A stretch of 64,000 nucleotides of DNA from a virus (IMGVR_UViG_3300044638_004964:41962-105961), one strand, 5' to 3'. Positions 1 through 64,000 are shown, counted from the stretch's first letter. Made by a program: numbers and translations. Notes: generated by a model not told the origin, from the sequence alone.

Positions 1-29
1 CGCTGCAATAGGTGCGTTGGAAAATAATT

Positions 30-1511
30 ATGGATATTAAACTAACAGATATTGGTGCAGAACGAGCAGTCTTAGCGTCACTATTGCAAAATGGTATAGA
101 CGCATATGTATCAATATCGCACCTTATTAGTCATAAAACTTTTGGTCATGCCAATAATCAGATTCTATATAAATGTATAGAGCGGATTATCACTAACGAT
201 CAAAAGGTGGATATACCATCTATTCTATCGGCAGCTTCTCAGTTGAATTTATCAGAAAGTATAAATACAACACAAGAGTTAAAATACATCAAATCTCTTT
301 TCGACTTCCCAGTTAATAAAGATAATGCTCTTAGCTTTGCGATACAAATTAAGAAGTTTGAATTTGCTAGAAAGATTAAAGCACTAACAGCAAAAATACA
401 TAAAGATGTTGATGATGTTACTGGATCTGAATCTATCAATGATATTATTCAAATTCTAGAAAACCCAGTTACAGACTTTCTAAGAGAAGATGACGGTGGA
501 GACACTCCAAAGAAAATTGGAGAAAACATCGGAGATTATATTACATTCTTAGAGGAGAATAAGTGTGATATCATTGGTATACCAACAGGATTCAGCAGAT
601 ACGACGAGGCCATTGGCGGTGGTCTTAGACGTAAATGTGTTGACCTTGTTTCTGCTAGACCAAAAGTTGGCAAGTCAGTATTTGCTGATAACGTGGCTCT
701 AAATGTTTCTTCTAAAAACGTTCCGGTTCTTATGCTAGATACTGAAATGAGCAAAGAGGATCATTTGAATAGATTGTTGGCAAATATAAGTGGTGTTCCG
801 ATCAATGAAATTGCTACTGGTAAATTCGTAGATGATGACGAAAAGAGAGAAAAGGTTCAAGATGCTGTTAAGCATATAGAATCTATTCCTTATTGTTACG
901 TTAGCGTTGCTGGAAAGCCATTTGAACAAATCCTCAATCTTATTAAGAGATGGATTATTCAAGAAGTTAAGATGGATCAGTATGGCAAAACCAATGATTG
1001 TTTAATTATCTATGATTATTTGAAGTTAATGTCATCTAGTTCTATTACCAATAATATACAAGAATATCAAGCTCTTGGTTTTCAAATTACCGCACTTCAT
1101 AATTTGTGCGTCAAGATGGATTTTCCATGTTTGTCATTTGTGCAGTTGAACAGAGATGGTATAACCAAAGAAAGCACCGACGCTGTTTCTGGATCAGATA
1201 GACTTATCTGGCTATGCACATCGTTCTCTATATTTAAAATCAAATCTCCAGAAGAATTAGCAGAAGATGGACCCAGTGCTGGAAATAGAAAACTTGTACC
1301 AATTGTTTCAAGACACGGTGGCGGGCTAGACGATGGAGATTATATTAACATGGTCATGGATGGATCTCATGCTAAATTAAAAGAACTAAAAACACGCAAC
1401 GAATTTAAAAACCAACCAACTGGTGATACTGGATTAGCAGATTCAGATTCACTAATTAAAATAAGAATACAAGATGGACTTACACAAGCTCAAGATTCTA
1501 TTGAACAGTAA
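30..1511 (+). CDS. dnaB: Replicative DNA helicase, DnaB-like
   Basis: This protein would unwind duplex DNA at the phage replication fork using NTP hydrolysis. The first ~110 residues resemble the DnaB N-terminal helical domain (opening DIGAERAVLASLL). A RecA-like motor domain follows, with Walker A ARPKVGKS near residue 210, a Walker B strand LIIYDYLK near 325 and QLNRDG near 371. At 493 residues it is of normal DnaB length. An in-frame TAG at 9-11 prevents any extension upstream; a GTG at 12 is possible, but ATG at 30 is preferred. The last 38 bases overlap the primase gene in another frame, which suggests translational coupling of the two primosome components. Family assignment is firm; details of loader or primase contacts are not visible. 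Confidence 0.93.
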   Translation: MDIKLTDIGAERAVLASLLQNGIDAYVSISHLISHKTFGHANNQILYKCIERIITNDQKVDIPSILSAASQLNLSESINTTQELKYIKSLFDFPVNKDNALSFAIQIKKFEFARKIKALTAKIHKDVDDVTGSESINDIIQILENPVTDFLREDDGGDTPKKIGENIGDYITFLEENKCDIIGIPTGFSRYDEAIGGGLRRKCVDLVSARPKVGKSVFADNVALNVSSKNVPVLMLDTEMSKEDHLNRLLANISGVPINEIATGKFVDDDEKREKVQDAVKHIESIPYCYVSVAGKPFEQILNLIKRWIIQEVKMDQYGKTNDCLIIYDYLKLMSSSSITNNIQEYQALGFQITALHNLCVKMDFPCLSFVQLNRDGITKESTDAVSGSDRLIWLCTSFSIFKIKSPEELAEDGPSAGNRKLVPIVSRHGGGLDDGDYINMVMDGSHAKLKELKTRNEFKNQPTGDTGLADSDSLIKIRIQDGLTQAQDSIEQ

Positions 1512-2493
1512 AGCTGAAACTATCTTTAAGAAGCTAGGCATGGACTGTGAAGTGCTTGGAGATAATATTTACTCCAAATGTCCAATTCATGAAGGTAGCG
1601 ACAACCCAAGAGCATTCTCATATTCTATAGAAAGAGGAATATGGAAGTGTTGGACTAGAGATTGTCAACATCAATACAATAACGACATATTTGGACTAAT
1701 AAGAGGTTCGTTATCGAATAGCGAAGGCGTAGATGTTGGCTTTAAAGAAGCTTTAAAGTGGTCCTGCGATCTATTAGATTTAAAACGCGGCAAGGTGCAT
1801 AGTAAACAGGTAGTAGAAGAGCCGAATGAATTTGTTGAACTTGTATCATTGCTAAATCACTCAATAGTTCAAAAAGAGCATAGTGAAATAGATGCAGAAT
1901 GTGATCTAGCAATACCTTCACCGTATTTTATATCCAGAGGTTTCAAAAAAGAAACCCTAAATTATTTTGAAGTTGGGGACTGTGTTAATCCTAAGTCTAA
2001 GTTGTATGATAGAGCAATAATACCTATTCATAACGACGATGGAGCCAAACTGGTTTCATTAATAGGAAGATCAATGAAGGAATATAAATTACCCAAATTC
2101 TTATTTAGCCCCAAGGGATTTGACAAAAGATATTTTTTTTACAATCTTCACAGAGCAATCAACAAAGCTAAAGAAACCGGATGTTTATTTCTTGTTGAAG
2201 GACAGGGGGATGTTTGGAGATTATATGAATCTGGGGTGCATAATGCTGTTGGAATATTGGGTAAAACAATCACAAAAGAGCAAGAAGATAAACTATTAAA
2301 AATGCCAGTAACTCATCTTATTATATTAACTGATAACGATCAAGCTGGAAGAGAATCAAAAACGCAAATACAAAGACAATTGGGAAGAGTTTTTAAACTA
2401 ACATTTCCTAAAATTTCAACAAAAGACATTGGCGAAATGACAACGGACCAAATCAAAAGTAAAATACTACCACAAGTTAAAGGAACTTATTAA
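1474..2493 (+). CDS. dnaG: DNA primase, CHC2 zinc finger plus TOPRIM
   Basis: This enzyme would make RNA primers for lagging-strand synthesis. A zinc-binding module lies at residues ~35-65 (CPIH followed by CWTRDC, the CHC2 pattern). A TOPRIM domain lies at ~235-300, with the catalytic glutamate in LVEGQGD near 240 and the acidic pair in LTDNDQAG near 287. At 339 residues it is shorter than bacterial DnaG (about 580) and has no obvious C-terminal helicase-interaction domain, as is common for phage primases. It starts inside the 3' end of the helicase gene and its TAA overlaps the ATG of the next gene, so helicase, primase and kinase form one translationally coupled unit. Confidence 0.92.
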   Translation: MDLHKLKILLNSKAETIFKKLGMDCEVLGDNIYSKCPIHEGSDNPRAFSYSIERGIWKCWTRDCQHQYNNDIFGLIRGSLSNSEGVDVGFKEALKWSCDLLDLKRGKVHSKQVVEEPNEFVELVSLLNHSIVQKEHSEIDAECDLAIPSPYFISRGFKKETLNYFEVGDCVNPKSKLYDRAIIPIHNDDGAKLVSLIGRSMKEYKLPKFLFSPKGFDKRYFFYNLHRAINKAKETGCLFLVEGQGDVWRLYESGVHNAVGILGKTITKEQEDKLLKMPVTHLIILTDNDQAGRESKTQIQRQLGRVFKLTFPKISTKDIGEMTTDQIKSKILPQVKGTY

Positions 2494-3233
2494 TGGCTAA
2501 GATTATAGGCATATCTGGGCGAAAGCAATCTGGGAAAAACACAGTAGCTAATTACATAAATGGGTCCGTGCTAATTGGTAAGGAAATGGTAAAAGACTTC
2601 TTTATTAACGAAGATGGTCAGCTTGTTATCAAAACAACTAATAGTAATGGTGAAGATGGGTATGGAATATTTGATGTCACCAGAAAAGATGATACATTTA
2701 TTGAGTATGCTAGTAGAGAACTGTGGCCATATATTAAGACCTATCATTTCGCAGATTTGCTAAAGAACATATCAATTCATTTGTTTGGATTAAGCCCAGC
2801 AGAGGTTTATGGTACAGATGATGACAAAAACAAAGAAACAAATTTGCTATGGGAAAGTATGCCAACGAAAGAAAAGAAAACTGGCAATGTAACGAATAGA
2901 GAATTTCTAGAATACTTTGGGACAAAAATTGTTCGCAAAATTAAGCCAGAGGCATGGGTTGAGGCAACAATGAATAATATTCTTAAAGAAAATTCTGAAA
3001 TAGCAATTATACCGGATGTTAGATTTCCAAACGAGGTCAATGCTATAAAGAATGCTGGTGGCAAAGTTATCAGATTGACTAGAAACATTCACGATAGTAA
3101 GATAGAGTGCGAAACAGCACTGGACGAAAAGAATTTTGATTGGTCACTATTCGACCATGTTATAGATAATTCTAATTCATCAATAGAAGATCTATGTAGC
3201 AGTGTAAACAATCTCAAACAGTATTGGAACTAA
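2493..3233 (+). CDS. Deoxynucleoside monophosphate kinase (T4 gp1-like)
   Basis: The protein would phosphorylate dNMPs to dNDPs, feeding the nucleotide pool for phage DNA synthesis. A P-loop GRKQSGKNT lies at residues 8-16. The segment from FADLLK to the GTDDDKNK-W region matches the lid/substrate part of the phage dNMP kinase family, and PDVRFPNE at ~174-181 with the following KVIRLTRN strand is typical of its core. At 246 residues it is close to T4 gp1 (241). The start ATG overlaps the primase TAA. There is no thymidylate synthase or nucleotide reductase in the window, so whether this phage uses modified bases cannot be judged from this gene. Confidence 0.85.
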   Translation: MAKIIGISGRKQSGKNTVANYINGSVLIGKEMVKDFFINEDGQLVIKTTNSNGEDGYGIFDVTRKDDTFIEYASRELWPYIKTYHFADLLKNISIHLFGLSPAEVYGTDDDKNKETNLLWESMPTKEKKTGNVTNREFLEYFGTKIVRKIKPEAWVEATMNNILKENSEIAIIPDVRFPNEVNAIKNAGGKVIRLTRNIHDSKIECETALDEKNFDWSLFDHVIDNSNSSIEDLCSSVNNLKQYWN

Positions 3234-3234
3234 T

Positions 3235-4257
3235 ATGCTAATAACATACATAAGATCTTCAAGTTATAATAATTATTCTTACTGCCAAATGCAGTATTTT
3301 ATAACATATGTTTTGGGCCATCAGTCAACCAGCGGCAAGAAAGCAGAACTTGGAACTATTGTTCACAAGGTTATGGAAACACTAGCTGGTTTTAAAAAGT
3401 ATCACCAAGACAATCCACGTAAACATAACCTATATGTAAAAGATGATGCCTTGGGCGATGTTGAAATTAAAAAATCAGAATTATTGAAGGACAGTATCGT
3501 TGTAGACTTACTTGATAAAAGCTATAATTTTTATACATCTGGATCATCTCACGCTTTTACAAAGGGTGATAAAGATACCTGTATGGGTCTTGTGTGGGAC
3601 ACATTAAGATATAATCATGGTCAATTTGACCCAAGACACAGAACTGTAGTTGCCCCAGAACCTCATTTTGATATTCCAATTGATGAAGATTGGGCGCATT
3701 ATGAATATGAGTTTCCAGATGGTAGAAAAATCAAGGGACAATTAGCTATTAAGGGAACTATAGATCTAGTTACAGAAACAGCTAAAGACACTATTGAAGT
3801 AGTCGATTGGAAGACGGGTAGACGTTTAGATTGGGCCACTGGCGAAGAAAAGACATATGAAAAACTATGCTCAGACCCTCAGTTATTACTATACAATTAT
3901 GCCATTTCGAAGCTATTTCCTCATTATGACCACACGATAATGTCTATATTTTTTATTAAAGATGGTGGACCTTTCTCTATGTGTTTTGACAAAGCAGATC
4001 ATGGTAGATTCTTAAAAATGCTTAAGAATAAGTTTGAAGATATCAAGGCGAATAATACACCAAAACCCCTGTCACAAAGTAGAGATAGCTGGAAATGTAC
4101 TAAGTTGTGCCATTTTTACAAAAACAACTGGCCGGGAACAGACAAAAACATGTGTATATACATAGAGAATCACCTAAAGGACGAAGGTATGGAGAATACC
4201 CTTAAAAAGTGTACAAGAGAAGGTTTTGACATTGGTTTTTATTCCGCTCCCGGTTGA
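3235..4257 (+). CDS. RecB/Cas4-family PD-(D/E)XK nuclease
   Basis: A single-strand-processing exonuclease of the RecB/AddB/Cas4 superfamily is likely. Visible motifs in family order are GTIVHK (His near residue 44), GTIDLV (Asp near 178), IEVVDWKTG (the D...DxK core near 190-194) and DPQLLLYNYA (the QxxxY motif near 216). Cysteines at residue ~18 and in the C-terminal KCTKLC-x(n)-MC segment near 285-305 could hold an iron-sulfur cluster as in AddB and Cas4, though the spacing (CxxxC rather than CxxC) is not canonical. It starts one base after the kinase stop. The role in replication or recombination is inferred from location; no Cas1/Cas2 or repeat array is present, so a CRISPR role is unsupported. 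Confidence 0.85.
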   Translation: MLITYIRSSSYNNYSYCQMQYFITYVLGHQSTSGKKAELGTIVHKVMETLAGFKKYHQDNPRKHNLYVKDDALGDVEIKKSELLKDSIVVDLLDKSYNFYTSGSSHAFTKGDKDTCMGLVWDTLRYNHGQFDPRHRTVVAPEPHFDIPIDEDWAHYEYEFPDGRKIKGQLAIKGTIDLVTETAKDTIEVVDWKTGRRLDWATGEEKTYEKLCSDPQLLLYNYAISKLFPHYDHTIMSIFFIKDGGPFSMCFDKADHGRFLKMLKNKFEDIKANNTPKPLSQSRDSWKCTKLCHFYKNNWPGTDKNMCIYIENHLKDEGMENTLKKCTREGFDIGFYSAPG

Positions 4258-4269
4258 AAGAAAGATATT

Positions 4270-5124
4270 ATGAAATTAACTATTGGTATGGCCACTTATG
4301 ACGATTTTGACGGTGTGTATTTTACGATACAGGCTCTCAGAATGTATCATGATATATGTCAGTCAAATGATGTAGAATTTATAGTTCTAGATAATAACCC
4401 CAACGGTAAACATGCACAAACTCTTTCTGGGTTTGTAAATGGATGGACCGGCGGAAAAGGTAAATATATACCAAAAAATGATAGAGCTTCATCTTTTAAT
4501 AAATACAGCATAGTCGAACACGCCTCTGGGCAATACGTTCTTATTATAGATTGTCACGTACTGTTAGTCAAAGATTCTTTAAAGCATTTAATGGATTACT
4601 ATGATAGTCATCCAGACTGTAAGGATTTAATCCAAGGTCCACTACTTTACGATGATCTACAAAATTATTCCACAGAGTTTGCTCCGCAATGGAGAGGCGA
4701 CATGTATGGAACTTGGGATACAAACAGAGAAGCTCACGATGCCGGATTACCATTTGAAATACAATTACAGGGCATGGGATTATGTTCTTTTGAAAAAAAG
4801 AACTGGCCGGGAATAAATCCACACTTTAAAGGATTTGGTGCAGAAGAAGGGTACATATCTGAAAAATTCAGAAGAAATGGTGGGAAAAATATTTGTATCC
4901 CACAATTAAAATGGGTTCATCGATTTGGTCGCCCAGACGGTGTAAAATACCCATTAATTTTAGAGGATAGAATATGGAATTATTTTATCGGATGGTTGGA
5001 AATAACAAAAGACCCAAATCACGAAATGATAACATCAGCATATGAACATTTTAAGAATAAAATCCCGCCGGGAAGTATAGATAACATTTTAAATCAAGCT
5101 AAACACTTAATTTTGGAGAATTAA
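4270..5124 (+). CDS. Glycosyltransferase, GT-A fold, family 2-like
   Basis: The protein probably transfers a sugar from a nucleotide-sugar donor. The N-terminus TIGMATYDDFDGV is the usual start of a family 2 Rossmann-like domain, and the metal-binding acidic motif is IIDCHV near residue 97, a DxH rather than DxD. The later FKGFGAEEGYISEKFRRNGG segment (~187-208) matches the acceptor-side motif of polypeptide GalNAc transferase and galactosyltransferase-type C-terminal regions (GxxxEExxxxxRxxxxGG). It is separated from the main sugar gene cluster by the DnaE/SSB block, 12 bases after the nuclease gene and 2 bases before the next gene. Acceptor unknown. Confidence 0.8.
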   Translation: MKLTIGMATYDDFDGVYFTIQALRMYHDICQSNDVEFIVLDNNPNGKHAQTLSGFVNGWTGGKGKYIPKNDRASSFNKYSIVEHASGQYVLIIDCHVLLVKDSLKHLMDYYDSHPDCKDLIQGPLLYDDLQNYSTEFAPQWRGDMYGTWDTNREAHDAGLPFEIQLQGMGLCSFEKKNWPGINPHFKGFGAEEGYISEKFRRNGGKNICIPQLKWVHRFGRPDGVKYPLILEDRIWNYFIGWLEITKDPNHEMITSAYEHFKNKIPPGSIDNILNQAKHLILEN

Positions 5125-5126
5125 TT

Positions 5127-6029
5127 ATGCCCATTCCAAATAGACGAAAAGATGAAGATAAGAATAAATTTGTTGCCAGATGTATGGGTGACAAGGTTAT
5201 GAAAAAAGATTATCCAAGCAATAGCCAAAGAGTTGCTATCTGCTTGGATCAAGCAACAGCCGATTGTGACTGTGTAGAAGCTGCTGATTTTAAAATGCAA
5301 TTAGAAAATTATGGCTATGAAGAAGATGTTAATGATGACAATTTTTATATTCCAACACAGGCAGAATATGAAGACTTTGGCGAAGAAACAGAAGAGTGGG
5401 ATATTGCTGAAGCAAAACCGGGACTATGGGAAAATATAAGAAAGAAGAAAGATCGATTAGGCAAAAAATATAAACCAGCAAAGCCGGGAGATCCAGATCG
5501 CCCAGATAAAGATGCTTGGAAAAAAGCTCAGTCTGGTGATAGCGAAATGGCTATTGATCAAATAATGAAAATGAGCGATCAGATCATGGAAGTGGTTGCT
5601 AGACTAAAAACTATGCAGATACCAGTAGAATTTCAAGATTGGACAAAAGACATGATTTCCAAAGCTGAAATCTATATACAGAACGTGTATGACTTTGTTA
5701 AGTATTACGAGCCGGGTAAATATGAAGATGAGTATACAAAAGAAGTAGATGAGCCATCAGAAATGGAAACTGAAGATTCTTATGCTTCAGAATATCAAGG
5801 TCGCAAAGTGACATTAAATAAACCATTTAGAACATCAAATGGCCCAAAGAAGTTTGCAGTATATGTTAAGAATGAAAGTGGCAACGTTGTTATTGTTAGA
5901 TTTGGCGATCCAAATATGACAATCAAGAAGAATATTCCAGAACGACGAAAAAGCTTTAGAGCTAGACACAACTGTGAGAACCCCGGCCCAAAATGGAAGG
6001 CTAGATATTGGGCTTGTAAAAGCTGGTAG
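5127..6029 (+). CDS. Three-module conserved phage protein, function unknown
   Basis: I do not recognise an enzymatic function. Three pieces are visible. Residues 1-50 hold a small Cys-containing module (RCMGDKVMKKDYPSNSQRVAIC) of the kind found at the start of various phage head- or maturation-associated proteins. A middle region near 95-125 is highly charged (GLWENIRKKKDRLGKKYKP). A C-terminal module at ~215-300 runs from VTLNKPFR through KKFAVYVKNESGNVV to RARHNCENPGPK and a terminal Trp-Cys-Trp-rich tail. The middle is acidic and probably partly disordered. It is the last gene before the gap that precedes dnaE. A virion or head-assembly role is possible but rests only on recollection of the module family. 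Confidence 0.6.
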   Translation: MPIPNRRKDEDKNKFVARCMGDKVMKKDYPSNSQRVAICLDQATADCDCVEAADFKMQLENYGYEEDVNDDNFYIPTQAEYEDFGEETEEWDIAEAKPGLWENIRKKKDRLGKKYKPAKPGDPDRPDKDAWKKAQSGDSEMAIDQIMKMSDQIMEVVARLKTMQIPVEFQDWTKDMISKAEIYIQNVYDFVKYYEPGKYEDEYTKEVDEPSEMETEDSYASEYQGRKVTLNKPFRTSNGPKKFAVYVKNESGNVVIVRFGDPNMTIKKNIPERRKSFRARHNCENPGPKWKARYWACKSW

Positions 6030-6055
6030 TTGAAGTAAAGTTGTTGGTTCGGCGG

Positions 6056-6061
6056 TATAAT
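6056..6061 (+). promoter_or_regulatory. Possible sigma70-like -10 element before split dnaE
   Basis: The 78-base gap before the polymerase gene contains a perfect TATAAT. A TTGAAG lies 20 bases upstream, longer than the usual 17-base spacing, and there is no extended -10 TG. It could be a weak promoter for the polymerase operon or chance in A+T-rich DNA. Confidence 0.35.
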
Positions 6062-6107
6062 AGTTTGATAGCAGTCGCATACACATTGAAATTGACAAGG
6101 ACAATAT

Positions 6108-7712
6108 ATGTTGAATTGGTGCCCACTAAGGAATTACACTCATTACAGTTTATTGAGGGGTTTTTCAAAGCCAGACGAGTTAGCAGCAAAGTGTAAAGAA
6201 GAAGGATATACTGCTTGCGGTATTGCTGATTATAAGACAATATCTGGGGTTGTATCTTTTTATCAAGCTTGTCAAAAGAATGGGATAAAACCTATCATTG
6301 GTTGCTCATTTGATGACTGCGCTTTGTTTGCTAAGAATAGTGCCGGTTGGCATGATCTTATTCACCTAGTATCATCTATAGATGATGAAGGTAATATATC
6401 TAGCACTATTTGGTCAAACACTCTAAAGAAGGGCAATGTAATAAAGGTGTCTAATGATGCCTCACTATTTCCCATTAGTTATTATGTTAAAAAAGAAGAT
6501 GCGACATTGCATCGTATACTATTATGCTCTGAATTAAAAACCACACTTCCAAAGATTCAGAAACAAATACGCAATGGTGATCTACCAAAAGATATAGAAT
6601 ATCAATTTACTCACGACGATAAAAACGTTTGGTCAAAGGAAGAGGCACAAAAAGCAATTAGCTCAACATCATCCAAAAATCTAGATAATATTTCTAGTAT
6701 TATAAATGAGTGTGAGAGCTATAATATTCTAAGCAAGCCCAATCTTCCAAAGTTCGCTTGTCCAAATAATCAATCAGAAGAGGATTATTTGAAGGAACTA
6801 TGTCGCGTTGGCTGGAAAAATATATTAATAGATGGTGATAAGGTTTCTAAACCAGAAGATAAAGAAAAGTATCTAGAAAGATTCAAGGAGGAATTTGATG
6901 TTATTAAGGGTGCTAATCTATTCGGTTATTTCCTCATTGTTAGAGACATTATACACTATTGCGAAAGTCAAGGTTGGTTGTGTGGTCCCGGTAGAGGTTC
7001 AGCGGCTGGATGCCTAATCTCATATCTTATTGGAATCACAAAGATTGATCCAATAGAATTTGACCTACTGTTTGCTAGATTTTATAATGCTGGGCGAAAT
7101 AGTGAGGACCATATCTCACTTCCAGATATTGATATGGACGTTCCCGGCAAGAAGCGTGACGAAGTTATATCTTATCTTAAGAATAAATATGGTCATGATC
7201 ACGTTAGTCAAATGATTTCGTTTGGTAGGCTACAGGGAAGAAGTGCTATAAAAGAAGTTTTACGCATAAATGAAGCGTGTTCTTTTGGTGAAATGAACAC
7301 TATAACAAAGAGTATTCCTAACGAAGCTGAAATTTCTGACCAACTTGCCGACATGGATGACGATAATAGATCTATTATACGTTGGGCACTAATTAATAAT
7401 GCCAATGAATTAAGGGATTTTTGCCACATAAACGAAGATGGTAAGCTAGAAGGAAATTATGCTGAGTATTTTGATCAAGCTATAAAGATTGAGGGAACAT
7501 TTAAAACACAGGGAAAACACGCCGCCGGTGTTGTTATATCAGCTAAGAAATTGAATACCGTTTGCCCGATGGTTAAGCAGCGTGATTCATCTGAAAAGAT
7601 TGCGGGATTAGAAATGGCAGACCTAGAAGCTCTAGGACATGTCAAGTTTGACGTTCTAGGAATTAATTTACTAGATAAAATTATGATGATACAAGACTTA
7701 ACTGGAGTATAA
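6108..7712 (+). CDS. dnaE: DNA polymerase III alpha subunit, N-terminal half (split DnaE)
   Basis: This half carries the whole catalytic palm of a C-family replicative polymerase. The PHP-like N-terminus begins PLRNYTHYSLLRG, so the HxH metal site of active PHP domains is largely lost and the domain is short. The nucleotide-binding loop GPGRGSAAG is near residue 293, the two catalytic aspartates are in PDIDMDV near 338-344, HAAGVVIS is near 471, and the third catalytic aspartate is in VKFDVLG near 512-518. The protein stops about 17 residues later, at a point where ordinary DnaE proteins continue without a break; the matching continuation begins at 9340. AAGGA lies 6-7 bases before the ATG. 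It needs the C-terminal partner to be a full polymerase. Confidence 0.92.
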   Translation: MLNWCPLRNYTHYSLLRGFSKPDELAAKCKEEGYTACGIADYKTISGVVSFYQACQKNGIKPIIGCSFDDCALFAKNSAGWHDLIHLVSSIDDEGNISSTIWSNTLKKGNVIKVSNDASLFPISYYVKKEDATLHRILLCSELKTTLPKIQKQIRNGDLPKDIEYQFTHDDKNVWSKEEAQKAISSTSSKNLDNISSIINECESYNILSKPNLPKFACPNNQSEEDYLKELCRVGWKNILIDGDKVSKPEDKEKYLERFKEEFDVIKGANLFGYFLIVRDIIHYCESQGWLCGPGRGSAAGCLISYLIGITKIDPIEFDLLFARFYNAGRNSEDHISLPDIDMDVPGKKRDEVISYLKNKYGHDHVSQMISFGRLQGRSAIKEVLRINEACSFGEMNTITKSIPNEAEISDQLADMDDDNRSIIRWALINNANELRDFCHINEDGKLEGNYAEYFDQAIKIEGTFKTQGKHAAGVVISAKKLNTVCPMVKQRDSSEKIAGLEMADLEALGHVKFDVLGINLLDKIMMIQDLTGV

Positions 7713-7713
7713 A

Positions 7714-8319
7714 ATGGCCACTCAGTGTGGAAAATATATTGGTCAAAAATTTGGAATGTTAACTGTTCAAAAAATTACTAGTAAAACCAAAAAATCTCAT
7801 TATAGGGCCGAATGTTTGTGTGATTGTGGTAATACTGTTATACGCCGCATAGATTCTCTAGTACACGATAAATCAAAAAGTTGTGGGTGTTCAGCATTCA
7901 AAACAGGGTGCGAACATGCCTTATATAGAGGATACGAAGGTTTGAGCCTGAGACGCTGGTCTAAAATCAAAACAATGGCAAAAGATCGTGGATATAATGT
8001 CAAAATAGATATTAAATATGTCTGGGATTTGTATGAAAAACAGGGAAGAAAATGTGCGATAACTGGAGTTCCCATTATCTTCTCTAAACAAAACAAAGAC
8101 AATGTTGGCACAACAGCATCTTTAGATAGGATAGATAATAATAGAGATTATATTGAAGGAAACGTACAGTGGGTGCATAAACGTATAAACATAATGAAAG
8201 GTAATATGAATACAAATGAATTTTTAAATATTTGCGAGGCTGTAGTTGCAAAAAATAAAGAAGAAGATATATTTGAGACACCAGTACACTATACAAGAAA
8301 GATGTTTTATGGCAAATAG
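7714..8319 (+). CDS. HNH homing-type endonuclease
   Basis: A free-standing DNA endonuclease of the phage homing type. The N-terminal ~70 residues hold YIGQKFGMLTV and cysteine pairs (CLCDCG, SCGC), a DNA-binding zinc-ribbon-like module often attached to HNH enzymes. The HNH core is at ~114-165: CAITGVPI, then SLDRIDNN and GNVQWVHKRINIMKGN. It begins one base after the stop of the dnaE N-terminal half and overlaps the exonuclease gene by 11 bases. No intron core or intein splicing block surrounds it. The inference is that it, or a related element, created the split in dnaE by insertion. Confidence 0.88.
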   Translation: MATQCGKYIGQKFGMLTVQKITSKTKKSHYRAECLCDCGNTVIRRIDSLVHDKSKSCGCSAFKTGCEHALYRGYEGLSLRRWSKIKTMAKDRGYNVKIDIKYVWDLYEKQGRKCAITGVPIIFSKQNKDNVGTTASLDRIDNNRDYIEGNVQWVHKRINIMKGNMNTNEFLNICEAVVAKNKEEDIFETPVHYTRKMFYGK

Positions 8320-8989
8320 AGATTATATTATATTCGACTTTGAAACAGGCTCAAGAAATCCTCACAAAACCCAACCAACTCAGATTGCAGCAATAGCTCT
8401 AGATGGTAGAAACTTATCAGTTAAGGGACAATTTAATAGTGAAATCAAGCCCATATTTGACGATGAAGAGGCTATATCTCTTGGGCTAGATCCACTTCAA
8501 GATGAAGCTTTAAAGATAACTGGAAAAACTAGAGAGGCTCTAGCTGAAGCTCCCTCAATTAAATCAGTATGGTCTAAATTTGTAAAGTTTGTTGATCAAT
8601 ATAATTGGAAGGGTGATCCATTTTTTGCTCCAATTCCAGTTGGATTTAATATCCTTGGTTTCGATATGCACATTGTTAATAGGCTATGTAGAGAATATGG
8701 TCCTTGGGATAAAGAGCGAGAACAACAAAAACTATTTAGTAAAGTCTATAAAGTTGATATCATGGACAATGTTTTCGTATGGACAGAAAGTGATCCATCA
8801 GTTAAGTCTATTAGCATGGATTCGCTACGAGAAAGAATGGGTCTTAGCAAGGAAAATGCTCACGATGCTCTACAGGACGTTAAGGACGAGGCCAATATAT
8901 TTATCAAGCTCATGAAAACCCATAGATCTGTTTATCAGAATATTACTTTTGATAAAGCTTTTGCTAATGGTGGACTGTATGTTAAATAA
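8309..8989 (+). CDS. DnaQ-like 3'-5' proofreading exonuclease (DEDDh)
   Basis: This is the likely epsilon-type proofreader for the split DnaE. Exo I is FDFETG (residues 9-14, catalytic Asp and Glu). Exo II is in NILGFDMHIVNRLC near 110-122. Exo III is NAHDALQDVKDE near 183-194, with the His four residues before Asp that marks the DEDDh subclass. The ATG at 8309 is chosen because it gives the Exo I motif its normal distance from the N-terminus and overlaps the HNH gene's TAG; an upstream in-frame ATG at 8246 would add 21 residues lying wholly inside the HNH gene. It sits between the two polymerase halves, an unusual place, and overlaps the next gene by 11 bases. Confidence 0.88.
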   Translation: MANRDYIIFDFETGSRNPHKTQPTQIAAIALDGRNLSVKGQFNSEIKPIFDDEEAISLGLDPLQDEALKITGKTREALAEAPSIKSVWSKFVKFVDQYNWKGDPFFAPIPVGFNILGFDMHIVNRLCREYGPWDKEREQQKLFSKVYKVDIMDNVFVWTESDPSVKSISMDSLRERMGLSKENAHDALQDVKDEANIFIKLMKTHRSVYQNITFDKAFANGGLYVK

Positions 8990-9347
8990 AGTTTGCAACA
9001 AGTGTAAAAAGGAATTACCAATTGAACATTTTAGCAAACATAGCGGCAGCAATTATTTAAGACCAGAATGTAAATCTTGCAATAATTTGCTAAGTAAAAT
9101 ACGAAGCAGTCTCAGGAAAAAGCATGAAACCCCTCCAGAAAATTATCAATGTCCAATTTGCAATAGAAGCGAGCATGAGATATCTTCTGGTGGAGGAAAT
9201 AAAAAAAGCAAGTGGGTGCTAGACCACAATCACCAAAATAATAATTTTAGGGGATGGTTATGTCACACATGTAATATGGGTATAGGTTCTTTTTCTGATA
9301 ATATTGATACATTGTACAAAGCTATAGAGTATTTAAAAAATGATTGA
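8979..9347 (+). CDS. Recombination endonuclease VII-like nuclease
   Basis: A His-Me finger nuclease of the endonuclease VII family, which can resolve branched DNA but also occurs as free-standing homing-like genes in phages. Two N-terminal Cys pairs (CNKC near 6-9 and CKSC near 32-35) precede the core at ~58-120: CPIC, the catalytic VLDHNH, FRGWLCHTCN and the following GSFSDN segment. The start at 8979 overlaps the exonuclease end by 11 bases; the 3' end overlaps the ATG of the dnaE C-terminal half by 8 bases. At 122 residues it is shorter than T4 gp49 (157) and carries only the nuclease core. Whether it is a resolvase or a second invader of dnaE is open. Confidence 0.85.
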   Translation: MLNKVCNKCKKELPIEHFSKHSGSNYLRPECKSCNNLLSKIRSSLRKKHETPPENYQCPICNRSEHEISSGGGNKKSKWVLDHNHQNNNFRGWLCHTCNMGIGSFSDNIDTLYKAIEYLKND

Positions 9348-10902
9348 CTACAACGACAAGAAGACTTGGCAATTATTTGCAGAAGGTAAAACTAAGGGTA
9401 TCTTTCAGTTAGAAAGTAATCTTGGTAAGGCTTGGGCTAAAAAAGTTGCTCCAACAAATATTGAAGAATTATCTGCTCTTATTGCTATTATTAGACCGGG
9501 AACGTTAAAAGCTTTCGTTGATGGAAAGTCTATGACCCAGCATTACGTTGACAGAAAGCACGGCAGAGAAGAGGTTGTATATTTGCATGAATCTCTGGAA
9601 GAAATCTTAAAGCCAACGTATGGGGTTCTAGTTTATCAAGAGCAGTCCATGCGTATAGCTCAAAAGGTCGCTGGCTTCAATCTACAAGAGGCCGACGTTC
9701 TTCGTAAGGCCATTGGAAAGAAAAAGGCTGACCTCATGAATGAAGTTAAGAAATCATTTATTGAGGGGTCACAGCGAGTTGGAATGGTAACAAAGGAAGA
9801 AGCGGAACAGATTTTCGGATGGATTGAGAAGTCTGCACGATATGCTTTCAATAAATCCCACAGTATATCTTATGCCGTATGCTCATATTGGAGTGCCTAT
9901 TATAAAGCCCACAATACTCCAGAATTCTTTTTATCGTATCTGTATTATGCTAATGAAAAGCAAGATCCACACCAAGAAGTTTATGAACTTATTTCTGAAG
10001 CAAAGCTATTTGATATACAGGTAAGAACACCTAGTCTTGCCAATTTCGATACAAAATTTAACTTTAGACATGGGAAGATATACTTTGGGATTAAGGATAT
10101 CAAATCTCTCACTGGTAAAACTGGCGATAAATTGATAGAAGCGGTCGAAGAATCAGAAAAGCTTGCTGGTAAAAAAATTACTAAATTCTCATGGTTAGAG
10201 TTATTGATATATTTTAGCCCCAATATAAGTTCCACTTCTTTTAAAGCTTTAGCCTCAATTGGTTTTTATAGAGACTTTGCAGAAAAGATTAGTAGAAATA
10301 AAGCGCTGTATGATTATGATATATTTAAGAATTTAACACAGGCTGAGAAAACTTGGGTTTTAACTCAATACCCGACTAAAAAGTGGTCAACATTTATGGA
10401 TTGTTTGAAGGATTTGGCACCAACTAAAAAAGAAGGTGGTGGAACTAGCAAAGCCGATAGAAGACAATTTATAGAGAATGAACTACAATTATTAATAAAT
10501 CCACCATACGACTTGGAGGATGAACCAAGCTGGTTAATAGATCAAGAAATTAAATTCTTAGGCTGTCCAGTTACAATGACTAAAATTGAAACATCCGATA
10601 CTTCCGCAGCTAATACAACATGTAAAGATGTTGTTAACGGAAAAAAGGGTAAGGACTTGTGCATAGTTGCCAATGTCCAAAGAGTTTCGGATTATAAAAT
10701 AACAAAGGGTGAATCAAAAGGCCAAATGATGTCATTTCTAACAATAGAAGATGATTCATGTATCCTTGATAGCGTTATAGTATTTCCAAAAGTTAGAGAT
10801 AAGTACAAATATGTGCTTTACGAAGGAAATAATCTAATTTTCTGTGGGAATGTAGCCGACCACGACTCGTCCTTTATAGTGAACCAAATTCATGAGATTT
10901 GA
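9340..10902 (+). CDS. dnaE: DNA polymerase III alpha subunit, C-terminal half (split DnaE)
   Basis: This continues DnaE exactly where the first half ends: it opens YNDKKTW then GIFQLES, matching the DDKK...VFQLES region that in intact DnaE follows VKFDxLG by a few dozen residues. Next come the fingers (IIRPGTL, YVDRKHG, YGVLVYQEQ), then KKKADLM and the FNKSHS region, then the helical region before the OB fold. The last ~75 residues (DLCIVANVQRVSDYKIT to the end) look like the DnaE OB-fold domain. No beta-clamp-binding peptide was confidently picked out. The start codon overlaps the endonuclease VII-like gene. With the first half, the total of about 1,050 residues is near a compact bacterial DnaE. 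Confidence 0.92.
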   Translation: MIDYNDKKTWQLFAEGKTKGIFQLESNLGKAWAKKVAPTNIEELSALIAIIRPGTLKAFVDGKSMTQHYVDRKHGREEVVYLHESLEEILKPTYGVLVYQEQSMRIAQKVAGFNLQEADVLRKAIGKKKADLMNEVKKSFIEGSQRVGMVTKEEAEQIFGWIEKSARYAFNKSHSISYAVCSYWSAYYKAHNTPEFFLSYLYYANEKQDPHQEVYELISEAKLFDIQVRTPSLANFDTKFNFRHGKIYFGIKDIKSLTGKTGDKLIEAVEESEKLAGKKITKFSWLELLIYFSPNISSTSFKALASIGFYRDFAEKISRNKALYDYDIFKNLTQAEKTWVLTQYPTKKWSTFMDCLKDLAPTKKEGGGTSKADRRQFIENELQLLINPPYDLEDEPSWLIDQEIKFLGCPVTMTKIETSDTSAANTTCKDVVNGKKGKDLCIVANVQRVSDYKITKGESKGQMMSFLTIEDDSCILDSVIVFPKVRDKYKYVLYEGNNLIFCGNVADHDSSFIVNQIHEI

Positions 10903-10953
10903 TGTGTTTTTTCAGCCTGTACCTGCTAATATACAAAGATAGGAGATCAATAG

Positions 10954-11265
10954 ATGAATATATGTTGTTTTACTGGATATTTGCTAGAAGACCCTCGCAT
11001 ATCCGACATTGATGGTGTTACTCTTGCGGAATTTGTCATGGTTGTCTATACTTATAGAAAAACCAAGAGTGGAGAAAAGAACAGAATACCAACATATGTT
11101 AGATGCGAAGCTTGGCATACTGGTGCTGAAACACTAGAAAAATATGCCACCAAGGGAACTAAGCTAAATGTTCACGCTTCTGCCAAGAATGTTTCAAAAG
11201 AAGATCAAAGAGTTTTGTTTAGAATTAACGAATTCGACTTTTGTAATCAAGACTTTGAAGACTAA
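10954..11265 (+). CDS. ssb: Single-stranded DNA-binding protein, OB-fold
   Basis: The 103-residue protein has the SSB order: FTGYLLEDPRI at the start, LAEFVMVVYTY as the second strand, VRCEAWHTGAETLEKYATKG in the middle (the WxxxAExxxKYxxKG signature), then LNVHASAKN. It would coat single-stranded DNA at the fork. It is short and lacks the long flexible acidic tail of bacterial SSB, although it ends FCNQDFED, which is acidic and could contact partner proteins. It is preceded by a 51-base gap with AGGAG about eight bases before the ATG and a possible -10 (TAATAT), so it may be expressed separately from the polymerase. The stop overlaps the next gene's ATG. Confidence 0.85.
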   Translation: MNICCFTGYLLEDPRISDIDGVTLAEFVMVVYTYRKTKSGEKNRIPTYVRCEAWHTGAETLEKYATKGTKLNVHASAKNVSKEDQRVLFRINEFDFCNQDFED

Positions 11266-11921
11266 TGACCATACCAAATAATATTCTTTTAACTTGGAAA
11301 GATCGTCAAATTCCAAATTATGTTATTAGCAATATTACAAAAATCAATCCTAATATAAATATTAGCTTCTTCGATGATAATGATATTAAGAATTTTCTTG
11401 AAAGTCATTACGGAAGAAACTATGTGGATTTTTTTAATTCAATAAAGCTTGGTTATAACAAGGGCGATTTCTTTCGATATTGTTATCTATATAAATATGG
11501 TGGATATTATTTTGATATTGATATAGAACATGTTTTACCAATTTCTGAAATAGTGGATAAAGATACAACATTTTTTAGTATTATATCAGCATTACTTCCG
11601 GGACACATATTTCAAGCAATATTATTCTGTGAACCAAATCATTTAATTATCAAAAAATGTATAGATGACATGTTTAAGTTTGGCCCAAATCCTCCAATAA
11701 CTTCATCGTATATTGGTCACACAACAACTTGTATGTTTAATAATATAGGATCTTTTTTAGAAGATGTTCCAAGAGAGGGTATCTTCACTAGCAATAAAGA
11801 AAAAATATGTTTGGGAAAAGAACGTATGTATAATAGTAGATACGTATGTACTTATCAAAATAAAATAATAGCCTTTTCAAGATACAAAAACTATAATAGA
11901 GAAATGGGATTTTTAGAATGA
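11265..11921 (+). CDS. Glycosyltransferase, GT32/OCH1-like
   Basis: The protein opens IPNNILLTWKDRQIP, the start of the GT32 sugar-transferase family that includes yeast OCH1 and capsular polysaccharide enzymes. The metal-binding motif is in KGDFFRYCYLYKYGGYYFDIDIEH at residues ~66-89, with DxD as DID. At 218 residues it is a single GT-A domain with no membrane anchor. It is the first gene of the sugar cluster and shares TAATG with ssb, so it is translationally coupled to a replication gene. Donor and acceptor unknown. Confidence 0.85.
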   Translation: MTIPNNILLTWKDRQIPNYVISNITKINPNINISFFDDNDIKNFLESHYGRNYVDFFNSIKLGYNKGDFFRYCYLYKYGGYYFDIDIEHVLPISEIVDKDTTFFSIISALLPGHIFQAILFCEPNHLIIKKCIDDMFKFGPNPPITSSYIGHTTTCMFNNIGSFLEDVPREGIFTSNKEKICLGKERMYNSRYVCTYQNKIIAFSRYKNYNREMGFLE

Positions 11922-13573
11922 GAAAAAAGAGAATTCTATTTTGTAGCGAAGCGACATTTTTAAATACAGGATATGCTACATATACTAGAGAGATATTGAA
12001 TTATCTACATAGTACTGGTAAGTATGAATTAGCGGAAATGGCTTCTTATGGTGAAAAAAATGATCCCAGAGCAGCAAATATTCCTTGGAAATTTTATGGT
12101 GTTATTCCACCAAATAATGCTAGCGAGGATGAGAAAAAACAATATCACTCCTTTCCAACAGCGCAGTTTGGAGAATTAGCATTTGAGCCAACGTGTTTGG
12201 ATTTTAAACCAGACGTTGTTTGTGATATAAGAGATTTTTGGATGTTGGATTTTGCTGAACGATCACCATTCAGACCATTCTTTAAATGGTGCATTATGCC
12301 AACGGTCGATGCTCGACCACAAGCTAGACAATGGATAGCAACATACCAATCAGCAGATGCTTGTATAACATATTCAGAATGGGCTGGAGATGTATTAAAA
12401 GATCAATCTGGTGATAATATTAACTATTTAGGGATATCGCCACCATCGGCACATCCAGCATATCAACCAATTGATAATAAAGAAGCGCTGCGTCAAAGTT
12501 ATGGTATCGATCCAGATTTAAAAATTGTTGGAACAGTTATGCGTAATCAAAGACGCAAGCTATACCCAGATCTATTCCAAGCTTTTAAAACTTTATTGGA
12601 TAGCGTTGATGATAGTTCGAAATATATGTTGTATTGCCACACAAGTTATCCAGACTTAGGTTGGGATATTCCAGAATTGTTACAACAATACCAGCTATCG
12701 TCCAAAGTATTATTTACATACATATGCGCCCAGACAGGTAAACCATTTCCATCTTTATTTAAAGGTGCTATTGCTCAATCTCCATTTACTGGTCAGTATG
12801 GAGCAACTCTATCCAATGTAAAGCAAGGTGTTGACTATGAAGATTTATCTAAGATTATAAATCTATTTGATATTTATATTCAATATGCTAATTGTGAAGG
12901 ATTCGGTCTACCACAGGTAGAAGCTGCCGCTTGTGGCGTTCCAGTAATGTCCGTTGACTATTCAGCTATGGAAAGCGTTGTTAGGAATTTAGGTGGCATA
13001 CCATTAACGCCAAAAGCTTTGTACAAAGAATTGGAAACGGGATGCTTAAGGGCGGTTCCAGATAATGATCTAACGGCCCAAAAATTAATTGAATTTTTTA
13101 ATCAACCAATTAGCATAAGAAGAAAACATGGATTTGAAACTAGACAAGCGTTTTTAAGATATTATCAGTGGAATAAGAGTGGAAAAGTTTGGGAAGATTA
13201 TTTTGATAGCGTAGAAATACTTCCAGAAGAATTAACTTGGAAATCTAAACCTAGAATTATACAACCACAACCAAAACCACAAGAAATACCAAAAGGAATG
13301 ACCCATGAAAGTTTAGCTAGATGGTTGATAACAGACGTTTTATGTGAGCCAGACAAAGTTAATTCATTTATGGAAGCTAGATTAATAAGAGACTTGATGT
13401 ATCAAACATCAACAGCTACAACTGGTGGAATGTATTTTAATGAGAGCGCTGCCGCTTTTGATGGTAAATTGTCAAGAAGTCCATTTAATTTTGATATAGC
13501 ATATAATCACATGGCTAACTTGTGTAATAGAAGAAATCACTGGGAACAAATAAGAACCAATTACAATAAATAA
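11918..13573 (+). CDS. Glycosyltransferase, GT-B fold, group 1 (GT4-like)
   Basis: A 551-residue GT-B enzyme. The N-terminal Rossmann domain opens RILFCSEATFLNTGYATYTREIL, with the glycine-containing loop usual for acceptor binding. The donor domain begins near residue 205 (IVGTVMRNQRRKLYPDLFQAF). The diagnostic ExxxxxxxE motif is EGFGLPQVE near residue 327, followed by AAACGVPVM. The C-terminal ~110 residues after a proline-rich linker (IIQPQPKPQEIPKG) are extra to the fold and of unknown role. It starts on an ATGA overlap with the GT32-like gene. Confidence 0.85.
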   Translation: MRKKRILFCSEATFLNTGYATYTREILNYLHSTGKYELAEMASYGEKNDPRAANIPWKFYGVIPPNNASEDEKKQYHSFPTAQFGELAFEPTCLDFKPDVVCDIRDFWMLDFAERSPFRPFFKWCIMPTVDARPQARQWIATYQSADACITYSEWAGDVLKDQSGDNINYLGISPPSAHPAYQPIDNKEALRQSYGIDPDLKIVGTVMRNQRRKLYPDLFQAFKTLLDSVDDSSKYMLYCHTSYPDLGWDIPELLQQYQLSSKVLFTYICAQTGKPFPSLFKGAIAQSPFTGQYGATLSNVKQGVDYEDLSKIINLFDIYIQYANCEGFGLPQVEAAACGVPVMSVDYSAMESVVRNLGGIPLTPKALYKELETGCLRAVPDNDLTAQKLIEFFNQPISIRRKHGFETRQAFLRYYQWNKSGKVWEDYFDSVEILPEELTWKSKPRIIQPQPKPQEIPKGMTHESLARWLITDVLCEPDKVNSFMEARLIRDLMYQTSTATTGGMYFNESAAAFDGKLSRSPFNFDIAYNHMANLCNRRNHWEQIRTNYNK

Positions 13574-13577
13574 TAAC

Positions 13578-14696
13578 ATGAAAATACTATACATTGGACA
13601 TTATAAAGAAGGAAGTGGCTGGTCTAAAGCTGCTATAGATTTGATATTATCTATGCACAGCGTTGGTCTTGATGTTACTTGTAGGAATATAAAGTTAACA
13701 AATAATAATCCAGAAGTAGATCCAACGATTATAGAATTAGAAAATAAACCATTATCTGATATAGATATTTGCATACAGCATGTGTTGCCACACCACATGG
13801 TAGGCACTCAGAAATTTAAAAAGAACGTCGCCTATTTTGTTGCAGAATCTAGTACAACTCTATATAATCCTTGGTTTATTTGTTTGCAACACATGGACGA
13901 GGTTTGGGTTCCTAATAAGAATTTGATGGACAATTTGATTAATGATGGACTAAATAAAGAGGTCAGGGTTGTTCATCATGCGTCAAACAATTCAAAAATG
14001 ATTCAGCCAGATATTAAATTTACATTCCCTAACAACAGTAATTTTAAATTTTATTATATTGGTGAATTAAATGATAGAAAAAATGTTGAATCAATTATTA
14101 GGTCTTTTCATAGCGAATTCGCAAACTTTGAGCCAGTATCTCTAGTATTAAAAATAAAAAAGCATGGAGTGTCTGCACAAGAATTAACAAAATACTGTGA
14201 ACAAATATGTACAACTATTAAAAAAGAACTTAGGATGCACAAGGATGTTGATAGTTATCACAAAGAACTTATTATTGCTGATGATATTGACGATAAGCAT
14301 ATAGATATATTGCACAATTCGTGCGATTGCTTTGTTGCCCCAAGTCACGGGGAAGGATGGTCTATACCAGCTTTTGACGCTATGAGATATGGTAAAACTC
14401 CCATATGTAGCAATGAGGGTGGCCCAAGAGAGTTTATAGATAGCAACGATAAGAACACTGGCACTCTTATTAATGGCATATACTCTACGTGTAATCATTC
14501 TGATCCAGCCTTTATGGATATATTTACAGGTAGAGAAGATTGGTTTATTCCAAGCGAATATGAAATTAAAAAAGCCATGAGATTTTACTATGAAAATCGT
14601 GACAAGATAGACAGGAAAGCTGGCTTTAAAACATCAGAGAAATTTTCATATAAAACTATTGGTAATACGATAAGGGACATTCTAAATGATAAATAG
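13578..14696 (+). CDS. Glycosyltransferase, GT-B fold, group 1
   Basis: A 372-residue GT-B enzyme. It opens MKILYIGHYKEGSGWSKAAIDL. The donor half starts around residue 155 (FKFYYIGELNDRKNVESIIRSF), and the active-site region is SHGEGWSIPAFDAMRYGKTPICSN near 257-280, with ExxxxxxxD in place of the classical ExxxxxxxE. It begins four bases after the preceding gene and overlaps the next gene by 11 bases. Sequence differences from its neighbours indicate three distinct GT-B enzymes rather than recent duplicates. Confidence 0.82.
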   Translation: MKILYIGHYKEGSGWSKAAIDLILSMHSVGLDVTCRNIKLTNNNPEVDPTIIELENKPLSDIDICIQHVLPHHMVGTQKFKKNVAYFVAESSTTLYNPWFICLQHMDEVWVPNKNLMDNLINDGLNKEVRVVHHASNNSKMIQPDIKFTFPNNSNFKFYYIGELNDRKNVESIIRSFHSEFANFEPVSLVLKIKKHGVSAQELTKYCEQICTTIKKELRMHKDVDSYHKELIIADDIDDKHIDILHNSCDCFVAPSHGEGWSIPAFDAMRYGKTPICSNEGGPREFIDSNDKNTGTLINGIYSTCNHSDPAFMDIFTGREDWFIPSEYEIKKAMRFYYENRDKIDRKAGFKTSEKFSYKTIGNTIRDILNDK

Positions 14697-15681
14697 TATA
14701 AAAAGGATAATCAACTGCTGTAATAGAGATATTAATGCGGGATTTAATATATTAACGTTTCCAACCCACGAAAGATATGAAAGTCAGTTAGCAAAAACTG
14801 GGCATAATTTTTATTCATTCAATATCAAGGATGGCAAAAAGTGGAATAGGGAACAAATAACTCCTCCAGAAAATTATCATATTCTTCCAGAAGGATATAT
14901 TTGCGAATACATACCTTATGATTTTATTTTGGTGCAAAGTAAATTTTGGCAATATCAAGTCGCACAGCAAATTAATCAAACTCTGATGCTTCCGATAATT
15001 GTATTAGAACACACTTTACCAACACCGCAGACAATATCAGAACAAAATATACAAATAATGAAAAAAATGGTAGGAGATATTAATATTTTTATCTCTGAAT
15101 ATTCTCAAAAAGAATGGAATATAGAAGCTGCATCTAATGTTATTCATCATGGCATAGATACTAATACTTTTAAGCCATTGGATTTGGATAAAGAAAATAC
15201 CATACTGACTGTTGCTAATAATTTTGTTAATCGTGATTACTGTCTAAATTATAGCGGGTGGAAAAGAGTAACTAATGGATTACCAGTAAAATTGATTGGG
15301 GACACAAAAGGATTATCAGTATCAGCTTCGTCTACAGATGAACTTGTTGAGGAATACAATAAGTGCGCTGTTTATTTTAATAGTTCAACAATTAGTCCAA
15401 TCCCAACATCTTTACTTGAAGCCATGTCTTGCGGTTGTGCCATTGTGTCCACTGCAACCTGTATGATACCAGAAATTATACAGAATGGAATAAATGGATT
15501 TATATCAAACGATGAAGAAGAATTGAAAGGCTATATTAAAATATTACTAGAGGATGAAAACTTGAGAAAGAAAATCGGAAATGAAGCTAGAAATACTATA
15601 CTAGAAAAGTTTTCTCAAGATACATTCATAAACCAATGGAATAACGTGTTCAATAAAATTTACGAGGTTTCTACAAAATGA
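14686..15681 (+). CDS. Glycosyltransferase, GT-B fold, group 1, atypical
   Basis: A 331-residue protein related to group 1 glycosyltransferases. The first half holds HERYESQLAKTGHNFY and a segment naming a bound region (VVLEHTLP-like hydrophobic strands). The donor half contains NAIVTVANNFVNRDY-like strands and the region SPIPTSLLEAMSCGCAIVST near residue 240, followed by NGFISND and a helix ending in KFSQDTF. The first glutamate of the ExxxxxxxE motif is replaced (Ser/Pro-rich), so activity is less certain. It overlaps both neighbours (11 bases upstream, ATGA downstream). Confidence 0.75.
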   Translation: MINSIKRIINCCNRDINAGFNILTFPTHERYESQLAKTGHNFYSFNIKDGKKWNREQITPPENYHILPEGYICEYIPYDFILVQSKFWQYQVAQQINQTLMLPIIVLEHTLPTPQTISEQNIQIMKKMVGDINIFISEYSQKEWNIEAASNVIHHGIDTNTFKPLDLDKENTILTVANNFVNRDYCLNYSGWKRVTNGLPVKLIGDTKGLSVSASSTDELVEEYNKCAVYFNSSTISPIPTSLLEAMSCGCAIVSTATCMIPEIIQNGINGFISNDEEELKGYIKILLEDENLRKKIGNEARNTILEKFSQDTFINQWNNVFNKIYEVSTK

Positions 15682-16106
15682 AAATTCATATAACAGAGAA
15701 TATTGAAAATATAATTGAGGGCTATAATATGTCTCCTATTATATATGGAAAAGTAGATATAGATAAATATCCAGATAATTCTGTAACAGAAATTATAGCC
15801 ATAGACGCTATAGGTTCTATTCCAGTAGAATTATTGAGTAATTTCTTAGATCAAGTTGTTAAAAAGATGAGAATGGGTTGTACTATGACTATTGGTGGCA
15901 TTGAATTGGGCTTATTAGCCAGAAATGTTGTTAATGGAAGAGTAAATAGTGAAACATTCAATGGCTTGGTATTTAAAAATAAATCTATATTTAGTTCTGT
16001 GGATATTGTTAATATGTTAACACAACGTAATCTTGTTATAGACAACGTAAACATAATAGGAAATAATTATGAAATCAAGACCTCAAGACCCACAAATAAA
16101 AACTAA
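15678..16106 (+). CDS. Small degenerate methyltransferase-like protein
   Basis: The 142-residue sequence resembles the second half of a class I SAM-dependent methyltransferase: a conserved acidic strand (EIIAIDAIGSIP), the helix before motif VI (LDQVVKKMRMGCTMTIGGIE), and the closing strand pair (LVIDNVNIIGNNYEIKTSR). The glycine-rich SAM-binding motif I is absent, so it may be a partner subunit or a remnant. It starts on an ATGA overlap and its end overlaps the next gene by 38 bases. The assignment is a fold-level guess. Confidence 0.45.
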   Translation: MKIHITENIENIIEGYNMSPIIYGKVDIDKYPDNSVTEIIAIDAIGSIPVELLSNFLDQVVKKMRMGCTMTIGGIELGLLARNVVNGRVNSETFNGLVFKNKSIFSSVDIVNMLTQRNLVIDNVNIIGNNYEIKTSRPTNKN

Positions 16107-16806
16107 TTGCAAAACTTGTCAGTGTGCTATATATGAAAATAATACTCAGATAGGATGTTCTTTTAATAGAATACAAAAGTTTGGCGACAATGTAATCGAA
16201 GCATACGATGATGAAAAAGAATTCTATATCATCAAACGTTTCTGTAATTATTTTAGAAATCAGAATTGGAATAATGGCGTTTTAGATCTTGAGAAAATTA
16301 AGCATGAGTCATCTGTAAGTTTTGATATTATTATTGATTGCAGCAATCTAGATACGGAGATGGATACTGAAAGCGTTATACAAATATTGAGTGATATGAA
16401 CTATTATACAAATAAAGTAAATATCATACTTTTGCATCTCACATCGTGCGATAAAAATATCAGAAAAAATATTTTCAAGGTGTTCTGCTCTAAAAAGTGT
16501 CAAATTGTTGAAACTGTTGACTTAAGTGAATATCTGCATTCTTTTGCAATTTCTTCAAAGTCAACGTATCATATCTTGGTAGATATGTCCAACAAGTCGC
16601 AACTATTGAAACTACATAAATTAAATGATGCAATCAATGATGACATTAAGCAAGCTATAGTATTCAATATAAACACAGTTAGGGCTATATCAAATATTGT
16701 CTATAGAATAGAAAGTTTGTCAAACGAACAGTCCGATTACAAAGTTAATGTATCCAGCATTGTTAAGAAATCTTTAGAATCCAATTTATCAATAGATATA
16801 TTATGA
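16069..16806 (+). CDS. Cys-rich N-terminus protein of the sugar cluster, unknown
   Basis: I do not recognise a function. The first ~65 residues hold five cysteines (CKTCQC, GCSFNR, RFCNYF) and could bind zinc. The remainder (SFDIIIDCSNL, VNIILLHLTS, QAIVFNI) shows alternating hydrophobic strands and helices as in a Rossmann- or GT-A-like domain but no DxD. AGGA lies about eight bases before the ATG, supporting this start despite the 38-base overlap with the previous gene. The stop overlaps the next start (ATGA). Confidence 0.55.
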   Translation: MKSRPQDPQIKTNCKTCQCAIYENNTQIGCSFNRIQKFGDNVIEAYDDEKEFYIIKRFCNYFRNQNWNNGVLDLEKIKHESSVSFDIIIDCSNLDTEMDTESVIQILSDMNYYTNKVNIILLHLTSCDKNIRKNIFKVFCSKKCQIVETVDLSEYLHSFAISSKSTYHILVDMSNKSQLLKLHKLNDAINDDIKQAIVFNINTVRAISNIVYRIESLSNEQSDYKVNVSSIVKKSLESNLSIDIL

Positions 16807-17540
16807 TTAAAAATAAGTGTATAACGTCTCCCAAAGCTAAAAAAGCAATACAAAAAAATTCAGATTTTATCACTGTTATTTTACTGTGTGATTCTCCGGG
16901 ATATAGAATGAGGTCTTATGGGCCAACTTCTCTGATCTCCATATCTAATAAAAAACTAATAGATATTCAAATAGAAGCGATAAAACAAACATTTGATAAT
17001 TTTGAAATAATATTGTGTGTTGGCTTTGATGCTGAAAAAATTTGTAAATATGTTAGATCGAAGTATTTTAATTTAAATATAAGGTTAGTAGAGAATCAGC
17101 TATTTAAGAATTCTAACTCATGTGAGGCAGCTAGACTAACCATGAACAATACTAACAACACAAAAATAGTTATGTGCGACGGTAATTTATTACTTAATTC
17201 CAACGTATTGTCTATGGTTGAGGATGTTGATTCGTGCGTTTTTACAGAATCGTCGCCATGCGTAAATTTGGAAGTTGGCCTAAATATAGATGAAAAAAAT
17301 CAAGTGCAATATTTTTCATTTGGTGCGCATAAAACTTGGTCAGAAATACTATACTTAAATAATATAGAGATTATTGAAACATTTAGAAAAATTGTATCCT
17401 CTCAGGACTATAAGAATAAGTTTATTTTTGAAGCACTTAATGAGCTTATTAAAACTAAACACAAGTTAAGATGCTTTACTAACGATAAAAGCGTCAAGAA
17501 AATAAACAACATTAAAACATATCATTCAATAACGAGGTAG
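16803..17540 (+). CDS. Sugar nucleotidyltransferase-like protein
   Basis: The N-terminal region ITVILLCDSPGYRMRSYGPTSLISI matches the nucleotide-binding loop of NTP:sugar-1-phosphate transferases (usual form LAAGxGxRMxxxxPKxL), with the lysine replaced by Thr/Ser. DIQIEAIKQTFDNFEIILCVGF and KIVMCDGNLLL follow as in that fold; the CDG takes the place of the metal-binding DxD/GD. At 245 residues it would be a single catalytic domain. It may supply an activated sugar or choline-like donor to the cluster, but loss of the key lysine makes activity uncertain. Confidence 0.6.
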   Translation: MIKNKCITSPKAKKAIQKNSDFITVILLCDSPGYRMRSYGPTSLISISNKKLIDIQIEAIKQTFDNFEIILCVGFDAEKICKYVRSKYFNLNIRLVENQLFKNSNSCEAARLTMNNTNNTKIVMCDGNLLLNSNVLSMVEDVDSCVFTESSPCVNLEVGLNIDEKNQVQYFSFGAHKTWSEILYLNNIEIIETFRKIVSSQDYKNKFIFEALNELIKTKHKLRCFTNDKSVKKINNIKTYHSITR

Positions 17541-17542
17541 TG

Positions 17543-18397
17543 ATGAAAGTATTAGTAGAAAATTATTCATCTGTATATTGCACAGAACCTTTGTATCTAA
17601 GCACAACCATAGACTCTATAGACGGCTGTTCCTCTGCTATATTTCCGTCTGATAGCAAGATGAGTGTTTATGATAAATTTGACTTAAGTAAGCCAAATGT
17701 CTACATAACACACGCGATGTTGTTAAACAATGATATTATATCTTATCTTGTGGAAAATAAAGGTATCGATATTATTATGAATATTAGCGGTTTAGATCAA
17801 GAGCAATTATCTCAAGCTGAGAAATTGTTTTTGTATCATAATCTCAAACCCCTTTTATTTTTTATCAATTATTCTCATCATGGCCTTGTTAGTAAAAATT
17901 TTAATATTTTTACACTCCCACACTGTGCAGATATATACTTAGGCGTGAATAAGAAGATGACATATAATATAGAAAATGGTATTTTGGTTTCTGATAAATC
18001 TCAAATATCAAAAAGAGAAGGAACCTATCACTATATAGCAATCAATAGGAGTTTGAGTAACGATGTTGATATTTGTATGTCAACTATTCAGTTATCAAAT
18101 ATTTACGCAAATTATGATCGCCTAGTAATTAAACCTTTTAAAAAAATAGTCCCTCAATATTTCTATGATGCTGTATTTTATGGAAAATCGGTTGTTTATG
18201 AAACCGACAAAGCTGATGATCCAATGATAGATATTCTAAGGGCGGCATTCAAAGATTTAGATCCACAAGCTCTAAAAACAACCGTAAAAAGTAAACATAC
18301 ATGTTTAAATAGAACAAAATCATTATTGTCGCAATTGCCATGCAACGATATTGTCATTAAACTAGGCAAAATGATGGAGACAATACAATGGGAGTAA
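17543..18397 (+). CDS. Sugar-cluster protein of unknown function
   Basis: Unrecognised 284-residue protein. Alternating hydrophobic strands (VYITHAML, IDIIMNISGL, LKPLLFFINY) resemble half of a GT-B enzyme, and KPFKKIVPQYFYDAVFYGKSVVYETD near 195-222 looks like the acceptor-to-donor transition of group 1 enzymes, but no catalytic motif is seen. GAGG five bases before ATG 17543 supports that start; a GTG at 17540 directly precedes it. It overlaps the next gene by 10 bases. Confidence 0.6.
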   Translation: MKVLVENYSSVYCTEPLYLSTTIDSIDGCSSAIFPSDSKMSVYDKFDLSKPNVYITHAMLLNNDIISYLVENKGIDIIMNISGLDQEQLSQAEKLFLYHNLKPLLFFINYSHHGLVSKNFNIFTLPHCADIYLGVNKKMTYNIENGILVSDKSQISKREGTYHYIAINRSLSNDVDICMSTIQLSNIYANYDRLVIKPFKKIVPQYFYDAVFYGKSVVYETDKADDPMIDILRAAFKDLDPQALKTTVKSKHTCLNRTKSLLSQLPCNDIVIKLGKMMETIQWE

Positions 18398-19140
18398 CAG
18401 TTATATTAAGTGGATATAAAAGACCATATACTTTACAGGCTCAATATGATGCTATATTAAGGCAGACTTATAGACCACAATCTATAATGTTATGGGTGAA
18501 TGTAGTAGAAGATCTAAGTAACTATCCCCAAGAAGTTATTAATAATTGTGAATCAATTGTTTCTAATGGTAATTATGGGGTATGGGGAAGATTCTCAATG
18601 GCTCTCAATGCTAGAACGGACTTTATCAATATTATAGATGATGATACCATTCCCGGCGACAGATGGTTAGAGAATTGTATCAATACAGTAAATATTCAAG
18701 ATGGTATTTTGGCAACTAGGGGCGTTATAGCAGATAAGCAAAATGATAAGAGTTATCCAGCACCTCAAAGTTATAAAGCTATTGGATGGTGTGACCCTAA
18801 CGAAGAAACAACTAGAGTTGATATGGGTTGTCATTCTTGGTTTTTCGCCAAACCAATTCTAAGAGCATTTTGGGCTGAGATGCCACTTAATATTCCAATG
18901 AATTATGGCGAAGATATGCATCTATCATATATTGCTCAAAAACATTTTGGATTATTTACATACGTTCCCCCACACCCAAAAGATAATAAAGAGTTGTGGG
19001 GATCTATGCCAGATACAGCATCTAAGTATGGAGAGGACAAAGCGGCCATATCTTGGAGTGGAGAAGCTAATGCTGGAATGAATAGATACTGGAATTTTAT
19101 TAGGAATAACGGTTATAAAACTATAGCAGATGAATCATGA
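18388..19140 (+). CDS. Glycosyltransferase family 2
   Basis: The N-terminus VTVILSGYKRPYTLQAQYDAILRQTYRPQSIMLW is the standard family 2 opening. The metal-binding acidic motif is FINIIDDDTIPGDRWLENC near residue 90. The later MGCHSWFF, YGEDMHLSY (near 175, likely catalytic acid) and WGSMPDT segments fit a GT-A enzyme. At 250 residues it has no membrane segment, so it would act in the cytoplasm on a soluble or virion acceptor. It overlaps both neighbours. Confidence 0.85.
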   Translation: MGVTVILSGYKRPYTLQAQYDAILRQTYRPQSIMLWVNVVEDLSNYPQEVINNCESIVSNGNYGVWGRFSMALNARTDFINIIDDDTIPGDRWLENCINTVNIQDGILATRGVIADKQNDKSYPAPQSYKAIGWCDPNEETTRVDMGCHSWFFAKPILRAFWAEMPLNIPMNYGEDMHLSYIAQKHFGLFTYVPPHPKDNKELWGSMPDTASKYGEDKAAISWSGEANAGMNRYWNFIRNNGYKTIADES

Positions 19141-19874
19141 AACTAACTACTCCACCAAATAAAAGTTACCAAGAAGATATCAAGATATTCCATAAAGCAT
19201 TGCTAAATAAAGAAAACTTTAGTTTTTCCAAGTTCTGCGATGGAGAATGGGCTGTTATAAAAAATCAAGCAATAAATAATAAAGAATTTTGGTTTGATCC
19301 AAACAATGCTAAAGATCAATATAAACGATCTAGTTTAATAAACGCTTTCCAGTTTGATCACCCAAATTATTTTGTTGGAGTAACTTGCGTTAATGTATTC
19401 GGATTAGAAACTCACAAAGCAATGAAGCAAATATGCGGGCTTCCAGAATATAGATTGACATGGGCAGATATTTGGGTAAACTCAAATTATTCATTTTATC
19501 TCAGAAATATAATTCCAATTTATAGAGAAAGACAAACAGTTTTATTTTGCAATTCTCAGTCTCAAGTATCTAATTTACCATTTGAGCCAAGAGCAGTATT
19601 CAATATCTCTTATAATGCTTGGGAAAACGATTGGTCAACAATAGAAGAAGCGAAGAAATATATTACTCAGAATAATATACAAGATCATATTTTCTTGTTT
19701 TGTTGCGGTCCTTTTGGTAATATACTATGTCATCAATTAACACAATTTAATGATAGAAATACATATTTAGATATAGGATCGACATTAAATCCTTTATTGA
19801 AATCCGCTGGATTTGAGAGAGACTATTATATGGGCAACAACTTTTTTTCAAACTTAATAGGAGCTTGGGAATGA
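19137..19874 (+). CDS. GT-D-like glycosyltransferase (DUF1792-like)
   Basis: The segment NFSFSKFCDGEWAVI near residue 28 matches the signature of GT-D-fold glycosyltransferases (typically FSFxRFGDGE), with the glycine before Asp replaced by Cys. The later hydrophobic strands (QTVLFCNSQ, IFLFCCGPFGNILCHQL, TYLDIGSTLNPLL) fit the family's C-terminal half, including the conserved CxGPxG-like loop. GT-D enzymes are mainly known from serine-rich adhesin glycosylation and surface polysaccharides. ATGA overlaps at both ends. Confidence 0.65.
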   Translation: MKLTTPPNKSYQEDIKIFHKALLNKENFSFSKFCDGEWAVIKNQAINNKEFWFDPNNAKDQYKRSSLINAFQFDHPNYFVGVTCVNVFGLETHKAMKQICGLPEYRLTWADIWVNSNYSFYLRNIIPIYRERQTVLFCNSQSQVSNLPFEPRAVFNISYNAWENDWSTIEEAKKYITQNNIQDHIFLFCCGPFGNILCHQLTQFNDRNTYLDIGSTLNPLLKSAGFERDYYMGNNFFSNLIGAWE

Positions 19875-20356
19875 ATCTAGGAATTTATATCAATAGTCTT
19901 GATAATCATGCTCAATTAAAACATGTGGCAAAAATAATTAATAATTCACTAGGATCAGAGATTAATGATGCTAGCATATTTTTTGACGGTGTTGCTAGCG
20001 TTCCATTTAAAATAGATTGTGGGCTTTTCAATTCAACAGATTTATGGAATTTTAATGGATGCTTAATAACAACATCTTTGGACAATGCTTTTACAGCACT
20101 TAAAATAGTCAACAATATAGAACTGTTTTATTATTATAATTGGGGAGAGAATAAAAATATTCTTTCTTTAATCAAACTACTTAAGAATAACGTCAAGGTT
20201 ATATGTAGAAACCAAGAAGATGCTGATGAATTATATAGACTAACAGGAAAAAAATGCGTAGGAATTTCTGAAGACTTCGATAATATAGTTACTATCATAG
20301 CGGAGAATACTGATGGACGATTTAAAGATCGTGAAAATGTATGTAGATCAGCATAA
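19871..20356 (+). CDS. Small protein at the end of the sugar cluster, unknown
   Basis: Unrecognised 161-residue protein with strands LGIYINSL, CLITTSLDN, LFYYYNW, VKVICRN. The pattern resembles an N-terminal half of a glycosyltransferase (compare FYYYNW to group 1 acceptor domains) without a catalytic half. ATG 19871 is chosen because it overlaps the preceding TGA (ATGA). The last 44 bases overlap the endonuclease gene, and the hydrophilic tail (DGRFKDRENVCRSA) may have been created by that gene's arrival. Confidence 0.55.
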   Translation: MNLGIYINSLDNHAQLKHVAKIINNSLGSEINDASIFFDGVASVPFKIDCGLFNSTDLWNFNGCLITTSLDNAFTALKIVNNIELFYYYNWGENKNILSLIKLLKNNVKVICRNQEDADELYRLTGKKCVGISEDFDNIVTIIAENTDGRFKDRENVCRSA

Positions 20357-21080
20357 GAGTACATACGAAATTGCTGAAGAATGCAATACTTATCCAAATA
20401 AGATAAGGCGTATTCTTTTAAAGAATGGCGTTGCGCTCAAAACTAAAAGTGAGGCGCAAAAGAATGCTATTGAGCAAGGCACAGCTATTCATCCAACTAG
20501 TGGTAAAAAAAGAACAGATACTGAAAAACTAAAAATCAGTTCTGGTCTTCAAAAATATTGGGATAATATGAGTGAAGAATTATATGACTGTAGAATTAAG
20601 CAAGCTAAAACAAGATGGCAGAATATGTCAGAAGTTGAGAAAGATAATATGCTTTCATCAGCAATTAAAGCTATTCAATTAGCTGGCAAAGAAGGATCTA
20701 AATTAGAAAAATATTTACAAGCAGAATTGGGCAATGCTGGCTATAGGATTGAGTATCATAAAAAGGGCTTGATAGTCAATGAAAATCTAGAAATCGACAT
20801 GTACATCCCAGCACTCAAGACTATAATAGAGATAGACGGACCATCCCACTTTCTTCCAATATGGGGAGAAGAAAAACTGCAAAAACAAATTAAAGCAGAT
20901 TTTCATAAAACAGGCTTGATTCTAAATAAGGGCATGGTAATTATTAGGGTTAAGAACTTGTCAGATTCTGTATGTTTGGCAAGCAAAGAAAAATTGAGGC
21001 TTGACATTCTTAAGCAGTTGAGTAAGATAGAGAAGTCGTTCCCAAGTAAATCAGAAAGGTACATTGAGATAGAAATATGA
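20313..21080 (+). CDS. HTH plus Vsr-like (EDxHD-type) endonuclease, putative homing enzyme
   Basis: Residues 1-45 form a helix-turn-helix (STYEIAEECNTYPNKIRRILLKNG). Around 60-80 lies a NUMOD-like DNA-binding motif (GKKRTDTEKLKISSG). The nuclease core at ~150-210 holds LEIDMYIPALKTIIEIDGPSHF, the arrangement seen in Vsr-related homing endonucleases such as those of giant phages, and VIIRVKN closes the fold. GGAG seven bases before the ATG supports the start. It sits between the sugar cluster and a recombination gene, overlapping both, as expected for a mobile free-standing endonuclease. Confidence 0.75.
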   Translation: MDDLKIVKMYVDQHKSTYEIAEECNTYPNKIRRILLKNGVALKTKSEAQKNAIEQGTAIHPTSGKKRTDTEKLKISSGLQKYWDNMSEELYDCRIKQAKTRWQNMSEVEKDNMLSSAIKAIQLAGKEGSKLEKYLQAELGNAGYRIEYHKKGLIVNENLEIDMYIPALKTIIEIDGPSHFLPIWGEEKLQKQIKADFHKTGLILNKGMVIIRVKNLSDSVCLASKEKLRLDILKQLSKIEKSFPSKSERYIEIEI

Positions 21081-21841
21081 ATACCACACAAGATGAAGAT
21101 TTGTTCGTTGGTGTCGAATTGCAAACAGCTTCCAATACTGACACATCCGTTAAGAATGTTGCTCAATCCAATATTCCATCAATGCTTTCGTCAGAATGGC
21201 ATGATTACGCAATGACATTGTTTGATCCATCAGAATTGATTGATGGTCATCCTCTAGTCGCTGGTCTAAGGCGAGTGTCAGAGCTTGTACTTGGTCCAAT
21301 TGTTTTTAGCGGACCAACACAGGTCTTTCCAGTTCAAAGAGAAGATCATCATGGTCGAGCAACTGTTGTATTCTCAGTAGAATTTGCAAATGGCATGAGA
21401 TATGCTGAAGTTGCTGATTCTTGGGAAGGTAATACCGATGATATGTTCTGTGCGTTCGCGGTTGCTATCGCCAGCACAAGAGCAGAAGCTAGAGCTTTGC
21501 GAAAGGCTCTCAAGATTAAGGGTGTTGCTGCCGAAGAACTTACTAAGAAGGATACCGCGAAGATCGTTCGTGATATCTCTAACACAAAGGCGAGTAGCGA
21601 TGGAGATTATAATGAACAAAGTCGCATGAGCGATGCACAATATAACTTCATGGATATAAAGTGTAAGCAACTCAATATTGATGGACAGAAACTATTCAAA
21701 GAATTTAATGTTGATAGTGGCAAGAAGGTATCTAAGAAAGTCGCTAGTGATATTATTGATAGACTCAATGATTACCAGCGGGACAAAAACTCAATTCCAG
21801 CATCTATAACAGGTTATAAAGAAGGGTGGCGTGACTCATGA
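21077..21841 (+). CDS. Putative single-strand annealing or recombination protein
   Basis: The centre of the protein (residues ~55-165) contains VVFSVEFANGMRYAEVADSWEGN followed by FAVAIASTRAEARALRKALKIKGVAAEEL. The last segment, an alanine-rich helix with TRAxxRALR, resembles the core of Rad52/Sak-type annealing proteins, which bind single-stranded DNA during phage recombination. The C-terminal ~60 residues (MSDAQYNFMDIKCKQLNI to the end) resemble the small helical tail found after such cores. The function is inferred from pattern and from the replication neighbourhood. ATGA overlaps at both ends. Confidence 0.5.
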   Translation: MNTTQDEDLFVGVELQTASNTDTSVKNVAQSNIPSMLSSEWHDYAMTLFDPSELIDGHPLVAGLRRVSELVLGPIVFSGPTQVFPVQREDHHGRATVVFSVEFANGMRYAEVADSWEGNTDDMFCAFAVAIASTRAEARALRKALKIKGVAAEELTKKDTAKIVRDISNTKASSDGDYNEQSRMSDAQYNFMDIKCKQLNIDGQKLFKEFNVDSGKKVSKKVASDIIDRLNDYQRDKNSIPASITGYKEGWRDS

Positions 21842-22179
21842 AAATTTCATATACAACAAAGAATGGTAGAATCCAAGCAGAGTTTAATGGTGAATCAGCT
21901 AAGGATCTATTTACAGATATTAACAGATTCCAAGAAGTCTTTGAGGAAGATACTTGCGGAAAGTGTGGCAACACTGATGTAAAGTACGTTGTTCGAACTG
22001 TCGATGATAACCAGTACTACGAACTTCGCTGTGGTAGTCTTAAGTGTGCCGCTAGGCTATCTTTTGGTGTCAATAAGAAGGGTGGCGGGTTATTCCCAAA
22101 GCGCAAGGATGGCGAAGGAAAGTGGCTACCCGACAATGGTTGGGTAAAGTGGAATCCCAAGACTGAACAAGCAGAATAA
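21838..22179 (+). CDS. Small zinc-ribbon protein
   Basis: A 113-residue protein with a four-cysteine zinc ribbon: CGKCGN near residue 40 and LRCGSLKCAARL near 65. Hydrophobic strands flank the knuckles, and the C-terminus is basic and tryptophan-rich (KWLPDNGWVKWNP). Proteins of this shape are frequent next to recombination and replication genes in large phages, but no activity is known to me. The stop is 14 bases before the next gene. Confidence 0.65.
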   Translation: MKISYTTKNGRIQAEFNGESAKDLFTDINRFQEVFEEDTCGKCGNTDVKYVVRTVDDNQYYELRCGSLKCAARLSFGVNKKGGGLFPKRKDGEGKWLPDNGWVKWNPKTEQAE

Positions 22180-22193
22180 TATAAGGAGATATT

Positions 22194-22493
22194 ATGAAGT
22201 ATATTTATGCGTCTATTATTGCTCTATTTTCAACGGTTGGATATGGGTATGAAACCTTGGTTCCACAATATTACGGTCAAACCGTTGTGGTTCAACAGGT
22301 ACAGCCGGTAACACAAGTTATGGTTTATCATGCTCCATATTTTACCGTGAGTGTTCCGGTACAGGTGGTAACTCCGGTGGCGGCTGCTCAACCGGTTCAG
22401 CAAACCTTTTATTGGGGCTATCCATATCAACCAATAGTTGTAAACAACACTTGGCAACACCATAGGTGTAGGCTGTTTAATTTCAACTATTAG
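22194..22493 (+). CDS. Small exported Val/Gln/Pro-rich protein
   Basis: The first ~18 residues (MKYIYASIIALFSTVGYG) form a signal peptide with a basic N-terminus, hydrophobic core and small residues at the likely cleavage site. The mature ~80 residues are rich in Val, Gln, Pro and Tyr with repeated VQPV/VVTPV motifs, and there are no cysteines until the short tail HHRCRLFNFNY. A strong AAGGAG lies seven bases upstream. Half of its proline codons are CCG, unlike the CCA preference of its neighbours, which hints at acquisition, possibly from the host. A secreted or periplasmic role is inferred; function unknown. Confidence 0.7.
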   Translation: MKYIYASIIALFSTVGYGYETLVPQYYGQTVVVQQVQPVTQVMVYHAPYFTVSVPVQVVTPVAAAQPVQQTFYWGYPYQPIVVNNTWQHHRCRLFNFNY

Positions 22494-22494
22494 G

Positions 22495-22506
22495 CCAGCT
22501 AGCTGG
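22495..22506. repeat. 12-base perfect palindrome after the last plus-strand gene
   Basis: CCAGCTAGCTGG begins two bases after the stop codon of the exported protein and, with a G-U pair and a further G-C outside, could fold as a short RNA hairpin. No U-run follows, so a terminator role is unlikely on its own. Confidence 0.5.
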
Positions 22507-22528
22507 TCCTATGAATGAAAAAAGAAAT

Positions 22529-22550
22529 GGGGGTGGCTCAAACCACCCCC
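22529..22550. terminator. Bidirectional rho-independent terminator between convergent gene blocks
   Basis: GGGGGTGG and CCACCCCC form a perfect eight-base-pair stem with a six-base loop. On the plus strand it is followed by TAACTTTTA; on the minus strand the stem is followed by ATTTCTTTTTTC, a better U-run. It lies in the 122-base gap where the plus-strand replication/sugar block and the minus-strand tail block converge, so it can end both. Confidence 0.85.
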
Positions 22551-22615
22551 TAACTTTTATCTAATTAAAACAATCTCTTTAGCTTGAGATATGTTTAGTG
22601 ATATTTCAACAATTA

Positions 22616-23329
22616 TCATAGATATTCAACAGTAAAATATAGGCCGTATTGGGTTTTGCTACCAATGGTAACTGGTTCTGAACTAATAGCAGCGTACCAA
22701 TCGTGTCTATCAGATTGATAAAGACTTCCTTGAGTGGTAGTATATCCTAAAGCAGTATTAGTATCACTACTATTTGTATTTTTACCACTTGGGCCGGGAG
22801 AAGGTGTGAATGTCATGTCGGACATAGCATCCGTGGGGTCGAATTCATACCAAGCTGTTGAATCTCTACCCTTGTGATTTAGATTTAATACAGTGCTTGT
22901 TGTAGCTGGATGCCTAGCCTCATAAACATACGTAACCACCCCACTAGCATGATTTGCTATGTTGTTACGATCAAATATGCGCAATTTGCAATTTTGAACC
23001 TTTACGGGTTCTGAATGATTAAAACGAATATTTAATGGGCATAAATAATTTGGTAGAGCGTCTAAGTTGATAGCAGTGGCACTATTAACACTAACTGTTC
23101 CCTTTGTATTTACAGTTCCAATGCTGCTCATGGCAGTATTATTTAATCTAGCCCCTTGAGCAGTTCCTAAAGCGTCAGTTACAAAGGTGGTCGTTTGTTG
23201 CTGACCAATCGGTACAGAAATGCCAAAACCATTTCCATAAAAACCAATGCCAGAACCGGCTGAATGATTAATTAATTCGCCGTCACCAGTAACGTCTTTA
23301 ATATTTGCGTAAAATTTAATTTCAGCCAT
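22616..23329 (-). CDS. Tail-associated structural protein, last gene of the virion block
   Basis: No family recognised. The 237-residue protein is rich in Ser, Thr, Asn and Gly with beta-strand patterns (IGFYGNGFGISVPIG, PLNIRFNHSEPVKVQNCKLRIFD, WYAAISSEPVTIG) and ends QYGLYFTVEYL, as typical for a beta-sandwich virion protein. It has GGAGA seven bases before the ATG and is preceded by a 45-base gap with a GTGTATATAT promoter-like motif. It may be a tail-tip or decoration protein produced in larger amount than its upstream neighbours. Confidence 0.6.
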   Translation of the reverse strand: MAEIKFYANIKDVTGDGELINHSAGSGIGFYGNGFGISVPIGQQQTTTFVTDALGTAQGARLNNTAMSSIGTVNTKGTVSVNSATAINLDALPNYLCPLNIRFNHSEPVKVQNCKLRIFDRNNIANHASGVVTYVYEARHPATTSTVLNLNHKGRDSTAWYEFDPTDAMSDMTFTPSPGPSGKNTNSSDTNTALGYTTTQGSLYQSDRHDWYAAISSEPVTIGSKTQYGLYFTVEYL

Positions 23330-23351
23330 AAAAATCTCCTATATTGTTGAT

Positions 23352-23369
23352 TCTACGTAATATATACAC
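23352..23369 (-). promoter_or_regulatory. GTGTATA-type late promoter candidate (weaker copy)
   Basis: On the minus strand the gap before the last tail gene reads GTGTATATATTACGTAGA. It shares the first seven bases and the T/A spacing with the much closer pair of motifs at 55107-55124 and 61033-61050. The weaker match leaves this copy uncertain. Confidence 0.35.
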
Positions 23370-23374
23370 GAAAA

Positions 23375-26300
23375 TTAACCTGCACTTATTTCTAAAACGA
23401 CATATTGCCTATCGCCGTTAATAAATCCACCAGTTTCATATAAAATTGTATGCATAATATCATTATGGAAAAAATAAAATGCTTCATATTTACCATCATT
23501 GTTTTCTATTAATGTCAATTTGGTGTTAAATTGACCCTGTGCAACACTATATCCATCATCGCTACCTATGGTTAATCTGGGTATTGATTGAATTCTATCT
23601 TGAGGTGAAGAATCTAGCATTAATTTATCATATACTATGCCAGTTTCAACTTTAATTTTAGCATTTTTCCCATTCACGCTATTATCTGATTTATGTCTAA
23701 CTATTGATGCAAAATCACTTGGTAAAAATCCAGCACCATATGTTTTATTTCCATTTGAATCTTTGAATTCGATGCTTGTAATTGCTCCAGTGCTTGATAC
23801 TGATTTGACTATCGCTTTTGCTTCTTTTGCGAAAGTAAGCTCATCATTAATAGCATAGCCTTCCCCACCATTTTCTATCTCGCCTTTATTAATTCCTATT
23901 ACTCTTTTGTAGTATCTAAAACCGCCACCGGTAAGAAGCTGACCTCTTCTAATTGGATTAATTCTCCACTCTAATTCTGGCCTAAGAACAGCTTTAAGAT
24001 TTTCTGCTGTATTATTATCAGCACTTGTCCATCCATATCTATTAATTATAGCATCAACCGGAATAGGCTGATTGTCTATTTGAGAATCTGACGGATGCCC
24101 AGCGGTAGGAATTCTAAAATCTACTGATGTAATAGACTTGTCAACACTTTTTTCATATTTAGCAGATGATAACGACGATGTATTATATTTTGCTGGATCA
24201 GTTTTTGGATCCCAATCACCTTCATAAACTATTCCGGCATTTTTAATATCGCTCCCAACGTTACCACCAATACCAGATGAATTAAATGGATTAAAATGAA
24301 GTATAGCAAAATATCTGGGATCATATATTGTTTGTTCATCTGGCCACTGATCAAATATTCTTACATGAAGCGCGGTTGTTCCAAAGTCATTATAACTATC
24401 TGCAAGAGATCCCCACTGTCGAACACTCCTGTCTCGAAAAGCATTTTGACTACCACCAAGCACTATTCCACCGCCCAACGGTATAACTGAAATAGGAGTA
24501 ACTTGACCTCCAGATACAGTAGTCCTTGGGGTTAGTCCAAAATATTGATTTGTTGTCAAATTAATTGTTCCACCTTTTTGTGCTGAAAATTTATTTCTAG
24601 CAGCTATAATACCAACTAAATTAGATCTTTCACTTCCACTTGTCTCAGAAAATATAAGAGGCCCACCAAGAGGTGCGGTTCCGGGAAATTTTACATATTC
24701 ACCATAATAAATTGTTTTATTGCCTTTTGATGTTACTTTGAATAAGTCTGGCCTAAGACCATCACCTTCCTCTCTAGAAAACATATCACCAAAAAGATTA
24801 CCAACAGGTTTTGAAAAAGCTCGCTGTATTACTTCATTAAATTTGGGTTTTTGTCCAGCAAATTCATCGTCAGCACTTATCGCAAATTCTGCTTGCAATG
24901 GAGAAAATTGTATTACATTTGGAGAAACAGGATCTAAAGCAAATAAATTTCCACTGCTAGCAGCATTTGCTAACCATGTATATCTATTTTTATCATTTAG
25001 AAACTGAGTATAACAATCTAATAAATTTTTATTTTCAATTTCTGCTTTTACTAAAGATTTTAAACTTTCAATGGGATAACTATATTTACCATCAAATGAT
25101 CCGTTTAGTGCTACCTCTGCTGGAAGTTGACGTAGATTATAGTCGGTATCATCCGCAAACATAAAAAGATTTTCGGATGCTATTAAATTATCTTCTGTAC
25201 TTTTAGAAAAAATTTTGGTTCCATCAGATCCACGCAAAAATTGAGCGTTGGTGGCTCCTAGTGGATAAGGTATAAAAGCTTTATTAGGTCTATTTTTAAG
25301 AGCATATACTTGTGCCGCGCTATATCCATCTGGAAATACAGTTCCCCAGAATACTGGCATTTGCGAGTATTTCGCCTCTTCAAATTCATCAATAATAGTA
25401 CTTGGAGAATGATAAACATTGGTGCGTCCAATAAGATTAGCAGAATTACTGCCACCAAGCCCATTTCCCAATTGATCAAATATAGTACTTTGAACATACT
25501 TTGTGTTTGGCACAATGTCGTATGATGATGATTCTGGTAGGGGTGCTTTTAATGCTTCTTCTTCTGATAAAGCAATGTTGATATTTAATTTTGCTATTGT
25601 ATTAAGATCATTTAAATTTGACCATTTTTTAATATCTTCATTTGTAATTGCTGGTTGAGTATTTTCATCGCCTCCAAGTTGTAACATATGTCTATAGTAT
25701 TGTATTCTTCTAGAATTTTCGTATTGAGTTGGCGTAATACTTCTTCTGTTTGATTCTCTATCATCTTTAAATAAAACGTCTGAGTTTGCAAGTAATTTTG
25801 TAAAAGACCACCTACCTACTTTTAATGTTGCGCTTTGTGGTTCTAGCGGCTGCGGCGCATCAAATCCTTGAACAATCCATTCTCCATCGATATGTGAACA
25901 CATTACTATTGACCCACTTTTAAAACTTCGCAGTGAGCGATTAACAACTCTAATTTTTTCAATTTTTTTTTCGTCGCCACACGTTATACAGTTGGGACCG
26001 AATAGATGAGGATTACCATCTTCAATAGATAGTGGCATAGCTACGCCCGTAGTAAATTCACCCATATAATTATCGCTATCGGCAAGATAGAAATTTTTAT
26101 CTTCAGCAGTATCCGTTAATGCAACAGTAACATTTTTAATGTTAGCTTTATCAATATCTGTTAATAATTTTGCTAATATTTGTTGAGTGCCAGATTCCCA
26201 AACTCCTAACGATTTATTGAAAGACATTTTTAGTGGGCCACTGACCATATTGGTTACATTTTTATCATCATTTTCAGATGGAGATGAATAAAAACCTATA

Positions 26301-26935
26301 TTGTTTTGTTTATCTTTTGGATTATTAGTATTCTTTGCTCCATATTTAGCACCAGTTGATCTTCTTGGTACACCTGTAACCAAATTGGACGCTTTGTGTG
26401 CCAACACTCTTTCTCCGGTTAGTGCGTCAGTATTATCTTTAAAATATAACCTTAGATTAATTGGAAAACTTTCACCACCAAGTATTTCATTAATAGTTGA
26501 ATCTAATTGTAAATAGCCATATGAGCTATTTTGAATTTCACGAACGCTATTGAGTGTATCTTCATCGGTATGATTTTCTTTGGTTTTTAATACCTCAAAT
26601 TTATTTATCAAGTCTATCATCTTATCATTATCTATTGTTTCCTTTTCAAAAGTCTTAGAAGATAGATTAAATTTATAGTAATATCTTGATTGTATAATTC
26701 CATAAAAAGCTTGAAGAAAATCTTGTTGATTGTTATCTTTTGCGGATACGAATAAAGTTTTAAGAGTTGAATTTATACTTGTTTGTTCAATTTCTATATA
26801 ATTATTTTTACAATGAGAATACAAAGAGGGTAATGTAAATTGGGGCAATCCAATATAAATAAAATCTTGATTATCTGTTGTGAACAAATAATGCAATTTA
26901 CTTGTATAGTTCAATGTTCCTGTAAAAATAGACAT
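23375..26935 (-). CDS. Large tail-tip/baseplate-region structural protein
   Basis: An unrecognised 1,186-residue protein. The N-terminus (MSIFTGTLNYTSKLHYLFTT) and the middle are mixed alpha/beta with many Asn/Ser/Gly loops. A CITCGD cysteine pair near residue 313 lies in a segment ending GEWIVQGFDAP, which may be a small metal-binding or knuckle module. The C-terminal ~150 residues have INKGEIENGGEGYAINDELTF, a repeat-like GGxGY motif often seen in phage tail and secreted proteins, and YEAFYFFHNDIMHT. No lytic or peptidase motif was found. Its start is one base before the stop of the upstream gene. Position after the hub-like gene suggests a tail-tip role. Confidence 0.6.
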   Translation of the reverse strand: MSIFTGTLNYTSKLHYLFTTDNQDFIYIGLPQFTLPSLYSHCKNNYIEIEQTSINSTLKTLFVSAKDNNQQDFLQAFYGIIQSRYYYKFNLSSKTFEKETIDNDKMIDLINKFEVLKTKENHTDEDTLNSVREIQNSSYGYLQLDSTINEILGGESFPINLRLYFKDNTDALTGERVLAHKASNLVTGVPRRSTGAKYGAKNTNNPKDKQNNIGFYSSPSENDDKNVTNMVSGPLKMSFNKSLGVWESGTQQILAKLLTDIDKANIKNVTVALTDTAEDKNFYLADSDNYMGEFTTGVAMPLSIEDGNPHLFGPNCITCGDEKKIEKIRVVNRSLRSFKSGSIVMCSHIDGEWIVQGFDAPQPLEPQSATLKVGRWSFTKLLANSDVLFKDDRESNRRSITPTQYENSRRIQYYRHMLQLGGDENTQPAITNEDIKKWSNLNDLNTIAKLNINIALSEEEALKAPLPESSSYDIVPNTKYVQSTIFDQLGNGLGGSNSANLIGRTNVYHSPSTIIDEFEEAKYSQMPVFWGTVFPDGYSAAQVYALKNRPNKAFIPYPLGATNAQFLRGSDGTKIFSKSTEDNLIASENLFMFADDTDYNLRQLPAEVALNGSFDGKYSYPIESLKSLVKAEIENKNLLDCYTQFLNDKNRYTWLANAASSGNLFALDPVSPNVIQFSPLQAEFAISADDEFAGQKPKFNEVIQRAFSKPVGNLFGDMFSREEGDGLRPDLFKVTSKGNKTIYYGEYVKFPGTAPLGGPLIFSETSGSERSNLVGIIAARNKFSAQKGGTINLTTNQYFGLTPRTTVSGGQVTPISVIPLGGGIVLGGSQNAFRDRSVRQWGSLADSYNDFGTTALHVRIFDQWPDEQTIYDPRYFAILHFNPFNSSGIGGNVGSDIKNAGIVYEGDWDPKTDPAKYNTSSLSSAKYEKSVDKSITSVDFRIPTAGHPSDSQIDNQPIPVDAIINRYGWTSADNNTAENLKAVLRPELEWRINPIRRGQLLTGGGFRYYKRVIGINKGEIENGGEGYAINDELTFAKEAKAIVKSVSSTGAITSIEFKDSNGNKTYGAGFLPSDFASIVRHKSDNSVNGKNAKIKVETGIVYDKLMLDSSPQDRIQSIPRLTIGSDDGYSVAQGQFNTKLTLIENNDGKYEAFYFFHNDIMHTILYETGGFINGDRQYVVLEISAG

Positions 26936-26936
26936 G

Positions 26937-29900
26937 CTAAGTCCTCCAAATTGTTAAATTATCATTATCAAAACCGTCCTCATACATATCCTGCTTTGCG
27001 GCGAAATTGCCATCATATACACATGGCATGTTTGGATGAAATACTTCTTTTGCTGTTGCGTAGTAGTTGTCACTCATCGAACTACCAGCAGAGTTGTAGC
27101 TTGATCTTGCGAGATGAAGATTGTCTGCAAAATTAGAAGCAGTATTAGATAAACTTGAATTAGACTGTAAGGACACTTGAGTATCATAAGATGTTGATGT
27201 TATTTCGCTGCCAGTAGCCCCGTACATACCGGCGGTTCTTCCAGTGTGACCAATATTGCTTCTTGGAGTTACAGTAGCTACCATAATATTATTTTGATCA
27301 TTAGGATTAAAAATATCATCCAACCCATCGTTTTTCGTCATGTTGGCTACGCTTCCAATATTATCATATATACTTTGATAATTTGTTCTCGTGGCATTTT
27401 TACCAAGACCTTTTCTAATCAAAGAGTTTTTTTCATCTCTTAGTTTTTGTCTTTCTCTACTTATTTTACTAATATGATCTTGTTTTTGTTTTTGTAGTTT
27501 TCCAAATTTAGCTGTATATAAATCCATTTTGCATGTTGTTTTGACTCCGTTTTCAGAAACGTCTACTGATAAGTTGGTAACAAGAGGACCGCCATTCAAT
27601 AATTCTTTACCAAGAGTAATACCGAAAGGTGCTGAAGGAATAACAAAACCACCCCTTTCTGTTTGTAATAATAAGCTATTTGCAAATTCTGCTTGTAAAA
27701 TTCCAGCAGCATTCATCAACTGATATCCAGAATAATTCCAAGGAGCTAAATTTTCGTCTTTTATGAAATCAACTTTACCAGCCACATTTTCATAAACTTT
27801 TGCTTGAACATCAGACTGAGAAGAAACCCAAGGACCATAACATCTTTCTTTTGACATTAACGGCAATACAACCAAATCTGGATATACTGGAGATGGAACA
27901 GCAGCATTTATACGTTGTGGAAATGCAAAATTTAAACCATTTTGAGCTACTTTATAAGCTGCTCTAGCCGCATCTAGTGTCATTGGATCAAATTTAAAAT
28001 TTGGATCGTTTAATATATTTGGTTCATTGCCAAAATATGTTGGTTTGTCAAATCCCCTTAATCCTTTTATAACGTCTAGATGCAAAATGTGTTTTAAGGC
28101 TATGGCATTACCCTGCTGAAAAGTTGAATCTCTAAATCTAGCATCCATCGTGGGAGAAATTCTTGATGGTAATGTTATTAAGGCATAAACGTGGCTTGTG
28201 TCAAGATTTTTCGTATCAGTATCTATTATATCACTTTTTAACACATCGCTGTATACAGACTTAAATTCTAAAACCTCAACAATTTCCCCATCGGTAGTTT
28301 CTGGCACATAGTGAGATTCATAATATGAAAAACTATTTTCATAACTATTTGTTGCGCAAACGTAAATTTTATTTGGCTTAGAATATTGACCTATATCCTT
28401 GACACTTTGTCCATAAACAGACAAAGATTTTTTTTCTGTTTTTGGTATTAGATAAAAATGATCATCTAGGTCACATTTTACAAATGCTACTGTTTTTTGT
28501 GGAACTTCTTTATTGAGATCATTTGGATTTGGGAATGATAAAAATTTATCAGTTTTTGTATTATCTAATTCATTAAGAATGTCTGGAATAAAGTTATTTT
28601 GTTCAATTTTTTGTTGAGTAAAAGAATCTGGACTTAATCCATCTAAAGATAAGTATTGACTATTATCAAATCTTACATATGCAGAAATTCTATTGCCGTC
28701 GTTTAAGAAATTCTTGATATCTTGTGGGACTAGTCCTTGATTTACACCGAGGCTTTTATTGCCTTTGGTATTTTCATATAAATCAAAATCTATATAACCA
28801 CCTTGTTTTGATGGCTCATAATTAAATTCATATTCTTCACTTATTGGATTCCAATTTGAATATAAAGCTCCTTTAAACTGTGAGTATGCAATATTATCTT
28901 CTCTTGTTAGGAAAGATCTTATGTTATTATATGTTAACTTTCCATCAACTTCACTTTTTATCTTTCTTTTAAACTCTTCGCTATTTTCATAATATGGATC
29001 ATATGTAATAGACCGTGGACGAAACCCAAATGGGCCTTTATCATATTCATTTACCGAAGTGTCGCCATCTTTTAATTGTATATTAGGACTATAAAACAAA
29101 TTAGCTTCATTTGGAATTCTAACCAAGAATTTTTTACCCAAACATTCTTCAGCGACCTGTTTAACAAAATTATAAACCCTACGAGAATTTTCACTAGTTT
29201 TTTTGGATAATCTATTTAATATTTTGAATGTTTTTCCAAGATCAGTTAATGTATTGTCTATTAATCCTATAACATCATTTGTTTTATTGCCTCCAGCTAT
29301 TCTAATGCCTTCAAGCCAATCATAATATGCTTGTTCTTCTGCGCTTTGAATTCCATTAGGTCCAGTTCCATCATTTATTGCCGTCCATTGAGTATTAACA
29401 AGGTTTGAAAAATCATCAGCAGAAGCATTTTGAAGTGCTGCTAAATTTGTTAATATTGTATTGTAAGTATTCTGTATGCTGGCTAATCCTGCCGAAGCAA
29501 TGCCAATTTTTGTTGCTCTTTTATAATATAAAGGATAGCCGTATGGTGGATTACAAGGACTTGATGGTAAATCATCGCTTCCAAATTTTGCTCCATCGGT
29601 ATATGTATCAAACACAGATCTTGGAACAGAAACGCCATAGTTTTGAGATATACTAGGTCTTGGTATAACTCCTCCGGGAGCGCCCGCTGGAGGTGCTGGC
29701 GTTTTTCCCAAAGATGCAGTTTCTAATACGTCATCTTCTTCTGTGCTTTCCATATATACATCATTATATGTTTGTAAAAACTCTGACCATCTTTCATATG
29801 AAATCAATGATGCTCTTAGTTCCATTTCTGTTGCTACATAATAATTGCCAACACCATTAGCATTTAAACTTGTTGAATCAAGTAATATTTGCTGATAAGC

Positions 29901-31598
29901 ACCAAATCCTCTTGGAATTGTAGCCACCCTATTTCCATGATTTCCTAACAATCCGTAGTATGGAATAATTTGTTGATTTAATGATGTTTCAAATTTCCAC
30001 TGATTTCCCAATAATGATGATGCTTGATTTTCTTTTCCGGCTTTTTGTTTTCTTATTTCTAAATCATCTCTATCGGCATTAGCTGAGAAATAATACATAT
30101 CAACTTCTTGTGCGCCAACAATAAACTTGTCAGTTGTAACATTAGATAATTCAAAACCAACATCTTGATTTTCTACATAAATACCTTGCGAGGCAAGATT
30201 ATCGATATACTTTTTAATAGCCCCGTATTCTGGCTGTTTTGATCTATCAATAGCATCAACCCTAATAATTCCAGCTATAATTTCTTTTGGTTTATCATCA
30301 CTCATAGCTGTATTATTAGCACTATGAAATCTTTTGCATGATGGGTGATCAATAATTGGTAATAATGTTACAAATAAATCGCTACTTGTAATATCGCATA
30401 TTTCTAAACATAAATCTAATAGGTTTATTTGATCAAAATCAAAGAAGTAGTAATCCTCTATCTCTTTTAATCCACTTAAATCTACAATATAATTAAAACC
30501 ACGAAAGTTAATATATCCACCAAAACCAGCATCTCTATATTCTTTTGGTATTTGGCCATCGATTCCTAATAAAGAATTAAGCCCCTGTCTTAATCTATAA
30601 TATGGTATTCCTTGGCTACTACGTCGAGCAAAGCCGGTTCCAGTAATTGGAAATCTTGGTGGAAATTCTGATGCACTTTTATATTCGACTCCAGCTATTG
30701 TAAAATTAAAATTAGAATTAGTATTAGTAAAGGTGCTATACATATCATAGCCAGAATAAGAATAGCTCCCATCGCTATTAATATTTTTCTTTAGCACATC
30801 TGTAAATTGATAATTTTGTTGCAATTGTCCAGATAAAGATTCTGTTGGATTATATTCTAAAAATCCATAGATATTAAACATATTTGCATGTTTAAATATT
30901 GTGCCAGCATAGTTATTTAATATCAAAGTAGTATTTGCTAGTATCTCTCTTGGGTCAACAACTTGAACAGAGTATGCTGGATTTGCAGATGGTCCACGAT
31001 TTTGAATATATGACTGAAGAATGCCGCCAAATGTTAGATGATATTTACCCCTGTATATACTATTTAAAAATTTAGTGTTGTCGATAATGGTATTATTTTG
31101 TAAGTTTACATATTGACCATCACCAAGAGATGTGAAATTGTTTTTATCATAATTTCCAACTATAACGGGCGGAACATCTACGAAAGTGTTCGTATTGTAT
31201 ATATCGTCAAAGACTTTTTTGTATGCTTCTTCTACAGATGCATGATTTGTTCCAAATTTAAAAAATACGGGAGAACCTACTGGGGGTGGAGAAAATCTGT
31301 CATATAGCCCATTATGATAGACATCATCGCCAACACCCTGTGGCGATCTATCTGATTTATTATATTCATCGTTTATCAATTCAACGGATAATTGGGAACT
31401 ATTATCTCCAAAGCCCCCATTAAGATTAAAAGATCTTATGGATGCTCCTAAGAATGTTTGTTGTATAAATCCCAAGTTTTCAGAAGTCCAACCGCCAACA
31501 GAAAAACTTTGTGGTATAACACCACTATTTATTGGCCAATTTGTGCCGTAATACCCAGAGGCGGGACTTATAGAATGATCTCCAGCGGGTCTTGTCAT
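26937..31598 (-). CDS. Large tail hub-like structural protein
   Basis: A 1,553-residue protein. The N-terminal ~120 residues contain IRSFNLNGGFGDNSSQLSVELINDEYN, a motif found near the start of hub-like tail proteins of marine and freshwater phages, followed by VGSPVFFKFG. The central part is mixed and rich in Asn, Tyr and Ser. A strongly charged coiled-coil stretch lies at ~1,365-1,395 (KLQKQKQDHISKISRERQKL). It ends in a low-complexity Ser/Asn segment. Its start overlaps the upstream gene by four bases (ATGA). Baseplate or tail-tip hub is an inference from order and the N-terminal motif; no lysozyme domain is seen. Confidence 0.6.
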   Translation of the reverse strand: MTRPAGDHSISPASGYYGTNWPINSGVIPQSFSVGGWTSENLGFIQQTFLGASIRSFNLNGGFGDNSSQLSVELINDEYNKSDRSPQGVGDDVYHNGLYDRFSPPPVGSPVFFKFGTNHASVEEAYKKVFDDIYNTNTFVDVPPVIVGNYDKNNFTSLGDGQYVNLQNNTIIDNTKFLNSIYRGKYHLTFGGILQSYIQNRGPSANPAYSVQVVDPREILANTTLILNNYAGTIFKHANMFNIYGFLEYNPTESLSGQLQQNYQFTDVLKKNINSDGSYSYSGYDMYSTFTNTNSNFNFTIAGVEYKSASEFPPRFPITGTGFARRSSQGIPYYRLRQGLNSLLGIDGQIPKEYRDAGFGGYINFRGFNYIVDLSGLKEIEDYYFFDFDQINLLDLCLEICDITSSDLFVTLLPIIDHPSCKRFHSANNTAMSDDKPKEIIAGIIRVDAIDRSKQPEYGAIKKYIDNLASQGIYVENQDVGFELSNVTTDKFIVGAQEVDMYYFSANADRDDLEIRKQKAGKENQASSLLGNQWKFETSLNQQIIPYYGLLGNHGNRVATIPRGFGAYQQILLDSTSLNANGVGNYYVATEMELRASLISYERWSEFLQTYNDVYMESTEEDDVLETASLGKTPAPPAGAPGGVIPRPSISQNYGVSVPRSVFDTYTDGAKFGSDDLPSSPCNPPYGYPLYYKRATKIGIASAGLASIQNTYNTILTNLAALQNASADDFSNLVNTQWTAINDGTGPNGIQSAEEQAYYDWLEGIRIAGGNKTNDVIGLIDNTLTDLGKTFKILNRLSKKTSENSRRVYNFVKQVAEECLGKKFLVRIPNEANLFYSPNIQLKDGDTSVNEYDKGPFGFRPRSITYDPYYENSEEFKRKIKSEVDGKLTYNNIRSFLTREDNIAYSQFKGALYSNWNPISEEYEFNYEPSKQGGYIDFDLYENTKGNKSLGVNQGLVPQDIKNFLNDGNRISAYVRFDNSQYLSLDGLSPDSFTQQKIEQNNFIPDILNELDNTKTDKFLSFPNPNDLNKEVPQKTVAFVKCDLDDHFYLIPKTEKKSLSVYGQSVKDIGQYSKPNKIYVCATNSYENSFSYYESHYVPETTDGEIVEVLEFKSVYSDVLKSDIIDTDTKNLDTSHVYALITLPSRISPTMDARFRDSTFQQGNAIALKHILHLDVIKGLRGFDKPTYFGNEPNILNDPNFKFDPMTLDAARAAYKVAQNGLNFAFPQRINAAVPSPVYPDLVVLPLMSKERCYGPWVSSQSDVQAKVYENVAGKVDFIKDENLAPWNYSGYQLMNAAGILQAEFANSLLLQTERGGFVIPSAPFGITLGKELLNGGPLVTNLSVDVSENGVKTTCKMDLYTAKFGKLQKQKQDHISKISRERQKLRDEKNSLIRKGLGKNATRTNYQSIYDNIGSVANMTKNDGLDDIFNPNDQNNIMVATVTPRSNIGHTGRTAGMYGATGSEITSTSYDTQVSLQSNSSLSNTASNFADNLHLARSSYNSAGSSMSDNYYATAKEVFHPNMPCVYDGNFAAKQDMYEDGFDNDNLTIWRT

Positions 31599-31981
31599 AA
31601 TGATTTTCTATATTTTGTATTGTAGATATTAAAACCAGAAACAGCTAGATTATAAAAGCTTGATGTGTCTATTTCAAAAGCGTATGAGGAAATTTCTAGT
31701 ATTCCTTGTCCACCTTTAGGACTTATTACATAATGAATGTATGGATTAAAAACTTTAAAGTCATTTATAGATAGATCTCTTGATAATGGAGCGTTTGATA
31801 GCTTAGTATTTTCTGTAAAGTTAAAACCATTGCGATTTAATACTGGAACTGATGTTGTAAAAACCGTGACTATTTCAGCCTGAGAAATATCTTCAAAATT
31901 GGCTTCTCCAGAAGCTAATATTCCACTTGGATATTCTGAAAGAGATTTTTCCCCAGATGTTAATGGAGTAAATAGTCCCAT
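31595..31981 (-). CDS. Small tail-region structural protein
   Basis: An unrecognised 128-residue protein with beta-strand character (QAEIVTVFTTSVPVLNR, GILEISSYAFEIDTSS, YNLAVSGFNIYNTKY). It sits between two large tail proteins with a two-base gap upstream and an ATGA overlap downstream, so it is made together with them; a connector or chaperone of the tail tip is plausible. Confidence 0.6.
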   Translation of the reverse strand: MGLFTPLTSGEKSLSEYPSGILASGEANFEDISQAEIVTVFTTSVPVLNRNGFNFTENTKLSNAPLSRDLSINDFKVFNPYIHYVISPKGGQGILEISSYAFEIDTSSFYNLAVSGFNIYNTKYRKSL

Positions 31982-31983
31982 AA

Positions 31984-33732
31984 TTAATGATCCAATTCAT
32001 ATGTCCAATTAAGACTGATGGAGTATCTTCCATCTTTTGGGTTCCAACTTTCCGATGGTGGACTCAAAAAATATTTTCTAATTCCCGGCTCATTTGCTGG
32101 ACTTAGTGCGCTAATCAATTCATTAATCTGAGTTCTAATTGGCTCATTTAAACTAGGTTTCGATAACACAAAACTATTTCTATTTCTACCATATGGTAAA
32201 TCCGTATAATCTACTACAAATTCGATTCCAACGCTTCTTTGATATTCTGTGCGACCACCAATGTATTGTAAAATTGGTCCGGTTTGTCTACCAAGAACTG
32301 GAATTACAGCAAAAATATCTCCGGGATAAGTATCATTAATAGAAATATTTTCCGATAATACGCCCGACATGTAATTCATGGGACGATTATCAAATTCAAT
32401 ATTATACGTTATCTCTCCTGTGAATTCATTAACTCCCAAACTTAAACTTTTTGGTTGAGCATTTAAAACAGGGGCAACAGAATTGTCCGCTCTTTTATAC
32501 AATGATGATGTTAAACCATATTGTCCGTTATTACTAATTTCACGATATTTTGCAAGAGCATTTTGATATGGGGAGATGCCTACCGGTCCAGTTCCACCAT
32601 ATAAAGATCCGCTAGATGGAACAGTGCTTAATCCTTTAATACTTCCCTGTATTGATACTGATATAAGTGGAGCATCTAGACTACTACTAATATTCATATT
32701 ATAGTTTTCATATGCCGTTCCACTTGATAATAACCAAGTGTCAACCAAACTATATTGACCGTTTGTTTTGTCAATACTTTCAGTTCTTGAATGATTATAT
32801 CCTCCAAAAGCTTGAGAAATATTAAGAAAATCTTTAGCGAACACTTGTTCTATATCAAGGCTAGGGTATTCATCATATCCATTACTAGACTTAGCTATTT
32901 TTTTCTTTATGAAATTCTTAGCTTGTTGCCATCCCTCATATCTATGAACTTCGTTAGACTGTCCCGATGGGGCATATGTTACTTTACCTGTTGCTGAAAT
33001 ATTTCTAGTAAGTCTATAAGTTCTAATGCTTGTTATACCTATATTATTTGATGTGGTATTTGTTACTGCATTTTGATCATCTACTTCTATTGACCAATTT
33101 TCTGTAAAATCTTCTATAAAGCCACCAAACTCATTGATTAAATCTGTTTGTTTTTTTCTAACATTAGAATTGTAAAAATTGGTATTAGCATCAGCGCCGC
33201 CGGTTGCGAAAGTACTACCCAGTGATCCATCTACAAAAACTTTGTTCTGCTCGTCTAATAATACATCAGCTCTTAAGGTGATTGTATATCTACATGTATT
33301 TACATATATGCCTTCTTCAAAATTAATTGATTGAACAGTTGGATAGCATGTAATAATGGGTTCATCAGATCCACCGCTATCAGTATTTCCAGAATCAACA
33401 GAAATTGGTAAAATTTCTATTTTTTGACCATCAAGAGCAAATAATTCTCTAAGAGCGTTTTGTTTTTGTAGTATTGATCTTAATTTTTGATCAAACGGTA
33501 CAATTTGTCCGCTTGGTCTAGTATAAACGCTAACAAAAGAGCCGCTAGGCTGAATAGTATTCGCTACATATATTGGCGATCCTTCATCGTCAATAATCGT
33601 ACCAGTAAGAGTAATGTCATAGGTGCCACCAAAAGTACCAATTTTATTCCTTTGTGCGGAATAGGATATGGATACGAACGGGGTTGGTCTAATGACACAC
33701 GGAGACGTATGATTATAATATACTGTTATCAT
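31984..33732 (-). CDS. Tail/baseplate structural protein
   Basis: A 582-residue protein beginning MITVYYNHTSPCVIRPTPFVSISYSAQ and RNKIGTFGGTYDITLTGTIID, the kind of beta-rich start seen in distal-tail or baseplate proteins that sit on the tube. A Gly/Asp-rich loop (DSGNTDSGGSDEP) near residue 113 separates it from a long beta-rich body; the end (PPSESWNPKDGRYSISLNWTYELDH) is a typical closing strand pair. Its ATG shares a base with the stop of the giant gene upstream. It lies immediately after the 3,773-residue protein, where a distal tail protein would be expected, but that is positional inference. Confidence 0.6.
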   Translation of the reverse strand: MITVYYNHTSPCVIRPTPFVSISYSAQRNKIGTFGGTYDITLTGTIIDDEGSPIYVANTIQPSGSFVSVYTRPSGQIVPFDQKLRSILQKQNALRELFALDGQKIEILPISVDSGNTDSGGSDEPIITCYPTVQSINFEEGIYVNTCRYTITLRADVLLDEQNKVFVDGSLGSTFATGGADANTNFYNSNVRKKQTDLINEFGGFIEDFTENWSIEVDDQNAVTNTTSNNIGITSIRTYRLTRNISATGKVTYAPSGQSNEVHRYEGWQQAKNFIKKKIAKSSNGYDEYPSLDIEQVFAKDFLNISQAFGGYNHSRTESIDKTNGQYSLVDTWLLSSGTAYENYNMNISSSLDAPLISVSIQGSIKGLSTVPSSGSLYGGTGPVGISPYQNALAKYREISNNGQYGLTSSLYKRADNSVAPVLNAQPKSLSLGVNEFTGEITYNIEFDNRPMNYMSGVLSENISINDTYPGDIFAVIPVLGRQTGPILQYIGGRTEYQRSVGIEFVVDYTDLPYGRNRNSFVLSKPSLNEPIRTQINELISALSPANEPGIRKYFLSPPSESWNPKDGRYSISLNWTYELDH

Positions 33733-36700
33733 TATTTTCCTCTGATACGCAGATTAAGTGTGTCAGTATCTGTTCCTATCCCACTAGCAAACAGAGTCAA
33801 ACCAGAATTAGATATTACCGTTGGATCTGGACAGTCGGTAAATAAATACAGGCCAGACGGTATGCCCGACGCAAAACCCGTTATAGAGCTAGTGTACATT
33901 CCTAAATTATTATACACAAATGCGTTATCATCAACATTTGTATACATATTCATATTATTATCAATATCTACAGCTTTACCAAAATTGGTTAATATCATAC
34001 CTTGGCTAATCGGAGTACCATACATATACTGGCCGTCTATCGCAAAAATGTACGGTCTGTGCTGAATAAATCCCTTAGTTACTGGATCTTGCCCAGAAGC
34101 TTCAAGGAAAATCTCACCTTGATTATTACTATAAATAACACCACTAGCAAGATATGATTTGTTATTATCGCTATTATTCTTAAAGCTGATATTAATTGTT
34201 GGATTTCCGTCGATTAAAGTTTCTCCAAAAACCCTAGCATTGAGGAAACTATCCTTGCTGGGGCCAGATGCTGGCTGTTCTCGTAGCATAACGTCTAAAG
34301 CGTAGGATGCTCCAGCACCATTTAGTGGCTGAGTTGATGAATGATTTCCGCTTATGGCATACTGATGAAATGGTGAGCCTACGACAATCGAATAGTCTGA
34401 ATCGGTTCTATTAGCCATGTCTATAGCCACAGAATCCCCATAATAACTATTAATACGTTCTCTTGAATTGTACCCTTCGGCAACAGATTTTTGAACTAAT
34501 GTCCACTTTTGTTTTCTTGTTGGCCAATCAATAATTCTATTTTCAAAAGTAAAAATAGCACCATTATTTAATGATATATTTCCACTTGTTCCAAAGGCAT
34601 CTCTATTGGATTTACTTCCTAAGTCATAGAATGATAAGTAGTAATTGTCGAATTCTTTGTTGAAAAATTTCACGCCAAAAGAACCAGAATTAACAATTAT
34701 ATGATTTTCATAATCATGTCCGGGAGCGCCAATAACCATTGTATCATTATCAATAGCAACATCGTAGCCAAATCTATCACCTACGATTGAGTTTCCAGAG
34801 TTGCCGCTGCCAATGTTTATACTTTCTGGTCTAAGTTTTTCAGTAAATTCCCAAGGAGTTTTTGCTCCAAGAAGGCCGCTACCATTGTAGGTTTTTTCAA
34901 AAATATAAACTGATCCTGCGCCACCATTATATCCAAGTTGAATACCAGAAGATAATCCTCCACTAACATAGTGATTCCAAGGATTTATAGATTCATCAGA
35001 AAATGCAGCAAATGGTGAGCCAACGACCAATTTATTGTTATATAGATCTATTGAGTAACCAAATAGATCGCCGGGGTATCCAACTGAAAATCTATCAAAA
35101 TTTAAATAATCGTATCCGGTCTTCTTCATTAATTCTGGCATACCTCCAGCGAAAGAAGCGTCCTCATACAATACGCCTTCTATGACTCCACTAAATTTAG
35201 CTGTTGCTCCATAAGCACTTTGTAGATTTGCAAACTCTGCTATTTTTTGTTTTATAATTTTTTGAATTTCTTCAAAATCCATTGCATTATTATATGGTTG
35301 CCTTGTTCTTAAAACATACCTTGGATCATACTTGGATTCTTTATCGTCAAAATTTGATAATAGCGATTGAGACGTAGAGCCATTATTAAATAGATAATTA
35401 ATTCCACTACTATTATATAGTGCGTAGTATTTCTGAGGACTTCCCCTTTCTGGAGCTATAATTTTCGTCATGGTGTTAAATTGTCTACCAAAATTACTAT
35501 TTCTTGGTGACGTTGGATACATACTTGTTAGAAAACTAATTGTATTTTGTGAAATTAAATCATTTTCGTCTATCATACATGGACCTTGAACAAAGCTAGA
35601 ATCAGCAAGAACTGTAATTCTTGATCTATTATTTCCAGCTAAGAAAGATGATATTGATTCTTGCGCTGCTACCACTGGTCCATCAGCAATTAATTTGTCA
35701 TTCATTTTGTTTTCAATGCACCTATCAGAAGAACAATATTTTGTATTATCTGTGCTAATAGGTCTAAAGGCTGAAAATGTTATAGTTTCTTCTGGAATAG
35801 CTTCTCTGGTTTTAATCTCATCGAAACCATCAAGAATTGGGATCTTTGTAACTTGTGTCAAAACAGTTTCTATAACTGGAATTGATGCTCCAGAAACTGC
35901 TAATAGCCTAGTGCTTTTTGGTGCGTAAGTTTTATTTTGATTTAATAATCTTTGATTGTTGCCATCAAAGTACATTGTTAGTGCGGACATTCCACTCGGT
36001 ATTTGAACATTTATAGAATATGTATTGACAAATCCAATCGTAGCTGGAGATAAACGTCTAAAAACGCCCACTGGTGCGTTTTCAAGAGTAACGAATTGAT
36101 CACTATTAATATCTAGATCTACTATTGGGGAAGACCTAGGCATAGTTGGATATGGTAAACCAGCTTCTGTATTGGCATTTGATATAAAGACATTTAATGG
36201 CTCTGTTTCACTACTAGTTTCAGAAACTGTGTCAACAAATATTTTATATCCAGATCCAGCAATTACTGGGAAACTAACCTTCGCAACGCCGCTTTTCATT
36301 TGCCAATATCCAATTAACTTTCTTCTGGTTGCCTTTATGGAATCATCTGCATAGCAAACCCTATTATTTATATCTTGAGTTTTGATAGGGACAAATCTTA
36401 TCTGGCTTATTAATTGATATGAGGTTATCTTTGTTTTTCCATTGCCAGATAGATCTGATGATTCATTAAATGCTAAAGTTTGAAATCTTGTTTGTGCAAC
36501 TGGATATATATTATCTTCATCTAAAAAGTGTGGTGTGATTGAAATACCCAATAGTGAGCAAAGTTGTGATGCTGTTCTAGCTTTACTTTGCACACTGGAA
36601 AGATTATTACCATCATATGTTATTACTAGTTTTTTATTTCCGATACTTAACCAATTCTTAATGGAGTTGATTTCCTCGTTATTAGGTAGAGTATCTGGAT

Positions 36701-39700
36701 TTGCTATCCAGCAAATATCGTGTGTTGAATATAGTGTTTGTACATTTACATCAACGGTGTGTCCAAGGTTAATAAATAATTGATTTAAGTGAGAGTCATT
36801 GTAACCGTCTCGGAAATTTGTTCTATTCGTCCATCCACCAAGTTGTGCTATATTAGATTTTAAATTTTCAGTATTATAAGCTATGTTGGCATAAAAGTTT
36901 ATATTCCTATCACCTTGACCATTATATAGCTGTGATCTAGATTCTGTTACAACGCCAGCGATTAAAATAACTTTTGACGATGAAGCTTCATAGTTTTGTT
37001 GGGCGCAATATGTTGAAAAATCATCCAAGACAAATCTTTCTATAACTGTTCCTTCTCTAGATGTAGCAGATGACTGTAACAAAGAATCTCTATCATCAAA
37101 AAGCTCTGGATCAAAAAATCGCCCAAGACTATTTGTATTTCCATAATTTGTATTTAGATATGTATAATTTCCGCTACTCGATGACCAGATAAACTCAATA
37201 CCACTTCCGATGTTTGTATTATCAAAATTGGTAAATGATGTTGATTCACTTCGTGTTTCATATCTATATCTTGGAAAAGATTCGTATCTTGCTGGAATTG
37301 CTGGATATGTTATAGTATTTACAACAGATTCTGCCGCAACTAATAATGGAATTGGTTCTAAATTTGTAAGATCATATCTTGGTGCTGATATGTCTGATTG
37401 AGAGCAACAATCTGGAGTAAAAGTCTTGAAAACTAATGGCCAATTAACTGGATAAATAATCGTTGGTCCAGAACATCTATCACATTGCTCTAACCATTCC
37501 GCTCTTAAATCGCCATTGTGTATAAGTGGCATTTGACATTCGTGATTAAGAGGATTATCCCACATATCTTTTAAGTCGCATGGCATAGTATATCTATAAT
37601 CTGGCAAATGCATTCTAATATCAGCAACGCCGTAGCCTCTTAAAGTTTGTGGCTGAATATAAGTTGATGCTCCTTGTGATGGTCTAAAGGATGGAATTAC
37701 ATTGAAATCACATCCAGAAACTAAAGCTTCGTATTCATTTCTAGCTGGATGAAGTCTCATTCTAGATTTTAATCCAGATAAAATTTTATTAATTATATTA
37801 TTTGATTTTAAGTAAATTCCATTATTTTCCCATAATGGATCATTGCCAACAAGCACTAGATTCCTATCTCCAAGCTCTAGCCACTTTATAAGTTTATCTA
37901 AAATTTCTTCGCTGAGAGCGTCGATTTCTGGCGTAATAATAAAAGCTAATCCAGCTTCTTTTGGTATATTTAAATCTGAAAATTCTGTTTTTTCGAAATT
38001 ATAATTTTGAAAAATTTGAGACAAGTATCTAAAATGTCCACTATTTTCTGGAGAACTAATGCTTTCTTCTAAGTTTCCGAACTTTGTGAATTCTACAACT
38101 TTATTATGAGGATAATAATTTCTAGACTCAAATAATCTTACTGCTCCAGCATTGGTATTTGATTGCCAACTTGACTTTATAGGTCCATTTAAACCATCGA
38201 TATTTAATGGTTCATTATATCCATCATTCTTATACCACACGTTGCCATCATCCCACTGATTTAAACTATCAGTTGGTGAACCAAAAGCTACGATAGTACC
38301 GTCTTCGTTAACAGCAACACTATATCCAAGTCTTGGTGTTGGAAGGAATCTTTGCGGGATAAATTCCCAAGTTCCAAGTATAGACAAATCTGAGTATCTG
38401 AATGATTTGATATTTATATATTCATTGATATTTAAGTATCTTCTAGCTTCGAATCTTTCTGTTGTATTTAAAGCAACATATAGAGTTTTACCAGCTTCTA
38501 ATAAACCAAGACTTGCAACGTTAGTTATATATTCTAATCTAAGTTTTGCGTATCTACCTATGCCACCGCTTTGAGAACTCTTTAGATTGATCCAAGGGCC
38601 AATGTCATTGTATAACCTTACTTTTTCATCGTTATTATATTCATAAATTTCACAAGCGTTATTGATATAAGGTGATCCAATGGCTATTACTTCTGTATTA
38701 TTACTAATTGCTACAGCGTGTCCGAATCGGTCTGGAATACCATAAGAATCTGCTGGAGAATCTATTTGTTGAATTAAACTCCAAGTTCCACTTTCTTTTT
38801 CAAATATATAAACTTTACCGCCACTAGTTGGCACATAATTAAATTCACCCAAATTAGGATTGAAGTATTGACTTCCAACACCAGATGTGATGTACTTTAC
38901 TTGATCGTTAAGCACAAGTCTTCCAGTATCAAGAGTATGGTTAAGGATATCTTGACTCATTTTTATCCAATTTTCAGCATCATTAAATGTTGGAACAAAT
39001 TCTGTAATCGCTCCAGAAGATTGAGTTCCATAAAAATCAGATACTCCACTTTCAAAACTATATTGCTGATAGTATGAAATAAATTGATCTATTGCGCCAC
39101 CACCATCTCCATTTAAAGACTCTTTACCTAAAGACGCACTATTGTCAACATAGAATCCAACTATGGGTGGTATATTATTATTTATTAAGTCTTCATTATA
39201 TGGGAATGCTTCATTAAATGCTTCTTTAATTCCACTAAGTATTTTCTCTGTTTGTAAGTCACTTCCTTGTCTACGATGAATCCTCTTTTTGGTAATGAAT
39301 GTTGGTTTTGGATTTGGGAATTCTTCTGATGGTGCGCTTTCAGTATCGTCAAGGGTTGGTTCCAGTATTATAAGCTTTACATCAAATGCTGTTGATGGAC
39401 TTGAAAAATATTTAAAGATTACGTCTTTATCTTTTATGCTATTGAGAACATCGACGTATGTTCTAGTGCTTTTTCCTTGGCCTACAATTGGTGTAAATTC
39501 ATCAGTAAAAATCATTAATCCAATTTGAACACTTGATGGATTTACGCTTTCAAACGTGCGCGACCATAGTGAACTTGGTCCACCAACAACGAGAACTTCT
39601 TTATTTGGTTCATGTAAAGAATTATTTCCAGAATAAATTGCTAAATCTAAAGAATGTCCAAACTGTCTACCTTCTTGTCCAACTTTCCAATATCTTTCTG

Positions 39701-42700
39701 TGATTGGCTCAAATCCAGCAACTAGAGTTCTTGTTGCTGTTGTGTAATAATCTCTGATATAACCAGATGGCAAATTAATTTGTTCTTCTAATACCCAAGG
39801 AGATTTATGTTCATTGATATTTAATGACCAAGAATTTCCGCTGGGCGCTGGTAGTCTTCTATAAAGAAATACTGTTCCAGCATCTTCAAGGACATAATTT
39901 ACTGGATCAGAAACACTACTAAGTGGCGAACCAATTGCTATTAGATCATTGTTTATAGCAACTGATTTACCATATTGAGCATTAACTTGTCTTCCACTTG
40001 CTACATATGGTTCATCGCCAATTAATTTAATTCCAGATTGACCAAATCCTTGAATATAGTAATTTATATCTTCTATTTCTGGTGGAACTGATATATAGTT
40101 GTTGCTTCCGGTTTTTCCAGTAATAAAAACTTTATATGGAGCATTTGGTATTAGATCTGTATATTTTCTAATACCATAAAAATGTCCACTATAACCTATT
40201 GGTGAATTAAATCCGCTAGTAGATAGATTGGTATATGTATTTTTTGCTCTAAAAATTCCACCATCAACGCATAAGTCGTTATACCAAGTTTTATCATGAA
40301 TAGTGAAACTGCTTTCTTGACAAGAATTTTCTGTTCCACAATTACCGTAACATATTAAGTCTACGCCGCGAATTTCGTCATTAGCACTTAGTGTTGAATA
40401 TTTATTATCATCAACTGATATGTTCTTTCCAACGTTATCACTATTCCAGCTAATTCCGGCTTGTTGTGCAGTGTCTTGATTGTATGCTAAATAGTTTATT
40501 ACGAATAATGGTAGACTATCTTCTAGTTTAGTAACTGTGTAATCTTGTGCAGCAACGTATAAATTTAAAGAATTTTCTGCGCTAATAAAGACATCTCTTA
40601 GCTCTGTATATAAAGACATTCTACTGTTTGGATAACGGCTATCTCCAGCAGTATTTGAGAATGCGTATAGACCTAATGAGCTAATACTGTAATCAGATAT
40701 TGGTTTATTACTTAAGAATAAAGAGATATTTCCAGAGGTTGTTGGTGATGATAGTGAGTTCTTGGTAAATAGATTGATTCCCTGTTCATCGAACTGATTA
40801 AATCTACCGTCAACGAATAATATTGGACCAAAAGATGGAGAAGCTCCAAAAATATCGAACGATGAGTAGTTGCCATCTGAACTATCAATGGTTCCAATAT
40901 TCAATGTGTAAAGCGGTAGAGTTCCACTTGATAATACCGCTCCAGAACACATTAGATTCATACCGTATCCATTGTTCCAAACGGAAGATGCTGTTGGAAT
41001 GGGCATTCCGCTGGAAAATAAATTCAACCCACCAACTCCACTTGCATTATCCAATCCATACGAATACAGATTTATGTTTGCCAAGGATATAGATTCACCA
41101 CTACACACAAGATTAAATTGAGTATTATTACTAGGACCGGCTGTTACGCTATTAGCTTCAACGAGAGCATTTTCTAGTCTAACATTTGCACTATGGATTT
41201 TAATAGTAGCATCAAATGGAGATCCACTAGGATATACTAAGTCATATTGCAAAAACATATCATTAATATCAGTAGAATAATACTTTGTATCAAATTCTGA
41301 TGTGTTTCGCTCTTGATCAAAATTAGCCCAAGGCTCGCTGGTGTCGATTAAATCGTTAAAATCAAAAATACTTGATAGTTTTTCCCAACAACCAGATGGG
41401 GCTAAATAGTGGGTGTGTCTATTAATTAGACCCCAATTTACTTTGCTTGGTCTATCAACAGGCTCTTGATTTTTAGTATATAAACTTACAATTAACTTGG
41501 GGCCGATATTGCCATCATTCCAAACTACATTGTCTAATGTTTCGTATTCAATTATTGTATCAACAACCATAGCGCGTTCTGCAAAGTCGTATCCTCTTGG
41601 TAAGGTTTTGCATATTCTTGGTGGCAAAGACAAGAAATTTGGATTTGCATCTGGAATATCAGATAGATTAAATCTTAGGAAATCATTTTCTATTTGAGTG
41701 TGATAGCATACTCCAGATGTTGGAACGCTTGATGGAAGAATAGAATCGGTTGTCAGGTTATATGCCGATCCATCGTGTTTTAATCGGTGAATTATATAGT
41801 CAGCACCAACTCTTTTTGTGAATGAGTTGTATGCTGGTGAAAATGCGCATATCTTAAAAGCTCCAAGATTCCATTCTGATGTATCATCATCTACATATTG
41901 CCATAATTTAAATTCATCTTTATCATAACTCTCGGATGGATTCCAAAATTTATGCTTAATGGTTTCAAAGAAATGCTCGACTTGCATTTGTTTGTATAGT
42001 AAATCGACTTGTCCAGCATTATTATCTATTAAGTTGGTTCCGTCATCGTTATATGTAGAGATGCCGATATCAGTGATAAATAAATTACTACCAATGCCAC
42101 TGCCATCACTGTAGCCAAACTTTAAATGACTATTACCAGAGGTCAATATGAATGATGATGATTGATCTCTCAGGTGATGGAATGTATTTGTTGAACTTTT
42201 TTCGTTATCTGTATAAAGCTTTAGCTTATTAGATAGGTTGTCATTGTATGTTAAAATAACAGATATTGGGTATTGATATTCGTAATAATATAAATTATCT
42301 TGAACTTTTTTAATCGATCCATTTGAAGCTCTAGCATAACCTGTTAAATGGCCATTTTCATATCCCAAACTAAACTCTAGATTTTGACCACTATCATATT
42401 TAGCAAATATTATACCACTATTCCATAGATTATATCCAACGCCACTCATATTGATATCTGGACTAAATCTTGCAAAAATAGAGAATCCACTAACAGTATC
42501 GATGTTTCCAAAATCAATATAGCCAGTATTACCAGAAACTCTTACGGCATTGTCATACGAATCTGATATTAATCCATATAAAGAATCATTCTCGTAGCCA
42601 TCTATAGAAGTCCAGTCTATAGTTTTATATGGTGTATTTTCTGAAAATAGCGATGTTGAATTGAATCTTAGTCCAATGTTTTTGATTTTATTATACGATC

Positions 42701-45053
42701 CAATATACTGACCACTAATTGGTGCAATGTGTGGAATACTATCAGAAACTATAAAACCATTACTATCGTTATTAAATGAGAAATAACCATTTAAAAATGG
42801 AGTATTGAGTTGAGGATTATAGAATGAGAAGTCAAACTGATAAGGGTCGAATGGGCCAGAAACTACATTTCCCTCTACCCCTCTCCATCTTCTAGAATAG
42901 TTAGTCTTTAATGTTGATGGTGTCTTATAACTATGTGGGATATCTTCAATTAATGAAACTGGTGCGTATTCTGGACCAGTATTTATAAGATCGTCGTTGC
43001 TTTGTCGTGTAGATGGATAAATTTTTACTGTGCGAGAGTCTAATTCTCTGCTACCTTGACCAACGGTATGAAGCATTAATCCATTGGAGGGCTTATAATG
43101 AATAACAAGCTCTATCTTTGATATCGAAGCGCCGCTTGGTATGGGATAAATATCTAGATACAGATTCTCAAACGAGGAACTCATTGAGTAATCTTTTGAC
43201 TTTCCTATTGCTATACGATCTTCGTATATTTGAAGCGGTATAGTATAATCAACAAACGATGTACTATTAATAACGGGCGATGTGGCTAACTTATAGTGAT
43301 CGCCACCATCATTATTAGTTAAAGATGATGTGTAGAACTCGTCTTTGTCAGAAAGGGCTTCTGATGAAATTCCTAATTCATTAGTTGGATTAAACCCAGA
43401 AGATGATGGTAGTGTTCCAGTTCCAGAGACATTTTGTAAAAATCCACCAACCGCTGGAGTTATATTCAATAATTTATCATCGCTATAGCCAACAACGTCA
43501 AGAACATAATCTCTACTCCCAGAAGCTTTTCTTGCGCGGACTTTTAGCTCTATAGAGTCTATAGTGAAAAAATTATCAGTGGCCGCAACATTGCTAAGTG
43601 CCGCAGAATCAAAACTATTATCTTTACCAAAACTAAAAGCTCCATTTTGATATTCTATTACTCTTGTTGGAGCTTTGTGGCTAAACTTTAGATTCAATTT
43701 GCCAGAATCTGTTATTTCGTTTATGTAGTTTAAAGTTATATAGTCGCTACTAGAATCGTTAATAAGAATATTATTTAATACATTTGATCCACTGGCGCTT
43801 GTATTATATGTTGAAGAATTACTAGACTTCCAAGTACTATTAACTTGCGGATATATATCCGTATCGAAGTCATTTGTAAGTACTTGAACTGGGAATATTG
43901 ATCGTGAAATTCTTTGACCAATTGGGGCGACTTCTGAATAAAAATTAAGATAGCTATCTCTGAGTATTCCAACTCCACCGCTGTTACAAATCTCTATAGA
44001 AGAAATTCTTAAATTATTCGTTGGGATGGATGGATAATTTTCTGGTGAGGATAGGTTTATTCCAGAAGTAGAACAGTCATTTTCGTATCCAAAATTAAAG
44101 CCAGTATTGAATGGGTCATCTAAACAAGTTGAATTTACATCTATATTAAGAGTGTATCCGCTACCCTCTTCCATGAATGGATAATCTTTATCCCATGTGT
44201 GAAGTAATAGATTGTTTACATCTGGCTCTGAAATATAGGTTGAGTAATTTATATTCTCTACTGCATAATTAGAATCACCCCTAAGAATAATATCTTTATA
44301 TTTTATGATTAGATTACCAGACGGATCTTCTAGTCTAATATTTGACAGGGTGTATTTTGGGGGAACGTGGGATATATAGTTCTTAGTTGGGGCCGATGCT
44401 CTTATAAATAAGAAGCTTTCTTTAGCAACTTGAGTAGGTGTTGTTACTTCAAATTTATATCTAAAATCACCATCGGTAAATATAGATGATGGTTGAATAT
44501 ATGAGTCGATTTCGTCAGATATTCTGGTGCTATTTTTGAAATTTTGAGTATAGTTACCAGTAAAAATACCCTCATCGATACTAGAATAAAGATTGCCTGT
44601 CCCCAAATTTTTATTAACAAAATAATTACCATCAAGGACAGTTACTATATCTTTAATGGGGTATAGTTTTTCTGTGGCTTGAAAATTATCTATACTATTT
44701 ATTTTGGTTATAGATCCAGCAAATTTATCTGTATAAGAATTATACAGTCGGCTTGATGAAGATAATCTTCCAACCAAATTGCCAGAGACTGTTAGTGTGC
44801 CGCGAATATCACTATTAGACGATTGCGGTAATTCCTGTAAACCAAAAGACATATTACTTTTGGCTTGAAAATCACCATCTACCGTTAGAGTTGCTGTTAA
44901 ACCAATCCTTTTACTAAGATTAGGTTTTAATTTTCCTATAGCAGATATTCTAGCAGTGGGGGATAAAGTAGCTAATGTTTTAGCTTTAAAAGAACTTGAT
45001 GATTTTAATCTACTAGTTCGTTTTATCTGACAAGATATACAATCTAATGACAT
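33732..45053 (-). CDS. Giant tail protein with FG-GAP repeats and a MIDAS-like insert
   Basis: At 3,773 residues this is the largest gene in the window. A LamG/concanavalin-like module is visible near 850 (GFSIFARFSPDINMSG, NLEFSLGYENGHLTGYARA). FG-GAP-like repeats, each with an FGxSVAI...VIGSP core and usually a GxVYIF strand, begin near residues 1690, 1800, 2110, 2245, 3333, 3428 and 3540. Between the second and third lies FYVDNSASLG (near 1961), a DxSxS MIDAS-type loop after a hydrophobic strand, and IGLMIFTDEF. Between the fourth and fifth are segments like class I glutamine amidotransferase or ThuA-type folds (AGLAFIITPEIDALS near 2370; DICWIANPDTLP with WLSIGNKKLVITYDG near 2780-2810; ITVLADSSF near 3143). 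The N- and C-terminal parts repeat a GLNLFSSG-like strand motif. It directly follows the tape measure. A host-binding or tail-tip role is inferred from the adhesion-type repeats. Confidence 0.8.
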   Translation of the reverse strand: MSLDCISCQIKRTSRLKSSSSFKAKTLATLSPTARISAIGKLKPNLSKRIGLTATLTVDGDFQAKSNMSFGLQELPQSSNSDIRGTLTVSGNLVGRLSSSSRLYNSYTDKFAGSITKINSIDNFQATEKLYPIKDIVTVLDGNYFVNKNLGTGNLYSSIDEGIFTGNYTQNFKNSTRISDEIDSYIQPSSIFTDGDFRYKFEVTTPTQVAKESFLFIRASAPTKNYISHVPPKYTLSNIRLEDPSGNLIIKYKDIILRGDSNYAVENINYSTYISEPDVNNLLLHTWDKDYPFMEEGSGYTLNIDVNSTCLDDPFNTGFNFGYENDCSTSGINLSSPENYPSIPTNNLRISSIEICNSGGVGILRDSYLNFYSEVAPIGQRISRSIFPVQVLTNDFDTDIYPQVNSTWKSSNSSTYNTSASGSNVLNNILINDSSSDYITLNYINEITDSGKLNLKFSHKAPTRVIEYQNGAFSFGKDNSFDSAALSNVAATDNFFTIDSIELKVRARKASGSRDYVLDVVGYSDDKLLNITPAVGGFLQNVSGTGTLPSSSGFNPTNELGISSEALSDKDEFYTSSLTNNDGGDHYKLATSPVINSTSFVDYTIPLQIYEDRIAIGKSKDYSMSSSFENLYLDIYPIPSGASISKIELVIHYKPSNGLMLHTVGQGSRELDSRTVKIYPSTRQSNDDLINTGPEYAPVSLIEDIPHSYKTPSTLKTNYSRRWRGVEGNVVSGPFDPYQFDFSFYNPQLNTPFLNGYFSFNNDSNGFIVSDSIPHIAPISGQYIGSYNKIKNIGLRFNSTSLFSENTPYKTIDWTSIDGYENDSLYGLISDSYDNAVRVSGNTGYIDFGNIDTVSGFSIFARFSPDINMSGVGYNLWNSGIIFAKYDSGQNLEFSLGYENGHLTGYARASNGSIKKVQDNLYYYEYQYPISVILTYNDNLSNKLKLYTDNEKSSTNTFHHLRDQSSSFILTSGNSHLKFGYSDGSGIGSNLFITDIGISTYNDDGTNLIDNNAGQVDLLYKQMQVEHFFETIKHKFWNPSESYDKDEFKLWQYVDDDTSEWNLGAFKICAFSPAYNSFTKRVGADYIIHRLKHDGSAYNLTTDSILPSSVPTSGVCYHTQIENDFLRFNLSDIPDANPNFLSLPPRICKTLPRGYDFAERAMVVDTIIEYETLDNVVWNDGNIGPKLIVSLYTKNQEPVDRPSKVNWGLINRHTHYLAPSGCWEKLSSIFDFNDLIDTSEPWANFDQERNTSEFDTKYYSTDINDMFLQYDLVYPSGSPFDATIKIHSANVRLENALVEANSVTAGPSNNTQFNLVCSGESISLANINLYSYGLDNASGVGGLNLFSSGMPIPTASSVWNNGYGMNLMCSGAVLSSGTLPLYTLNIGTIDSSDGNYSSFDIFGASPSFGPILFVDGRFNQFDEQGINLFTKNSLSSPTTSGNISLFLSNKPISDYSISSLGLYAFSNTAGDSRYPNSRMSLYTELRDVFISAENSLNLYVAAQDYTVTKLEDSLPLFVINYLAYNQDTAQQAGISWNSDNVGKNISVDDNKYSTLSANDEIRGVDLICYGNCGTENSCQESSFTIHDKTWYNDLCVDGGIFRAKNTYTNLSTSGFNSPIGYSGHFYGIRKYTDLIPNAPYKVFITGKTGSNNYISVPPEIEDINYYIQGFGQSGIKLIGDEPYVASGRQVNAQYGKSVAINNDLIAIGSPLSSVSDPVNYVLEDAGTVFLYRRLPAPSGNSWSLNINEHKSPWVLEEQINLPSGYIRDYYTTATRTLVAGFEPITERYWKVGQEGRQFGHSLDLAIYSGNNSLHEPNKEVLVVGGPSSLWSRTFESVNPSSVQIGLMIFTDEFTPIVGQGKSTRTYVDVLNSIKDKDVIFKYFSSPSTAFDVKLIILEPTLDDTESAPSEEFPNPKPTFITKKRIHRRQGSDLQTEKILSGIKEAFNEAFPYNEDLINNNIPPIVGFYVDNSASLGKESLNGDGGGAIDQFISYYQQYSFESGVSDFYGTQSSGAITEFVPTFNDAENWIKMSQDILNHTLDTGRLVLNDQVKYITSGVGSQYFNPNLGEFNYVPTSGGKVYIFEKESGTWSLIQQIDSPADSYGIPDRFGHAVAISNNTEVIAIGSPYINNACEIYEYNNDEKVRLYNDIGPWINLKSSQSGGIGRYAKLRLEYITNVASLGLLEAGKTLYVALNTTERFEARRYLNINEYINIKSFRYSDLSILGTWEFIPQRFLPTPRLGYSVAVNEDGTIVAFGSPTDSLNQWDDGNVWYKNDGYNEPLNIDGLNGPIKSSWQSNTNAGAVRLFESRNYYPHNKVVEFTKFGNLEESISSPENSGHFRYLSQIFQNYNFEKTEFSDLNIPKEAGLAFIITPEIDALSEEILDKLIKWLELGDRNLVLVGNDPLWENNGIYLKSNNIINKILSGLKSRMRLHPARNEYEALVSGCDFNVIPSFRPSQGASTYIQPQTLRGYGVADIRMHLPDYRYTMPCDLKDMWDNPLNHECQMPLIHNGDLRAEWLEQCDRCSGPTIIYPVNWPLVFKTFTPDCCSQSDISAPRYDLTNLEPIPLLVAAESVVNTITYPAIPARYESFPRYRYETRSESTSFTNFDNTNIGSGIEFIWSSSSGNYTYLNTNYGNTNSLGRFFDPELFDDRDSLLQSSATSREGTVIERFVLDDFSTYCAQQNYEASSSKVILIAGVVTESRSQLYNGQGDRNINFYANIAYNTENLKSNIAQLGGWTNRTNFRDGYNDSHLNQLFINLGHTVDVNVQTLYSTHDICWIANPDTLPNNEEINSIKNWLSIGNKKLVITYDGNNLSSVQSKARTASQLCSLLGISITPHFLDEDNIYPVAQTRFQTLAFNESSDLSGNGKTKITSYQLISQIRFVPIKTQDINNRVCYADDSIKATRRKLIGYWQMKSGVAKVSFPVIAGSGYKIFVDTVSETSSETEPLNVFISNANTEAGLPYPTMPRSSPIVDLDINSDQFVTLENAPVGVFRRLSPATIGFVNTYSINVQIPSGMSALTMYFDGNNQRLLNQNKTYAPKSTRLLAVSGASIPVIETVLTQVTKIPILDGFDEIKTREAIPEETITFSAFRPISTDNTKYCSSDRCIENKMNDKLIADGPVVAAQESISSFLAGNNRSRITVLADSSFVQGPCMIDENDLISQNTISFLTSMYPTSPRNSNFGRQFNTMTKIIAPERGSPQKYYALYNSSGINYLFNNGSTSQSLLSNFDDKESKYDPRYVLRTRQPYNNAMDFEEIQKIIKQKIAEFANLQSAYGATAKFSGVIEGVLYEDASFAGGMPELMKKTGYDYLNFDRFSVGYPGDLFGYSIDLYNNKLVVGSPFAAFSDESINPWNHYVSGGLSSGIQLGYNGGAGSVYIFEKTYNGSGLLGAKTPWEFTEKLRPESINIGSGNSGNSIVGDRFGYDVAIDNDTMVIGAPGHDYENHIIVNSGSFGVKFFNKEFDNYYLSFYDLGSKSNRDAFGTSGNISLNNGAIFTFENRIIDWPTRKQKWTLVQKSVAEGYNSRERINSYYGDSVAIDMANRTDSDYSIVVGSPFHQYAISGNHSSTQPLNGAGASYALDVMLREQPASGPSKDSFLNARVFGETLIDGNPTINISFKNNSDNNKSYLASGVIYSNNQGEIFLEASGQDPVTKGFIQHRPYIFAIDGQYMYGTPISQGMILTNFGKAVDIDNNMNMYTNVDDNAFVYNNLGMYTSSITGFASGIPSGLYLFTDCPDPTVISNSGLTLFASGIGTDTDTLNLRIRGK

Positions 45054-45057
45054 AATT

Positions 45058-48000
45058 TTATCCTAATACTGATCCGTTATTTTGTATTCCGTTTTCCGTT
45101 GGGTAAGAATTCTTTAGTTTCTCAGAAACTTTGCCCATTACTCGGCTCTCTAAATTGTCCGCAAAAGCATTCAACATATTTCCACCCATAACATTAACAT
45201 CGACTTTAGTATCGGCTATTTGGTGAGATATTGTGGTTGGTAATGACTTGATACTTTCTGCTACTCCGTTAACATAACCCATCACTCTGGTTAGTGCTTG
45301 TGTTAATTTTTCAAAAGATTCCGTAGATCCACTTCCGCTACTAGATGATACACCACCTCCAGCATAATATTGAACTTTACCACCTCTAGCAAACCCCATG
45401 ACGGCAGAACTATTAGTCATGCCACCGCCCGTCCCGTTCATTTGTTGTAATATTTGTAGATTATTGCCACGATTAACAGCTTCTCTTCTGACTACAAATT
45501 CTCCGGGAGTTAACATTGCGGGAACAGTATCGGTTCCTCTTGGGATAAACATTCCACGATTAGCGTATATTAAGCCACCATTTGCTTTTCCTAAAGCCGC
45601 AACGGCAGCTTGTCCTCTTTCTTGTACTTTATTATAAATAACTTGAGCATCCCTGACATTGATTGTGGCCGATTCTAATTGCATATTAGCCATCTCTGCC
45701 CCAAGCTGTCCAGTTTCTCCAAGAGCGGTGCCATAATCTCTCAATCTAGACTTAGAAGCTTCCTCTTCTGCCGTTGTTCCGCTAGCAACTTGTGCTAATC
45801 TAGGATCAGTGACTCCTCTAGCACTTAAAGCAGAACCAAAAGCTTGTTGAGTTAAACCTCCCTGTCCAGCTAATTGAGTGCCGTATAAAGACTGAACACC
45901 AGCTTCTTGCTGTCTTCTAATATCTTGTGCTGCTAAACCTAAAGCTTCTGGACCAAAAGCTCCCATCAAAGATTTATTCCCAGTAGCTATAGCGGCAGTT
46001 GCCCCAACAGTAGCTTGTGTTTGCATAAACTTGTCAATATCACCAGAAACAAGAGCATCTATAGAATCTTTTTCTAATTTATTTTTTTCACCAATTAATT
46101 TGAGATTTTCTTCTTCAAGCTTAACAAGTTCTCTTATAGTATTAACTTGGTCTTTTTGAGCTTTTTGCAAGTCTTGTTGCATTTCATTCATTCTTGCGCC
46201 ATTAGCTCCTTCGAATCCGTTCTGCTCTGTTCTTGATCCTTCAATTGCTGTAAATTTATCTAGAATTTCTTTATTTCGTCCACGAATGTCTGCTAAACTT
46301 CCAGTGTTCATATTTGATAGACCTAAGTTATTAACATTGGCTCTATCTAATACGTTCTTTCTTCTTTCTTCATTTGTGACTACTTTGCCGCCATATTTAC
46401 TTTGTAGTTCTCGCCCCTCTAATGTTAAGGATAATGCTTCTTTTTGAGCCTCTAAAGCATTTCTTTCTGCTTCTATTCTTTTCTTTGTTAGGTCAATTAA
46501 TACCTGTTCGGCTTTTTGTCTATCTTGAGCAATTTTTTCAATTTCTTCAAACGCTTTTTTTTGTGATTCTGATAACTTATCACCAATAACACTCTTATCT
46601 CCACTTAGTAATTTTTCAACGTCTTTTTGATCTAACTCTAGACCTCTAATAACAGATTTTAGATTATCTTTGATTGCTCCTTCTGGTAATCCATTAGATA
46701 ACTCTTCAGCAAATCTATTTTTTAATTCATCTGGGCTTAGAATTTTACCAGTAACTTTCATTTCGTCTCTTATTTCATCAAAAGCGGCACCGTAGTTTTG
46801 CTGGGCTTGGATAAAGGCTGCGGTATTGCCTTTAAATTTAGCAACATCGCCGGGAGAAACTCCAAGGCTAGAAAGATTTTTACCGACATTTTCCATAGAC
46901 TGTTTGATTTCATCTGGGTCCATAGATGCTGCCGCGCTACCCATTGCTTCTTGCAAAAAGGCAACATCATTAACGAACGAAGAGCCACCAACTTCTAAAC
47001 CAGCAGCAAACTTAGTCATACTCGCTGACTGTGCGCTACTTATAGAAGTTGCTGAACGTAAACCCAAACTCATTGCGTCCAAAGCTGCTCTTGCTGTTTC
47101 AATTTCTTTTGATAAATTTTTAAAACTATTTTCTAACTCTTGAGACATTTCATACGCTGCTTCTGACTGTTGTTGCAGCAGGTTAGCGGTGTCATTATCG
47201 CCTTTATTTCTAGCTTCTATTGATTGATTAGCTAAAGATAAGCCTTTTGCTCTTAAGGATGTTGCTGATTCGCCACCGCTAGCTTGAATTTCTGCATCAA
47301 TTGTTGCTTGATCTTTATTAAGCAATATTCCCGATCTCATAGCCTCATTAGTTAGAGGTCTTCGCATCTCAAACGCTTTTCTTTGAGCATCCATTGAAGA
47401 TTTGTTTAATCCTTCGTTTTCTTTATCAATTCTAGCATTTCGTGTAGATGCGCTTTCAACGTATCCTAATGTTGCGAAACTTGCTACATTTCTACCAAAA
47501 CCTTCAAGACCTCCTTGATTTTTATTTGCATTATTTGTTTGTATCGCTTTTTGATTAGCTTGTTCTAAATTATTTGCTTCCGTTGTAACATTTCTAATTT
47601 TTGACAAGGCATCTGCTGCTGATATAGTTCCTCTATTGAAATCTTCCATCGCTTTTGCGGCATCTTTTTCGCCTTGTTCAAAAGCTTTTTGAGTTTTGGT
47701 TGCTTGAGCTTGAGCTTCTGATAAAGCTACTACACTGTCTTTAGTATTTCCACCAAATAATTCCGATATAGCTTCTGATAGACCCGGATCTTGTGAAGCA
47801 ATTAAAGTTCCAAGACCAGCACCTATAGCCGCTCCGATTGGGCCACCAAGCATAAATCCAAGTACGGCACCACCGCCACCTAAAGCCATTCTGCCAGTAT
47901 TTCCAGCTTCTAAGCTGTATTGATCAGATGCAGCTTTTCCAGCAGCCTCAACGTCGCCACTTTCAATAGCTTTTTTCTTTCGAACTTCTGCATCACTGAA

Positions 48001-51000
48001 CGCTGTTACCGCAGCATTAAATAAAGATATTGCAGTTGTGGCAACGGCTAAAGGTCCAGCAAGTCTACCAAACTGAAATGCAACTTTACCTATCGGGCCA
48101 CTCAAAGACCTAAAAATATCGCCAGTTCTTCCTTTAGGTATAAATTGTTCTACGTCTACTCCGGGGGAGCTTCTTAAACGTCCGCTTTTGTTACGTCTTA
48201 AAGCTAGTCCTCTAAGTATATCTCTGTCGGAACCAGATCCGGGATCTCTATAATTTAATAATCCCGGAACCCTTTGCCCAATACCAGTAGAACCGCCACG
48301 CCTAAAAGCATCTATGCTATCACGAAGATCTGAGCTTCTAGCTCTTCTATCAAACGGTCTAGTAACTTTGCTTTGAAAATCACCTCCGCTCTTCCCAGAT
48401 AAAAATTTACCAACACTTTGCTTTGTAAGAGATACTCCAAATCCTTCTAAGGCGAATACAACTCCGCCAATTGTGGTAATCATACTTAGTACAGAATTAC
48501 CAAACTTTTGCATAGCTGAACTATTATCATCAATTGGTGGCAACATAGCTTGTAGTGCGCCAGACGCTACGCTTATACCAAGTCCAAAATTATTAGTAGC
48601 TTGTGTGGCTCTTTGAGTTGCTTGAGCTTGTGCGGCAGTGTTTACAGTTGCTCCGGGTCCACTTGGGGCGGTAACGGGTTGAACACCCGTTCCGGTAGAT
48701 CCACCAGCAAATTTTTGAACTATTCCACCGTTAGCATATTTACCAACCTTATTCATGCGATTAAGATTGCCATAACCAATACGCTGTGCGGACGATCTAT
48801 TAACAACAAACTCGCCGGGAGTTAATAGTGCGGGAACAGTATCTGTGCCAACCCCGCCACCGGTTGCGAATCTAGCCACGCGATCTACTCTAGAGCCTTT
48901 GTTTCTAATAGCATCTATTGCTGGCTGTTTACTGCCGCCCTGAGTAAATATCATATTCTGAACTGGAATACCAAACTGCGAACTGAGATATTCAGCCGCG
49001 CCCTTAACTCTTTTTGACTTGCTTATAATGCTTACTTTGCGAGCATCTATTTGTCCATTTTTAATTGCAATTTGTAATTCTCTACCAAACTGTGTAATTG
49101 GGGCAGTTTGTAGATCTTGAAGACGCTTTGCCTCATCTCTAAAATATGTATTTAGCGATGCGTCTTTTGCTCCCGGAGTTGGGGCTTTGGCGTAAGCTGT
49201 ATCGCCAATTGTTCTTTTGAGTGTTCTGTCAACATCAACCGCGCCACCGCCAGCCTTGATTAAAGCTTGTATTGCCGCGCTTGGCCTTGGAAGAATTGAG
49301 CCGGATGCTTGTAGTATATCATCAACAAGCGGAGCGTTTTCTATACCTTTAGCTCTACCACCCATAGCAAATTTTTGAATTATTCCACCAGCAGCTTTTT
49401 TAGTAGCTAAATCATTTTTAACAAGATATCTATCAACTTGAGCTAGAAATTTGCTGTTATTTTTACCGCCACTACCAATAGTTCTAGTTACGTCTGTTGG
49501 TATATTGGAAGCTATTCCAAATTTTGATGATACCGCACCAAGGCCAGAAGGAAAATCTAATGGTGAATTTATGCCGTCTTTTTCAAAGGGCGCACCAACA
49601 AGTGCTAATGAAGATTCTAGATAAGCACCAGCAGCATTATAAAATCCAGCTTTTTTGATTACATCATTAATAAATCCTTGTTCTAGTTTTGGTCTTGCTC
49701 CTACGCTTGTTGCTAATTTTGTGCCAATATTTTTAATGGTATCGATGAACCCACTTTTCATGACACCTTCATATTGTTTGGATTCTTTTTTATTTAATCT
49801 AGCGCCTTGGATAGAGACTTGTGTTTTTGTTTTGGGTGTAATGCCAAGCGTGGGACCGTAAGCATTTCCAAATAACCCAACTAATCCAAACTTGGGAACA
49901 TTAGCAAGTTTTTCTTGATTTTCAAATCCTTTTTTTCTTTTTGCTAATTCATTAGCAACTCTAGATGCGCCAGCCCTTGATAAAGCCGTATTTCCACTGA
50001 GCGATGATAATTGATCATCTGATAAAGATGCAAGATTGGATCTAGCTGGGGTTCCAGATCGTGGAATAATAGCTTTGCCACCACGATCAAATCTTTGTAC
50101 TTCTCCACCCCTGTTCATGCCAGCTAAGTTACTAGCACCTAACTTTTGAACACTACTTTTTCGTATAACAAACTCGCCGGGGCTTAACATAGCTGGAACG
50201 GTATCTCTATTACCAACGCCGGGAACCAAACCGCCAGTGGCAAAATGATGAACTTTTCCACCTTTATTAAAAGTGCGACCAGATTGTAATCCAGCGGCAG
50301 TTGCTCCAACGAATGTTCCAATTCCTCTAATTGCCCTAAAAGCAGCTACTGATGCAAGCAACGGAAGTAATGGCTTAATTGAGTCTGCAACTTTAATTAA
50401 AGCACTTGCAAGCGTAAGTGCTGTATTAGCCATGATCTGAAATGTCGAAGTTTCAGTAACGCTACGAATTAATGCTAGAAATTCTTCTCTTACTTTTGCT
50501 ATACGAACAGCTAAAGCTGCTTGTGCCGAAGCAGCATCTTGAGATAATGAATTATTAGCTTTTGTAGCAACATTCAAAGCGGCTTCTGCTGTAGAAAATT
50601 GCTGTAATAGTGGAAGAACTTTACCAATTTGTCGGAATCCACCAAGCTCTTCTGCGACTTTGATAAATGTAATATCTCTTTCGCCAAGACCAGCTAAACC
50701 TTCACTGAGTCTTTTAACAGCTTCGAATGGTCCAACGAATTTACCTTCTAGGTCTACTAGATTAACACCGAACTGTTTTAAAAATTCAATAGTTTCTGGT
50801 CGTTGAATACGTGTGAAAATTGTTCTTAAGCCCGTACCAATACTTTCAGCACTTTCGCGGGTTGTTGCTCTGACTGATGTAAATAGGGCGAGTAGTTCAT
50901 TAAGATCACCGCCAGAAGATTTAAACACACCGCCCGTTCTACGAATAACGTCGATCAAGTCGCTAGCTTCAACGGCGAATGCGCCAGCAACAGCATTAAT

Positions 51001-51615
51001 TGATCCTAACTGGCTCTCTAAAGCTCCAACGCCCTGTCGAAACTGAGCAAGAATAGCAATAGCACCTTCGGCAGTTTGCGTTATGCTATCAAAGTTGGGG
51101 GCTAGTGCTGCTTGTGCTAATGAATTAAGAGCAACTTTGGTATCGGAAGCACTTAGGCCGGCCTGTGTTAAAACCGTAGTAACTTCTAGCAATGACTGTG
51201 ATGATACACCAAACCCTCTTGCTAAATTAGTAATTTCATCAGTTAAATCTCTTAAGCCGCCCACGCTTTTGCCGGTGACTTGGGCAACCTTAACTAACTG
51301 ACGCTCAAAATCAATAGAAGTTTGTATAGCATCGCTAAGTGTGCTAGTAAACAAACCTACTGCTCTAGTAGCTATAGAGAAAGCGGCAAAACGGCGAATA
51401 GACACAGCAAAAGCTCGACCCATCCTATCAGCAGCCGAAGTTGCTTGATTGGTGGATTGAGTTATTTGCTGTATCTGTTGCTGTGCCCGTGCTGATCCTT
51501 GAACCTGTACATTAACGTTAATACCATTAAGTTGGCTCTGGATTTGGCTAACAATTTGCGATACATTGTTAGGGGCTTGTAATTGTAATTGAGCGGTTAA
51601 TACGAAACGTGCCAT
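45058..51615 (-). CDS. Tape measure protein with embedded HAD-like segment
   Basis: The protein sets tail length during assembly. Residues ~80-400 are the phage tape measure core (FGVSSQSLLEVTTVLTQAGLS, GVFKSSGGDLNELLALFTSV). Three copies of a DTVPAxLxPGEFV motif flanked by Gly-rich FAxGGxV repeats occur near 475, 925 and 2030. Between the first two, residues ~790-890 look like a HAD-family domain: VDVDRTL (DxDxT), KVSIISKS near 859 (motif II strand ending in Ser) and IFTQGGSK near 885. A segment near 660-695 (AYLESSLAL, LDFPSGLG) faintly resembles a PD-(D/E)XK fold. Hydrophobic segments at ~1040, ~1190 and ~1260 could insert in membrane; coiled coils fill 1400-1900. At 2,185 residues it implies a tail of very roughly 300 nm or more. 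Confidence 0.9.
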   Translation of the reverse strand: MARFVLTAQLQLQAPNNVSQIVSQIQSQLNGINVNVQVQGSARAQQQIQQITQSTNQATSAADRMGRAFAVSIRRFAAFSIATRAVGLFTSTLSDAIQTSIDFERQLVKVAQVTGKSVGGLRDLTDEITNLARGFGVSSQSLLEVTTVLTQAGLSASDTKVALNSLAQAALAPNFDSITQTAEGAIAILAQFRQGVGALESQLGSINAVAGAFAVEASDLIDVIRRTGGVFKSSGGDLNELLALFTSVRATTRESAESIGTGLRTIFTRIQRPETIEFLKQFGVNLVDLEGKFVGPFEAVKRLSEGLAGLGERDITFIKVAEELGGFRQIGKVLPLLQQFSTAEAALNVATKANNSLSQDAASAQAALAVRIAKVREEFLALIRSVTETSTFQIMANTALTLASALIKVADSIKPLLPLLASVAAFRAIRGIGTFVGATAAGLQSGRTFNKGGKVHHFATGGLVPGVGNRDTVPAMLSPGEFVIRKSSVQKLGASNLAGMNRGGEVQRFDRGGKAIIPRSGTPARSNLASLSDDQLSSLSGNTALSRAGASRVANELAKRKKGFENQEKLANVPKFGLVGLFGNAYGPTLGITPKTKTQVSIQGARLNKKESKQYEGVMKSGFIDTIKNIGTKLATSVGARPKLEQGFINDVIKKAGFYNAAGAYLESSLALVGAPFEKDGINSPLDFPSGLGAVSSKFGIASNIPTDVTRTIGSGGKNNSKFLAQVDRYLVKNDLATKKAAGGIIQKFAMGGRAKGIENAPLVDDILQASGSILPRPSAAIQALIKAGGGAVDVDRTLKRTIGDTAYAKAPTPGAKDASLNTYFRDEAKRLQDLQTAPITQFGRELQIAIKNGQIDARKVSIISKSKRVKGAAEYLSSQFGIPVQNMIFTQGGSKQPAIDAIRNKGSRVDRVARFATGGGVGTDTVPALLTPGEFVVNRSSAQRIGYGNLNRMNKVGKYANGGIVQKFAGGSTGTGVQPVTAPSGPGATVNTAAQAQATQRATQATNNFGLGISVASGALQAMLPPIDDNSSAMQKFGNSVLSMITTIGGVVFALEGFGVSLTKQSVGKFLSGKSGGDFQSKVTRPFDRRARSSDLRDSIDAFRRGGSTGIGQRVPGLLNYRDPGSGSDRDILRGLALRRNKSGRLRSSPGVDVEQFIPKGRTGDIFRSLSGPIGKVAFQFGRLAGPLAVATTAISLFNAAVTAFSDAEVRKKKAIESGDVEAAGKAASDQYSLEAGNTGRMALGGGGAVLGFMLGGPIGAAIGAGLGTLIASQDPGLSEAISELFGGNTKDSVVALSEAQAQATKTQKAFEQGEKDAAKAMEDFNRGTISAADALSKIRNVTTEANNLEQANQKAIQTNNANKNQGGLEGFGRNVASFATLGYVESASTRNARIDKENEGLNKSSMDAQRKAFEMRRPLTNEAMRSGILLNKDQATIDAEIQASGGESATSLRAKGLSLANQSIEARNKGDNDTANLLQQQSEAAYEMSQELENSFKNLSKEIETARAALDAMSLGLRSATSISSAQSASMTKFAAGLEVGGSSFVNDVAFLQEAMGSAAASMDPDEIKQSMENVGKNLSSLGVSPGDVAKFKGNTAAFIQAQQNYGAAFDEIRDEMKVTGKILSPDELKNRFAEELSNGLPEGAIKDNLKSVIRGLELDQKDVEKLLSGDKSVIGDKLSESQKKAFEEIEKIAQDRQKAEQVLIDLTKKRIEAERNALEAQKEALSLTLEGRELQSKYGGKVVTNEERRKNVLDRANVNNLGLSNMNTGSLADIRGRNKEILDKFTAIEGSRTEQNGFEGANGARMNEMQQDLQKAQKDQVNTIRELVKLEEENLKLIGEKNKLEKDSIDALVSGDIDKFMQTQATVGATAAIATGNKSLMGAFGPEALGLAAQDIRRQQEAGVQSLYGTQLAGQGGLTQQAFGSALSARGVTDPRLAQVASGTTAEEEASKSRLRDYGTALGETGQLGAEMANMQLESATINVRDAQVIYNKVQERGQAAVAALGKANGGLIYANRGMFIPRGTDTVPAMLTPGEFVVRREAVNRGNNLQILQQMNGTGGGMTNSSAVMGFARGGKVQYYAGGGVSSSSGSGSTESFEKLTQALTRVMGYVNGVAESIKSLPTTISHQIADTKVDVNVMGGNMLNAFADNLESRVMGKVSEKLKNSYPTENGIQNNGSVLG

Positions 51616-51651
51616 AGTTTCCTAACTTTGGTTAAGGCCGCTCACTATCCA

Positions 51652-52518
51652 TTAACTATCCGAAGATTTGGATTTCTTTACTTTTACTACCGCCTTGGCT
51701 TCTTCTATAGCTTGGTCGTTATCATCCAAATATGTTATACTTGGAATGTAATTACCAGAATCATCTAGAATATTGCCATCTTTATCTGTTCTTTGACCAT
51801 CACTATTGATATAGTAACCCTGCTTGTCAATTCTGCGTCCTTCTAAATCTACTGTTTCGCCCTTTTCATTGACTAAACTAAGATTTTCGTCTACATAATT
51901 GAACATTTTAAGGAACTTATTTTCGGGCAATTTGGACTCAAAATCCTTATCTACCGAATAAAGCATACCGGCTAATGTTGTAGCGGCGGCATACCCAATT
52001 TCATCGTCAGATCGTCTTTGATAGTCTTCTAAATCATTATACACCTTATTGCCATTTTCATAATATGCGCAATTAGCAACTAAAAAGTCGAATTTGCTAT
52101 TATCAGAAATAGATTCCGCTGTATTTTGCTCTAGAGATAATCTTTCGGATATAAGATCGCGCAACTCATTCCTCTTTTTGCGCATTTCTATAGCAATTCT
52201 TTTACCTTCTGATGCTCTGAGTTTACCATTCTTGCCACCGACGTAAAGCTGTTTTTCTAGACTAAAAATAGTATCAGTTATTGACTTTTGCTTTTCGTCC
52301 TTATCTTTATCCCATACGCCTTGGGCGTTCATGAACTTTTCAAGTTCTTTCTTAGTCATAATTCCTTCACGAACACAGTCTGTCCAAACTTTCGCACCAA
52401 TTCTTTGTGATGCTGACATTAGTGTGTTGCTTGGCTTTTTAACGTATAGTTTGATTGTTTCCTCTTTACCATTCTTAGTGATTGTAACATCAACAATTTT
52501 TTCTTTATCCTGTGACAT
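51652..52518 (-). CDS. Tail assembly chaperone candidate B
   Basis: This 288-residue protein lies directly before the tape measure, where tail assembly chaperones are encoded. It shares a motif array with the gene at 52905-53930: a Trp/Tyr-containing helix, then GIMTKKELEKFMNAQGVWDKDKDEKQ and ITDTIFSLEKQLY, against GMMDESEIDQWMREQDLWTKSDDEKL and LNKDIERLKIEIY there. The N-terminus VDVTITKNGKEETIKLYVKKPS looks like a small beta domain. The C-terminus holds acidic repeats (GRRIDKQGYYINSDGQRTDKDGN) then a Lys-rich tail. No frameshift signal linking it to its neighbours was found. Confidence 0.65.
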   Translation of the reverse strand: MSQDKEKIVDVTITKNGKEETIKLYVKKPSNTLMSASQRIGAKVWTDCVREGIMTKKELEKFMNAQGVWDKDKDEKQKSITDTIFSLEKQLYVGGKNGKLRASEGKRIAIEMRKKRNELRDLISERLSLEQNTAESISDNSKFDFLVANCAYYENGNKVYNDLEDYQRRSDDEIGYAAATTLAGMLYSVDKDFESKLPENKFLKMFNYVDENLSLVNEKGETVDLEGRRIDKQGYYINSDGQRTDKDGNILDDSGNYIPSITYLDDNDQAIEEAKAVVKVKKSKSSDS

Positions 52519-52530
52519 AATTTGTCCTCC

Positions 52531-52893
52531 TTAGTTCTTTGGTGGTTGAATAACTGGCATTTGGATTGAGTATCTTAACCATTCTACGTCATATTGAGCT
52601 AATTCAGCATCAATATTACGAGCTTGATTATTACCCTTATCTAAAATTTCCGATCTAATCTTGTTGTATAAATCTTTGAGTTGTTCTTGGTCTTTGGTTA
52701 GTGGTTTATCAGAATTACTATTCCATAAAAACCCTAGATTTTCTTCTATGCTACTTAAAGCTCCTATCATTGTTGTCTGAATTTTCTTTTTAAGAATTTT
52801 TGACAAACGTTCTTTTGAGTCAAGCTTGTATTTTGCTTCTCTAATTTTTTTATAGTCATTTATCTTAATATAATCTTCTGGCAAATTGTCCAT
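52531..52893 (-). CDS. Small helical protein between the chaperone paralogues
   Basis: A 120-residue, mostly helical, charged protein with the segment TMIGALSSIEENLGFLWNSNSDKPLTKDQEQL and then YNKIRSEILDKGNNQARNIDAELAQYDVEW. This pattern recurs in other phages at the same place before the tape measure, in my recollection, but no function is known to me. It has AGGAGG close to its ATG and lies 12 bases from the genes on both sides. A chaperone or tape-measure-partner role is positional inference. Confidence 0.65.
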   Translation of the reverse strand: MDNLPEDYIKINDYKKIREAKYKLDSKERLSKILKKKIQTTMIGALSSIEENLGFLWNSNSDKPLTKDQEQLKDLYNKIRSEILDKGNNQARNIDAELAQYDVEWLRYSIQMPVIQPPKN

Positions 52894-52904
52894 TATATCC
52901 TCCT

Positions 52905-53930
52905 TTAATGTCTTCCTCTTAGTTGATTAGTTGCTTTCATTTGTAAATTAAGTCGTTCGTCTGCAAATTGATCTTGGGTCGCGGTTCCTTTATTTTTAAG
53001 TAATTGCTCTCTTTGTTTTTTGATCATTGTTGCGTGTGGATTATTTAATGAGTCAATTTTGCGAACATCTTTATCATTATTTGCCATTACGAAAACTTCT
53101 GAAGAATTCTTGATCTTGTCGTTTTTAACTGAATTTTCAAATTCTTTTTCGTTTATTTCTCTCTCCCTCTTTTGACTCTGTAATATAAACCAGCCGTCTA
53201 ATAAATCATCGTCTTGTATTACTTCTTTTTGTGGGCAGTCCATAGATTCTTGAATATTATCATATGTTTGTGACCATATTATTAAATTTTTTTGATTATA
53301 TGTCAATTCTTGATCTGGGCTATTATTAAATAGTTTTACTTGAGCATTTTCTCTAATTACCCATAAAGATTTCCAAGGTTCTGATCTAGATAATTCTCTT
53401 ATTTTAGATTCTGCTATTGCAGAATTTTGATATTCATCAACAATATATTGTAGTGAAATAGTATCAAAGTCATACAATTCGTTGTTTTGATAAGTAGTGT
53501 TTCTTATTATCCATGCTAATTTTTCATACGAAGCAAAACCTTCGCAAGTATTTAAATAATATTGATTTTTTTTATTGCTATGAGATATTAACTGTTTTTC
53601 TCCAGCCCTAATATATAATCTGATCTGTTCTCTTAGTGAGTCATTATTTCTAGCGTTATAAATTTCTATTTTTAAACGCTCAATGTCTTTATTTAGACCT
53701 TCTAATTTTTCATCGTCTGATTTTGTCCATAGATCTTGTTCTCTCATCCATTGGTCAATTTCGCTTTCATCCATCATCCCGTCAACATAAGCTTGCTGAA
53801 ATGATTCGTTATAAACCTGACAAGCTTGAACGTATTGATCAATAGTTGGTGGAATAATAACTAAATTTTTAACAAAATATTTTCCAGAACGTATGAGGGA
53901 AATAAAAAACTCCCGCTCATGTTGTTTCAT
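52905..53930 (-). CDS. Tail assembly chaperone candidate A
   Basis: A 341-residue, charged, largely helical protein and the first gene after the tail tube. Its N-terminal ~95 residues match the N-terminal half of the protein at 51652-52518 (GMMDESEIDQWMREQDLW, DDEKLEGLNKDIERL), so the two are paralogues. The C-terminal half is highly charged and ends DERLNLQMKATNQLRGRH, likely disordered or scaffold-like. Tail assembly chaperones are normally made in smaller amounts than tube protein; here the start codon and Shine-Dalgarno GAGG lie in the loop of a terminator-like hairpin, which could provide that reduction. Confidence 0.65.
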   Translation of the reverse strand: MKQHEREFFISLIRSGKYFVKNLVIIPPTIDQYVQACQVYNESFQQAYVDGMMDESEIDQWMREQDLWTKSDDEKLEGLNKDIERLKIEIYNARNNDSLREQIRLYIRAGEKQLISHSNKKNQYYLNTCEGFASYEKLAWIIRNTTYQNNELYDFDTISLQYIVDEYQNSAIAESKIRELSRSEPWKSLWVIRENAQVKLFNNSPDQELTYNQKNLIIWSQTYDNIQESMDCPQKEVIQDDDLLDGWFILQSQKREREINEKEFENSVKNDKIKNSSEVFVMANNDKDVRKIDSLNNPHATMIKKQREQLLKNKGTATQDQFADERLNLQMKATNQLRGRH

Positions 53931-53950
53931 AAAAACCTCACAAGCGGGAG
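53904..53950 (-). promoter_or_regulatory. Terminator-shaped hairpin enclosing a start codon
   Basis: On the minus strand CTCCCGCT (53950-53943) pairs perfectly with AGCGGGAG (53917-53910), immediately followed by six T (53909-53904). The 25-base loop contains GAGG and the ATG at 53930. Apart from the long loop this is an intrinsic terminator or attenuator placed over the start of the gene after the tail tube; its U-run codes for residues 7-9. It could lower readthrough from the tube gene or hide the ribosome binding site. Confidence 0.65.
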
Positions 53951-54003
53951 CTTACATGTTGTTTCCTTTTGAATCCTATTAAATTATCTTATCACTAACT
54001 GAA

Positions 54004-55077
54004 TTACAAGCCAGCGGGATCTTCTGGATGAGTTACAGTTAGTTGATTATAAGTTGAGTAACTGAATTTCATAGACACGTTACCACCGCCAGCGTCACCG
54101 CCGCCGTATGTCACGGATGCTAATCTATTTTTATTTCCTAGATCAAATATTGTACCGTCTTGAAGAACCATTTTGATAGTTTCTTCGATGGTATTATTAC
54201 CTTCGTTTCTGGTGCCAATATATGATGGCTTACCTTCTTCGTAAGCCGAAACGAAATCTCCAGAAATTGAAATAACATCAAATTCACATGTTACTTCTAC
54301 TGGATAATTTGGCGCACGATAATAAGGAGCTTTACGACCAAGCTCTAAAATATTATCACGACTGAGATCAGTACTAATTGTGCAGTTCTGAACGTGTACC
54401 AACGGTGCGCCGGTAAGACTAGCTCCTTGAGTAGCATTGCCGGGATTTGAGTTTTGAGAAACACCATAAATTGATTGTGGTAGAATGCAACTGCCCATTA
54501 CTACGTTTTCTCTTCGCTGAATACCACCCTGAGAGTTAGTTAGTGCTAATGGCTCGTCTGTACCTTGACCACTATCAGTTAAAAGAGCAACAACGGCGCT
54601 TGTGATTTTTGGATTTGATGTGTTCCAAACCTTATGATTTCCAACAAGAGTAACTGATTCTGTTGCGTTACCTTCTGTTTGTAGTGTGTAGCTTAGATTA
54701 CTAAAATACATACCTGACATATAAATTTCTACAGGGGCATTACCACTAACTGCGTCTACAGCGTCAGAATAAATGCCAAGAGCAACACAACATCTTTCTT
54801 TAGCGCGACTAACTAAACTACTAGTTGTAGCTTCTGAACTAGCTAAGTGATAAATTAGAGGATATCCATCAAGAACCTTTTCTAAGGTTACTTCGATCTC
54901 TGGTAGACCTTCAATATTTTCATAAATTTGAATTTGGCCTAGTTCGAAAGCTTGTTCCAAGTTAAAATTTGTATTTACGCCAACGCTCTGAACGCCATGA
55001 ACGGCAGTCATGCCGCCGACAAAGCATGGCTCAATGGCTACAGCTTGACAGGCGTAGAAAATTCTATTATTTGCCAT
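54004..55077 (-). CDS. Major tail tube protein candidate
   Basis: A 357-residue protein. The segment VGVNTNFNLEQAFELGQIQIYENIEGLPEIEVTLEKVLDG (split here across residues ~32-72) is the pattern of siphovirus tail tube proteins: a conserved strand-turn before an acidic strand that polymerises in rings. The C-terminus (GGGNVSMKFSYSTYNQLTVTHPEDP) is the usual closing beta pair. It has GGAG close to its ATG, a dedicated promoter-like motif upstream, and it precedes the chaperones and tape measure as tube genes do. Expected to be the most abundant tail protein. Confidence 0.75.
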   Translation of the reverse strand: MANNRIFYACQAVAIEPCFVGGMTAVHGVQSVGVNTNFNLEQAFELGQIQIYENIEGLPEIEVTLEKVLDGYPLIYHLASSEATTSSLVSRAKERCCVALGIYSDAVDAVSGNAPVEIYMSGMYFSNLSYTLQTEGNATESVTLVGNHKVWNTSNPKITSAVVALLTDSGQGTDEPLALTNSQGGIQRRENVVMGSCILPQSIYGVSQNSNPGNATQGASLTGAPLVHVQNCTISTDLSRDNILELGRKAPYYRAPNYPVEVTCEFDVISISGDFVSAYEEGKPSYIGTRNEGNNTIEETIKMVLQDGTIFDLGNKNRLASVTYGGGDAGGGNVSMKFSYSTYNQLTVTHPEDPAGL

Positions 55078-55106
55078 TATTTCTCTCCTATAATATTATG
55101 GGAAAA

Positions 55107-55124
55107 CTCTAATTATTTATACAC
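55107..55124 (-). promoter_or_regulatory. Late promoter candidate before the tail tube gene
   Basis: The minus strand reads GTGTATAAATAATTAGAG, containing TATAAATA, which is the T4-type late promoter core. It matches the motif at 61033-61050 at 17 of 18 bases. If the core is a -10 element, transcription would start about 30 bases before the tail tube ATG, leaving room for the AGGAG-type ribosome binding site. Confidence 0.6.
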
Positions 55125-55128
55125 AAAT

Positions 55129-56097
55129 TTATATGGTTGTTTCAATTGATTCAGCGGTCAATCGCACTATACCGGCGTATATATTCATTAACTGCATTCC
55201 TTGTACTATTGAGTTTTTTAACCTCAATTGTCCTCTTGGGTATTTTTCTAATAATTCTGGATACCTCAAAGCTCCAGAGGTTGGAACGCCCATGTAATTT
55301 AGTGGAAAATCTCCGCTATTTGCTATATTATTGCTATTAAACATGTATATAGTTTTATCATTTTGTAGCGAGATAATATCTACCAATTTATTTCTAGTAA
55401 ATTCATCTTCAGCCAAACAGTGAAATAATAGGTCTGTTTCAACGAATTGTCCACCACCCAATTGATATCCACGAAGGGTTCTTCTTGGGACTATTTCTAC
55501 GGCTATAGCTGGCAATTGAACCCTGAGTTCGTTTGGGAGTTCAAAATCACCTTTATTTGGTATATTGAAATTATTATTTAAATCAAGTGATTTATACTGA
55601 ATTTCAGCTAACCAAGGCAAACTATTGGCGTATATTACATTTATGTATTTATAACTATATTCTATTTGAACTTTACTGCCGGTAGGGATTGGATTGTCAA
55701 ATATTACTCTTCCATTATAATAGTCTACTTTGTGGGCGTATGTTCCAGTACTGGAAGATGGGCGAAAAGTATTATCTACATAAACGCCAGAAATACCCGG
55801 TATGGCATTATTATTTCCAACTATTGGTGCTGGTCTATAACTAATACCACTTTGCCAAACCCAATTAGACCTAAATGCATCCCAAGCTTGTCCACTAAGA
55901 TAGTTTTCACTTGACGATATTTTTAATTTGCTATAATCTAATCCGTCTGGTGATAATTCATTCAAGTTTACATTAAAGTAATTTCCTTTTTCTAGCAAAG
56001 CCCAATCCAAAAATTCAACAATGTTATCTTGAATTTCGTTATTTAGCGTTGTGCTAAAAACATCATTGAATCCTTTAAGATTTAGATGATTTGCCAT
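55129..56097 (-). CDS. Tail-region structural protein, unknown
   Basis: A 322-residue virion protein candidate. The first half has helices (GFNDVFSTTLNNEIQDNIVEFLDWALLEKG) and the second half beta strands, including a segment VEIVPRRTLRGYQLGGGQFVETDLLFHCLAEDEF that resembles the loop-bearing sandwich of tail terminator or neck proteins. It sits between the tail completion gene and the tail tube, where a tail terminator would be expected. No family was identified with confidence. Confidence 0.55.
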   Translation of the reverse strand: MANHLNLKGFNDVFSTTLNNEIQDNIVEFLDWALLEKGNYFNVNLNELSPDGLDYSKLKISSSENYLSGQAWDAFRSNWVWQSGISYRPAPIVGNNNAIPGISGVYVDNTFRPSSSTGTYAHKVDYYNGRVIFDNPIPTGSKVQIEYSYKYINVIYANSLPWLAEIQYKSLDLNNNFNIPNKGDFELPNELRVQLPAIAVEIVPRRTLRGYQLGGGQFVETDLLFHCLAEDEFTRNKLVDIISLQNDKTIYMFNSNNIANSGDFPLNYMGVPTSGALRYPELLEKYPRGQLRLKNSIVQGMQLMNIYAGIVRLTAESIETTI

Positions 56098-56100
56098 ATT

Positions 56101-56736
56101 TTATCCTAGATATTTATCAAAAATATTTGTTAAAATTTTATCTTGATCGTTACCAGATAATGCTCTAGTAACAAAATTATCTGTTTTTGTACCAGCGAAT
56201 TGTGGTGGGACTCTAAATGCTCCACCTTTTATCATGTTTCCCAATCCTGACCTTCCTAGTCCGGTTGATGGATTATATTGATAATTTGAAACTATTATAG
56301 CATCTCCACGAATAAGAAGCCAATCTAACCAGTGTAAGTCACCGCCTTGGTAAATGGTGTGACCTTGTGGTAATCCAAGTAAATTTGCAAAATTTTCTGG
56401 TTGAATATAAACCTCAAAACCACCCCTTGTTAATGAATTATTATAGCTTACAAATTTGAATATTAATGATCCAGTAACTGAATTTACGATTGCATTTACT
56501 ATATCGCTAGCACTTCCAGCTATGCCAAAGTATCCAGCCAAAGAACTATTGTCTTTTGCTAATAATGCAACAATTTCTGGCTGATTTCTCAGCCAAGTTG
56601 GAACATGTGATGAAATTTCAGAAATTATATTTTTTGAGTTATTATTTAATTTAGTGTTGATATATTCTGCTATTGCTGAATTAATATTTTTTTCTATACT
56701 TTTGATTGAGTCTGTTATTTTTAAACTAATAGTCAT
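56101..56736 (-). CDS. Tail completion/neck protein
   Basis: The C-terminal half carries WLDWLLIRGDAIIVSNYQYN, then GLGRSGLGNMIKGGAFRVPPQFAGT and NFVTRALSG, a signature I associate with phage tail completion or neck proteins (HK97 gp10-like region). The N-terminal half is a long helix region (KSIEKNINSAIAEYINTKLN) plus VPTWLRNQPEIVALL. ATG 56736 is preferred because it overlaps the preceding TGA; an alternative start 18 bases upstream lies inside the neighbouring gene. The protein would cap the tail tube at the head-proximal end. Confidence 0.7.
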   Translation of the reverse strand: MTISLKITDSIKSIEKNINSAIAEYINTKLNNNSKNIISEISSHVPTWLRNQPEIVALLAKDNSSLAGYFGIAGSASDIVNAIVNSVTGSLIFKFVSYNNSLTRGGFEVYIQPENFANLLGLPQGHTIYQGGDLHWLDWLLIRGDAIIVSNYQYNPSTGLGRSGLGNMIKGGAFRVPPQFAGTKTDNFVTRALSGNDQDKILTNIFDKYLG

Positions 56737-57215
56737 ACCCGACTCCAAAAACAAGCAAAATATCGTATTTGTTTTAGGCCAATTGGGATATGTTCTCCAG
56801 ATCTTTCAAATTTCATTTCTTTATAATCTTTGATATCTTTATGTACAATTAATGACTTTGCTGCTAATACTCTTGGTAGATCTGTCATATACCCTATAGT
56901 TTGTATAGAATTATCTGGAACTTTAATAGATCCAGCAACTCCAATCCACTGTTTTGGATCCCAATATACTTTGAGTTTAATTTCTGATAATGTCTCAATT
57001 TCTCTAATTGTTTTTGTCCCTATGTCGTAATCTCCACCGCGAATTCTATGAGCATTAATAGAATTTTTGTCCGGTATATTGTTATTTGGATTTTTGATTG
57101 TTTCTTCAATTTTATCTATAGAAACAAGCTGACACGTAACTCCGAAAATATCAAATGTAGAATCAATAACTTCGTAGTATTTGTCGAAAACGCTTTGCGG
57201 TATAGTAATAGCCAT
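56733..57215 (-). CDS. Small virion assembly protein, unknown
   Basis: A 160-residue protein with alternating strands (FGVTCQLVSIDKIEE, KLKVYWDPKQWIGVAGSIKVPDN, RSGEHIPIGLKQIRYFACFWSRV). Its position directly before the tail completion gene and its compact beta-rich size fit a head-tail joining protein, but I cannot name a family. It overlaps the downstream gene in ATGA. Confidence 0.55.
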   Translation of the reverse strand: MAITIPQSVFDKYYEVIDSTFDIFGVTCQLVSIDKIEETIKNPNNNIPDKNSINAHRIRGGDYDIGTKTIREIETLSEIKLKVYWDPKQWIGVAGSIKVPDNSIQTIGYMTDLPRVLAAKSLIVHKDIKDYKEMKFERSGEHIPIGLKQIRYFACFWSRV

Positions 57216-57218
57216 AAT

Positions 57219-59051
57219 TTACCATCCTGTTAATGATGATCTTTTCCAGTTGTTCGTTGATGTACAAACATAAATATAGTTACTGTCCCAACACATATCC
57301 CCAGTATTGCCTATATCATTTCCGCTAGCTGGAGTTTTACTTGTTCTTAATCTCATTATATTACTATTGATATCAAGTCTTGCCGTTGGTTCAAGTATAT
57401 CAAGACCAAGATTTCCAGCTAAATAATTGTTGTTAGGGCTAATTTGAAATATACCCCAGTGATTATCAGTATTTTCTCCACTAGCTGTTAATACTAAATC
57501 ATAAGCATTTACTATTGTGCCACTTAAAGAATAGCAAGATATGCTTACTCCAACGGCGTTGTTTGTTATTGGACTTTGTGGAAAACCATCATTGTGGCCG
57601 TATGTTATATTTGCTCCGTATAAATCTTGTAATACTCCACCATCATCGGGGGCTAAATTTCTATGATTGATAGTGGTTGATCCAACAGAAACTCCAGAAT
57701 TATAAATTCCATCTTGTATACTAGATCTAGAAATATTATACGAACCAACATTGTTATATTGGCCACTAGTTGATATAACATTATTACAATCAGTAATAGT
57801 TCCGTAAATAACGTTTGCGTTGTTATTAGTTGTTCTAACTGATAAAGATGAATCACTTCTTGGAGTATAATTGATACCAACGTAACCAGTTATCCCCATT
57901 GATAACGAAGTATATTCTGTTATATTTTGTGTTTTATTTTGAAAATAGCCAGAGATAGCAGTATCATTACTTCGCAAAGCTCCAGAAGCAATAATTAAAT
58001 CATTTCTAAGTATGCCGGAAGTTGAAACACACATCCCAGAAACTGCTGATAAATCATTTCTAAGAACCCCAGAAACTGCGGACAAGCTGTTTCTAAGAAC
58101 GCCAGAAACTGCTGATAAATCATTTCGAAGAACTCCAGAAACTGCTGTTATGCGATTATTTAATATTCCAGAATATGCTACCCATTCTTCTTCGGTGATG
58201 TATAGTGAATCTAGGTCTGGTATATCTTCTAAAATTAATGGTCTAAAATTTGGATAGGCTGGAGAACATGGTGGAGTACAGCCGCTTGCTGGTCCAGCGA
58301 AAACTAATCCAGCTTCTTGCTGTCTAAATAGAATATATTGATTAGCCGAACCACTAAGTTGTATAACAGCATCACTACCAGTTAAACGACTAATTAGAGA
58401 ACGGTCATAAGCATATTTATCTGTTTCATTTCTTACATAGTGCGTTAGTTGTCTACCGCCACCATAAGAAACATCTCCATTATTTCCAGATGGAAAATAA
58501 ACACCAGAAGATGATACTATTAAACCAGATGTTCTAATTATAGAATCGGGGGCGTCACCCCCAATATCTATAGCATAAGATGGACTTGTTTTATTAATGC
58601 CTAATCTATTATTTGTTTTATCCCAAATAAGACTAGGGTCATAATCTAAAACGTGATCGGAACCCCAAAAAGCTAAACCGCTACTTTGAGGAACTGTTAA
58701 TCCAGCTAATCCAGAGCCAGTATAAACAGAGTGAGTGGCTGGATAGGTGACATAAACCTCTTTTATTCCCTCGACAAAATTAATTTTGGCATTACCATTG
58801 GTACTTTTTATGGGAAATCTTATTAATTGATTGTTGGTTATACCGTCGCCACTATCATAGTCTGCTCTTTGATATATCCCAGAACCTATTTCATAATTTG
58901 TGCCATCTGTGATAGCATAAAATACTTCAGAGTTATGAGAATACGTAGAACTAAAAGAACTAAATCCACTAACTGGTCCAGACAACATCATGTTGCCAGT
59001 ACCAATTGTATAACTAAGTTCCTTGATTCTATCAGCTAGATTGATAGGCAT
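57219..59051 (-). CDS. Tail fibre with 11-residue repeats
   Basis: A 610-residue fibre protein. The centre (residues ~270-355) contains back-to-back SGVLRNDLSAV units, a hendecad repeat that can form a trimeric coiled coil, between a beta-rich N-terminal head (residues 1-250) and a C-terminal region of short repeats (SGQYNNVGSYNISRSSI). The C-terminal ~60 residues (LGLDILEPTARLDINSNIMRL) resemble a fibre-tip head. ATG 59051 is chosen over a TTG 12 bases upstream; it lies four bases after the upstream stop. Likely trimeric and receptor-binding or structural in the tail. Confidence 0.75.
   Translation of the reverse strand: MPINLADRIKELSYTIGTGNMMLSGPVSGFSSFSSTYSHNSEVFYAITDGTNYEIGSGIYQRADYDSGDGITNNQLIRFPIKSTNGNAKINFVEGIKEVYVTYPATHSVYTGSGLAGLTVPQSSGLAFWGSDHVLDYDPSLIWDKTNNRLGINKTSPSYAIDIGGDAPDSIIRTSGLIVSSSGVYFPSGNNGDVSYGGGRQLTHYVRNETDKYAYDRSLISRLTGSDAVIQLSGSANQYILFRQQEAGLVFAGPASGCTPPCSPAYPNFRPLILEDIPDLDSLYITEEEWVAYSGILNNRITAVSGVLRNDLSAVSGVLRNSLSAVSGVLRNDLSAVSGMCVSTSGILRNDLIIASGALRSNDTAISGYFQNKTQNITEYTSLSMGITGYVGINYTPRSDSSLSVRTTNNNANVIYGTITDCNNVISTSGQYNNVGSYNISRSSIQDGIYNSGVSVGSTTINHRNLAPDDGGVLQDLYGANITYGHNDGFPQSPITNNAVGVSISCYSLSGTIVNAYDLVLTASGENTDNHWGIFQISPNNNYLAGNLGLDILEPTARLDINSNIMRLRTSKTPASGNDIGNTGDMCWDSNYIYVCTSTNNWKRSSLTGW
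58036..58200 (-). repeat. 33-base tandem repeats in a fibre gene
   Basis: CCAGAAACTGC-type units recur at 33-base spacing from 58036, 58069, 58102, 58135 and 58168 (11 codons each, SGVLRNDLSAV on the minus strand). The first three copies are nearly identical and the later ones decay. The spacing keeps the reading frame, as expected for coiled-coil length variation. Confidence 0.85.
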
Positions 59052-59055
59052 AGGA

Positions 59056-59985
59056 TTAACCAATCACTGTTGGTGGTACACCGCTTGAATTTCCAACATT
59101 AAAACCAAACACTACCAAGTTATTTACTTCTGCGTCGAAGAAAACTCCTGCTTTATCTTTTACGTGAAATGATACTGACCTTAATGCACTAGCATCATCA
59201 CCGGTCCTGTAAAATGTTCCAACATCATTATTATCGAAATCGTCACCGTTATCTGCACTTGATCTTGCGTTACTTGACCCGTGAGCGACATAATTATTAT
59301 CAAGCAATACGCCAGATGTAAAATAAATTTTAAACTTTCCAGTGGCTACTTTTTCTAATGTGTGAATATTATATGATGACTTAACTACGGGAGGACTAAC
59401 ACTAGAATCAAAATTAATCCAAGCCTTGGCCACGCCATTGGCAGTATTAAAAGTTGAGCCATCTTTGTCAAATGTAAATTTGCTACCACTTCCAACAATG
59501 ATATTTTCAATTGTTGGTGCGACATATTGAAATTTAAGTCCACGGTCATTGCTAGAACTTACTTGCGAATTACCGCTAGAGTTCACCCAAGCTGAACCTG
59601 TACCAAGATTATTTGACATAACCCTAGCACCAGTTAGTGGCATATATTGAGTGTGGGGATCACCGGCTGTTAATCCAGTCAATGTATTATGAACAATACC
59701 ACCGGCACCGGGATATGGAACATATTGTGTACCTCCACCGTTTGGAAAATTAATTCCAGATTCAGCAATGAACATACCACCAGCGCTTTGTACAATTTTA
59801 GCTCTTACATTAGCAGAAAACGGATTTGTAGCATTAAAATCGCCGCTTGCGACAATTTGATTAATAGAATCAACGATATCCTCTAAGTTATGCCTAACGT
59901 CATAAGCGGATATAAGTCCCGCATTATTGTCGGCAAGTTCACTTCCAATAGTATTTAATAGATCTTGTTTTGATTTGATTGACAT
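59056..59985 (-). CDS. Fibre/baseplate-type structural protein
   Basis: A 309-residue protein. The N-terminal ~45 residues form helices (KQDLLNTIGSELADNNAGLISAYDVRHNLEDIVDSIN), then a segment PHTQYMPLTGARVMSNNLGTG typical of tail fibre or baseplate shafts, then a beta-rich domain (FDKDGSTFNTANGVAKAWINFD, KIYFTSGVLLDNNYVAHG) to the end. GGAGG precedes the ATG. The gene lies between a fibre gene and the neck-like gene; exact place in the tail is unknown. Confidence 0.65.
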   Translation of the reverse strand: MSIKSKQDLLNTIGSELADNNAGLISAYDVRHNLEDIVDSINQIVASGDFNATNPFSANVRAKIVQSAGGMFIAESGINFPNGGGTQYVPYPGAGGIVHNTLTGLTAGDPHTQYMPLTGARVMSNNLGTGSAWVNSSGNSQVSSSNDRGLKFQYVAPTIENIIVGSGSKFTFDKDGSTFNTANGVAKAWINFDSSVSPPVVKSSYNIHTLEKVATGKFKIYFTSGVLLDNNYVAHGSSNARSSADNGDDFDNNDVGTFYRTGDDASALRSVSFHVKDKAGVFFDAEVNNLVVFGFNVGNSSGVPPTVIG

Positions 59986-59996
59986 GAAATCCTCCG

Positions 59997-60518
59997 TTAA
60001 TATCTAAAATAGCCGCCTCTAAAGTCATAATCGTTGTGGGTACGCGCAACGAAATCACTACCGGTGCTATATGGACCGAGAATAGCTTTACCGGCTATAC
60101 TTCCACCAGCGCGATAGTCAAGTAATAGTTTAGCATACTTATCATTTAAATCTTTGTATAAGACAGATAGTGTTCCAGCTACGCCTCTTAGATCAATAGC
60201 TGATGGGCCGTCTTTGATAGAAATAGCATTTGAAGCTTCTGATCTAACTTCTCCGCCAATTATTATCATAGCTGATTTAAGAGAAACTAAATTTATGAAA
60301 GCGTTATCAAATGTTGCTTGATCTGTTGGGTCTGGACTTAGGTGGCATTGCTCTATATTAATAGAGTATACGTTGTTTAAGTCTACCTCTAAAGTTACTA
60401 TCTGCGCACTAACTAATATTGTTGTTTCTATTCTTCTATCATTATATCTATAGCTGTCAGGATCTACGTCATTGACGAGATACCTAACCATCGTTGATAG
60501 TTGACCTTGCCAAGACAT
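59997..60518 (-). CDS. Small neck/structural protein common in marine-type phages
   Basis: A 173-residue protein opening MSWQGQLSTMVRYLVNDVDPDSYRYNDRRIE, followed by VTLEVDLNN, SPDPTDQATFDNAFINLVSLKSAMI and a C-terminal tail. The opening, an acidic loop then DNAFINL, is one I recall in many marine phage virion proteins whose function is undetermined. Head-tail connector size and composition, but no stronger evidence. Confidence 0.6.
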   Translation of the reverse strand: MSWQGQLSTMVRYLVNDVDPDSYRYNDRRIETTILVSAQIVTLEVDLNNVYSINIEQCHLSPDPTDQATFDNAFINLVSLKSAMIIIGGEVRSEASNAISIKDGPSAIDLRGVAGTLSVLYKDLNDKYAKLLLDYRAGGSIAGKAILGPYSTGSDFVARTHNDYDFRGGYFRY

Positions 60519-60527
60519 ATTGTATCC

Positions 60528-60833
60528 TTATAAGTTGCAGTGTACGGTAAAGTTATAGATATCAGTATAAAAAGTTCCGCTAGCTAAAGCTACTTGTCCC
60601 TGCAATTTGTAAAGACCAGCTTGGTCTAAATCCCCAGCAACAGTGTCGTAATAAATTTTCCCATCAGTCCCATTGGTATAAATATTAGCACTTCTACTTA
60701 TTAGCGAATCGTCTGGTTTTTTGAAAGTGAAGTTTAGGTATGGAGCGCCGGAAACGTTTACGATATCGCCATTATCTTTAATTGTCGCTAAAAAGCGCGT
60801 TCCAATATCATTAAGATGAATTTCACTAGCCAT
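60528..60833 (-). CDS. Baseplate upper protein-like small domain
   Basis: A 101-residue beta-rich protein: LNDIGTRFLATIKDNGDIVNVSGAPYLNFTFKKPDDSL, GKIYYDTVAGDLDQAGLYKLQGQVALASGTFYTDIYNF. The order (immunoglobulin-like, with DGxIYY and LYKLQG strands) matches the N-terminal domain of baseplate upper proteins and small virion Ig domains. AGGT lies a few bases before the ATG. Confidence 0.6.
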   Translation of the reverse strand: MASEIHLNDIGTRFLATIKDNGDIVNVSGAPYLNFTFKKPDDSLISRSANIYTNGTDGKIYYDTVAGDLDQAGLYKLQGQVALASGTFYTDIYNFTVHCNL

Positions 60834-60844
60834 GTTTTTACCTA

Positions 60845-61018
60845 TTAAATTAGGATAATATTACTATTTTGGTCTATATTTAGCGTTATGTTGAGTACGC
60901 GAGAAACTCCCAATTTTAAAACCGGCTGGCTATCTATGTTCAAAATTATATTATATATCTCATCATTAAAATATATGGTATTTGACGTAGAAAATGGTAA
61001 AAAACTAAATTCAAACAT
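60845..61018 (-). CDS. 57-residue overlooked gene of the fibre block
   Basis: This gene is shorter than usual ORF cut-offs, starts at ATG 61018 and ends at TAA 60847-60845. It encodes a small beta-rich protein, MFEFSFLPFSTSNTIYFN... to the end IDQNSNIILI. It fills a gap that otherwise would hold no gene between two virion genes, has AGGG ten bases upstream, and carries the late-promoter-like motif 15 bases before its start. The codon usage matches its neighbours. Function unknown, probably a small virion component. Confidence 0.65.
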   Translation of the reverse strand: MFEFSFLPFSTSNTIYFNDEIYNIILNIDSQPVLKLGVSRVLNITLNIDQNSNIILI

Positions 61019-61032
61019 ATTTACCCTATATT

Positions 61033-61050
61033 CTCTAATTAGTTATACAC
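61033..61050 (-). promoter_or_regulatory. Late promoter candidate before the 57-residue gene
   Basis: The minus strand reads GTGTATAACTAATTAGAG, identical at 17 of 18 positions to the motif before the tail tube gene. It overlaps a perfect 16-base palindrome (CACTATAATTATAGTG) at 61048-61063, which lies across the upstream stop codon and could be a control site. Confidence 0.55.
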
Positions 61051-61063
61051 TATAATTATAGTG
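61048..61063. repeat. 16-base perfect palindrome over a stop codon
   Basis: CACTATAATTATAGTG is its own reverse complement and covers the TAA of the 105-residue gene. It directly abuts the late promoter candidate, so it may be an operator or a DNA hairpin at a transcription start, or chance in A+T-rich sequence. Confidence 0.5.
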
Positions 61064-61373
61064 CCGATGCTTCTACCCATAGGCAAGTATTTTCGTCTAA
61101 AATGTATCCTTCGCCGGGATAAGGTGGAACAAAAGCGCCTTCTGGACTATTGACATCTTCACGAAAAATGTAACCTACGCCAGCATAATTTTTCCTATAT
61201 GGTGTTCCTCCGTTGATATGTATTCCCTTAATAGTATTGAAGGATGTGCGTTTGCAAACTTTATTTTGTATGTTAGAATAGTAAATCTCCCAATCAATAT
61301 CTAAAGATTCATTATTTCCAACAATAACTTCGGTCACAACATTATTTTCATCTAAAAAAGCGTAGTGTGCCAT
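61056..61373 (-). CDS. Small virion protein (conserved in marine phages)
   Basis: A 105-residue protein of a kind frequent in marine and freshwater phages: an opening AHYAFLDENNVVTEVIVG, a central GGTPYRKNYAGVGYIFRED and a C-terminal PPYPGEGYILDENTCLWVE. I recall this family near tail or fibre genes; its role is not known. It is preceded by a two-base gap from the glycine-rich gene and its end carries the palindrome described separately. Confidence 0.7.
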   Translation of the reverse strand: MAHYAFLDENNVVTEVIVGNNESLDIDWEIYYSNIQNKVCKRTSFNTIKGIHINGGTPYRKNYAGVGYIFREDVNSPEGAFVPPYPGEGYILDENTCLWVEASAL

Positions 61374-61375
61374 AA

Positions 61376-62254
61376 TTAATAAAAACTCACTGTGTCTATT
61401 CCGGCTGTAATAGTTACTATTCTACTACTTCCAGAAATTGTTGATGAATATGTCAAACCAGCCCCAATATTGATATTTAAAGCTGAGTTAAATTTTAGTA
61501 TTACTACGCCAGAGCCACCATGACCACTACCTTCAGTAGTAAAGCAGCCGCCACCGCCCCCACCGGTATTTGCAGAACCAGCTACCGCTGGTGATCCAGA
61601 AGCTCCACCTCTACCTCCACCTCCATCAGATGGATTTACAGCAGCGCCAGAGCCGCTACGACCAGAGCCACCACCGCCATATCTTGATCCAGTAATAATT
61701 GATAGCTTGCCCAAACCCCCTATACCTCCAGCATTGCCACCAACGCTTTGTCCAGCAGCAGCCATACCACCGCCACCTCCACCACCGGCAGTTCCGAATG
61801 ATGCACATGTGCCACCAGCAAAACCGGGACCAACTGTTACTGGTGGAGTTAGAGTCCCAGCACCAACACCGTTACCACCACCACAAGCTCCGGGATATGC
61901 CTGTCTGGTCTGACCAGCAATAGTTCCATTAGATGAACTGTTGCCGCCGCTACCTCCACCGGAACTAATGATATTGCCAAATATTGTTCTATTTCCAACT
62001 GTAGACCTAGCAGTGTCAACTGACGAACATGCTCCACCAGCACCGATGGAAACCGAATATGAATTGCCAGCCACATGAACTATATCTATTTCCATCACAC
62101 CTCCACCGCCACCTCCACCACCACCAGAGCTTGTTGCTCCACCACCACCACCGGCGCCGCCACCGCCAACAATCAAAACCGTAATAGTTTTGTTGATCAA
62201 ATTTCTAACATTTGACTTACTAGATAAAGATTGGGTTTGGGATTTTATACTCAT
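61376..62254 (-). CDS. Glycine-rich virion protein
   Basis: A 292-residue protein, more than a third glycine, dominated by GGGGGxG blocks separated by short beta strands (IDIVHVAGNSYSVSIGAGG, KLSIITGSRYGGGG, VVILKFNSALNINIG). This composition is that of phage tail-tip and receptor-binding proteins with polyglycine sandwich domains. A proline-rich reading frame on the opposite strand in 61699-61923 is only its antisense shadow. It begins on an ATGA overlap with the 109-residue gene. Confidence 0.7.
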   Translation of the reverse strand: MSIKSQTQSLSSKSNVRNLINKTITVLIVGGGGAGGGGGATSSGGGGGGGGGVMEIDIVHVAGNSYSVSIGAGGACSSVDTARSTVGNRTIFGNIISSGGGSGGNSSSNGTIAGQTRQAYPGACGGGNGVGAGTLTPPVTVGPGFAGGTCASFGTAGGGGGGGMAAAGQSVGGNAGGIGGLGKLSIITGSRYGGGGSGRSGSGAAVNPSDGGGGRGGASGSPAVAGSANTGGGGGGCFTTEGSGHGGSGVVILKFNSALNINIGAGLTYSSTISGSSRIVTITAGIDTVSFY

Positions 62255-62580
62255 GTTATTTCGACACCAAATAAATTAAAGGCTACGACTCCAGAATTAG
62301 CATAAATAGAAACAACGTCTGTTTGATTTAAAGATATGCCTAGAGTTAATAGTACAGAATCATTAGCAGCTATTGGTGAATCATAGCAAAGATAATTTTT
62401 GCTAGTTACAGCTTCTCCCGTTGGACATATAGCAACCCTAAAAGATGTGGAACTACTGGCTGTATTACATATAGATAGAGTTGAGCAAATCGTTTGAGTT
62501 GCAGATGGAACTGTATATAGTGTGCCAGAAGTTGCTGTTGCTGGATATAATTGTCCTAATACTTTATGAGTTTGTGGCAT
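62251..62580 (-). CDS. Small virion protein, conserved
   Basis: A 109-residue beta-rich protein with the segment LYTVPSATQTICSTLSICNTASSSTSFRVAICP, then SPIAANDSVLLTLGISLNQTDVVSIYANSGVVAFNLFGVEIT. Proteins with this run and a terminal FNLFGVEI strand occur in many phages, and I cannot name a role. ATG 62580, with GGAGG just upstream within the end of the preceding gene, is the better start than one 12 bases farther up. Confidence 0.7.
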   Translation of the reverse strand: MPQTHKVLGQLYPATATSGTLYTVPSATQTICSTLSICNTASSSTSFRVAICPTGEAVTSKNYLCYDSPIAANDSVLLTLGISLNQTDVVSIYANSGVVAFNLFGVEIT

Positions 62581-62581
62581 A

Positions 62582-64000
62582 TTAACCTCCAAATAATAAA
62601 AATGGGTGTATTGGCGTGAATGATAAACGTGCGTCGTTTAAGGTGCCACTAGTTAAATCGCTAGCAGAAGAGCTACCACCGCCGCCAGATATGCCACTTA
62701 CGCTAATTGTGTAGTTACCAGACGTAGAAACTATTTCTATATTTGTTCCAGCGGTTAAATTTTTAACTGGTAATAGTCCACTAACACTAGAATCGAAATT
62801 CGTAATATCAGAAGATGCATGAGAGTGTGAGCTAGAAGCATAATTACCAGATGGTTGCAAGCCAGTAACGGATATGGTATAATTACCAGTTGTTGGTACG
62901 ATATCTATATAAGAACTTGCTGTTATATTTTTTACAGGGAGTAAACCGCTAACAGAACTATTAAAATCAGAGATATAAGAAGAAACAAGGTCTGAATTTT
63001 TCCATAAACTAGAGGAACTATCATATTTAATAATCTGATTGTTGACTACTCCACTAATAGCCACATTATGTAATTCTTCTAACTCAAAGCCATTTTGAAC
63101 TTTAACAAATACTTTTCCATCATTGAGTTGTTTTCTTATAACATATCCAATAAATACCATGTGATACGGTGCGGAAGGCTTATTAGTGGTTCCATAAACA
63201 ATGCCGCCGGATATTGTTGGAGATAACCACATTGTATCACCGGCTTGATTTGCATTACTAGTATTCAAGCCTTCTAAAATACCTTCGCAAACAACATATC
63301 CAAATTCATTTATGCCAAGATCTTGTCTTAATAAACCGAGAGTTTTACTAGATCCGCCCTCGGAAGAGGCTATAGCTAAAGTAATAGTTGGATGATCACC
63401 CTGTGCGCCATTAACATAAACAGCTTGTCCCTTGCTTAATGCAGATCCAGTTGTATTTTTAACATAAGCTGATAATTCCGTAGCATAATTATTTATCCAA
63501 GACAGAGAATGCGAGGTGTTATCAACTTTACTAAGTATTTGATTGGCCGTTCCTCCGCTGGGAAGAAGAGCAAAAGCATTATTTGTAAAATATGGATGAC
63601 CACTAATATTATATATGGTATTTGATACGTCGCTTGGGGCAGAAATTCCAGAATTAATTGTTAAACTATTTATACTTCCACTTGGGATAGTTACGTATCC
63701 GGTGAATGTAGGGCTTGCTATTGGAGCATATATGCCATTAATTAATCCGCTAACTGAAGTATTAAAATCTGTAATATTAGAACTAGTATGAGTGTGGGAA
63801 CTTGCTGCATAGTTACCACTTGGTTGTTTTCCATCTAATGCCAATTGTAATCCGCTGACATCAGATATTATATGCGAATGACTTGAGCTAGCATAATTAC
63901 CAGAAGGTTGCTTGCTATCCAAGGAAGTCTGCAACCCGCTTACATCTGCTATCAAGTGGGTGTGACTCAAGTTAGCGTAGCTACCAGAAGGTTGCTTGCT
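62582..64000 (-). CDS. Tail fibre protein, partial (5' end outside window)
   Basis: The reading frame stays open to the window edge, so the gene starts beyond 64000. From the edge it contains SxKQPSGxYAxxSHTH units of 28 residues, then a globular region at ~TFTGYVTIPSGSINS, then a module KAVYVNGAQGDHPTITLA to VQNGFELEELHNV, then two copies of a LPVKNxTAxxYIxIVxTxGNYTISVxG strand module and further HTH-type shaft motifs. The pattern matches phage tail fibres built from shaft repeats and beta modules. The downstream end has GGAGG for the next gene inside its stop region. Confidence 0.8.
   Translation of the reverse strand, partial: SKQPSGSYANLSHTHLIADVSGLQTSLDSKQPSGNYASSSHSHIISDVSGLQLALDGKQPSGNYAASSHTHTSSNITDFNTSVSGLINGIYAPIASPTFTGYVTIPSGSINSLTINSGISAPSDVSNTIYNISGHPYFTNNAFALLPSGGTANQILSKVDNTSHSLSWINNYATELSAYVKNTTGSALSKGQAVYVNGAQGDHPTITLAIASSEGGSSKTLGLLRQDLGINEFGYVVCEGILEGLNTSNANQAGDTMWLSPTISGGIVYGTTNKPSAPYHMVFIGYVIRKQLNDGKVFVKVQNGFELEELHNVAISGVVNNQIIKYDSSSSLWKNSDLVSSYISDFNSSVSGLLPVKNITASSYIDIVPTTGNYTISVTGLQPSGNYASSSHSHASSDITNFDSSVSGLLPVKNLTAGTNIEIVSTSGNYTISVSGISGGGGSSSASDLTSGTLNDARLSFTPIHPFLLFGG
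63816..64000 (-). repeat. 84-base tandem repeats of a fibre shaft
   Basis: CCAGAAGGTTGCTTGCT-type units occur at 84-base intervals from 63984, 63900 and 63816 (28 codons), giving SxKQPSGxYA...SGLQ...LD repeats in the protein. More copies probably continue past the window edge. Confidence 0.8.

Follow-up and report, generated by a model that had tools for sequence, protein, structure and literature searches.

The virus record analysed here most probably encodes a permanently split, two-chain Pol III alpha with a DEDDh exonuclease encoded between the halves, and with separate, optional homing-type nucleases lodged at the two junctions. The window, by which we mean the whole stretch of 64,000 nucleotides that was analysed, covers bases 41,962-105,961 of a linear virus record that is 105,961 bases long, and the five genes discussed here all lie on its plus strand. 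The N-terminal half of the polymerase, DnaE-N (6108-7712, 534 aa), contains a PHP-like domain, the thumb, and the palm (Pfam DNA_pol3_alpha, 2.3e-69; PHP, 1.7e-19). It is followed by an HNH-type endonuclease gene (7714-8319), which has no match in the Pfam search and was identified instead by PHROG (endonuclease families, 8e-24; HNH, 5e-21), and then by a DEDDh (DnaQ/epsilon-like) 3'-5' exonuclease gene (8309-8989; Pfam RNase_T, 1.3e-13; PHROG 'DNA polymerase exonuclease subunit', 9.8e-25). An Endonuclease-VII-like gene beginning at ATG 8979 (8979-9347; Pfam Endonuclease_7, 3.4e-15) precedes the C-terminal half, DnaE-C (9340-10902, 520 aa), with the fingers, HhH and OB-fold region (Pfam DNA_pol3_finger, 7.7e-49). 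An earlier note on this DNA had named these five genes, and all of them are present; only the start of the exonuclease had to be moved, to the ATG at 8309 from the mechanical TTG at 8246. The exonuclease runs in the same direction as the polymerase genes and overlaps its neighbours, in support of the earlier reading.

The cut in DnaE falls at the boundary between palm and fingers. Aligned with E. coli DnaE, the N half of the window reaches residue 564 and the C half begins at residue 590. DnaE-N stops 16 residues past VKFDVLG and holds the whole DNA_pol3_alpha domain, and DnaE-C starts within the DNA_pol3_finger domain. The spacing from KFDxLG to FQxES, counted by hand on an alignment that includes intact DnaEs from phages and bacteria, is 37 residues when the two halves of the window are summed. 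Moorella phage MTATph1 has 42 and Salmonella 50, so that the linker is about 5-13 residues short. On the intact PHROG profile phrog_405 (1190 positions), the N half ends at 614 and the C half starts at 626. Because of this spacing and these end and start positions, little beyond a variable linker can be missing, which bears out the proposal that little or nothing of the protein was lost at the split. The two halves were modelled with AlphaFold2 as single chains. The DnaE-N model (pLDDT 85, pTM 0.84) gave the Pol III alpha subunits of E. coli, Taq, and Mtb as its top Foldseek matches, with E ~1e-30, and the DnaE-C model (pLDDT 90, pTM 0.79) likewise gave Pol III alpha, at 2.5e-21. Each half is thus predicted to fold as its own part of DnaE. 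Taken together, the halves have the PHP, palm, thumb, and fingers domains and the three catalytic aspartates of a C-family polymerase, as found by Pfam, PHROG, alignments, and AlphaFold/Foldseek. The single polypeptide that is usual, if not strictly defining, for this family is replaced by two ORFs in 227/227 loci.

This arrangement is constant among viral relatives. The order polN, exonuclease, polC, as three separate ORFs, was found in all 227 distinct viral loci, counted after removal of identical exonuclease sequences; these fall into three clades and extend down to about 42% identity, and none has a fused or intact polymerase. Clade 1, to which the window belongs, was collected by an IMG/VR scan with the C half, which gave 80 loci, and the order holds in every locus long enough to judge. 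Clade 2 was reached through a distant member, L079 (44% identical), and in all of its 80 loci polN is followed, usually after a short ORF of about 60 aa, by the exonuclease and polC. Clade 3 was reached through L187, a contig binned in a Lokiarchaeota MAG, and has the same order wherever the locus is complete. A search with the exonuclease alone as query gave 79 loci, each with polN directly upstream and 74 with the full set; four of the other five stop where the contig ends, and L355 lacks a polC within 2.4 kb. The same site recurs in 227 distinct loci, so the split is far from chance.

The loci from bacterial and archaeal genomes in GTDB look different, with DnaE N and C in one ORF and no such exonuclease nearby in 79 of 80; the sole exception is L187, itself a split contig. 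When the joined halves were placed in a tree with intact DnaEs, all split proteins grouped together (SH-aLRT 100) and no sampled intact DnaE fell among them, although this was a quick search and two rows are long-branched. Since the split proteins form one group without an intact member, a single origin of the split would be the simplest reading. The IMG/VR and GTDB scans made found no intact ancestor near the split clade, and cultured phages reach only about 28-38% identity. Core parts are exchanged between relatives, because the N half of the window is 95% identical to L003 (79% to L002), but its exonuclease and C half are closest to L002 (97% and 94%).

What, then, is the origin of the two endonuclease genes? 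The earlier note had proposed that an intact dnaE in this lineage was split by a single mobile insertion, about 1.6 kb long, which brought in the exonuclease and the nucleases together. Endonuclease genes do flank the exonuclease on both sides, and phage genes split by free-standing homing endonucleases are known (PMC2988022). However, the contents of the junctions in clade 1 contradict this proposal. Of the clade-1 loci, 74 have an N half without interruption; among these, both junctions are empty in 25, only N/exo is filled in 8, only exo/C in 28, and both in 13, so that exo/C is occupied in 41 of the 74. In the 25 loci without either nuclease, where a gene broken by a homing endonuclease would be intact, the polymerase is still split around the exonuclease. 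The two junctions also fill independently and with different genes. At N/exo the relatives have HNH genes, FkbM methyltransferases, or another, uncharacterised family, and HNH genes related to that of the window occur in L003, L022, and L073, with a different gene or none elsewhere. At exo/C they have mostly Endonuclease_7 genes, with a NaeI-type gene once and HNH_3 once. Since, in addition, the split is common to three deep clades, we consider a single insertion very unlikely. The earlier note had found the right object but mistook its constant part for the insertion.

Because polN, exonuclease, and polC are constant while the HNH and Endonuclease-VII-like genes are independent and optional, the nucleases would have entered a gene that was already split, at its two seams. 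In most empty loci the neighbouring genes overlap by 8-11 nt. Alignment with such empty sites places the ATG of the HNH gene of the window at the position of the exonuclease start codon in relatives such as L002, and the ATG of the Endonuclease-VII-like gene at that of the DnaE-C start codon in L012, L018, and others. Thus, each nuclease has taken over the start position of the gene downstream, which in the window now begins inside the end of the nuclease gene (overlaps 8309/8319 and 9340/9347), with the three core proteins left unharmed. The sporadic presence of both genes at a conserved site with empty-site alleles is that of free-standing homing endonucleases, and they are optional passengers, probably of this type, their homing activity being presumed from the distribution. 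In the window, the Shine-Dalgarno sequences of the exonuclease (-1.1 kcal/mol) and the C half (-2.4) are weaker than those of the HNH (-5.9) and Endonuclease-VII-like (-6.2) genes. A general weakening of the ribosome-binding site by invasion was nevertheless rejected, as the exo and C starts show no clear difference between invaded and empty loci over the family.

An intron, an intein, ribosomal bypass, or a programmed frameshift could still join the two halves at the RNA or protein level, but we regard this as highly improbable. No Rfam match to a group I or group II intron was obtained at E <= 5 in 5800-11300. The ends at the break, LLDKIMMIQDLTGV* for the N tail and MIDYNDKKTWQLF for the C head, contain no split-intein blocks or other intein-like sequence. 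There would also be no room for an intron or intein, because the genes overlap by 8-11 nt in most uninvaded split relatives. These results agree with the earlier statement that intein blocks and space for an intron are both lacking. A fusion product would either contain the whole exonuclease or have to pass over it. The frame of the exonuclease relative to the N half varies, with gaps of -14, -11, -8, -7, -1, 11, 15, 16, and 17 among the loci; for this reason a frameshift fusion was rejected. What speaks for rejoining is that relatives of the same polymerase bear split inteins, and hence trans-splicing, at another site, GPGRG|S. These are found in the N half of L049, L051, L113, L114, and L168, and in L114 a separate ORF lies between the intein halves. 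A palm/fingers split that is tolerated as two subunits would fit this distribution, since the break in the catalytic motif has protein splicing and the palm/fingers break never does. A nearly seamless split, the lack of an intron or intein, and two polypeptides predicted to associate are thus parts of the earlier reading that hold.

All three core genes keep their catalytic residues. The palm residues D340 and D342 (in PDIDMD) and D515 (in VKFDVLG) are invariant, and the finger motifs RKAIGKK and NKSH of DnaE-C are conserved. The exonuclease has the complete D-E-D-H-D set of the DnaQ-like DEDDh enzymes (D10, E12, D119, H185, and D190), and the motif patterns fit most loci of each clade, except for motif III in clade 3, where 12/23 mismatch the pattern used. 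In comparisons with unsaturated dS, dN/dS is 0.01-0.11 for the N half, the exonuclease, and the C half, which are thus under strong purifying selection. Could DnaE be a broken remnant, with a host or other polymerase replicating the virus? The gene is in pieces and has selfish elements around it; but both halves are under strong purifying selection with intact catalytic motifs, the same state is kept across 227 loci, and the 106-kb record has no match to PolA or PolB, although it is a linear contig, possibly incomplete, from which another polymerase could be missing. We find a remnant scarcely credible; the split DnaE is the only polymerase found in the record.

The exonuclease is probably the proofreader of this polymerase in the clade of the window. 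The PHP motifs HxH and DHG are absent in 66/66 clade-1 loci, and DHG is retained in 133/138 clade-2 and 22/23 clade-3 loci. Proofreading by the PHP domain is therefore unlikely in clade 1, judging from sequence, and the exonuclease is the only proofreader visible there. Few of its solved relatives are detectable by sequence (PolC exonuclease, 2.8e-5; ExoI, 0.0012), so the proposed role rests on motif, neighbourhood, and elimination. In clades 2 and 3, the exonuclease may not be the sole proofreader, because the PHP motifs are kept there. We have also considered that the exonuclease is a separate nuclease, for example one that trims RNA or DNA, which merely happens to be located there. Its sequence relatives include ExoI-like and RNase-T-type enzymes, and the PHP motifs kept in clades 2 and 3 could serve for proofreading. 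Against this, it lies between the polymerase halves in every locus, its PHROG family is labelled as a DNA polymerase exonuclease subunit, and it is the only RNase_T match and the only DnaQ-like gene detected in the record. Furthermore, clade 1 lost the PHP motifs and kept the exonuclease under the strongest constraint. An unconnected nuclease is thus unlikely, and a proofreader is preferred.

We suggest that the polN-exo-polC set, tightly packed and mostly overlapping, encodes three proteins that would assemble into an active polymerase core working like the alpha-epsilon of E. coli, but with a two-piece alpha. Since the starts and stops overlap, translational coupling and co-translational assembly may also be suggested. 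It is possible, though rather doubtful, that in a three-chain polymerase the exonuclease serves as an obligate structural bridge, docking at the palm/fingers seam instead of being tethered only to the PHP domain, with the gene order reflecting ordered co-translational assembly of N, exo, and C. If this were true, synthesis and editing would be coupled by a geometry unseen in any known replicase.

Replicases of the bacterial type are usually regarded as having a single, indivisible alpha chain. The exonuclease of PolC forms part of the polymerase chain, nested within the PHP domain. In cyanobacteria DnaE is split by a split intein, and 'fractured genes' with split inteins are known as well; the halves of such genes are ligated by trans-splicing, and their site differs from the palm/fingers break. 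The split polymerase shares with the cyanobacterial one that DnaE lies in two genes, but its break in the window has no intein. It shares with PolC and with the alpha-epsilon of the bacterial Pol III core (DnaE and DnaQ) the combination of a C-family polymerase and a DEDDh exonuclease. However, DnaE systems have a single alpha chain and a dnaQ gene at another location, and PolC has the exonuclease fused within its PHP domain, whereas here the exonuclease gene is separate and lies between the palm and fingers of a split alpha. DnaQ as an internal domain or a separate protein is described in a 2026 survey of bacterial polymerases (PMC12926913).

Among phages, nrdA/mobE of Aeh1, gene 43A/43B of Aeromonas phage 25, and gene 60/mobA of T4 are split by free-standing homing endonucleases, and the products of such genes are reported to co-purify or function together (PMC2988022). 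The likeness lies in an essential replication gene in two ORFs, an endonuclease at the break, and overlapping start and stop codons (PMC2988022). The present polymerase differs in that a proofreading-type exonuclease is the gene always found at its break, and in that the split remains in loci that lack an endonuclease and has become fixed in three deep clades of a C-family polymerase. The group 2.2 jumbo phages also have a C-family polymerase as two proteins, a split minimal Pol III alpha, but with distant genes and a PolB alongside (Iyer et al. 2021, PMC7824862). In the present record the exonuclease lies between the halves, the N half retains a PHP-like domain, and a search for PolB gave no match. 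DnaE is annotated as two CDSs in two cultured phages, Cellulophaga phage phiST (gp044/gp045) and Alicyclobacillus phage MMB025 (endonuclease-interrupted). Unlike the present polymerase, these break at other sites without an exonuclease between, and they fall outside the split clade in the tree, on long branches. The polN-exo-polC arrangement is not mentioned in the searched passages of the 2024 phage (PMC11348598) or the 2026 bacterial (PMC12926913) polymerase survey, and no description of it was found in the literature searched, which comprised open-licence PMC papers. The replicase split around its exonuclease is real, strongly conserved, and apparently an undescribed variant of split replicases.

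A large, widespread group of uncultivated viruses appears to have long run its replicase in two subunits whose genes have that of the proofreader between them. Such a polymerase offers a natural, minimal, and testable system for communication between palm and fingers, for the coupling of proofreading to synthesis, and for gene order as a guide to assembly. Annotation pipelines will label such halves as partial or broken polymerases. The homing-type nucleases, for their part, seem to settle in the safe seams of an essential gene that is already split.

The record gave no match to a phage-encoded beta clamp by Pfam PF02768, so for processivity the polymerase may use a host clamp or an unrecognised one. 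The motif QQKLF at residue 139 of the exonuclease, present in several clade-1 sequences, is a candidate clamp-binding motif, which we mention as a lead only. The same record also encodes a DnaB-type helicase, a Toprim (DnaG-like) protein, RecA, and SSB.

Across positions 6108-10902 of the window, which hold the split Pol III alpha and its exonuclease, comparison with two relatives, L002 and L003, showed that the DnaE-N half is closest to L003 (95%), while the exonuclease and the DnaE-C half are closest to L002 (97% and 94%, respectively). The region is of mosaic ancestry, as if core parts had been exchanged close to the junctions.

The junction between DnaE-N and the exonuclease has other occupants. 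In most loci of clade 2, it holds a short ORF, about 60 aa in length (for example, at 6051-6233 in L079), which matches phrog_1648, a family of unknown function, with E = 3.9e-5. Some relatives have an FkbM-type methyltransferase gene at this junction in place of a nuclease. Four members of the junction set were matched as FkbM-type by Pfam; the genes in L016 (5286-5957), L044 (5392-5988), L052 (5323-6003), and L076 (5083-5679) were assigned by eye.

The polymerase halves of some relatives are themselves interrupted. In L114, L049, L051, L113, and L168, DnaE-N is broken by a split intein between GPGRG and SAAG. The sequences at the two sides of the break read GPGRG-CFLPDTRV... and ...YNVEGLGVHN-SAAGC. 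In L114, the intein halves are at about 4186-4462 and 5211-5409 and enclose a separate ORF. In DnaE-C of L168 (3634-6021), roughly 240 aa are inserted contiguously and in frame, and this insertion looks like an intein (RPG|CISGDTKISI...VIVHN|CLEA).

Two cultured phages, Cellulophaga phage phiST (L170, 3680-7280) and Alicyclobacillus phage MMB025 (L089, 3150-7512), also have DnaE in two CDSs, but their break points differ from the split site of the window. In MMB025, an endonuclease is located at the conserved RKAIGKK region of DnaE, where no Rfam intron was found.

The contig JABXKB010000087.1 (L187), which was assigned to a Lokiarchaeota MAG by binning, has both the polN-exo-polC arrangement and neighboring genes that resemble the window's own (PD-(D/E)XK-like and glycosyltransferase-like). 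It is therefore probably viral rather than archaeal DNA.

In the same virus record, but outside the window, further HNH/EndoVII-looking ORFs (L175, 11708-12364; L176, 946-1479; L177, 3748-4404) follow or precede nucleotide-metabolism genes that, by eye, are thyX-, GMP-reductase-, and nrdA-like. With these ORFs, the genome seems to contain many nucleases of this kind. The window also has a very long minus-strand ORF of 3773 aa (33732-45053), among further long ORFs of 1186, 1553, and 2185 aa on that strand.
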